33,105 bases of DNA from a candidate division GN15 bacterium. Its GTDB lineage: Bacteria > Zixibacteria > MSB-5A5 > GN15 > FEB-12. A model generated the notes under the pieces. The model was not told where the DNA came from and did not search any database. It saw only the letters and a program-made list of their open reading frames with translations. Made by a program: the position numbers and the translations under genes. Location: assembly GCA_014727815.1 (NCBI GenBank), contig WJMS01000209.1:1-33105 (forward strand), written 5' to 3'. Positions 1 through 33,105 of this stretch are shown piece by piece. The number at the start of each line of letters is the position of its first letter. The stretch's first letter is position 1.

Positions 1-632
1 CCGACCTTGATCGCTTTCTTGAGCGCATCGGCCGTAACCATCGAACCGCCGACAATAACCTTCCCGGCCATGTCGTCGGTAATCATCTTGTCGTCGAGCA
101 CGGTCGAATTGTCTTTGGCGGCCATCATGACGGGGCCGGAGGTTTCCCCGCCGATACCGAAAATGCCCTGCACGAATGACGCGACACAGGTCACGACAAC
201 CCCTTCGTTTTCGATCACCTCGGTGACCTCACCGGTGACATACGCTTTGACCTCGACGGGGGTTGGCTCGCCGCGCTGCAGGACCTGGCCGGTGACGGTC
301 GAGATTGACTCGATGGTGCCGTCGATCGTGGCCGCACAGCGGGACTTAAAAATCCACAGCGAAACCGACAGGGCGATCTCCTCGCCCTCCTTGATCGGAT
401 CGCCCGGCTTTTTGGTCATGACCAGTTCGAGGTCTTCCGGCGGGATACCGAGCTTGTTGGCGACGTTGATCGGCACGACCGAACCCGGCAGGTGGGTGCG
501 GGCCACGACCGTATCCGGTTCGACCTTGTCGCCCTTTTTGACGATGACATCCCCCTTGAGCGGCAGGATGCGCTGTTTACGAATGACCATCCGGTCGGTT
601 ACTTTGAGACCGGGGGTATAGGCATGACCCAT
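1..632 (-). CDS. Barrel-sandwich (biotinyl/lipoyl-like) hypothetical protein, C-terminus outside window
   Basis: Partial gene: 210 codons are visible and the reading frame leaves the window at base 1. I chose the ATG at 632, preceded by an AGAGGGG ribosome site and beginning MGHAYTPGLKV. Two stretches look like barrel-sandwich hybrid folds: a turn KKGDKVEPDT near residue 32, and a beta-rich run around residues 85-150 containing IDGTIESIS and YVTGEVTEVIENEG, followed by a Gly-rich FGIGGETSGPV segment. Such folds occur in biotin/lipoyl carriers, the RnfC N-terminus and HlyD-type adaptors. No MKM-type biotinylation or lipoylation motif is visible, so a structural role is more likely than a carrier role. 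No signal peptide or membrane helix is seen. It is the third gene of the minus-strand operon after the GlmL-like ATPase and a membrane protein, 19 bp after the latter. The exact family is not recognised. Confidence 0.7.
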   Translation of the reverse strand, partial: MGHAYTPGLKVTDRMVIRKQRILPLKGDVIVKKGDKVEPDTVVARTHLPGSVVPINVANKLGIPPEDLELVMTKKPGDPIKEGEEIALSVSLWIFKSRCAATIDGTIESISTVTGQVLQRGEPTPVEVKAYVTGEVTEVIENEGVVVTCVASFVQGIFGIGGETSGPVMMAAKDNSTVLDDKMITDDMAGKVIVGGSMVTADALKKAIKV

Positions 633-651
633 CAGGAATCCCCTCTGTATT

Positions 652-1449
652 TCACACTACGTCTTTTTTCTTCTTTTTCTTCTGCTGCAATCGTGTCAGC
701 ACCAGGACTATGACGACTATGACCACGCCGATCGCAGCCAGCCAGCCGCCGAGCGGCCACTTGTTTTCGTCCGGTGACTTGGTCACCCGTTCCGGGTCGG
801 CCAGCCGGACCCGTTCTTTGGGCAGCCGTGAGGCGATATCTTCGGTAGACAGTGACCGCGCGATGTTGTAGAAGTCCGAGCGTACCTGCTCGAAAGTTGA
901 GTCGGGCGCGAAGCAGTAGAAGTGGGCGAGGCCGCGTTCGTAGAATTTGACCATATACAGGTCGCGCTGCTGGCCACCATCGGTGCCTTCCAGTTCCGAC
1001 AGCCGCACAAACAACCGTTTGTCCCGATCGAGTACGGGACGGCCGGCCCGGAGATCGTCGAGTGTTTCACCGAGCGAGGCAAACGCAATCTGTTCATCGT
1101 ACACATCGGCCAGGTCGGCTGCAGTCGAGTCCATTTGCCGCCGCGTCAGTTCGCCGACCGTGTCGATTCGGAGGATGACATATTCCTGCTCGTAGAAAGC
1201 GCCGGAATCACTGGCGGCAAGGACCGCTTCATAGTTGTACGCTTCGGGGTTGGCGCCGGCCTGACTGAGAAAGAAATCAACGGTTTCGTAGTCGACCTGT
1301 CTCCAGCTGTTGGGATAGTCGACGTAAAAGCCGCCGTTGAGGGAGACATAGCTGGCCGCGCCGGCCATCGAGGCCAGTGCCAGGACCAAAACGACCGTCC
1401 ACCGGCCGTATCCCCGCATCTTCGGGATGTGTCGGCGTTGTCTGGTCAT
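652..1449 (-). CDS. Exported single-pass membrane protein with PsbP-like sequence motif
   Basis: 265 residues. An N-terminal hydrophobic segment (about 17-33) ending in Ala-rich sequence looks like a signal peptide or anchor. The extracytoplasmic part begins with GGFYVDYPNSW near residue 39, a pattern typical of PsbP-like and related lipid- or stress-associated beta domains. A strong C-terminal helix (about 233-252) is followed by six consecutive lysines, so the protein most likely has its bulk outside and a very short cytoplasmic tail. The start codon directly abuts the stop of the GlmL-like gene, implying translational coupling; an internal Met at residue 11 is an alternative start. It is the middle gene of the three-gene minus operon. 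Its function is unknown. The context suggests a membrane partner of the ATPase, which is inference. Confidence 0.75.
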   Translation of the reverse strand: MTRQRRHIPKMRGYGRWTVVLVLALASMAGAASYVSLNGGFYVDYPNSWRQVDYETVDFFLSQAGANPEAYNYEAVLAASDSGAFYEQEYVILRIDTVGELTRRQMDSTAADLADVYDEQIAFASLGETLDDLRAGRPVLDRDKRLFVRLSELEGTDGGQQRDLYMVKFYERGLAHFYCFAPDSTFEQVRSDFYNIARSLSTEDIASRLPKERVRLADPERVTKSPDENKWPLGGWLAAIGVVIVVIVLVLTRLQQKKKKKKDVV

Positions 1450-3303
1450 CTACTGCTTCAACGCGCCTTCCGGATAGATATTCAGTTCGGTCGCCCACTC
1501 GACAAGGTGCGACACGCGTTCATTCTCGTTGAGAGAAGACAGGTCGAACGGCCGACCGCGACCATCGAGAATAATCCCGACCACACCGCCGTGGATTTCG
1601 CGTTCGACTATCTTGCCGGGGCCGGCGCCGACATCGAAATGCCGCTCCGGTTCGAACCGGGCTTTGACCTTGATTGGCAGGGAATCATCGCCGATGCCCA
1701 ACTCGAACTTCTTCATTTCCAGATAATTGAGTGTGCCACTGACCTGGCCGTCCGGCAGGTCGATCGTGTACTTCATGACCGGGCCACCCTTCTTGGCCTG
1801 ACCCGACGGAGCGATACAGGTGCCGAGGTGGATCAGGCAGTCCTTCTCAAACACTTCCGTTGCCGCCTTCGGCTGTACTTCGGTCAGCACGCCGAGCTGC
1901 GGCATCATAAAGATCGAGTCGACCGCCAGGCGCGTGATCCCTTCGGGCAGGAAGGCATCGATCATCATCAGGGCCGACTGCTGCCGTCGCGGCGCGTGCG
2001 AAAGCACCCCGCCCGAGCCGATCAGCATGTCGAGGGTCATCATGTTGACGATGGTTTTGCCCGATGCGCTCTGTTCGAAGGCATCGGCGATCGTCCGCTG
2101 CTGCTGGACACCCTTGAGCACGGTGGCGAAGTTCTTATGCTGGACGAAGGCCAGGCGGAGCGCCTCGCGGGCGATTGCCTGCTCGAAAATCAGCTCTTCC
2201 ATCGACTGCGGAATAGTTGTCGGCCGGATCATTTTGTTTTTGACACGGTTGCGCAGGTCGCGCTCATCCATCACGAACGGCACCCAGCGCATCACCATCG
2301 GCAGCGTCGCCTCGGCAAAGACGTTTGAAATCGAGTAGGACATGCCCAGGTTGGCCGACACGGTGCGGTTGAAGACCGGTTCGTCGTCGGGCATGAAGAC
2401 CGAGAAGACGTCGGTGGTGGCGCCGCCGATATCGACCCCGACCGCCTCGATGCCGTACTGCTTGGCAATTGTCTGAATGATAAGGCCGACCGCACCCGGG
2501 GTCGGCATGATCGGCGCGTCAGTCCAGGACATCAGCTTCTTGTAGCCCGGCGCCTGAGCCATCACGTGTTCCATGAACAGTTCGTGGATTTCTTCACGAG
2601 CCGGCCCGAGGTTTTCCCGTTCGAGGACCGGACGAAGGTTGTCGACCGAGCGGAGGTCGACCTTTTCCGCCAGCACCTTTTCGACTTCGACCGTGGCGTT
2701 TTTGTTGCCGGCGTAGATGATCGGCAGCTGGTAGCTGGAGCCGAGGCGGGGGCGAGGGTCGGCTGCTGAGACCAGCTCGGCCAGCTCGACCACGTGGGTA
2801 GTGGTGCCGCCGTCGATGCCGCCGGAGAGCAGGATCATGTCGGGACGGAGATGGCGAATTCGTTCGATCTGCTGGTGGGGCAGGCGCTTGTCGTTCGAGG
2901 CGATGACGTCCATCACGATCGCCCCGGCGCCCAGTGCGGCACGCTCGGCCGACTCAGCCGTCATCGATCGGACCACACCCGCCACCATCATCTGCAACCC
3001 ACCGCCGGCCGACGAGGTGGAGATGTAGACATCGGTGCCGACATCGCCCTTGGCCGGGGTGATAAATTTACCGTTCTCATCGAGAATCTTGCGACCGGAG
3101 AGTTCTTCTAATTCACCGACCGCGTTGAGCACACCCATGGTGACGTCCTCGAACGGCGCCTCAACCGTCGTCGGCGCCTCACCGCGCGTCGTCTGGCGAT
3201 ACTCGCCATTGACGTACTCGATAAGAATCGCCTTGGTGGTGGTCGAGCCACAGTCGGTTGCAACGATGATTTTAATGTCGTCCGGATTATCGAATTTAGC
3301 CAT
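1450..3303 (-). CDS. GlmL/MutL-family ASKHA ATPase
   Basis: 617 residues, longer than the roughly 460-residue clostridial GlmL. The ASKHA (actin/Hsp70/sugar kinase) phosphate-1 loop is DCGSTTTK at residues 17-24. The second phosphate motif VGVDIGGATTDVFS lies near residues 286-299. Other family signatures are TSSAGGGLQMMVAGVV and LLSGGIDGG. The family is named for the accessory protein of B12-dependent methylaspartate (glutamate) mutase, thought to act as a chaperone or reactivase. No glmS or glmE mutase subunit is in this window, so the name should not be read as function. The gene is preceded by a consensus promoter and a leader of about 98 nt; no strong ribosome site is visible before the ATG. 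It heads a minus-strand operon with a membrane protein and a barrel-sandwich protein, and it diverges from the triplicated membrane cluster. The family call is confident; the role is open. Confidence 0.88.
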   Translation of the reverse strand: MAKFDNPDDIKIIVATDCGSTTTKAILIEYVNGEYRQTTRGEAPTTVEAPFEDVTMGVLNAVGELEELSGRKILDENGKFITPAKGDVGTDVYISTSSAGGGLQMMVAGVVRSMTAESAERAALGAGAIVMDVIASNDKRLPHQQIERIRHLRPDMILLSGGIDGGTTTHVVELAELVSAADPRPRLGSSYQLPIIYAGNKNATVEVEKVLAEKVDLRSVDNLRPVLERENLGPAREEIHELFMEHVMAQAPGYKKLMSWTDAPIMPTPGAVGLIIQTIAKQYGIEAVGVDIGGATTDVFSVFMPDDEPVFNRTVSANLGMSYSISNVFAEATLPMVMRWVPFVMDERDLRNRVKNKMIRPTTIPQSMEELIFEQAIAREALRLAFVQHKNFATVLKGVQQQRTIADAFEQSASGKTIVNMMTLDMLIGSGGVLSHAPRRQQSALMMIDAFLPEGITRLAVDSIFMMPQLGVLTEVQPKAATEVFEKDCLIHLGTCIAPSGQAKKGGPVMKYTIDLPDGQVSGTLNYLEMKKFELGIGDDSLPIKVKARFEPERHFDVGAGPGKIVEREIHGGVVGIILDGRGRPFDLSSLNENERVSHLVEWATELNIYPEGALKQ

Positions 3304-3407
3304 CTGAAAACCGCTCTATGAAAGTTTGACTGCTTCTTCTATCTTATTGTCCTGCATTGCGGTACGAGGGGTCGTCCGGTCCTGAACCGCATTTTTGTTA
3401 GACCCCG

Positions 3408-3436
3408 ATTATAACATGCCATCTATAGTTTGTAAA
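3408..3436 (-). promoter_or_regulatory. Sigma70-type promoter of the GlmL-like operon
   Basis: Read on the minus strand: -35 TTTACA (3431-3436), 17-nt spacer, perfect -10 TATAAT (3408-3413). Transcription would begin near 3401, giving a leader of about 98 nt before the ATG at 3303. Confidence 0.75.
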
Positions 3437-3557
3437 GCGCCATTTTCGTTTCAGATAGCTGTGCGGCTGGCGGGCGGCGAGGACCGGGGGCGGGGTGACA
3501 GGTGTCGCGTAAGACTTTGTGGCAGAGAAACGTAACCGCGCCTGTCGATTTTTTCGC

Positions 3558-3586
3558 TTGACTTGCCTGGGGGGGCCGCCTAAATT
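3558..3586 (+). promoter_or_regulatory. Sigma70-type promoter of the 12-gene membrane operon
   Basis: -35 TTGACT (3558-3563), 17-nt spacer, -10 TAAATT (3581-3586). The predicted start is near 3593, which leaves about 150 nt of leader before the first gene at 3746. Confidence 0.7.
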
Positions 3587-3590
3587 GCGC

Positions 3591-3691
3591 ACCGTTCGCT
3601 GGGAACGGTTGTATTTTCCCGCTTTCGCGCAGTGACGGCAGTTGAGATTTATGTCCTCAGCATTGGACAAATGCCACGCTTGTCCGTCACT
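3591..3691 (+). promoter_or_regulatory. Structured 5' leader, possible cis-regulatory RNA
   Basis: Complementary segments visible in the leader: hairpin ACCGTTC (3591-3597) with GAACGGT (3603-3609); a long-range pair AGTGAC (3631-3636) with GTCACT (3686-3691); and, directly stacked on the 3' side of that pair, GGACAA (3665-3670) with TTGTCC (3680-3685). I do not recognise a known riboswitch. No run of U follows the stems, so an intrinsic attenuator is not evident. Confidence 0.35.
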
Positions 3692-3745
3692 TTCAGTTGT
3701 AGCTGCAGGCAGGTGTGGATCGATCATCGGTAAGGATAATGTAGC

Positions 3746-5011
3746 TTGAAACGGCCACCACAGAAGACCACCCGTCGGATCGTACTGCTCGCTCTGCTGG
3801 CGATTGCCGCTTTCGCGCTGGCGGTCCCGGCGCAGACCACCGACCCATCGGAACCGGTCGCCGACACCCTCCTTCCCGATACATCCGCCATCACGCCCTC
3901 GCAGGCCCCAGCACCTGTCCCATCTGTGACAGTCAAAGACAACCCGAACGACAATGGCGGCGCCATCCGGATCACCTGGGAGCTCTCTCCGGCCGATACG
4001 GCCGGCGGCCTCGTGGCCGGCTACAACGTGTACCGGGCCGACAGCGAAACCGGCGAATTCCGGCCGGTGGCCGATGCGCCTTCCGGGACCGCCTTTGCCA
4101 CCGATAACCGGGTCGAAAACGGCAAGGATTACTACTACAAAGTCACCGCGTACAGCCAGTACATTGATGCCGGAGAAGACAAGGTTCAGGTCCAGTCGAG
4201 CGGTCAGGTGTACGGGCCGGTTCAGGCCAGCTGGCAGGTCTTCAATATGGATCGCCTGATCTGCCTGATCCTGGTGCTGACCGTCAGCGGGTCGATCATT
4301 CACTTCATCCGCAAAGCCCGGCGGGGCGGCGCGATTTATGTCCGCAAGATTGGTGGTATCGACGCCGTTGAAGAAGCGGTCGGTCGCGCCACCGAGATGG
4401 GTAAAAAGATTTTCTACATTCCCGGTATTCAGGACATGAACGATGTCCAGACGATTGCCGGGATTGCTATTCTGGGCCGGGTCGCGGAGAAGGCAGCCGA
4501 ATACGAGACGTGGCTGGAAGTGCCGGTGTCGAAGTCGCTGGTGATGGTGACCGCGCGCGAGACGATGAAAGAAGCGTATGCCAAGATGGGTCGCCCGGAT
4601 AATTTCCAGGAGAACCAGGTCCACTACCTCACCGACGACCAGTTTGGCTATGCTGCGGCGATCGACGGTATGGTCGTTCGTGAAAAGCCGGCCACCATCT
4701 TCTATATGGGGGCGTTTTTCGCGGAATCGTTGATTCTGGCTGAAACCGGCAACGCCGCCGGGGCCATTCAGATCGCCGGCACTGCCATGCCCTCGCAGCT
4801 GCCGTTTTTTATCGCAGCGTGTGACTTTACCCTGATCGGTGAGGAGCTGTTTGCGGCGTCGGCCTATCTTTCCGGCGAACCGCGGCAGCTTGGCTCGTTG
4901 AAAGGGCAGGACGTCGGTAAGGCGATCTTCTTGATTCTGATTATCGTGGGAATTATTTTCGCCACCCTGAACATTTACGATCTGAGTCCCTATATCAAGG
5001 TGGGGCAATAG
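3746..5011 (+). CDS. Module 1 protein A: FN3 domain membrane protein with conserved (probably DUF6754) domain
   Basis: 421 residues from a TTG start; the codon just upstream in frame is TAG and AAGGA lies 9 nt upstream, so TTG is the only sensible start. Layout: signal peptide 1-30 (RRIVLLALLAIAAF core, cleavage after PAQ); Pro/Thr-rich linker; fibronectin type III domain about 58-165 (GYNVYRADSETG, YYYKVTAYS); transmembrane helix 171-188; conserved domain 197-392; C-terminal helix 393-410. If the signal peptide is used, FN3 is outside and the conserved domain is cytoplasmic. The conserved domain contains GRATEMGK, FFAESLILAETG and CDFTLIGEEL (C359, D360, E366, E367). I believe this is the family called DUF6754 but could not check. 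It is the first gene of the operon, followed by B1 after 27 bp. No enzyme motif is recognised; function unknown. Confidence 0.85.
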   Translation: MKRPPQKTTRRIVLLALLAIAAFALAVPAQTTDPSEPVADTLLPDTSAITPSQAPAPVPSVTVKDNPNDNGGAIRITWELSPADTAGGLVAGYNVYRADSETGEFRPVADAPSGTAFATDNRVENGKDYYYKVTAYSQYIDAGEDKVQVQSSGQVYGPVQASWQVFNMDRLICLILVLTVSGSIIHFIRKARRGGAIYVRKIGGIDAVEEAVGRATEMGKKIFYIPGIQDMNDVQTIAGIAILGRVAEKAAEYETWLEVPVSKSLVMVTARETMKEAYAKMGRPDNFQENQVHYLTDDQFGYAAAIDGMVVREKPATIFYMGAFFAESLILAETGNAAGAIQIAGTAMPSQLPFFIAACDFTLIGEELFAASAYLSGEPRQLGSLKGQDVGKAIFLILIIVGIIFATLNIYDLSPYIKVGQ

Positions 5012-5038
5012 GAAAGGATGCCGGCAGGCGACTGAACC

Positions 5039-5707
5039 ATGCGCAGAGAAGTACCCCTGATCATCACCTCCATCGCCGGACTTGTCTTTGCGATCAGCTT
5101 CTTCATCCCCCTTCTGGGTGATGCGCAGAACCGTTTTTCGGACTGGGTCTCGATTGTCCAGTCGTTTGCGGTCTGGCTCGGCCTGCTGAACCTGACCAAG
5201 GTGTCGCTGGAGAAGATCACGCGCAAGCGTGAGGGCTGGCAGTACGCCATCCTGACCGTCGTTTCGCTGGTTATCATGCTGGCTATTGGCATGTTTGATG
5301 GCTTCTCGGGGCTGGCGCAGGATCCGCCGGTCTCGTATCGCGAACCGGGTACGAACTTCGACTGGATGTTCCGGTATGTGTACACGCCACTGACCTCGAC
5401 CATGTTTGCCATGCTGGCGTTTTTTGTCGCGTCGGCTTCCTACCGCGCCTTCCGCGCACGCAATTTCGAGGCGACCCTGTTGCTGGTGGCCGGCTTCTTT
5501 GTCATGGGCGGACGGGTGCCGCTGTTTGACCTGTTGATCCGCTGGTTCACCGATTATCCGTTGTTCAATCAGTTTGCCGACTGGATCATGACCTATCCCA
5601 ATACGGCCGGCCAACGGGCCATTATGATCGGTATTGCCCTGGGTATTATGTCATCGTCACTACGCATCATTCTCGGCATTGAACGCTCACACGTGGGAGG
5701 CCAATAA
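5039..5707 (+). CDS. Module 1 protein B: six-helix membrane protein
   Basis: 222 residues. Hydrophobic helices at about 5-25, 35-54, 67-88, 116-136, 144-165 and 190-212. Signatures shared with the other two B proteins are the N-terminus MRR(E/Q)(V/L)P, a basic loop (RKREGW near residue 62), the STMFAMLAFF...SYRAFRAR block before and after residue 130, and a C-terminal GQRAI...LRIILGIER block. Conserved arginines next to helix ends suggest a packed multi-subunit interface rather than a simple anchor. There is no recognised transporter or enzyme family. The gene lies 27 bp after A1 and 2 bp before C1, consistent with one transcript and probable assembly with the products of its module. Confidence 0.85.
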   Translation: MRREVPLIITSIAGLVFAISFFIPLLGDAQNRFSDWVSIVQSFAVWLGLLNLTKVSLEKITRKREGWQYAILTVVSLVIMLAIGMFDGFSGLAQDPPVSYREPGTNFDWMFRYVYTPLTSTMFAMLAFFVASASYRAFRARNFEATLLLVAGFFVMGGRVPLFDLLIRWFTDYPLFNQFADWIMTYPNTAGQRAIMIGIALGIMSSSLRIILGIERSHVGGQ

Positions 5708-5709
5708 GC

Positions 5710-6609
5710 ATGGCTAGTACGATAGCCACCATACTGCTGATCCTCGTGGGCGTTTCGCTGTTGTATATCGCCTACCGGACCATCACCGGCCGCCCGGTGG
5801 AACGCCGGATCGTGTTCATCTACATTGCCCTGGCAGTCGCCCTGCCGCTCTTTATGACGCTGCCGGCGCCGGTGCAGGTAACGCCTGACGTTGAGCGGCT
5901 GTATGACGCGCTCGAGGAGCTTCGGCCGGGTTCGAAAGTGTTGGTGTCCTTCGACTACGATCCGCCGTCAGCGCCGGAGCTGCAGCCGATGGCAGTCGCC
6001 TTCATGAAGTATGCGTTCAAACATGACCTGCGGGTCATTGTCATGGGCCTCTGGCCGCAGGGACCGCAGCTGGCCAACCTGGCTATTGAAGAGGCGATGG
6101 CAGACCAGGAGATTGCCGCCAAAAACCTCGAGTACGGAGTGGATTACGTCAATCTCGGTTTTCAGTCGGGCAACGAATTCGTGATTCAGGCGATGGGAAC
6201 GCAGTTCAAGCGGATGTTCCCGCAGGATGACCGCCGTATCCCGTACGATTCGATTCCCCTGATGGCCAATGTCACCAACTTCAGCAATGTCGACTTTGTC
6301 TTCAACCTGAGTTCGGGCAAACCGGGGACCATCGAGTGGGTGCAGATTGCGGTCGACCGCTTCGGCGCCACCATGGGCGCCGGCAACACCGCCGTGCAGG
6401 CGCCGCAGGTCTACCCCTACCTGCGCGCCAAACAGTTGCATGGACTGCTCGGCGGTATGAGCGGGGCGGCCGAATTCGAGAAGATTGTCGAGGAACCGGG
6501 TGACGGCACGACCTTCATCCTGTCGCAGATGTTTGCCCACGCAATCGTCATTTTGTTTGTGATAATCGGTAACGCCGCGTTCTTCACCGAACGCCGGAAG
6601 CAGGAGTAG
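5710..6609 (+). CDS. Module 1 protein C: membrane-anchored protein with conserved soluble domain
   Basis: 299 residues with a GGGAGG ribosome site lying inside the end of B1. Two N-terminal helices (about 4-23 and 33-52), a soluble alpha/beta domain at about 60-270, and a C-terminal helix at about 274-292 with a basic tail. Blocks shared with C2 and C3: FDYDP...ELQPMA near residue 79; GVDY.NLG near 142; MFP...P near 167; APQVYPYL near 235; GLLGGMSGAAEFE near 248. The alternation of strands and helices suggests a Rossmann-like fold, which is inference. No catalytic signature is recognised. If the first helix enters from the cytoplasm, the two-helix hairpin returns the chain there, so the domain may be cytoplasmic. 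Function unknown; it probably partners A1, B1 and D1. Confidence 0.83.
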   Translation: MASTIATILLILVGVSLLYIAYRTITGRPVERRIVFIYIALAVALPLFMTLPAPVQVTPDVERLYDALEELRPGSKVLVSFDYDPPSAPELQPMAVAFMKYAFKHDLRVIVMGLWPQGPQLANLAIEEAMADQEIAAKNLEYGVDYVNLGFQSGNEFVIQAMGTQFKRMFPQDDRRIPYDSIPLMANVTNFSNVDFVFNLSSGKPGTIEWVQIAVDRFGATMGAGNTAVQAPQVYPYLRAKQLHGLLGGMSGAAEFEKIVEEPGDGTTFILSQMFAHAIVILFVIIGNAAFFTERRKQE

Positions 6610-6622
6610 ACGGACGGAGAGC

Positions 6623-7270
6623 ATGGATATATCAAACTTCCTGGCCGCCGTACTGACCCTGGGTATCTTTTCGTTCCTGTACAAGGACAACCCGGTCTAT
6701 CGGGCGTGTGAAGCGATCTTCGTGGGCGTTTCGGCCGGGTACTGGGCGATTGTCTTCTTCTTCGACAATCTCCAGAAGAAGTTCTGGGAAGGTGTGTTTC
6801 CGCCCGATGGGTCCGCCGGTGATCACCTGCTCTGGTTCGGCGCCATCCTCGGCGTGCTCATGTTGTTCCGGCTCTCCAGCAAGATTGGCTGGATCGCCCG
6901 CTGGCCGCTGGCCTTTATTGTCGGCGCCACGGCCGGTCTGTACATGATCACCTACTTCGTATCCAACGCTATGAACCAGGTGGCCGATACGATGCTGTCG
7001 TTGATCGTGGTCAACGATGTGACCGGCAGTATTATCTGGACACAGACGATCGGCGCCCTGGTGGTGGCAGTCGGCGTGATTTCCGGACTGGTCTACTTCT
7101 TCTTCTCGAAGGAACACAAGGGTGTCTTTGGCGCCACGGCCAAGGTTGGCATCTGGTTTCTGATGATTACGTTCGGTGCGTCGTTCGGCTATACGGTGAT
7201 GAGTCGTATGTCGCTGCTGATCGGGCGCATGAGTTTCCTGTTTAGAGATTGGCTGGGCTTGATAGGATGA
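6623..7270 (+). CDS. Module 1 protein D: polytopic membrane protein
   Basis: 215 residues with a GGACGGAG ribosome site. About six hydrophobic segments cover nearly the whole chain. Blocks shared with D2 and D3: FSFLYKDNP(V/F)Y near residue 15; (F/V)VGVSAGYW near 32; GWIARWPLAFIVG near 89; YFFFSKEHKGVFG near 154; and the C-terminal FGASFGYTVM...DWLGLI. This is the shortest D: it lacks the extra N-terminal helix of D2 and the extra C-terminal helix of D3, so it may represent the core. The charged conserved KDN and SKEH loops between helices are candidate functional sites. No family is recognised. It ends module 1; A2 starts 29 bp later. Confidence 0.83.
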   Translation: MDISNFLAAVLTLGIFSFLYKDNPVYRACEAIFVGVSAGYWAIVFFFDNLQKKFWEGVFPPDGSAGDHLLWFGAILGVLMLFRLSSKIGWIARWPLAFIVGATAGLYMITYFVSNAMNQVADTMLSLIVVNDVTGSIIWTQTIGALVVAVGVISGLVYFFFSKEHKGVFGATAKVGIWFLMITFGASFGYTVMSRMSLLIGRMSFLFRDWLGLIG

Positions 7271-7299
7271 CGGCGTAACCCGCCGCGGATAAACTGCCG

Positions 7300-8616
7300 G
7301 TGCCGCCGGCTATCGTCAACTTCATCGCAGGACAGGTTGGGGTACAGCAGCTCGTGGTTTCCGGTACATCGACAACAGCGCAGACGCCGCCGTCACACCC
7401 CCGGGCAGCCTTTCTCGTTCTTCTCATCATTATATCCTTTACGATCAGCGCCATCGCCCAGGAGCCGGCCGATACGGCCGCCTTTGATTTGCCGGATGAG
7501 CGTCCGGCCCCGCCGACGTCTGTCGTTGTCACCGATTTCAAGTACGATGCCGGCAACCGGGTCGACATCACCTGGGTGCCCTCGATCGATGACCAGCCCG
7601 AACTGACCCTTGTCGACGGCTACACCGTCTATCGCTCGGCCAACGGGGGCGACTACAAGCTTCTCGATTCATTGCTGCCGGGCATCAGCATGTACGAAGA
7701 CGAGGAAGTGACGCCCGATTCGGTCTACACGTATTATGTCGCCACCATGTCCGGCAAGGATACGGTCCAGTCGGTGGTGACGCAGGAGATTCGCCCCGAG
7801 TGGGAACTGGTCAACTTCGATCTCGCCTGGCTGTTCGTGATCGCCGTAATCATCTCCGGCTCGATTGTCTGGTTTATCTGGCGGGCGCGGGCCGGCGCCG
7901 ATTTGTTTGTGCGCAAGATTGCGGGGCTCGATGCGGTCGATGAGGCAATCGGCCGCGCTACCGAGATGGGCCGACCGATCCTGTTCATCCCCGGTATCCT
8001 CGACATGGATGATGTCCAGACGATTGCCGGCCTGACTATCCTCGGCCGCGTCGCCAAACAGATCGCCGACTACGACACCCGTATCCGCATGCCGGTGTCA
8101 CGATCGCTGGTGATGACCGCGGCGCGCGAGACGATCAAGGCGTCGTATCAGGTTGCGGGACGTCCCGATGCCTACTCCGATGACATGGTCAGTTATGTGA
8201 CCGACGAGCAGTTTGGTTATGTCGCGGCGGTTGACGGCATCATGGTGCGCGAGAAACCGGCGACGATCTTCCTGCTGGGCGCGTTTTTTGCCGAGTCACT
8301 CATTCTCGCCGAGACCGGCAACTCGATCGGTGCGATTCAGATTGCCGGCACCGCCCGACCGGCGCAGCTGCCGTTCTTTATCGCCGCGTGCGACTTCACC
8401 CTGATCGGCGAGGAGCTGTTTGCAGCCTCGGCCTATCTGTCCGGTGAACCGAAACAGCTTGGTTCGCTGAAGGGACAGGATGTCGGCAAGGGGATAGCCA
8501 TGCTGGCCATCATTCTCGGCATGGTGGCGGTGACGATGGCGACGGCGTTTGAGATTGATTTCTTCCAGATGATTGCGGACGGCTTAAACCAGGTCTTTTC
8601 GACCAAGGCGGAATAG
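7300..8616 (+). CDS. Module 2 protein A: FN3 domain membrane protein with conserved (probably DUF6754) domain
   Basis: 438 residues from the GTG at 7300. The signal-peptide core (AFLVLLIIISFTIS) begins only near residue 37, so a later start is likely; the in-frame GTG at 7354 would give 420 residues and a normal 17-residue n-region. Neither has a clear ribosome site. FN3 domain about 70-165 (VDGYTVYRSANGG), helix about 175-193, conserved domain about 203-400, then a C-terminal helix. In the 69-residue block from FFAESLIL to GQDVGK it matches A1 at 64 positions, far higher than in the FN3 part. The same C, D and E residues of CDFTLIGEEL are kept. It is followed by B2 after 6 bp. Function unknown; A1 and A2 appear to be recent or strongly constrained paralogues. 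Confidence 0.83.
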   Translation: MPPAIVNFIAGQVGVQQLVVSGTSTTAQTPPSHPRAAFLVLLIIISFTISAIAQEPADTAAFDLPDERPAPPTSVVVTDFKYDAGNRVDITWVPSIDDQPELTLVDGYTVYRSANGGDYKLLDSLLPGISMYEDEEVTPDSVYTYYVATMSGKDTVQSVVTQEIRPEWELVNFDLAWLFVIAVIISGSIVWFIWRARAGADLFVRKIAGLDAVDEAIGRATEMGRPILFIPGILDMDDVQTIAGLTILGRVAKQIADYDTRIRMPVSRSLVMTAARETIKASYQVAGRPDAYSDDMVSYVTDEQFGYVAAVDGIMVREKPATIFLLGAFFAESLILAETGNSIGAIQIAGTARPAQLPFFIAACDFTLIGEELFAASAYLSGEPKQLGSLKGQDVGKGIAMLAIILGMVAVTMATAFEIDFFQMIADGLNQVFSTKAE

Positions 8617-8622
8617 CAGCGC

Positions 8623-9297
8623 ATGCGACGACAGGTACCACTTTTCATCACGTTTTTTGTCGGCACCCTGCTGATCGTGTCGGTCTTCATCCCACCGATG
8701 GAGAACCTCGGTGAAGACTTCACGCTGTTCTTCGATATCATTGCCGTCTTTGCGTTTTTCCTCGGTGGCGGCAACCTGCTGCGCGTCCATTTGACCAAGC
8801 TGTATCGAAAGAGCCCGGATTGGGGCTTCTCGGTCGTGACGGTGGTTGGCTTCTTCCTGATGCTTGCGGCCGGCCTGTTCAAGATCGGCAACCCGGGTGA
8901 CATCTCGGCCTCGGTGACCGCCGAGGGGTCGATGTTCCAGACGATGTTCAACAACGTGGTGCTGCCGCTGCAATCGACGATGTACGCCCTGCTGGCCTTT
9001 TTCATCGCGTCGGCCTCCTACCGCGCCTTCCGTGCGAAGAACCGCGAGGCGACTATCCTGCTCGTTGCGGCGTTCATTATTCTGCTCGGTCGCACGCCGT
9101 TCGGGATGATGCTGACGGCGTGGATTCCCGACTCCTGGTCGGTATTGCAGGTGCCCAACCTGGCGATCTGGATTATGAATTCGCCCAACCTGGCCGGTCA
9201 GCGCGCGATTCTGATCGGGATCGGGCTCGGCGTGGTCTCCATGTCACTGCGGATCATTCTCGGTATTGAACGCACGTACCTGGGGGATGACCGATGA
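8623..9297 (+). CDS. Module 2 protein B: six-helix membrane protein
   Basis: 224 residues, starting MRRQVPLFIT, the B-family N-terminus. The same six-helix plan as B1, with STMYALLAFFIASASYRAFRA in the middle and the GQRAILIGIGLG...RIILGIER block at the end. The loop after helix 2 reads LTKLYRKSPDW, like the basic loop of B1. Its last codons overlap the start of C2 by four bases (ATGA), a strong sign of translational coupling. The closest similarity within the window is to B1; B3 is more distant. No recognised family outside this cluster. Confidence 0.85.
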   Translation: MRRQVPLFITFFVGTLLIVSVFIPPMENLGEDFTLFFDIIAVFAFFLGGGNLLRVHLTKLYRKSPDWGFSVVTVVGFFLMLAAGLFKIGNPGDISASVTAEGSMFQTMFNNVVLPLQSTMYALLAFFIASASYRAFRAKNREATILLVAAFIILLGRTPFGMMLTAWIPDSWSVLQVPNLAIWIMNSPNLAGQRAILIGIGLGVVSMSLRIILGIERTYLGDDR

Positions 9298-10256
9298 TAC
9301 CGTTCGAGCCGATTCGTTTGTTCGCGTTTGGCGGATTCAACGTGCCGATCGTCATCTCGCTGCTGATTATCGGGGGCGGCATGCTCTGGCTGCTGATCCG
9401 CTCGCTCAAAGCCAAAGAGGTTGACCGGCGGATCGTGTTCGTCTTCATCTTCGCGGCCGTCTCGGCGCCGCTGCTGTTCGAGATTACGTTCGACGAGACG
9501 GCAACCCCGATCGTGAAAGGCGTCTTCGAGAAGATCGAGAATATGCCGGAGCGCTCGCGCATTGTGATCGCCTTTGACTTCGACCCGGCCATGGCGCCGG
9601 AAGTGCAGCCGATGGCAAACGCGGTGATCCGCCACGCCCTCGCCAAGAATCACCGCCTGATCTTCATTTCGCTCTGGGCGACCGGTCAGGCGCTGATGGA
9701 CAAGACCATCAGCGAGATCATTCCAGCGGAGTTCCCGCAGAAGCAGGATGGCATCGACTACGTCTCGCTCGGGTACAAGGCGGGCAACGAGGGCGTGCTC
9801 AATGTGATTGTATCCAACGTCAAGAAGATGTTTCCGACCGATGTCAACGGCGTGCCGCTGACCGATATCGCGATTTTCAACGGGGTGCGCTCGATGAAAG
9901 ATGTCGACATGGTCATGGCGGTCGGTGGCGGCAAGCCCGGACCGAAAGAGTGGGTGTTGTTTGTCGGCGATGCGCCGGGTGGGCCGCCGGTGGCGGTCGG
10001 CGTGGCCGCTGTTGTAGCGCCGCAGATGTATCCGTACTATCCCAAGCAGGTGCTCGGTATTCTCGGTGGGATCAAAGGCGCCGCCGAGTATGAATCCGAA
10101 TTGCTCCACAACTATCCGCGTTTCGCGGAGCAGGATACACCTGGCCTGCGCATGATGGGCCCGCAGACGCTGGCCCATGTCGTTATCATGGCCTTCATCA
10201 TATTCGGTAACCTGGCCTTCTTTATCGGTGGGCGGCACAAGGAGAAGCGGCTGTGA
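9294..10256 (+). CDS. Module 2 protein C: membrane-anchored protein with conserved soluble domain
   Basis: 320 residues, the longest C. Two N-terminal helices (about 16-36 and 47-64), soluble domain about 72-290, C-terminal helix about 296-313. It keeps the FDFDP...EVQPMA block, GIDYVSLGYKAGNEG, MFPTDVNGVPL, VGGGKPGPKEW, APQMYPYY and GILGGIKGAAEYE. It overlaps both neighbours by four bases (B2 upstream, D2 downstream), so B2-C2-D2 are translationally linked and probably made in fixed proportion. No catalytic motif is recognised. The glycine-rich VGGGKPGP turn could bind a ligand, which is speculation. Confidence 0.83.
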   Translation: MIPFEPIRLFAFGGFNVPIVISLLIIGGGMLWLLIRSLKAKEVDRRIVFVFIFAAVSAPLLFEITFDETATPIVKGVFEKIENMPERSRIVIAFDFDPAMAPEVQPMANAVIRHALAKNHRLIFISLWATGQALMDKTISEIIPAEFPQKQDGIDYVSLGYKAGNEGVLNVIVSNVKKMFPTDVNGVPLTDIAIFNGVRSMKDVDMVMAVGGGKPGPKEWVLFVGDAPGGPPVAVGVAAVVAPQMYPYYPKQVLGILGGIKGAAEYESELLHNYPRFAEQDTPGLRMMGPQTLAHVVIMAFIIFGNLAFFIGGRHKEKRL

Positions 10257-11065
10257 AGCGATCATCCCTGCTTGTCCTCGCCGTCGTCGTAATCCTCTTC
10301 GCGATCAGCTGGATCCTCAAGGCCAACCAGCTCTCGGCGACCGAGGAGAACTATATCCTCGAGGCTTTCCTGATCACATTCGCGGCCTTTCTGACCCTGT
10401 CGGTACTTTCCTTCCTTTACAAAGACAATCCGTTCTACAAATTTGCCGAGCATCTCTTCGTTGGTGTCTCGGCGGCATTCTGGATGTGTCTCGGCTTCTG
10501 GTCGACCCTGGTCAAGAACCTGATTCCGCGGCTTTCGGAAGGACTGTCCGAGTTTTTCAACGAGCCGTACATGCCGGGCGACTACAACTTCTTCTTCTGG
10601 ATCCCGGTGATCCTGGGTATCCTGCTGTTGATGCGCCTGTCGAAGGAGCATGGCTGGATCGCTCGCTGGCCGCTGGCCTTTATTGTCGGGACAACCGCCG
10701 GCCTGAATTTCGTGCGCTATCTGCGCTCCGACTTCATCGAGCAGATCTCGGCGACCTTTGTGCCGCTGCTTATCGAGTGGCAGGGTGTGGGGCATTTCTT
10801 CAGCAACTTCAATCTGGCAATTGACGGTCAGTTCGTCATGATGCTGTCCAACTGGGTGATTTTTGTCGGTGTCATGTGCGGCCTGATTTACTTCTTCTTC
10901 TCCAAGGAACATACCGGTGTCTTCGGGACGGCATCCCGGGTGGGGATCTGGATTCTCATGATCACTTTCGGGGCATCGTTCGGCTACACCGTGATGGGCC
11001 GTATTTCGCTGCTGGTTGGGCGGCTGACGTTTCTCTTCAAGGACTGGCTGGGCCTGATCAGTTGA
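10253..11065 (+). CDS. Module 2 protein D: polytopic membrane protein with extra N-terminal helix
   Basis: 270 residues from a GTG start that overlaps the C2 stop (GTGA). Relative to D1 it has an N-terminal extension of about 40 residues containing one more hydrophobic helix (residues 5-20). The shared D blocks follow: LSFLYKDNPFY near residue 50, FVGVSAAFW, GWIARWPLAFIVG, YFFFSKEHTGVFG, and FGASFGYTVMGRISLLVGR near the end, closing with DWLGLI. The extra helix would move the N-terminus to the other side of the membrane compared with D1. It ends module 2; 43 bp separate it from A3, the largest gap in the operon. Function unknown. Confidence 0.83.
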   Translation: MKRSSLLVLAVVVILFAISWILKANQLSATEENYILEAFLITFAAFLTLSVLSFLYKDNPFYKFAEHLFVGVSAAFWMCLGFWSTLVKNLIPRLSEGLSEFFNEPYMPGDYNFFFWIPVILGILLLMRLSKEHGWIARWPLAFIVGTTAGLNFVRYLRSDFIEQISATFVPLLIEWQGVGHFFSNFNLAIDGQFVMMLSNWVIFVGVMCGLIYFFFSKEHTGVFGTASRVGIWILMITFGASFGYTVMGRISLLVGRLTFLFKDWLGLIS

Positions 11066-11108
11066 CGAGTGGAATTACTGAGTAACTCCCCGTACGTGTG
11101 GAGGAGCT

Positions 11109-12701
11109 ATGACATATATGCTACGGATAATGCTACTGCTGGTGCTCCTGGCGGGGGTCAGCGGACTGGCGCAGGATCAACCGGTTGCCGACACGGCGGC
11201 CGCTGATACCGCCACCGTCGATCCACCGGCGCCGGTCACCAACCTGACCGGTCAGGATCGGGACAACGACCACGGCCACGCTATCGAGTTGAGCTGGACG
11301 CCGTCGGTCGATGACCTCGAGAACCCGGCCGGCGACCGCAGCGTCATGCGCTATCGCGTCATGATGTGGCGGCCGGCTTTTGCGTTTCGGGTCGACACCC
11401 TGCGGCAGATGTATGAGATGGTCCGGAACAGCTACAAGCCGATCCGCGTGTACAAGCCGCTGGTCGACTCGGCGCTGTCGATGGTCGAACAGGGGGTGAC
11501 CTCGGTGGCCCAGCTGCCGTTCAAGGTCCAGCTTCCCGCCGATGTCGATATGACCGATGTACCCCAGGATCTCCTGCGGCAGACGCTGGAGGATACTCTC
11601 GAGACGATGGTCGGCCAGGTCGAGGTCTCCAAGGACTCGGTCAAGACGTTCCGGTCGACCTTCCTCGATTCGGTCGATGCCCTGACGGCCGCGTATGCGA
11701 CCTATCCCAACAATGGCCGATGGGATTCGATTGGGGCCGAACCGCCCGGCAGCGGCAACTTCCGTCATGCCGGTTCCAAGGATGAATTCTCGCCCGATTT
11801 CCTGCCCGATCACACCGACCTGTATTATCGGGTCGATGCGGTGACGATTGATCCCGATGTCTACGCCGAGTCGGAGATAGTCGGTCCGATCCAGTCGTCC
11901 GGGCAGTGGTACAATACCGGCCGCACGGTGGTGCTGGTCTCGGTGATCATCTTCACCATCTTCACGATCCTGTTCGTGCAGCAGGCCCGGGGCGGCAAAG
12001 AGCTCTATGTCCGTCCGCTGGCGGGAATTGAGGCGGTCGACGATGCGATCGGTCGCGCCACCGAGATGGGCAAGCCGATTCTCTACGTGCTCGGGCTCGG
12101 CGCGGCGTCGGATATCGCCACGATTGCATCGTTTACGATTCTCAGCCGCGTCGCCAAGCGCGTGGCCGAGTACCAGACCGACCTGATCGTGCCGACGTAT
12201 GACCCGATCGTCATGACCGTCGCCCAGGAAGTGGTCAAGTCGTCGTACATGGACGCCGGGCGTCCCGACGATTACCACGAAGACATGGTGTATTTCGTTA
12301 CCCAGTCGCAGTTCGCGTACGTGGCCGCGGTCAACGGTGTCATGCTGCGCCAGCTGCCGGCCACCAATGTCTACATGGGTAAGTTCTACGCCGAGTCGCT
12401 GATTCTCGCGGAGACCGGCGCCCTGGCCGGCTCGATCCAGATTGCCGGTACCGATGAGATCGCCCAGATACCGTTCTTCGTGGTCGCCTGTGACTTCACC
12501 CTGATCGGTGAAGAACTCTACGCGGCCTCGGCGTATCTCGGCGGCGAACCGATCCTGCTCGGCTCGCTCAAGGCCCAGGACTACGCCAAGGCGTTGTTCG
12601 TGATCAGCGCCATTGTCGGCTTTGTCTTTCTGGTCCTGCACGATATAACCGGGGTCGAGTGGTTCACCAACTTCAAAGAATGGTACCGGGTCTCGGACTA
12701 G
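11109..12701 (+). CDS. Module 3 protein A: FN3-like membrane protein with helical insertion
   Basis: 530 residues, with a strong GGAGGAG ribosome site. Signal peptide 1-21 (cleavage near GLA-QDQ). An FN3-like domain starts near residue 40 (LSWTPSVDD at 61), but about 120 residues (93-215) are inserted. The insertion is rich in charged helix-forming sequence (QTLEDTLETMVGQ, VSKDSVKTF) and looks like a coiled-coil or helical bundle. The last FN3 strands resume near 237 (DLYYRVDAVTI). Helix about 272-290, conserved domain about 298-500, C-terminal helix about 502-520. In the 69-residue core block it matches A2 at about 51 positions and keeps CDFTLIGEEL intact. It is thus the divergent paralogue of the three. 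The insertion is on the exported side, so it probably gives this subunit a distinct outside partner. Function unknown. Confidence 0.83.
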   Translation: MTYMLRIMLLLVLLAGVSGLAQDQPVADTAAADTATVDPPAPVTNLTGQDRDNDHGHAIELSWTPSVDDLENPAGDRSVMRYRVMMWRPAFAFRVDTLRQMYEMVRNSYKPIRVYKPLVDSALSMVEQGVTSVAQLPFKVQLPADVDMTDVPQDLLRQTLEDTLETMVGQVEVSKDSVKTFRSTFLDSVDALTAAYATYPNNGRWDSIGAEPPGSGNFRHAGSKDEFSPDFLPDHTDLYYRVDAVTIDPDVYAESEIVGPIQSSGQWYNTGRTVVLVSVIIFTIFTILFVQQARGGKELYVRPLAGIEAVDDAIGRATEMGKPILYVLGLGAASDIATIASFTILSRVAKRVAEYQTDLIVPTYDPIVMTVAQEVVKSSYMDAGRPDDYHEDMVYFVTQSQFAYVAAVNGVMLRQLPATNVYMGKFYAESLILAETGALAGSIQIAGTDEIAQIPFFVVACDFTLIGEELYAASAYLGGEPILLGSLKAQDYAKALFVISAIVGFVFLVLHDITGVEWFTNFKEWYRVSD

Positions 12702-12713
12702 GAGGATTGACTG

Positions 12714-13361
12714 ATGCGACGACAATTACCATTTATCCTGGTCTTCCTCTCCGGCGCCTTCATGGTATTCCAGTATTTCGTGCCGCACGAAAGTTCGGAG
12801 TTCGTCTACGAGTTCCTGCTGGACTGGTTGACCATCATTGGCGGATTTGCGATGGTGCTCGGTATCTGGTCGCTGATCCGCGTGTCTTACGATAAGATCC
12901 AGCGCAAACGGGAGAACTGGGGCTACTCGGTTATCACCCTGGCCGGGTTGTTCTCGATGATCTTCTTCGGCATTACGAACTGGCAGGATGGTTTCGGCTT
13001 CTACATCCTCCAGGCCGACGGGTTGAACAATCCGATGTTTGTGCATTTCTTCGATTACATCCTGATTCCGATTCAGGCGACGATGTTCTCGCTGCTGGCC
13101 TTCTTCATTGCCTCGGCGGCCTATCGTGCCTTCCGTGCCCGAAGCGTGATCGCGTCGCTGCTGCTGCTGGCGGCGTTGATCGTGATGATGCGGTTCAACC
13201 CGCTGTTCGGGGCGTGGATCGAGGATGTCGCCAACTGGCTGATGAACGTGCCCAACCTGGCCGCCCAGCGGGCGATCGTGATCGGTCTCGGACTCGGCAT
13301 GGTCGCCACCGCCCTCAAGATCATTCTCGGGATCGAACGCGGCTACATGGGGCAGGGGTAA
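12714..13361 (+). CDS. Module 3 protein B: six-helix membrane protein
   Basis: 215 residues, ribosome site GGAGG. N-terminus MRRQLPF as in the B family. It keeps the six-helix plan, the basic loop (KIQRKRENWGYS), the middle block QATMFSLLAFFIASAAYRAF, and the end block AQRAIVIGLGLG...KIILGIER. It is the most divergent B: ST is replaced by AT before the middle block and LRIILG becomes LKIILG. It lies 12 bp from both A3 and C3. No recognised family beyond this cluster. Confidence 0.84.
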   Translation: MRRQLPFILVFLSGAFMVFQYFVPHESSEFVYEFLLDWLTIIGGFAMVLGIWSLIRVSYDKIQRKRENWGYSVITLAGLFSMIFFGITNWQDGFGFYILQADGLNNPMFVHFFDYILIPIQATMFSLLAFFIASAAYRAFRARSVIASLLLLAALIVMMRFNPLFGAWIEDVANWLMNVPNLAAQRAIVIGLGLGMVATALKIILGIERGYMGQG

Positions 13362-13373
13362 GGAGAGAAGACT

Positions 13374-14249
13374 ATGACACTATTTGATCGGTTGATGAGA
13401 CTTGACCGGCGCTGGGTCTTCCTCTTCCTTGCGGCGGTCTGTATCGCGGGCTACTACATCGATTACTCGATTCCCATTCGGGTGACCAATGAAGTCCGCA
13501 GTATCTACAAGTTCATCGATTCCCTCCCCGAGGGGGATATCGTTTTCGTGGCGATCGACTACGATCCCTCGAACCAGGCGGAGCTGCATCCCATGACCTA
13601 CGCGATCATGGAACATGCCTTCCGCAACAACTTGAAAGTGATGTTTACGGCGCTCTCGCAGAACGGCCCCGGGATGGCCGACCAGGCGATACGAGATATA
13701 ACCGACTCGGTCGCACTGGATCGGACCTACAACGGGCAACTCTACGAGGGCCGGGAGATCAAAAACGGGGTCGACTACACCTTCCTCGGCTACAAGCCAT
13801 ACTACGCGATCATCATCCTGAGTATGGGCCAGAACTTCCGGATCTCCTTCCCGACCGACTACTACGGCACGCCGCTCGATTCGCTGCCGATGATGCGCGG
13901 GGTGCTCAACTACGACGATGTTGCCTGTGTGATCGACCTTTCGGGCGGGAATATAACCGACGCCTGGATATCGTACGGGCAGGGCAGATACAACTTCCCG
14001 ATGGCGCTCGGCCTGACCGGCGTGATGACCGCCCAGTACTACCCGTACCTGAACTCCGGACAGATTTTCGGAATCATGGGCGGGATGCTCGGGGCGGCCC
14101 AATATGAAAGGCTGGCCGATAACCCCGGCCTGGCGATCGACGGTATGCGGGTGCAGTTACCGGCGCATATCGTCATTGTCCTGTTCATCATCATTGGCAA
14201 TATCGGATACTTCATGAGCCGGCGACGCCAGGCGATGGAAGGGAGGTAA
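13374..14249 (+). CDS. Module 3 protein C: conserved soluble domain with a single N-terminal helix
   Basis: 291 residues, ribosome site AAGGAGAG. Unlike C1 and C2, only one N-terminal helix is visible (about 13-30); the chain then enters the conserved domain (IDYDPSNQAELHPM, GVDYTFLGYKP, SFPTDYYGTPLDSLPMM, DLSGGN, YYPYL, GIMGGMLGAAQYE). A C-terminal helix follows at about 265-283 with a basic tail. Losing one helix means that, if the soluble domain sits on the same side as in C1 and C2, the N-terminus must be on the other side. The usual APQ before YPYL is TAQY here. Function unknown; it is the third paralogue of the C family. Confidence 0.83.
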   Translation: MTLFDRLMRLDRRWVFLFLAAVCIAGYYIDYSIPIRVTNEVRSIYKFIDSLPEGDIVFVAIDYDPSNQAELHPMTYAIMEHAFRNNLKVMFTALSQNGPGMADQAIRDITDSVALDRTYNGQLYEGREIKNGVDYTFLGYKPYYAIIILSMGQNFRISFPTDYYGTPLDSLPMMRGVLNYDDVACVIDLSGGNITDAWISYGQGRYNFPMALGLTGVMTAQYYPYLNSGQIFGIMGGMLGAAQYERLADNPGLAIDGMRVQLPAHIVIVLFIIIGNIGYFMSRRRQAMEGR

Positions 14250-14255
14250 CGGGTT

Positions 14256-15065
14256 ATGGATTTCACTACCTTTTTGTGGACGACCCTGGGCGCCTTCCTG
14301 ACACTGGCGACCTTCTCCTTCTTGTACAAGGATAACCCCTTCTACAAGCTGGCCGAACATCTCGTGGTCGGCGTCTCGGCGGGCTACTTCATGATCATCG
14401 TCTGGCACGGCACGATGGTGCCGAACCTGTTCAATAAGCTGCTCGACGGTGACTGGTTCCTGCTCTTTTTGAACTCGAACCAGTGGTGGTATGTCTTCCC
14501 CGGCATACTGGGGGTCCTGATGTGGACCCGTTTCTCGCGCAAGTACGGCTGGATATCGCGCTGGCCGATGGCGCTGTATATCGGTATCGCGGCCGGTGTG
14601 GCGGTACCGCTGGAAATGTCGAACAAGGTCAACAAGCAGTTGGTAGCCACGATGGTGGATATTGAATGGTCGAATTTCTTCGGCGCCGGTATCTGGGATC
14701 CGTTTTCGGGTTTTGCCAACCTGCTGATCTTCGTGGGCGCCATCTCCGGCCTGATCTACTTCTTCTTCTCCAAGGCTCACACCGGGGCCTTTGGCGGGGT
14801 GGCCAAGCTGGGGATATGGACGTTGATGATCGGTTTCGGCGCCTCGTTCGGGTTCACCGTCATGGCGCGTATTTCGCTGTTCATCAATCGATTACAGTAC
14901 CTCGATCAGAACTGGGCGCAGACGGCGTTTGATTCGACCAATCCCAATTACAACACGGGATTCCAGTTGGTCTTCTGGCTGGTGGTGCTGATGCTTCTGG
15001 CTTACGCGGTGTGGGAATTTATTGCCTATCTGCGTCGACGCGGGGAAGCATCGACACCTGAGTAA
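14256..15065 (+). CDS. Module 3 protein D: polytopic membrane protein with extra C-terminal helix
   Basis: 269 residues, ribosome site GGGAGGT. D-family blocks: FSFLYKDNPFYKLAEHL near residue 24, VVGVSAGYF, GWISRWPMALYIG, YFFFSKAHTGAFG (SKEH is SKAH here), FGASFGFTVMARISLF. After the point where D1 and D2 stop (DWLGLI, here DQNWAQ), it continues for about 45 residues with another helix (LVFWLVVLMLLAYAVWEF) and a basic-acidic tail. It is the last gene of the operon; a strong intrinsic terminator begins 27 bp after its stop codon. Function unknown. Confidence 0.83.
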   Translation: MDFTTFLWTTLGAFLTLATFSFLYKDNPFYKLAEHLVVGVSAGYFMIIVWHGTMVPNLFNKLLDGDWFLLFLNSNQWWYVFPGILGVLMWTRFSRKYGWISRWPMALYIGIAAGVAVPLEMSNKVNKQLVATMVDIEWSNFFGAGIWDPFSGFANLLIFVGAISGLIYFFFSKAHTGAFGGVAKLGIWTLMIGFGASFGFTVMARISLFINRLQYLDQNWAQTAFDSTNPNYNTGFQLVFWLVVLMLLAYAVWEFIAYLRRRGEASTPE

Positions 15066-15091
15066 TTGGCAACCGAAGTGATAGTATCGAT

Positions 15092-15127
15092 TCCCGCCCG
15101 ATTTTTTCAATCGGGCGGGATTTTTTT
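15092..15127 (+). terminator. Intrinsic terminator of the 12-gene operon
   Basis: Perfect 12-bp stem TCCCGCCCGATT (15092-15103) with AATCGGGCGGGA (15109-15120), loop TTTTC, followed by seven T (15121-15127). Confidence 0.95.
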
Positions 15128-15383
15128 GTAGCATTTTTCAGGATGATGCAGTATAGGAGAAACCGGGAGTGGCGATATCCGCTTTGGCGCCGTGACGGTT
15201 TTGGTCACACGATATGGCGCAATTTAGCCAACACATTGAGCGGCAAGGCCATAGCTGTGCGGCGACCGCCCCTGTAAGCGCATGCCCGACAGTGCGTTAC
15301 CCGTCCGTCAACTTCCCCGTTCTATAACATTATCAATGTTATCCACTTAGCGCGTTTTTTTTGACTGTCAAGCAAAAAAGTTC
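15128..15383. other. Gene-free intergenic stretch
   Basis: No supported ORF or RNA gene. It contains a small dyad GTGAC (15192-15196) / GTCAC (15204-15208) of unknown meaning and the larger dyads listed separately near its right end. No known riboswitch or tRNA pattern was recognised. Confidence 0.5.
15324..15342. promoter_or_regulatory. Perfect 19-bp operator-like dyad
   Basis: ATAACATT (15324-15331), spacer ATC, AATGTTAT (15335-15342): a perfect 8-bp inverted repeat centred about 54 bp upstream of the -35 element of the small basic gene. It has the size of a Fur-family site but is not the Fur consensus. The regulator is unknown. Confidence 0.45.
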
Positions 15384-15390
15384 TTGACAG
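15365..15390. promoter_or_regulatory. Inverted repeat overlapping the -35 element
   Basis: CTGTCAAG (15365-15372) and CTTGACAG (15383-15390) are perfect reverse complements 18 bp apart centre to centre. The right arm covers the -35 hexamer TTGACA, so a bound dimeric regulator would block RNA polymerase. Confidence 0.45.
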
Positions 15391-15412
15391 CTCGGCAAAA
15401 TTTTCCTACCGT
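15384..15412 (+). promoter_or_regulatory. Promoter of the small basic protein gene
   Basis: -35 TTGACA (15384-15389, perfect), 17-nt spacer, weak -10 TACCGT (15407-15412). The leader to the ATG is about 85 nt. A good -35 with a poor -10 often goes with an activator. Confidence 0.5.
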
Positions 15413-15502
15413 GCGTGCGGAGTGAGGGACCTTCACAAACAGCCACACGAAGCCAGGGAAAGGGTAGCAACCACGTAGTACACATGGAAAGTGAGGTGGC
15501 TA

Positions 15503-15856
15503 ATGCCGCGGACGGAAAAAAGTGCCGAGGCCAAAGCCCGCGCCGACTCCGTGTCACCAGGCGCTTCAGCTACGGATCAGCAGAAGCCAAAATCGAAACT
15601 CTCGACCGCTGAGGCCCGTCGCGAATACCAGCGGCGGTACTACCAGATGCATAAGGAAAAAGCAAAGGAGTATCAGCGTCAGTATAACTTGACGCACAAG
15701 AAAAAGGCTCGCGGACGCGGCAAATCGAGCTTTGCGGCGCCCCGCGAGGTGGTCCGCTCGACCTTTAATACTTCCGATCTCATGCACGCCCCGGTTGAAA
15801 AGACGGTGCGGATGCTCGAGCAGATCATCAAGGGTGAACGATTCTTCACCATGTGA
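15503..15856 (+). CDS. Small basic protein with tandem 15-residue repeat
   Basis: 117 residues from the ATG at 15503, chosen because GAGGTGG lies 3 nt upstream of it; the GTG at 15491 lacks such a site. The N-terminal 40 residues are Ala/Ser/Lys-rich and probably disordered. Residues 41-55 and 56-70 form a tandem repeat (EYQRRYYQMHKEKAK and EYQRQYNLTHKKKAR, 9 of 15 identical), followed by a basic KARGRGK stretch that could bind nucleic acid. The C-terminal third (VEKTVRMLEQIIKGE) is a probable amphipathic helix. No signal peptide or membrane helix. It is monocistronic, between its own promoter and an intrinsic terminator. YQRxYY...HKEK-type sequence occurs in various small DNA-associated proteins, but I recognise no defined family. 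The function is not known. Confidence 0.7.
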   Translation: MPRTEKSAEAKARADSVSPGASATDQQKPKSKLSTAEARREYQRRYYQMHKEKAKEYQRQYNLTHKKKARGRGKSSFAAPREVVRSTFNTSDLMHAPVEKTVRMLEQIIKGERFFTM

Positions 15857-15880
15857 CGGAGGGTTCAGAGCAGATTTTGA

Positions 15881-15914
15881 GGCGGCCGGAATCTCGCTGT
15901 TCCGGTCGCCTTTT
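15881..15914 (+). terminator. Intrinsic terminator after the small basic gene
   Basis: Stem GGCGGCCGGAA (15881-15891) with TTCCGGTCGCC (15900-15910), one G-U wobble, 8-nt loop, then TTTT and a mixed tail. Confidence 0.85.
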
Positions 15915-15917
15915 CTA

Positions 15918-15945
15918 TTGCCTCCCATCGTAATTTTCATACATT
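15918..15945 (+). promoter_or_regulatory. Possible promoter of ppdK
   Basis: TTGCCT (15918-15923), 16-nt spacer, TACATT (15940-15945). It fits the position between the upstream terminator and the ppdK start, but the match is moderate. Confidence 0.35.
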
Positions 15946-15991
15946 GCTGAGAATTTAATCGGAGTTTTTAAGTCGTAACTTGGGAGTACGT

Positions 15992-18841
<2,850 letters not shown>

Positions 18842-18870
18842 CCGCGTCGCTTCGTTCGATAAGTCGATAC

Positions 18871-18903
18871 ACGGGGCCGTTACCATTTCGGTGACGGCCC
18901 CGT
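18871..18903 (+). terminator. Strong hairpin after ppdK
   Basis: ACGGGGCCGTTACC (18871-18884), loop ATTTC, GGTGACGGCCCCGT (18890-18903): 14 pairs with one U-G. No T run follows, so it may be a Rho-independent terminator of atypical form or a 3'-end stabiliser. Confidence 0.5.
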
Positions 18904-19061
18904 CGCTAGTCCGGCAGCCGTCGTGTGCCCTACGGAGGTTTCGCTTGACTTTCATGGGGGAGGCTGTTCATTCGAGAACATGAATCGTCAACCGTCCGGC
19001 GTATCAATCGATCGACCGGGCATAATTCGGAGCCTGCCGCCCGGGCGGCCTGTTCGATAGT

Positions 19062-21179
19062 ATGAAACACGCCCTTGACTATATCTTCCGTCCCCGTTCC
19101 GTCGCTGTGATCGGCGCTTCCCGACGTAAGGGCAGTATCGGTCGCGAAACCCTGCACAATATCCTCACCGCCGAGTTCAACGGCAAAGTTTTCCCGGTCA
19201 ACCCGACCGCCACCGTGATTCATTCGATCAAGTCGTACTCGACTGTGCTCGACGTACCGGATGCCGTGGACCTGGCAATCGTGATCGTGCCGAAAGAGGG
19301 TGTTCGCGATGTCGCCCGGCAGTGCGGCGAAAAGGGCGTCAAGGGTATTGTGGTGATCACCGCCGGTTTCTCCGAAGTCGGCGCCGAGGGCAAGGCGCGC
19401 GAGATGGAAGTGTTGAAGGTTCTTCGCGACTTCAACATGCGTATGGTCGGCCCCAACTGCTTCGGCGTCGTCAACACCGACCCCAGGGTCAACCTGAACG
19501 CGACGTTCGGCAAGACCTTCCCCAAGGTCGGCAAGGTCGGCTTCATTACCCAATCCGGCGCCATGGGCGAGGCGATCATGAGCCAGGCCAAGGAGCTGGG
19601 AATCGGCTTTTCGGTCGTCGCCTCGATCGGCAACAAGGCCGATATCTCATCGAACGACATGCTCGAGTATTTCAAGGATGATCCGAATACCGATGTGATT
19701 CTGATGTATCTCGAGAATTTCGGTAACCCACGCAACTTCACACGGATTGCCCGCGATGTCTCCCAGGTCAAACCGATCGTGGCGGTGAAATCCGGTCGTA
19801 CCAAGCTCGGCGCCAAGGCCGCATCGTCGCACACCGGCGCCCTGGCCGGACTCGATGTTGGCGTGGATGCGCTTTTCGAGCAGGCCGGCATTATGCGGGT
19901 AGAGACCGTTGAAGAGTTGTTCGGTGTTGCCATGGCGTTGACGTCGCAGCCGGTGCCGAAAGGCAACCGGGTAGTGGTGGTCACCAATGCCGGTGGTCCG
20001 GGTATTCTTGCCACCGATGCGTTGATCAACAGCGGCATGCAGATGCCGAACCTCGCTCCGGCGACGATCAAGAAGTTGCGCACGTTCAGCTCCACCGAGG
20101 CGTCGTTCTCCAACCCGATGGACATGGTCGCCGGCGCCGGCCCGAAGGAATATAAACTGACACTCGAGGCGATCGAGAAAGACAAGCGGTTTGACACAAT
20201 CATCCCGATCTTCGTTCCGCCTGTCACCATCGATCAGCTCGAGGTCGCCAGGCATATTCAGACGGCCCTTGACAAGACGGACAAGACGGTCCTGGCCTGC
20301 TTCATGGGCGCCGGTGAAGGATCCTCCGGGATCGAGCATCTCAAGAGCCACGATATCCCGGTTTACATCTTCCCCGAAGCGATCGCCAAGACCCTCTCGA
20401 CCATCCACCGCTACCGGGTATGGCGCAGCCGCAAGCGGGGCAAGATTCAATCATTCAAAGTCGATACCGAGCGGGTCCGGGCGATTGTCGACAAGACCGA
20501 AGCGGCGGGGCTCGACGCTATCGTCGGCGATGATGCGATTGATATCCTTACCGCCTACGGTATCCCGGCCGCGAGCTACCGGTACGCCTCGACCGCCAGG
20601 GATGCCGTGACTGCAGCCAATGAAATCGGTTATCCGGTTGTGTTGAAGATTGCGACGCCGACTGTCCTGCACAAAACCGAAGCCGGCGGTGTGAAGGTTG
20701 ATCTTCGCTCCGACACCGAAGTTCGCCGGGCCTTCAAAGAGCTGGAGAAGGCGGTTGGCTCACTAAAGAAGGGCGAGGAGTTTTCAGTGGCGGTGCAGCA
20801 GATGATCGCCGGGGGGGTCGAGACCGTGATCGGTATGACGACAGACCCGCAATTCGGTCCGTTGATGATGTTCGGGCTGGGTGGTATCTATGTCGAGATC
20901 ATGAAGGATGTCGCCTTCCGGATCACCCCGCTGACCGATCAGGGCGCGCGCGAGATGATCCGGTCGATCCGCTCCTACCCGTTGCTGACCGGGTTCCGCG
21001 GAGCGCCACCGGTGGACCTGGGTATTATCGAGGAGACGCTGTGTCGGGTTTCACAACTCGTAAAAGACTTTGACAACTTCCTCGAGATCGACATTAATCC
21101 GTTTATTGCCTCGCCCGAGGCGGATCGATGTAAAGCGGTCGATGCCCGCTTCATCCTTCGCAACGGGCCGGCCACGTAG
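19062..21179 (+). CDS. ADP-forming acyl-CoA synthetase (acetate-CoA ligase type), fused alpha-beta
   Basis: 705 residues. These enzymes convert acyl-CoA, ADP and phosphate to acid, CoA and ATP, conserving energy by substrate-level phosphorylation in fermenting organisms. Order of domains: CoA-binding Rossmann domain at the N-terminus (RPRSVAVIGASRRKGSIG, residues 11-28); succinyl-CoA ligase-like domain with FITQSGAMGEA; catalytic His257 in SSHTGALAG; ligase-CoA part with TNAGGPGILATDAL; C-terminal ATP-grasp part (VVLKIATPTVLHKTEAGGV, MFGLGGIYVEIMKDV). This is the fused architecture rather than separate alpha and beta subunits. A TTGACT at 18945-18950 could be a -35, but no good -10 follows; the ribosome site is weak. 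An in-frame stop at 19023 excludes longer starts. The substrate (acetate, propionate, branched or aromatic acids) cannot be told from sequence. Confidence 0.94.
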   Translation: MKHALDYIFRPRSVAVIGASRRKGSIGRETLHNILTAEFNGKVFPVNPTATVIHSIKSYSTVLDVPDAVDLAIVIVPKEGVRDVARQCGEKGVKGIVVITAGFSEVGAEGKAREMEVLKVLRDFNMRMVGPNCFGVVNTDPRVNLNATFGKTFPKVGKVGFITQSGAMGEAIMSQAKELGIGFSVVASIGNKADISSNDMLEYFKDDPNTDVILMYLENFGNPRNFTRIARDVSQVKPIVAVKSGRTKLGAKAASSHTGALAGLDVGVDALFEQAGIMRVETVEELFGVAMALTSQPVPKGNRVVVVTNAGGPGILATDALINSGMQMPNLAPATIKKLRTFSSTEASFSNPMDMVAGAGPKEYKLTLEAIEKDKRFDTIIPIFVPPVTIDQLEVARHIQTALDKTDKTVLACFMGAGEGSSGIEHLKSHDIPVYIFPEAIAKTLSTIHRYRVWRSRKRGKIQSFKVDTERVRAIVDKTEAAGLDAIVGDDAIDILTAYGIPAASYRYASTARDAVTAANEIGYPVVLKIATPTVLHKTEAGGVKVDLRSDTEVRRAFKELEKAVGSLKKGEEFSVAVQQMIAGGVETVIGMTTDPQFGPLMMFGLGGIYVEIMKDVAFRITPLTDQGAREMIRSIRSYPLLTGFRGAPPVDLGIIEETLCRVSQLVKDFDNFLEIDINPFIASPEADRCKAVDARFILRNGPAT

Positions 21180-21244
21180 ACATTCCAGTGCCGAAAGGGC
21201 GTGCCCGACCAGCCGGATAGACCGGGGCTCGGGTATACCATTGC

Positions 21245-21991
21245 ATGCGTTATGAACTGCGCTCCATAAGTCTCTGGACCACCCTGAAGGTCGGCTTCTT
21301 TCTCAACCTCGTGACCGGCTTCGGGCTGGGCCTGTTCTATGCCGTCTTCAGCACCTTCACGATCAGCCTGACCCGCGAACTCATGCCGTTTGGCGGTATG
21401 GCCGGGGGACAATTGATGTCCGCCGACGAACTGCTGGTCTTCCTGCCGCTGCTGTTTGCATTCGGCAATGCCGTCTTCGGCACCTTGTTCCTGTGGCTGG
21501 TGGCGCTCGTTTACAATCTGCTGGCTCGCCTGATGGGCGGCCTGGAGTTTGCGCTGAAGCCCGATGAGGAATCGGCGCCGGTGGCCCGGCCGCAGCCGGC
21601 GCAATCCGACCCGCCACCTTCGACCCCGGCGGTGGCGCCATCGGCATCGCCTGTCGCGCCTGCCCAGCAGGCGCCGCCGTCGAGCGAGAGCGACTCGAAC
21701 GATCGACCGCCGCCACCGCCACCTGTGCTGGGGCGCAGGCGGGAGCCGGAAACGACTTCCCAGCCGACTGCGCCGATGCCATCGGAGACCCCCGAGCCGG
21801 ACGGCTCGCTCGATGACGAACAACTGGCGCCGCCCGAGTCGTTCGGGGGGCCGATCAGCAAGCGCGAGCCCGATCCCGATGAAGACGGCCTTGACTATGA
21901 GCGGTATTTCGATGATGATGAAGTAGATGATGAGAAGAGTGACAACGATGACGACGACACCCGGCCTGACATCAGGAAACCCGAGCAATGA
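21245..21991 (+). CDS. Two-helix membrane protein with proline-rich acidic tail
   Basis: 248 residues. N-terminal MRYELRSISLWTTLKVGFFLN followed by a helix (about 15-37), a loop, and a second helix (about 61-85). The N-terminus and two-helix plan resemble the DUF3566 transmembrane domain, but I am not certain. From about residue 97 the chain is Pro/Ala/Ser-rich and then strongly acidic (DDEQ, DPDEDG, a DDDD run near the end), surely disordered and probably cytoplasmic. Its stop overlaps the gltX start (ATGA), so the two are translationally coupled. No enzymatic motif. The role is unknown. Confidence 0.75.
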   Translation: MRYELRSISLWTTLKVGFFLNLVTGFGLGLFYAVFSTFTISLTRELMPFGGMAGGQLMSADELLVFLPLLFAFGNAVFGTLFLWLVALVYNLLARLMGGLEFALKPDEESAPVARPQPAQSDPPPSTPAVAPSASPVAPAQQAPPSSESDSNDRPPPPPPVLGRRREPETTSQPTAPMPSETPEPDGSLDDEQLAPPESFGGPISKREPDPDEDGLDYERYFDDDEVDDEKSDNDDDDTRPDIRKPEQ

Positions 21992-23439
21992 CCGATAAGC
22001 CCGTACGCGTTCGCATAGCTCCCTCGCCGACCGGCTACCTGCATGTGGGGACCGCCCGTTCGGCGCTCTTCAATTATCTCTTCGCCCGCCATTACGACGG
22101 CAAGTTCCTGGTGCGGGTTGAGGACACCGACGTTGAACGGTCGAAGAAGGAGTATATCGAGCCGATCCTTGACGCGATGCGCTGGCTGGGGCTTGATTGG
22201 GATGAAGACATCATATACCAGTCGGAACGGCTCGACCACTACCGGGGCTTTGTCGACCGGCTGCTCGAGAGCGGCCATGCTTATCGCTGCTTCTGCACCC
22301 GGGAGGAACTGGAGGCGGAGCGCGAACGGGCTAAAGCAGAAAAGCAGCCGGCCCGCTACAGTGGCCGCTGCCGTCGGCTGAACAGCCAGGAACTGCGCGA
22401 GAAGCTCGCCTCGAACCAGCCGTACACGGTGCGTATCGCCGTGCCCGAGGGAACGACATCCTATGACGATATGGTCTCGGGCACACTCAGTCGGCACAGC
22501 AATGACATTGAGGACTTCATCATTGCGCGTTCGGATGGTTCGGCGACGTATAACTTTGCGGTGGTAATCGACGACCATGAGATGGGTATTACCCATGTGA
22601 TTCGTGGCAACGATCATATCACCAACACCTTCAAGCAGATTCAGATCTACCGGGCCTTTGAATGGCCGGAGCCGCAATTCGGGCATGTCCCGCTGATACT
22701 TCGGCCGGACAAGAAGAAGGTCTCCAAGCGGTTGGGCGACAGGGACGTAGGGGAGTATCGTCGCGATGGGATCGTGCCCGAAGCGATGTTCAACTATCTC
22801 TGCTTGCTCGGCTGGAATCCCAAGACAGAGCAGGAGATCTACCGCCGCGAGGAGTTGATCGAACGTTTTACGGAGGCCAACTTCAACGCCTCCAACGCGA
22901 TCTTTGACGAAGAGAAGCTGATCGCCTTCAACAAGGCCCATATCGTGCGCATGACCGACCACGACCTGGCCGTGCTGGTGGCGCCGATGCTGGTCGAGGC
23001 CGATGTAACCACCAAATACTGGCTGGAGACCCGCTGGGAGTACCTGCGTCACGTGATCAGTCTGCTCAAAGAGCGGGTGCGAACCCTGCACGACTTTGTC
23101 GGCTTGGGTGGATATTTTTTCAGTTTTGATTATACTTACGAGGAGAAAGCTGACGCCAAGCAGTTCACACCGGAGGCGGCGGAGCTGTTGACCGAGCTGG
23201 CCGACCGGTTCGAGGCGCTCGACGAGTTCTCGCACGACTCGCTGGAGGCTGCTCTGAAAGGGCTGGCCGGGCAGCGGGAACTCAAGCCGGGCAAGCTGAT
23301 TCACCCGACCCGGCTGGCCGTCAGCGGTATGTCGATCGGTCCCGGCCTGTACGATCTGTTGCAGGCGCTGGGAAAACCGATTGTGGTGGAACGAATGCGT
23401 AAGGCAGTTGAGTATATACAGAAGAAACATCGGACCTGA
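21988..23439 (+). CDS. gltX: Glutamyl-tRNA synthetase
   Basis: 483 residues, the normal length. It charges tRNA-Glu with glutamate in the cytoplasm. The class I signatures are visible: HIGH-type motif in APSPTGYLHVGTAR (HVGT at 19-22) and the KMSKS-type motif KKVSKRLGDRD near residue 241. The catalytic Rossmann fold carries FLVRVEDTDVERS and the stem-contact region YNFAVVIDDHEMGITHVIRG; the helical anticodon-binding domain follows. The usual zinc-site cysteines are not all evident. Whether it is discriminating or also charges tRNA-Gln cannot be told; no gatCAB or glnS is in the window. It overlaps the upstream membrane gene by four bases. A rubrerythrin-like gene follows 16 bp later, probably on the same transcript. 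Confidence 0.97.
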   Translation: MTDKPVRVRIAPSPTGYLHVGTARSALFNYLFARHYDGKFLVRVEDTDVERSKKEYIEPILDAMRWLGLDWDEDIIYQSERLDHYRGFVDRLLESGHAYRCFCTREELEAERERAKAEKQPARYSGRCRRLNSQELREKLASNQPYTVRIAVPEGTTSYDDMVSGTLSRHSNDIEDFIIARSDGSATYNFAVVIDDHEMGITHVIRGNDHITNTFKQIQIYRAFEWPEPQFGHVPLILRPDKKKVSKRLGDRDVGEYRRDGIVPEAMFNYLCLLGWNPKTEQEIYRREELIERFTEANFNASNAIFDEEKLIAFNKAHIVRMTDHDLAVLVAPMLVEADVTTKYWLETRWEYLRHVISLLKERVRTLHDFVGLGGYFFSFDYTYEEKADAKQFTPEAAELLTELADRFEALDEFSHDSLEAALKGLAGQRELKPGKLIHPTRLAVSGMSIGPGLYDLLQALGKPIVVERMRKAVEYIQKKHRT

Positions 23440-23455
23440 CGGTTGTTGAGGAATT

Positions 23456-23956
23456 ATGGCAAGTACGAAAGAACAGATCGGCGAGGTGCTCAAACGGGCC
23501 ATCAAGGGTGAGGAGGATGGCTACCGTTTCTATAACCTCCTGGCCGAAAAGGCGACCAATCCGGATGCCCGGCGCAAGCTGGAGAACCTGCGTGACGACG
23601 AGATCCGTCACAAAGAAACCCTGGTCGGTATTTACGAGAAACATGTCGGCGGCGCAATCGGTGAGCTGCCCGAGCGGGGTATTAACGCGCTGGCCGAGGT
23701 GTTCCGAAAGGGTCGCCTCGAAGAGCGCAAAACCGAGATGGAGTTTATCAACCTCGCGATAGAAGCCGAACTGGCCGCGACCAGGTACTACAAGGATGAG
23801 CGCGACCTGGTCGACGATGATACCTTTCGGGAGATCTTCGATCAACTCGCCGATGAAGAGCACAGTCATTTCGAACTGTTGCAGGCCGAGAAGGACGCGC
23901 TCAGCGGCAACTACTCCTGGTTCGGGTATGACGAAAGCGCTCCGCTGGAACACTAA
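23456..23956 (+). CDS. Rubrerythrin-type ferritin-like di-iron protein (no rubredoxin domain)
   Basis: 166 residues, ribosome site GAGGAA. Four-helix ferritin-like domain with two sets of metal ligands: a carboxylate in the first helix (KGEEDGYRFY, about residue 19-20), E49-x-x-H52 in the second (DDEIRHKE), a carboxylate in IEAELAATRYY, and E-x-x-H in ADEEHSHFELL. Rubrerythrins reduce hydrogen peroxide to water with electrons from rubredoxin. Here the C-terminal rubredoxin domain of classical rubrerythrin is missing; the next gene encodes a separate rubredoxin-like protein, which is the probable partner. A ferritin-like role other than peroxidase is possible. Confidence 0.87.
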   Translation: MASTKEQIGEVLKRAIKGEEDGYRFYNLLAEKATNPDARRKLENLRDDEIRHKETLVGIYEKHVGGAIGELPERGINALAEVFRKGRLEERKTEMEFINLAIEAELAATRYYKDERDLVDDDTFREIFDQLADEEHSHFELLQAEKDALSGNYSWFGYDESAPLEH

Positions 23957-23997
23957 CGACACCGTGCGTTCCGACGTGTGGGGAATGGAAGTGTAGT

Positions 23998-24207
23998 ATG
24001 GCTGATGATCCGCTGGAACAATGGATGTGCTCGATTTGCGGATACGTGCACGACGATGAGGAACCGCCGGACATGTGTCCCATTTGCGCCGCACCGTCGA
24101 ATAAGTTCGTGGAATATATCCCCGGTGAAGAGGAAGACCGCTCGTATCAGCGTCCGGGCAAACCGGATGACGATGACGAGTTTTACGGTGAGTTCGACGA
24201 ACCATAG
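23998..24207 (+). CDS. Rubredoxin-like protein with short spacing
   Basis: 69 residues. Two CxxC knuckles: C11/C14 (MCSICGYVHDD) and C27/C30 (DMCPIC), 12 residues apart. Free rubredoxins usually have about 29 residues between the pairs; this short form matches the C-terminal domain of rubrerythrins. The remaining 30 residues are acidic (DDDDEF) and probably disordered. It should bind one iron and pass single electrons, most simply to the ferritin-like protein encoded 41 bp upstream. It looks like a split rubrerythrin. A zinc-ribbon reading of the same four cysteines cannot be excluded. Confidence 0.85.
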   Translation: MADDPLEQWMCSICGYVHDDEEPPDMCPICAAPSNKFVEYIPGEEEDRSYQRPGKPDDDDEFYGEFDEP

Positions 24208-24218
24208 GAACCCGCACC

Positions 24219-24743
24219 ATGACTGTAACCGTCAGAAACGAAACCAGGACACTGGCGGTCGGCGACGAAGCACCGGACTTTACGCGTAAGTCCCATAACG
24301 AGGGTGATCTGAACCTGGCCTGGTACCGCACCCGCAAGAACGTGGTGCTCGCCTTCTACCCGGCCGACTGGACACCCGTGTGCGCCACCCAGATTCCCGG
24401 CTACCAGCAGATTATCGATGAATTCGACAAGCACGATTGCCAGTTGATTGGGATTTCAGTCGACTCGATCCCGAGTCATATCGCCTGGGCCAAGTCAATG
24501 GGCGGGCTTTCCTTTCCCCTCATGTCCGACTACTGGCCGCACGGCGAGATTGCACAGCAATACGGTGTGCTGACCGATCGCGGCTTCGCCGAACGAGCCG
24601 TCTTCCTGATCGACAAACAGGGCATTATCCGTTACATCGAGGTGGTCGACCCGGCCGAGCTGCCGGACACGAACGAGCTGTTTCGCCAGATCAAGGCGCT
24701 GCCGCCCGGGCCGCCGCGGTCCGACGATTACCTGCGCGGCTGA
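24219..24743 (+). CDS. Peroxiredoxin (AhpC/TSA family)
   Basis: 174 residues. Thioredoxin-fold peroxidase that reduces peroxides. The peroxidatic cysteine is C55 in YPADWTPVCATQ; the P-x-x-x-T/S-x-x-C signature is present as PADWTPVC. The start of the fold (VGDEAPDF at 14-21) and the strand LIGISVDS are also typical. The only other cysteine, C74 (HDCQL), is in a place unusual for a resolving cysteine, and the BCP-type cysteine five residues after C55 is absent, so it may be 1-Cys or use C74. It follows the rubredoxin-like gene by 11 bp and precedes the flavoprotein reductase, suggesting a peroxide-defence group. Confidence 0.92.
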   Translation: MTVTVRNETRTLAVGDEAPDFTRKSHNEGDLNLAWYRTRKNVVLAFYPADWTPVCATQIPGYQQIIDEFDKHDCQLIGISVDSIPSHIAWAKSMGGLSFPLMSDYWPHGEIAQQYGVLTDRGFAERAVFLIDKQGIIRYIEVVDPAELPDTNELFRQIKALPPGPPRSDDYLRG

Positions 24744-24789
24744 GGCGGTATCGGGCACATCGGGACCGATTCAGTGTTCTACTAATCCT

Positions 24790-25923
24790 ATGGAAGCTAC
24801 GGTAAACAGCAAGCCGGCCGAGACGGACCTGTACGATATTACCTTCATCGGCGCCGGTCCGGTGGCGCTCTACGGCATGTACTACGCCGGTCTCCGCCTG
24901 ATGCGATTCAAGGCGATTGACATGCTCGATGAGGTCGGCGGTGGCCTGATGGCGCTCTATCCGGAGAAGTATATCTACGATGTGGCCGGGTTTCCCAAGG
25001 TGCTGGCCAAGGACTTGACGCGTCAAATGGAAGAGCAGGCCAACCAGTACCCCGGCACGCTCTGTCTCGGCGAAAAAGTCCTCAGCCTTCGGCGTACCGA
25101 CGACGGCCTTATCGAACTGACCACCAACAAGGGACGGCATCTGTCGAAGACGGTTGTTATCTGCGCCGGGCTCGGCGCGTATATCCCCAAGAAGCTCGAC
25201 ATCCCGAACGTGGAGGAACTCGAGGGCGCGGGAGTGTACTACTCCGCCCGCCGAATCAGTGACTTCGCCGACAAAAACATCCTGATCGTCGGCGGCGGTG
25301 ACTCGGCCTTTGACTACTCGATGATGCTCGAGCCGGTCGCCCGCAAGATCACCCACATCCACCGCAACGACTTCTTCAGCGCCCATGAGGATTCTGTCCG
25401 CAAGGTCCGGCAGTCATCGGTGGAACTGCTTGTGCCGTTCTGGGAAGTGAAGCGGATCGAGGGTGACGATTGGGTGCGCGAGGTGACGATCGTGCAGACC
25501 CGCACCGGCGAGGAACGCACGCTGCCGATCGACGCGATTATCTTCAATATCGGGTTTCTGACCAACCTGGGACCGATCGAACAGTGGGGCCTGGAACTGG
25601 AGAAAAACGCCATTAAGGTCGACAGCCGGATGCGTACCAATATTGAAGGTGTCTATGCTGCCGGTGACATTGTCACCTACGACGGCAAGTTGAAATTGAT
25701 ATCGACCGGGTGCGGTGAGGTGGCCGTGGCCGTCAACAACGCCAAGAATTACATCAATCCCAGGGCCAAGGTCAGCCCCGGACACTCCACCGACAAGCAT
25801 GAACTGGCGCAGCAGAAGTGGGCGCGCAAGGCAGCCCGGGAGAAACGTGCGGCCGACGACGCTGAGACCAACCCGACCGCATCGCCGCCCGAGCCGCGCA
25901 CGGAGAAAGGAATGGGACAGTAA
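24790..25923 (+). CDS. FNR-type flavoprotein reductase (thioredoxin-reductase-like, no CxxC)
   Basis: 377 residues. FAD-binding motif FIGAGPVALYGMYYAG near residue 19; NAD(P)H-binding motif IVGGGDSAFDYS near 166; second FAD motif GVYAAGDI near 284, then STGCGEVAVAVNNA. This is the thioredoxin reductase fold, but the redox-active CxxC in the NADPH domain is missing, as in type 2 ferredoxin/flavodoxin-NADP reductases (YumC-like). The C-terminal 45 residues are Lys/Arg/Glu-rich and extend past the usual end. Adjacent genes suggest that it feeds electrons to the rubredoxin, which is inference; ferredoxin is the family's usual partner. nadA begins 4 bp later. Confidence 0.88.
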   Translation: MEATVNSKPAETDLYDITFIGAGPVALYGMYYAGLRLMRFKAIDMLDEVGGGLMALYPEKYIYDVAGFPKVLAKDLTRQMEEQANQYPGTLCLGEKVLSLRRTDDGLIELTTNKGRHLSKTVVICAGLGAYIPKKLDIPNVEELEGAGVYYSARRISDFADKNILIVGGGDSAFDYSMMLEPVARKITHIHRNDFFSAHEDSVRKVRQSSVELLVPFWEVKRIEGDDWVREVTIVQTRTGEERTLPIDAIIFNIGFLTNLGPIEQWGLELEKNAIKVDSRMRTNIEGVYAAGDIVTYDGKLKLISTGCGEVAVAVNNAKNYINPRAKVSPGHSTDKHELAQQKWARKAAREKRAADDAETNPTASPPEPRTEKGMGQ

Positions 25924-25926
25924 GTC

Positions 25927-27006
25927 ATGTATTTCGCACTGCCCAAAGAATATAGAGAGACCCCGGCGGATCAGCTCAAGGATCGTATCACCGCCGCGCG
26001 AGAGAAGCTCGGCAAGAAGCTGATGATTCTCACCCACCACTACCAGCGGATCGAAGTGGTCGGGTTCGGCGATCATGTCGGCGACAGCTATGGCCTGTCC
26101 AAGATTGCTGCGTCCCAGAAGCAAGCCGAGATTATCGTATTCTGCGGTGTCCATTTCATGGCCGAGTCGGCCGATATCCTGACCGCCGATCACCAGATGG
26201 TCTACCTGCCCAATCCGCTGGCCGGTTGTCCGATGGCTGATATGGCGGAGATGTCCGATGTCATGGAGGCGTGGGAAACCCTGCAGCCGTTCGGCGGTGC
26301 GGAGAAGATCATGCCGATTTCCTACATGAATACCGCCGCCGGCCTGAAAGCATTTACCGGCAAGCACGGTGGCCTGATCTGTACGTCGTCCAACGCCGCC
26401 GCAGCGCTCGAGTACGGCCTGAGCCGTCGAGAGAAGGTCTTTTTCTTCCCCGACGAAAACCTCGGCTACAACACCGGCCTGAAATACGGTCTCACGCCTG
26501 AAGAAATGGTCATCTGGGACTTCAAGAAGGATGGCGGCGGATTGACTGAAGATCAACTCGAGAAGGCAAAGATCATTCTCTGGAAAGGTCACTGCCACGT
26601 GCACACCAACTTCACGGCGGCGCATATTCGCCAGATGCGTGAGGAGTATCCCGGTATCAAGGTGATCGTTCATCCCGAGTGTCCGCCCGAGGTGGTGCAG
26701 GCGGCCGATGCCAACGGTTCGACGAAGTTCATTGTTGAGTTCTGTCAAGACGCCGAGCCGGGTTCGACTATTGCTATCGGCACCGAAATCAACCTGATCA
26801 ACCGTATGGCCCACGAGCATCCGGATAAGACCATCCTGGAACTGTCCGGCCAGACCTGTCCGGTCTGTGCCAACATGTACCGCACGACCCTCAACGACCT
26901 GGCCTATTGCCTGGAGAATCACGAAGATATCAAGCCGATCAAGGTCGCCGAGCCGACCCGTTCGGACGCCCTCCTGGCGCTGGAGAAGATGCTCGAGATA
27001 ACGTAG
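25927..27006 (+). CDS. nadA: Quinolinate synthase
   Basis: 359 residues, typical length. It condenses iminoaspartate with dihydroxyacetone phosphate to quinolinate in de novo NAD synthesis, using a 4Fe-4S cluster. Cluster-ligand cysteines by family position: C73 in VFCGVHFMAESADIL, C223 in GHCHVHTNF, and one of C311/C314 in TCPVCANM. HPECPPEV (C252) and TSSNAAAALE are further family blocks. NadB and NadC are not in the window; nadE, the last step of the pathway, lies at 31704. It is 4 bp after the flavoprotein gene, probably on the same transcript. An oxygen-sensitive cluster enzyme next to peroxide-defence genes makes sense. Confidence 0.97.
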   Translation: MYFALPKEYRETPADQLKDRITAAREKLGKKLMILTHHYQRIEVVGFGDHVGDSYGLSKIAASQKQAEIIVFCGVHFMAESADILTADHQMVYLPNPLAGCPMADMAEMSDVMEAWETLQPFGGAEKIMPISYMNTAAGLKAFTGKHGGLICTSSNAAAALEYGLSRREKVFFFPDENLGYNTGLKYGLTPEEMVIWDFKKDGGGLTEDQLEKAKIILWKGHCHVHTNFTAAHIRQMREEYPGIKVIVHPECPPEVVQAADANGSTKFIVEFCQDAEPGSTIAIGTEINLINRMAHEHPDKTILELSGQTCPVCANMYRTTLNDLAYCLENHEDIKPIKVAEPTRSDALLALEKMLEIT

Positions 27007-27033
27007 ATTATCGGTCCAAATTGGCGCTGCTGC

Positions 27034-27063
27034 TTGACGAGTCCGGGTCTGGTGGCGTATATT
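27034..27063 (+). promoter_or_regulatory. Promoter of the E2-lipB pair
   Basis: -35 TTGACG (27034-27039), 18-nt spacer, -10 TATATT (27058-27063); leader about 50 nt to the ATG at 27119, which has AAGGAA six nt upstream. Confidence 0.65.
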
Positions 27064-27118
27064 CAAATCCGGATTGTTTTAGCACGAAATTCACAGGCTT
27101 TACGATAAGGAACTGGAT

Positions 27119-28543
27119 ATGGTGGCAGACGTTCTCGTCCCGCAGATGGGCGAATCGGTACTGGAAGGGACGATTCTCGAGTGGAAAGTCAAAGTCGGCG
27201 ACACGGTTGAAATCAACCAGCCGCTGGTCGAGCTGATGACGGACAAGGTGAACGTGGAAATCCCGGCCGAAACCGCCGGGGTGTTGACCCAGCAGTTCGC
27301 CCAGGAGGGTGATGTTGTCCCGGTCGGCTCGCGCATTGCCACCATTGACGACGGACAGGCAGGTGAGGCCGCACCGCCGGACTCCAAGGGTGGGGCGACC
27401 TCGGCGCCGCCGCGTCCGGCTGCCGAACCGGCCGAAGCGAAAGAGGCCGAAACCGCTCCCACGCCGGCCACCGGCACTGAGCCGCAGCCGACCGAACCGC
27501 CCAGGCCGCGCAAGGAAGTCAAAGGCACCGCCGAAGCCGGCAAGGGCAAGATGTCGCCGAAAGTCCGGATGCTCATCCGCGAGTACGGGCTCGATCCGAA
27601 GACGATTACGCCGACCGGCAAGGACGGCCTGGTGACGGTTGACGATGTCATGCGGACGGTCGAGGACCGGACCACCGGGGCGGGCTTTACGATGGGTCCG
27701 ATCCCGGCCCCGCCGCGCCCGATGACCCGTGGAGTGGCCGCCAGGACCGAACCCTCGGCTGAGGCTGCAGCCGCCAAGCCGGCGCCGCCGAAGCCTGCGA
27801 TCGAAGTCGACATCCCCAGGTTCGAGCCGCTGCCGGCCGCCCAGCGCGAAACACGCAAACCGCTGCAGGGCGTGCGCAAGCTTATCTCCGATCATATGGT
27901 GCGTTCGGTGCAGACGTCGCCGCACGTGACCACCTTCGAAGATATCGACATGACCAACCTGGTCGAGTACCGCAACGAGATCAAAGCCGATTTCAAGGCG
28001 ACCTACGGCGCCAACATCACGTTCATGCCGTTTATCATCAAGGCCTGCTGTGTGGCGCTCAAGGAATTCCCGACGGTCAACGCCTCGCTGACCGAAAAAG
28101 AGATCATCCTCAAGCACTTCTATAACATCGGTATCGCCGTCGCGCGCGACGAAGGCCTGATCGTGCCGGTGATCAAAGACGCCGACAAGAAGACAATTGT
28201 CGAACTGGCGGTCGAAATCGCGCAGATCGGTGAGAAAGCCCGCACCAACAAGCTTACCCCGGAAGATGTCTCCGACGGCACCTTCTCGCTGACCAACGCC
28301 GGTATGTTTGGCGCAACCGGGTCGACGCCTATTATCAGCCAGCCGCAGGTGGCTATCCTCGGCATTCACCAGATTGTCAAGCGCCCGTGGGTGGTCGATG
28401 GTGAGATCACGATCCGCGACATCTCCAATTTCGGTATGTCGTTCGATCACCGCCTGATCGACGGCCACACCGCCGTGCAGTTCCTGCACCGGGTGCACGA
28501 GTATCTGGCCGATGCCCGCCGCCTGATGATGAACCTGCGATAA
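27119..28543 (+). CDS. 2-oxoacid dehydrogenase E2 (dihydrolipoamide acyltransferase)
   Basis: 474 residues. Core subunit that moves the acyl group from E1 to CoA by a swinging lipoyl arm. Domains: one lipoyl domain 1-80 with the lipoylated K43 (MTDKVNVE); Ala/Pro-rich linker; peripheral-subunit-binding domain about 141-180 (MSPKVRMLIREYGLDP, TGKDGLVTVDDV); second linker; catalytic domain about 240-474 with active-site H444 and D448 in SFDHRLIDG. Linker lengths and sequence suggest the branched-chain or generic pyruvate type; I cannot assign the substrate. No E1 or E3 gene is in the window. It has its own promoter and is followed by lipB 10 bp later, which supplies the octanoyl group for its lipoyl lysine. 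Confidence 0.94.
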   Translation: MVADVLVPQMGESVLEGTILEWKVKVGDTVEINQPLVELMTDKVNVEIPAETAGVLTQQFAQEGDVVPVGSRIATIDDGQAGEAAPPDSKGGATSAPPRPAAEPAEAKEAETAPTPATGTEPQPTEPPRPRKEVKGTAEAGKGKMSPKVRMLIREYGLDPKTITPTGKDGLVTVDDVMRTVEDRTTGAGFTMGPIPAPPRPMTRGVAARTEPSAEAAAAKPAPPKPAIEVDIPRFEPLPAAQRETRKPLQGVRKLISDHMVRSVQTSPHVTTFEDIDMTNLVEYRNEIKADFKATYGANITFMPFIIKACCVALKEFPTVNASLTEKEIILKHFYNIGIAVARDEGLIVPVIKDADKKTIVELAVEIAQIGEKARTNKLTPEDVSDGTFSLTNAGMFGATGSTPIISQPQVAILGIHQIVKRPWVVDGEITIRDISNFGMSFDHRLIDGHTAVQFLHRVHEYLADARRLMMNLR

Positions 28544-28553
28544 CGATATCCGT

Positions 28554-29261
28554 ATGGCCGAGACTGCCGCACATACGACCCACTACGGCTGGGTGCTCAA
28601 TCTGCACCGGGTGGAGTACGGCAAGGTCCTGAACTGGCAGCGCGGGCTGGTGCGGATGCGCAAGGACGGTTTCGCACGCGATACGCTCATCCTGGTCGAA
28701 CATGAGCCGGTCGTGACGGTTGGCCGCAACGGCCATCAGGAAAACTTCAGCAACCTCACCGAAGAGCCGTTCTTTATCGAGCGGGGCGGTGATGTCACCT
28801 ATCACGGCCCCGGCCAGCTGGTCGTCTACTTCATCTTCAACCTTCGCCGCCGCGGCCGCGACCTGCACAAGTTTATGGATCAGATCCAGCAGGGGATTAT
28901 CGAAGCGCTTGGTGAGTATGGTCTGACCGCCCGGCAGGATGACACCAACACCGGTGTCTGGGTCGGCGACCACAAAATCGCCTCAATCGGCATTGCCGTG
29001 AAGAACTGGATCACGTACCACGGCACGGCCATCAACGTCCAGACCAATCTCGATGACTTCAATCGGATCAACCCCTGCGGGCTGACGGCCGAGACGATGA
29101 CCTCGCTGTCGAAACTGACCGGCGAGGATATCTCTCTCGACGATTTCTCGAATGTGCTGCTGAAGAGATACGCGGAGATATTCGAGACGAAGTTCACGCC
29201 GGTGACACTGGATGAACTGGCCGAAGATATCGAAAGTCAGTCCGGCGGCAACGAAGTCTGA
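28554..29261 (+). CDS. lipB: Octanoyltransferase
   Basis: 235 residues. It transfers octanoate from acyl carrier protein to the lipoyl lysine of target proteins, the first step of lipoate synthesis. Signatures: RGGDVTYHGPGQLV near residue 79; catalytic K141 in HKIASIGIAVKNW; catalytic C175 in INPCGL. It lies immediately downstream of the E2 gene, its likely substrate. LipA, which would insert the sulfurs, is not in the window. It converges on lgt with a 6-bp gap and no visible terminator between them. Confidence 0.96.
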   Translation: MAETAAHTTHYGWVLNLHRVEYGKVLNWQRGLVRMRKDGFARDTLILVEHEPVVTVGRNGHQENFSNLTEEPFFIERGGDVTYHGPGQLVVYFIFNLRRRGRDLHKFMDQIQQGIIEALGEYGLTARQDDTNTGVWVGDHKIASIGIAVKNWITYHGTAINVQTNLDDFNRINPCGLTAETMTSLSKLTGEDISLDDFSNVLLKRYAEIFETKFTPVTLDELAEDIESQSGGNEV

Positions 29262-29267
29262 ACTTCA

Positions 29268-30083
29268 TCACGCCGCTGCGGGCGGGGGGACTTTCGCGCG
29301 CTTGCGCTGTACCAGGTAGATAATCAGGCCGAGCAGGAAGAGCGAAACCGAGATCACCTGGTTGTAGGTCGGCTCCATTCCCCCCAGATTGAACACCATG
29401 GCGTGTTCATACCACCGGACATACTCGATCACAAATCGGAAAAACGCCTCGACCATAAACAACACCGCCACCACCTGGCCGGCGAACGTCTTTCGTTTCA
29501 GCAGGAAATGCAGCAGGAGAAACAACCCCAGCCCGTAGAGTGAGCTGTACAGCTGTGAGGGGTGCAGGTGGGCGCTGCCGAAGATGTAATGCGGTATCGA
29601 CCCTTCGGGAAAGGAAACCCCCCATGGCAGGTCGGTCGGCGTGCCGAAACAGCAGCCGTTGCAGAAGCAGCCGATGCGGGTGAAAAACAGCCCGATTCCC
29701 AGGGTCGGCGCGAAATCATCGAACACGTCCATTATCGAAAGGCCTTTCAGCCGACAATAGACAATTGCGCCGATGATGGCCAGTATCACGCCACCGTACA
29801 GGTTCAACCCGGCCAGGCCGAACGTCCCCGACTGGAACGGATTAAACGCGGCCGTCCAGTTGCCCGCGAACTCATCGAGATGGAACAGGATGTACGCCAG
29901 CCGGGCGCCGACGATCCCGCCGAAAATGAAAATGTACGCGATGGTCAGGTACGGCTCGAACGGTTTGTTGTCCCGCCGGGCAATCCGGTAGACATAATAG
30001 ACGCCGAGCAGGAAAGAGACGGCGAGCATCAGCCCGTACATCCGGATCGGCACCGGTCCGATATGAAACAGCTCAGGCAGCAT
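29268..30083 (-). CDS. lgt: Prolipoprotein diacylglyceryl transferase
   Basis: 271 residues, seven hydrophobic segments. It attaches diacylglycerol to the lipobox cysteine of prolipoproteins in the cytoplasmic membrane. Family blocks: FHIGPVPIRMYGLMLA at the N-terminus; GGIVGARLAYILFH near residue 55; the signature region RIGCFCNGCCFGTPTDLPWGV near 137; and a C-terminal helix ending in a basic tail. The cysteine-rich signature is the variant common outside Proteobacteria, where GRxGNFxNxE is found instead. It overlaps the upstream PAP2 gene by 11 bp and ends the minus operon nadE-rsmI-PAP2-lgt. Confidence 0.95.
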   Translation of the reverse strand: MLPELFHIGPVPIRMYGLMLAVSFLLGVYYVYRIARRDNKPFEPYLTIAYIFIFGGIVGARLAYILFHLDEFAGNWTAAFNPFQSGTFGLAGLNLYGGVILAIIGAIVYCRLKGLSIMDVFDDFAPTLGIGLFFTRIGCFCNGCCFGTPTDLPWGVSFPEGSIPHYIFGSAHLHPSQLYSSLYGLGLFLLLHFLLKRKTFAGQVVAVLFMVEAFFRFVIEYVRWYEHAMVFNLGGMEPTYNQVISVSLFLLGLIIYLVQRKRAKVPPPAAA

Positions 30084-30984
30084 GTGTAACTGGTACCTTC
30101 TTTGAACGGATTAGTTCCATCGGCGTCCGATCCCACCGGTCATAGTATCTCCACACAACAATAGTCGAGACGACTGCGATGACGATCCCGATTACGACAT
30201 CGGAGATATAGTGATAGCGTCCCCAGAATGTACCGATGGCCAGGCAGATGTTTACGGGCAGCAGCAGCCATCCGGCGCGACGGTAGTACTTGAAACAAAA
30301 CATCATGATCACAATTGCCACAGCCGTGTGAGTCGACGGCACGCAACCGCCCCGCACAGCGCCGTTGGCGATAACAAACTCGACCAGTGGCCGAAATACC
30401 GGGCCGGTGATGTCGTGCGTGTACGCACCGGCAAAATGCCAGCGCGGTCCCTCCACTGGATACAGAAAGAACAGGGGATACGAAACAAAAAAGGTGAGAC
30501 AAATGGCCGTGACTGAGCGACGAAGCACATCGTAGTGCCGTCGAATCAACAACCACAGCACAAAACCGGGAATCATGAAATAATAGCTGAAATAACCGGC
30601 CATGAACAGCTCGGTCAAGCCGGTATACAACAGGTGCTCCTCGATGAAAAACGTCGGGCTGACACCGAAAATGGCCCGCTCGAACGCCACCAACTGCGCG
30701 TCAAAAAACCGATCGAACAGCAAAAACATCGTCCCGCCGGTCATGCGATAGAAGAATGTAAACAGCAGTACCGGATAGCCCAGGCGAAGCATTGTCAAGA
30801 GCGGTTCCCGGCGGACATCGACAAACCGTGCGATCAGCAGGACCACGATGATCATGGCGACATAGAATACGATCTCATCCAGATACGCATCCAGCGGCCG
30901 TCCGACCGCCAGCAGCAGCACGATCATGGCCAGACTGTAGCCTATAACAAGATAGTCGAAGGGGAAAAATCGGGCCCGGGTCAT
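30073..30984 (-). CDS. PAP2-superfamily membrane phosphatase
   Basis: 303 residues, about six to eight membrane helices. PAP2 motif 2 is seen in CVPSTHTAV and motif 3 in WGRYHYISDVVIG (conserved His and Asp); a clear motif 1 (KxxxxxxRP) is not visible, and EGPRWHFAG stands at its place, like inositol-phosphorylceramide-synthase/Aur1-type members. It would act on lipid phosphates or transfer lipid head groups at the outer face of the membrane; the substrate cannot be assigned. Its start overlaps the rsmI stop (ATGA) and its end overlaps the lgt start, so the three are translationally coupled. Confidence 0.88.
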   Translation of the reverse strand: MTRARFFPFDYLVIGYSLAMIVLLLAVGRPLDAYLDEIVFYVAMIIVVLLIARFVDVRREPLLTMLRLGYPVLLFTFFYRMTGGTMFLLFDRFFDAQLVAFERAIFGVSPTFFIEEHLLYTGLTELFMAGYFSYYFMIPGFVLWLLIRRHYDVLRRSVTAICLTFFVSYPLFFLYPVEGPRWHFAGAYTHDITGPVFRPLVEFVIANGAVRGGCVPSTHTAVAIVIMMFCFKYYRRAGWLLLPVNICLAIGTFWGRYHYISDVVIGIVIAVVSTIVVWRYYDRWDRTPMELIRSKKVPVTHAA

Positions 30985-31694
30985 GTCGACTCCTCCCGGT
31001 CAAACAGCTTGGGATTGTTCCCGGCCACCACGACGACTATCTCGCCCTTGACGGAGCGCCCGGCAAACGCCGCGATCACAGCCGACAGCTTGCCGCGAAC
31101 GAACTCCTCGAATTTCTTGGATATCTCGCGCGCCACGCACGCCGGGCGATCACCGAGCACCTCACGCATGTTGTCGAGGCTCTTTTCCAGGCGATGGGGC
31201 GATTCGTAGAACACGAGCGTGTGTGGGAAGTCGGCCAGTTCCTCCAGGCGGCGCTTGCGCGCAGCTGATTTGGGGGAAAGGAAGCCCTCGAAAAAGAACC
31301 GGTCGGTCGGCAGGCCCGAGGCGGTCAGGGCGGGAAGCAGCGCACTGGGGCCGGGCAGCGCGACAATGTCGATACCGGCGTCGAGCGCCGCCCGCACGAC
31401 CCGATAGGCCGGGTCGGAAATGCCCGGCGTGCCGGCATCGGTGACAACCGCAATCGACTTCCCCGAGGCCAGGTCCTCGGCCAGCCGGCCGGCCTGGCTT
31501 CGTTCGTTGTATTCGTGATAACTGATCAGCTTTTTGCGCAGACCGAAGTGGTAGAGCAATTGTCCGGTAGTGCGGGTATCCTCGCAGGCGACGATATCGA
31601 CCTCGTCGAGAATACGCAGCGCCCGCTGCGTGATGTCCTCGAGATTGCCGATCGGCGTGGGGACGAGGTAGAGTTTCCCGGATGAATCGTCCAC
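30981..31694 (-). CDS. rsmI: 16S rRNA 2'-O-ribose methyltransferase (C1402)
   Basis: 237 residues from a GTG at 31694 with AAGGA seven nt upstream; the usual length is about 280, so the C-terminal extension is missing. It methylates C1402 of 16S rRNA with S-adenosylmethionine. Family blocks: LVPTPIGNLEDIT at residue 10; CEDTR near 37; VTDAGTPGISDP near 84; ALPGPSALLPAL near 112; FEGFLSPKSAARKRRLEEL near 132; FYESPHRL near 160. The fold is that of the tetrapyrrole methylase family. It follows nadE by 9 bp; its start lies close to the nadE stop. Confidence 0.96.
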   Translation of the reverse strand: MDDSSGKLYLVPTPIGNLEDITQRALRILDEVDIVACEDTRTTGQLLYHFGLRKKLISYHEYNERSQAGRLAEDLASGKSIAVVTDAGTPGISDPAYRVVRAALDAGIDIVALPGPSALLPALTASGLPTDRFFFEGFLSPKSAARKRRLEELADFPHTLVFYESPHRLEKSLDNMREVLGDRPACVAREISKKFEEFVRGKLSAVIAAFAGRSVKGEIVVVVAGNNPKLFDREEST

Positions 31695-31703
31695 AGGCGT
31701 CCT

Positions 31704-32513
31704 TTAGTTGTCCAGCTCGACCCGTTCCGGCACCGGCGTCTTGCCCAGCGGCGCGATCTCGGGCATCCGACGCTTGAAGGCATTGCGGTTGATCATCGAC
31801 ACCACCCGGCTGATATCGGTAGTCGACATGCCGGCCGTCTCGAGCTCGGCCATCGAGCGAACGCCGTCGTCGATGATCAATCGAAGGATGCGGTCGATCT
31901 GCTCGTAGGTCACCCCGATCTCACCCTCGTCGGTCTGATCGACCCACAGATCGGCGCTTGGTGGCTTGGTGATGATGGTGTCGGGTACGCCCAGCTCGCG
32001 GGCCAGTTGCCGCACCTCGGATTTGTACAACTCGCCGATCGGGTTGAGCGAACAGGCCGAATCGCCGTAAATGGTGGTATAGCCCAGGCAGATTTCGGTA
32101 CGATTCCCGGTGCCGAGCACCAGCCGGTTCATATCAAACGCGAGATCGAAGAGAATCGACATCCGCTCCCGGGCCATCTTGTTGCCCGCTCGGATACGCA
32201 TCGAATCATCGATAATGTCGTAGTAGGCATCGATCATTGGGGTGATCTCAATGTGACGGTGCTCGATGCCGAGTTGATCGATCAGCCGGCGAGCGTCGGC
32301 GAGAGAGTGCTCCGAGGACGTCTTGTACGGCATCATAACGGCCAGGACTTTTTCGGGGCCAACCGCCCGTACGGCCAGGGTGCAGGCGAGAGCCGAATCG
32401 ATGCCGCCGGAGAGACCGACCACGTATCCGGACATCCCGGACTGCAGCAGCTTGCCGGTGATGAAACGCTGGATGGTGGTGCTGGCGGTTGTGCTGTCGA
32501 ACTCGTAAGTCAT
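31704..32513 (-). CDS. nadE: NAD synthetase, ammonia-dependent type
   Basis: 269 residues from the ATG at 32513 (GGAG upstream on the minus strand). A longer frame opens at a TTG at 32562-32564, but this lies inside the promoter and is rejected. NadE amidates nicotinic acid adenine dinucleotide to NAD with ATP and ammonia. The ATP-pyrophosphatase P-loop SGGIDSALA is at residues 35-43; other blocks are MPYKTSSEHSLADA, NKMARERMSILFDLA, GTGNRTEICLGY and TKPPSADLWVDQTDEGEIG. There is no N-terminal glutaminase domain, so it uses free ammonia or an external donor. It is the first gene of the minus operon and completes the pathway begun by nadA. Confidence 0.96.
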   Translation of the reverse strand: MTYEFDSTTASTTIQRFITGKLLQSGMSGYVVGLSGGIDSALACTLAVRAVGPEKVLAVMMPYKTSSEHSLADARRLIDQLGIEHRHIEITPMIDAYYDIIDDSMRIRAGNKMARERMSILFDLAFDMNRLVLGTGNRTEICLGYTTIYGDSACSLNPIGELYKSEVRQLARELGVPDTIITKPPSADLWVDQTDEGEIGVTYEQIDRILRLIIDDGVRSMAELETAGMSTTDISRVVSMINRNAFKRRMPEIAPLGKTPVPERVELDN

Positions 32514-32535
32514 TGTCTCACTCCGTCCACTGGGG

Positions 32536-32564
32536 ACTATAGGGTTTTTTGACGGGCCGTTCAA
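32536..32564 (-). promoter_or_regulatory. Promoter of nadE operon
   Basis: On the minus strand: -35 TTGAAC (32559-32564), 17-nt spacer, -10 TATAGT (32536-32541). The -35 is 13 bp from the -35 of the divergent ssb promoter. Confidence 0.65.
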
Positions 32565-32577
32565 GTCAAATATGCGA

Positions 32578-32606
32578 TTGACAAACGGTCTGTCCGCGCC
32601 TATTGT
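32578..32606 (+). promoter_or_regulatory. Promoter of ssb
   Basis: -35 TTGACA (32578-32583, perfect), 17-nt spacer, -10 TATTGT (32601-32606). The ribosome site GGAAAGG precedes the ATG at 32637. No LexA box of known type was recognised. Confidence 0.75.
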
Positions 32607-32636
32607 GTGCTACTTGTATAACACGGAAAGGCGATC

Positions 32637-33074
32637 ATGAGTGTAAACAAAGCGATCCTTGTCGGGCGGCTCGGCCGAGATCCCGAGCTGCGTTATACTC
32701 CCGGAGGGAGGGCGGTGGCGTCATTTTCGATAGCCACCACCGAGCGGTGGACCGGTCAGGACGGCCAGCGCAACGAATCGACCACCTGGCACAATATCGT
32801 GGCCTGGGGCCGCCAGGCCGAGGTGATGAAGGAGTATCTCTCCAAGGGCCGGCTGGTCTATATCGAAGGGCGAATCGACAATCGTACCTATGATGACAAA
32901 GAAGGCAACAAGCGGTTTACGTCCGAGGTGGTAGTCCAGAACTTCCAGTTCCTCGAGTCCCGCGGTGCTTCCGGCGGTGGCGATCAGTCCCAGTCGCAGC
33001 CGGAGATGCAGTCATCGCCTGATTACCCGCCAGAACGGCAGAGTGGTGGCGATGATGATGACCTGCCCTTCTGA
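32637..33074 (+). CDS. ssb: Single-stranded DNA-binding protein
   Basis: 145 residues. N-terminal OB fold about 1-108 (NKAILVGRLGRDPELRYTPGG, TTWHNIVAWGRQAEV, LVYIEGRIDNRTY), then a Gly/Gln/Ser-rich flexible linker and the acidic tip DDDDLPF, which binds partner proteins of replication and repair. It coats single-stranded DNA as a tetramer. Length is somewhat shorter than the E. coli protein (178) and usual for many phyla. It has its own promoter, divergent from nadE; 31 bp remain to the window end and no terminator is visible there. Confidence 0.97.
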   Translation: MSVNKAILVGRLGRDPELRYTPGGRAVASFSIATTERWTGQDGQRNESTTWHNIVAWGRQAEVMKEYLSKGRLVYIEGRIDNRTYDDKEGNKRFTSEVVVQNFQFLESRGASGGGDQSQSQPEMQSSPDYPPERQSGGDDDDLPF

Positions 33075-33105
33075 TCAAAAAGCACACAGTCGACCTCTAA
33101 AGCCC

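Follow-up and report, generated by a model that had tools for sequence, protein, structure and literature searches.

The window (the whole 33,105-nucleotide stretch analysed here) carries twelve consecutive plus-strand open reading frames (3746-15065) in which the order A-B-C-D is repeated three times. These four membrane-protein families form a module whose integrity is established across several phyla, as is its linkage to an ATPase, F, and a barrel-sandwich/KOW protein, E. We propose, tentatively and with slightly less than even confidence, that an ABCD set could be a complex in the membrane, docked through a cytoplasmic domain (in A) and bearing exterior domains (C and the FN3 part of A), which a shared F-E pair would drive or remodel.

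Table 1. Features of the module array and of its flanks, in window coordinates.
Feature	Position	Strand	Description
E (partial)	3..632	-	barrel-sandwich hybrid + KOW protein, family about 375 aa
G	652..1449	-	265-aa exported protein, weakly PsbP-like, C-terminal TM
F	1450..3303	-	617-aa MutL-type (PF13941) ASKHA ATPase, extra C-terminal region
Weak sigma-70-like promoter candidate	3558..3586	+	consensus match only, 9/12
A1	3746..5011	+	predicted signal peptide, FN3 outside, TM, cytoplasmic DUF6754 a/b domain, TM
B1	5039..5707	+	predicted 6-TM protein, N-in
C1	5710..6609	+	predicted TM-anchored exterior a/b domain, C-terminal TM
D1	6623..7270	+	predicted about 6-TM protein, N-out
A2 (module 2)	7300..8616	+	lineage common to single modules of Planctomycetota and others
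B2	8623..9297	+	BLASTP homology
C2	9294..10256	+	BLASTP homology
D2	10253..11065	+	BLASTP homology
A3 (module 3)	11109..12701	+	exterior region enlarged
B3	12714..13361	+	BLASTP homology
C3	13374..14249	+	BLASTP homology
D3	14256..15065	+	BLASTP homology
Strong intrinsic terminator	15092..15127	+	12-bp stem, 8 GC pairs, T-run (T7)

The original prediction described twelve genes belonging to four mutually unrelated families, each in three copies. The reading frames and their BLASTP grouping agree with this: copy 1 pairs with copies 2 and 3 at E=3e-133 and 1e-93 for A, 3e-62 and 3e-45 for B, 1e-57 and 7e-61 for C, and 2e-68 and 2e-51 for D, and cross-family scores are at noise level. Identity between copies is 31-54%. 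The motifs singled out for each family are found in all three copies, namely CDFTLIGEEL in A, MRR(E/Q)..ILGIER in B, (F/I)D(Y/F)DP..PM and GAA(E/Q)(Y/F)E in C, and FLYKDNP and YFFFSK in D. As for the transcription signals that had been proposed, the strong terminator lies directly after the array, the promoter is reduced to a weak consensus match, and the structured leader did not stand, since 3560-3746 folds no better than shuffles (z=-0.27).

A neighbourhood and co-occurrence survey confirmed that the A-D module is real, co-inherited and unnamed. Among 74 loci there are 109 complete modules, and every one of the 376 adjacencies on the same strand is AB, BC, CD or DA (a cyclic order), with median intergenic gaps within modules of 15, 5 and 2 nt. 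The genes of a module evolve together as units: the distance correlations for A-B, A-C, A-D and B-D are 0.81-0.85, against at most 0.65 when partners are shuffled within a locus (500 shuffles each). In 199 Planctomycetota genomes, A and D occur together in 47, A alone in two, D alone in one and neither in 149; the corresponding counts for A and E are 44, five, three and 147 (p<1e-34 for both pairs). A is present in all 132 genomes of Zixibacteria, the phylum of the window, and in 115 of 118 Cloacimonadota. The genome of the window contains two further full modules (M4 and M5), missing from the original prediction, which stand alone at other loci, giving five in total; about five per genome is the rule in Zixibacteria, and the number in most other phyla is one or two. 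The tree shows old lineages for every array position as well as for the stand-alone modules, with M4 and M5 recovered as fully supported clades; the five modules are thus old lineages and not a recent amplification.

These data bear on whether each set is a complex or three sets form one assembly, both of which had been suggested. The three-module array keeps a fixed order across Zixibacteria with every lineage retained, as might be expected if all modules (three or five different ABCD units) built one large hetero-oligomeric envelope assembly. We nevertheless consider this unlikely, given that Planctomycetota mostly have one module, that M4 and M5 lie at separate loci and that one genome (G010) has two modules only. 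One complex per set is favoured over a single assembly because genomes of most other phyla make do with one or two sets, because M4 and M5 are solitary here, and because each module evolves as a unit.

All three A proteins match DUF6754 (PF20539) over the whole domain at 380-404 bits (E about 1e-114 to 1e-121), far above the 27-bit gathering score that defines membership. No Pfam family is matched above its cut-off by B, C or D; weak matches to Radical_SAM (C) and to DUF4345 and TMD0_ABC (B) were set aside because they fall short of the cut-off in the members shown and vary from one member to the next. The AlphaFold model of A1 (pLDDT 90) has Foldseek matches to FN3 domains (for example titin A3, E=9e-6), in line with the FN3 domains predicted for this family; only FN3 was returned, swamping any relatives of the cytoplasmic domain. 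Foldseek with the C model gave nothing below E=1e-3, and sequence searches of the PDB with A-E gave nothing significant. The topology predicted from AlphaFold models and hydropathy supports the presence of domains on both sides of the membrane: A would span it, with the conserved DUF6754 a/b domain in the cytoplasm and a variable region of FN3 type on the exterior, C would place a second a/b domain outside, and B and D would be six-helix membrane proteins. It should be noted that the A and C models share the same strand/helix order and a TM-a/b-TM layout. Homology is claimed neither for A and C nor for B and D, as profile comparisons did not support it. Searches for A-D, with the literature limited to open-licence articles, turned up no function, fold relative or publication, and the view that no named system has this make-up holds, no named match having been found. 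Anti-phage defence, for which no PADLOC model matches the eight proteins, and a mobile-element reading were both disfavoured after testing.

The exterior part of family A, attached to a highly conserved inner domain, ranges from absent to about 700 aa, and M5 lies head-to-head with the genes of a sugar ABC importer (SBP-permease-permease) in nine of nine genomes from four families. Both features would suit a transport sensor or regulator, in which FN3 and C sense ligands outside and A signals to, or gates, neighbouring transporters via F/E. The cluster, however, contains no signalling domain or DNA-binding partner, and four conserved subunits, two of them polytopic, exceed the needs of a sensor, which makes this reading an unlikely one too.

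Divergently upstream of the array, on the minus strand (3-3303) and missing from the original prediction, are F, G and E. E is truncated at the contig start, its remaining part being on contig C269, and seven loci place G between F and E. The conserved partners of the modules are F, E, G, H and I, with no ABC ATPase among them. Members of the E family weakly match biotin_lipoyl (26 of 30), RnfC_N (15 of 30, at E<=1, the best at 1e-6) and KOW (nine of 30), with weak NQRA_N matches as well; for the members shown, the RnfC/NqrA barrel-sandwich scores are 20.2 and 17.3 bits, against a Pfam cut-off of 25.6. RnfA/E is a pair of membrane subunits with opposite topology, and the two 6-TM subunits B and D are likewise predicted to be opposite. 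We may therefore wonder whether the system is an Rnf/Nqr-style energy-conserving redox or ion-pumping complex with E as its RnfC/NqrA-like subunit. This seems improbable: the E family has no invariant cysteine (RnfC has Fe-S cluster cysteines), the operon contains no Fe-S or flavin protein, B and D match no Rnf/Nqr membrane family and show no homology to each other, and Rnf has no ASKHA ATPase.

F scores 433 bits against MutL (PF13941; gathering score 27), and its phosphate-1 (DCGSTTTK), phosphate-2 (DIGGATTD) and adenosine (SGG-LSHAP) motifs are at least 95% conserved in 29 sequences. Its single PDB match, a weak one (E=0.006), is Ta0583, an actin-like protein of the ASKHA type. Membership of Pfam MutL would fit a set of proteins accessory to a B12-dependent glutamate mutase, F being the MutL/GlmL homologue. 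That link is largely refuted and very improbable, since F reaches only 242 bits against the GlmL NCBIfam equivalog model (cut-off 475) and the E subunit of the mutase (PF06368) is above cut-off in only five of 129 genomes from the phylum, the genome of the window lacking it. Recent tandem amplification without functional meaning has practically no chance despite the tandem arrangement, as the divergence of the copies and the tree, in which each position is an ancient clade kept across the phylum, refute it.

Judging by synteny, fusion and co-occurrence, F and E belong to the ABCD system. They adjoin ABCD in many phyla, F-E-A-B-C-D usually forming one operon outside Zixibacteria, and are fused to each other in Neomarinimicrobiota; there is also an orphan paralogue of the F-E fusion. 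In some Planctomycetota the operon is split, as in Thalassoglobus, where A and E are apart from D. E is single-copy in most Zixibacteria, compared with about five copies of A. Since F and E are absent beside M4, M5 and the Cloacimonadota modules examined, the idea of a shared energiser draws on copy number and co-occurrence. Returning to the per-set complex, A, B, C and D would each supply one subunit of a four-part membrane complex, and the module would be its indivisible coding unit; a single soluble F-E pair, serving all of the modules of the cell, may dock on A at its cytoplasmic domain and spend ATP on driving, loading or remodelling the complex. The five modules of Zixibacteria could then be old, specialised versions of one complex, one of them constantly beside a sugar ABC importer, so that the cell would probably power several membrane units, for different substrates in the envelope, from a single shared energiser.

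Almost all members of at least two little-studied phyla carry this undescribed four-protein membrane set with an ATPase and a helper, which points to a core envelope component without a known function; gene sets that a whole phylum keeps, and keeps as several diverged copies, usually lie at the centre of its cell biology. The membrane system comprises at least six conserved families, and no paper on it was found in the open-licence literature. It may represent an ATP-powered envelope machine of a class not recognised before, with a single cytoplasmic ASKHA ATPase and a single barrel-sandwich coupler serving up to five different four-subunit membrane units; such a machine would be universal in Zixibacteria, near-universal in Cloacimonadota and found in Planctomycetota as well as several further phyla. 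We advance this broader idea with somewhat more reserve than the complex itself. Among the ASKHA ATPases, the MutL branch would then gain a role beyond mutase repair. Because the cultured and sequenced planctomycete Thalassoglobus neptunius carries the system (its operon split in two), as do relatives of Gimesia and Singulisphaera (in one operon), its function can be tested without Zixibacterial isolates.

Among described families, PF20539, matched by A1-A3 over its whole length (E about 1e-114 or better), is annotated only as a domain of unknown function, its entry mentioning neither B, C, D, E and F nor the modules; we found nothing on PF20539/DUF6754 or on the module in the open-licence literature. 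F shares its ASKHA ATPase domain with the MutL/GlmL methylaspartate mutase accessory proteins (PF13941, NF040745, TIGR01319) yet falls under all equivalog cut-offs and has an extra C-terminal region; most of the genomes have no mutase, and F is linked to a membrane module instead. The weak barrel-sandwich matches of E to RnfC/NqrA come with a KOW-like C-terminus, without any invariant cysteine or Rnf/Nqr partners. A cytoplasmic ASKHA-fold ATPase paired with membrane proteins recalls PilM and FtsA, the actin-like ATPases of envelope machines, although F belongs to MutL and matches no PilM/FtsA family. ECF transporters have a shared energiser and several membrane units. Although the cluster has no ABC ATPase and no sequence relation was found, the arrangement proposed here would resemble theirs by analogy, with one shared ATPase pair and several paralogous membrane units per cell.

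The twelve consecutive protein genes on the plus strand at 3746–15065 fall into four membrane-protein families in the order A-B-C-D, repeated three times. BLAST bears out this grouping, which had first been read from the sequence: within-family copies in the window share 31–54% identity (E 1e-39 to 1e-133), and matches between families among the twelve proteins are noise only. The profile searches then proposed gave DUF6754 (PF20539) in all three copies of A and nothing above the cut-off for B, C and D among the Pfam and NCBIfam models. Homology between A and C or between B and D was unsupported by profile comparison. As for the predicted control elements, a strong terminator does follow the array (see table), a promoter candidate is present but is a weak match only, and the structured leader is not supported, its folding being no stronger than in shuffled sequence. 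Between the array and the gene for a PEP-utilising enzyme lies a conserved basic 121-aa protein (15491–15856; family unassigned), and the same pair is also found 3′ of the array in other Zixibacteria.

Searching the genome that the window comes from turned up five DUF6754 genes; both of those outside the window (L006 and L007) lack the FN3 part of A and are followed by B, C and D, giving five modules in the genome. Among named organisms, Candidatus Zixiibacteriota are its best relatives. DUF6754 occurs in 132 of 132 genomes searched in this phylum (Zixibacteria), mostly in four to six copies, and the commonest layout in a sample of the larger assemblies is a three-module array with two stand-alone modules, M4 and M5; the deep-branching genome G010 has two modules. 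In genome G088, two tandem A genes with open frames of ~290 aa each precede B-C-D (L122, ~8600–10400; contig C1, 1645616–1647296). The neighbourhood survey covered 74 loci of more than eight named phyla and counted 109 complete modules in them. Every one of the 376 same-strand adjacencies is AB, BC, CD or DA, and neighbouring module genes almost abut. Across 119 modules, the pairwise protein distances of A, B, C and D correlate at 0.81–0.86, a correlation that never exceeded 0.65 when module partners were swapped inside a locus (500 shuffles × four family pairs). In a FastTree tree of the joined A-B-C-D proteins (local supports only), array positions 1, 2 and 3, M4 and M5 are separate old lineages, which rules out a recent amplification as the origin of the array. 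M4 and M5 each form a clade with full support, and the module-2 lineage takes in the single modules that the tree set contains from Planctomycetota, Neomarinimicrobiota, Gemmatimonadota and Calditrichota. The ABCD sets behave as units of ancient origin.

AlphaFold gives confident models of the first-module proteins A1 (pLDDT 90) and C1 (pLDDT 95.7). A1 is laid out as a signal peptide, FN3, a TM segment (168–192), a cytoplasmic α/β domain and a second TM segment (379–407); C1 is an α/β domain flanked by helices, and its basic N-terminal flank and C-terminal tail place this domain outside under the positive-inside rule. B has six predicted TM segments, N-in, and D about six, probably N-out. The DUF6754 domain keeps ~60–70% identity across phyla (best named matches); the exterior part of A is absent from M4 and M5 and reaches ~700 aa in Cloacimonadota. 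There, A of loci L142–L147 is ~930–1010 aa long with an exterior part of this size, and in L143, L146 and L147 D is followed by another large A gene (A-B-C-D-A).

The original prediction rightly set A–D together and left two further genes, F and E, unlinked to them. F is a MutL-type ASKHA ATPase with conserved ATP-binding motifs, and E gives recurrent but weak barrel-sandwich (biotin_lipoyl in 26 of 30, RnfC_N in 15 of 30) and KOW matches. The genes run F-E-A-B-C-D on a single strand in Planctomycetota, Fermentibacterota and others, often with the small families I (weak bacterial PH-domain match) and H (~120 aa) ahead of them, and in Neomarinimicrobiota F and E are fused in one protein (L053, L054, L064). 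Among 199 Planctomycetota genomes, A is found in 49, E in 47 and D in 48, A and E occurring together in 44 (Fisher p = 9e-35) and A and D in 47 (p = 5e-42), both values uncorrected for kinship. Of 78 good Zixibacteria genomes, 77 have E, mostly as one full-length copy versus about five of A; among 118 Cloacimonadota genomes, 115 have A and 115 have E, some of the E matches there being to the orphan fusion alone.

An orphan F-E fusion paralogue (820–980 aa, no ABCD nearby) occurs in some Zixibacteria and one Planctomycetota genome, and E matches in many Cloacimonadota resemble it, judged by ORF length. The protein G, seen between F and E in Zixibacteria-type loci only, gives a weak PsbP-like match and carries a membrane helix at its C-terminus. 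A MotA/TolQ/ExbB-family gene lies just past E in several Zixibacteria loci (L089, 4035–4751; also L044 and L069).

Positions of the partner genes, the terminator and the orphan F-E fusions
Feature	Sequence	Coordinates	Remarks
F	window	1450-3303	divergent, upstream of array; MutL family, 433 bits
G	window	652-1449	divergent, upstream of array
E	window	3-632	divergent, upstream of array; cut by contig start, remainder on contig C269
Strong terminator	window	15092-15127	3′ of array
Orphan F-E fusion	L137	6968-9808	
Orphan F-E fusion	L138	8013-10958	
Orphan F-E fusion	L139	8009-10825	
Orphan F-E fusion	L140	6563-9355	
Orphan F-E fusion	L141	7278-9749	

F and E do not adjoin M4 or M5. In 9 of 9 genomes examined, from four families, a carbohydrate-type ABC importer made up of a binding protein and two permeases lies head-to-head with M5, a link that hints at uptake or envelope sugars; neighbours beyond the importer are missing in more distant genomes. 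At these loci (L007, L125–L132) the importer is always divergent and no ATPase gene adjoins. Eight M4 loci have a sugar-phosphate nucleotidyltransferase as neighbour, seven have MetK and six AhcY, the neighbour families of both modules being assigned from sequence without profile search. In the Phycisphaerae-type loci L065, L075, L082, L087 and L106, fatty-acid synthesis genes (PlsX, FabH, FabD and FabG, by sequence recognition) lie 3′ of the module.

With module integrity, linkage, copy-number asymmetry, predicted topology and ATP-binding motifs in hand, we infer a physical complex, docking, ATP use and substrate handling. Each ABCD set would form one complex in the membrane; a shared ATPase pair F-E would dock on A, at its conserved cytoplasmic domain, and drive or remodel the complex, and FN3 and C would contact the substrate outside the cell. 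Rival readings are that all modules join in one large assembly, that ABCD is a sensor, or that it is an Rnf-like redox pump. An accessory role to a mutase is nearly excluded, because the mutase passes the cut-off in just 5 of 129 genomes and is absent from the window's genome.

The literature searches, all of open-licence sources, gave no description of the module and no mention of DUF6754 or PF20539, although a description may have escaped detection there; PADLOC gave no match, and searches of plasmids and phages gave none either. We regard the ABCD sets with their proposed partner pair F-E as new as a system, one whose biochemical activity may be of a known kind.
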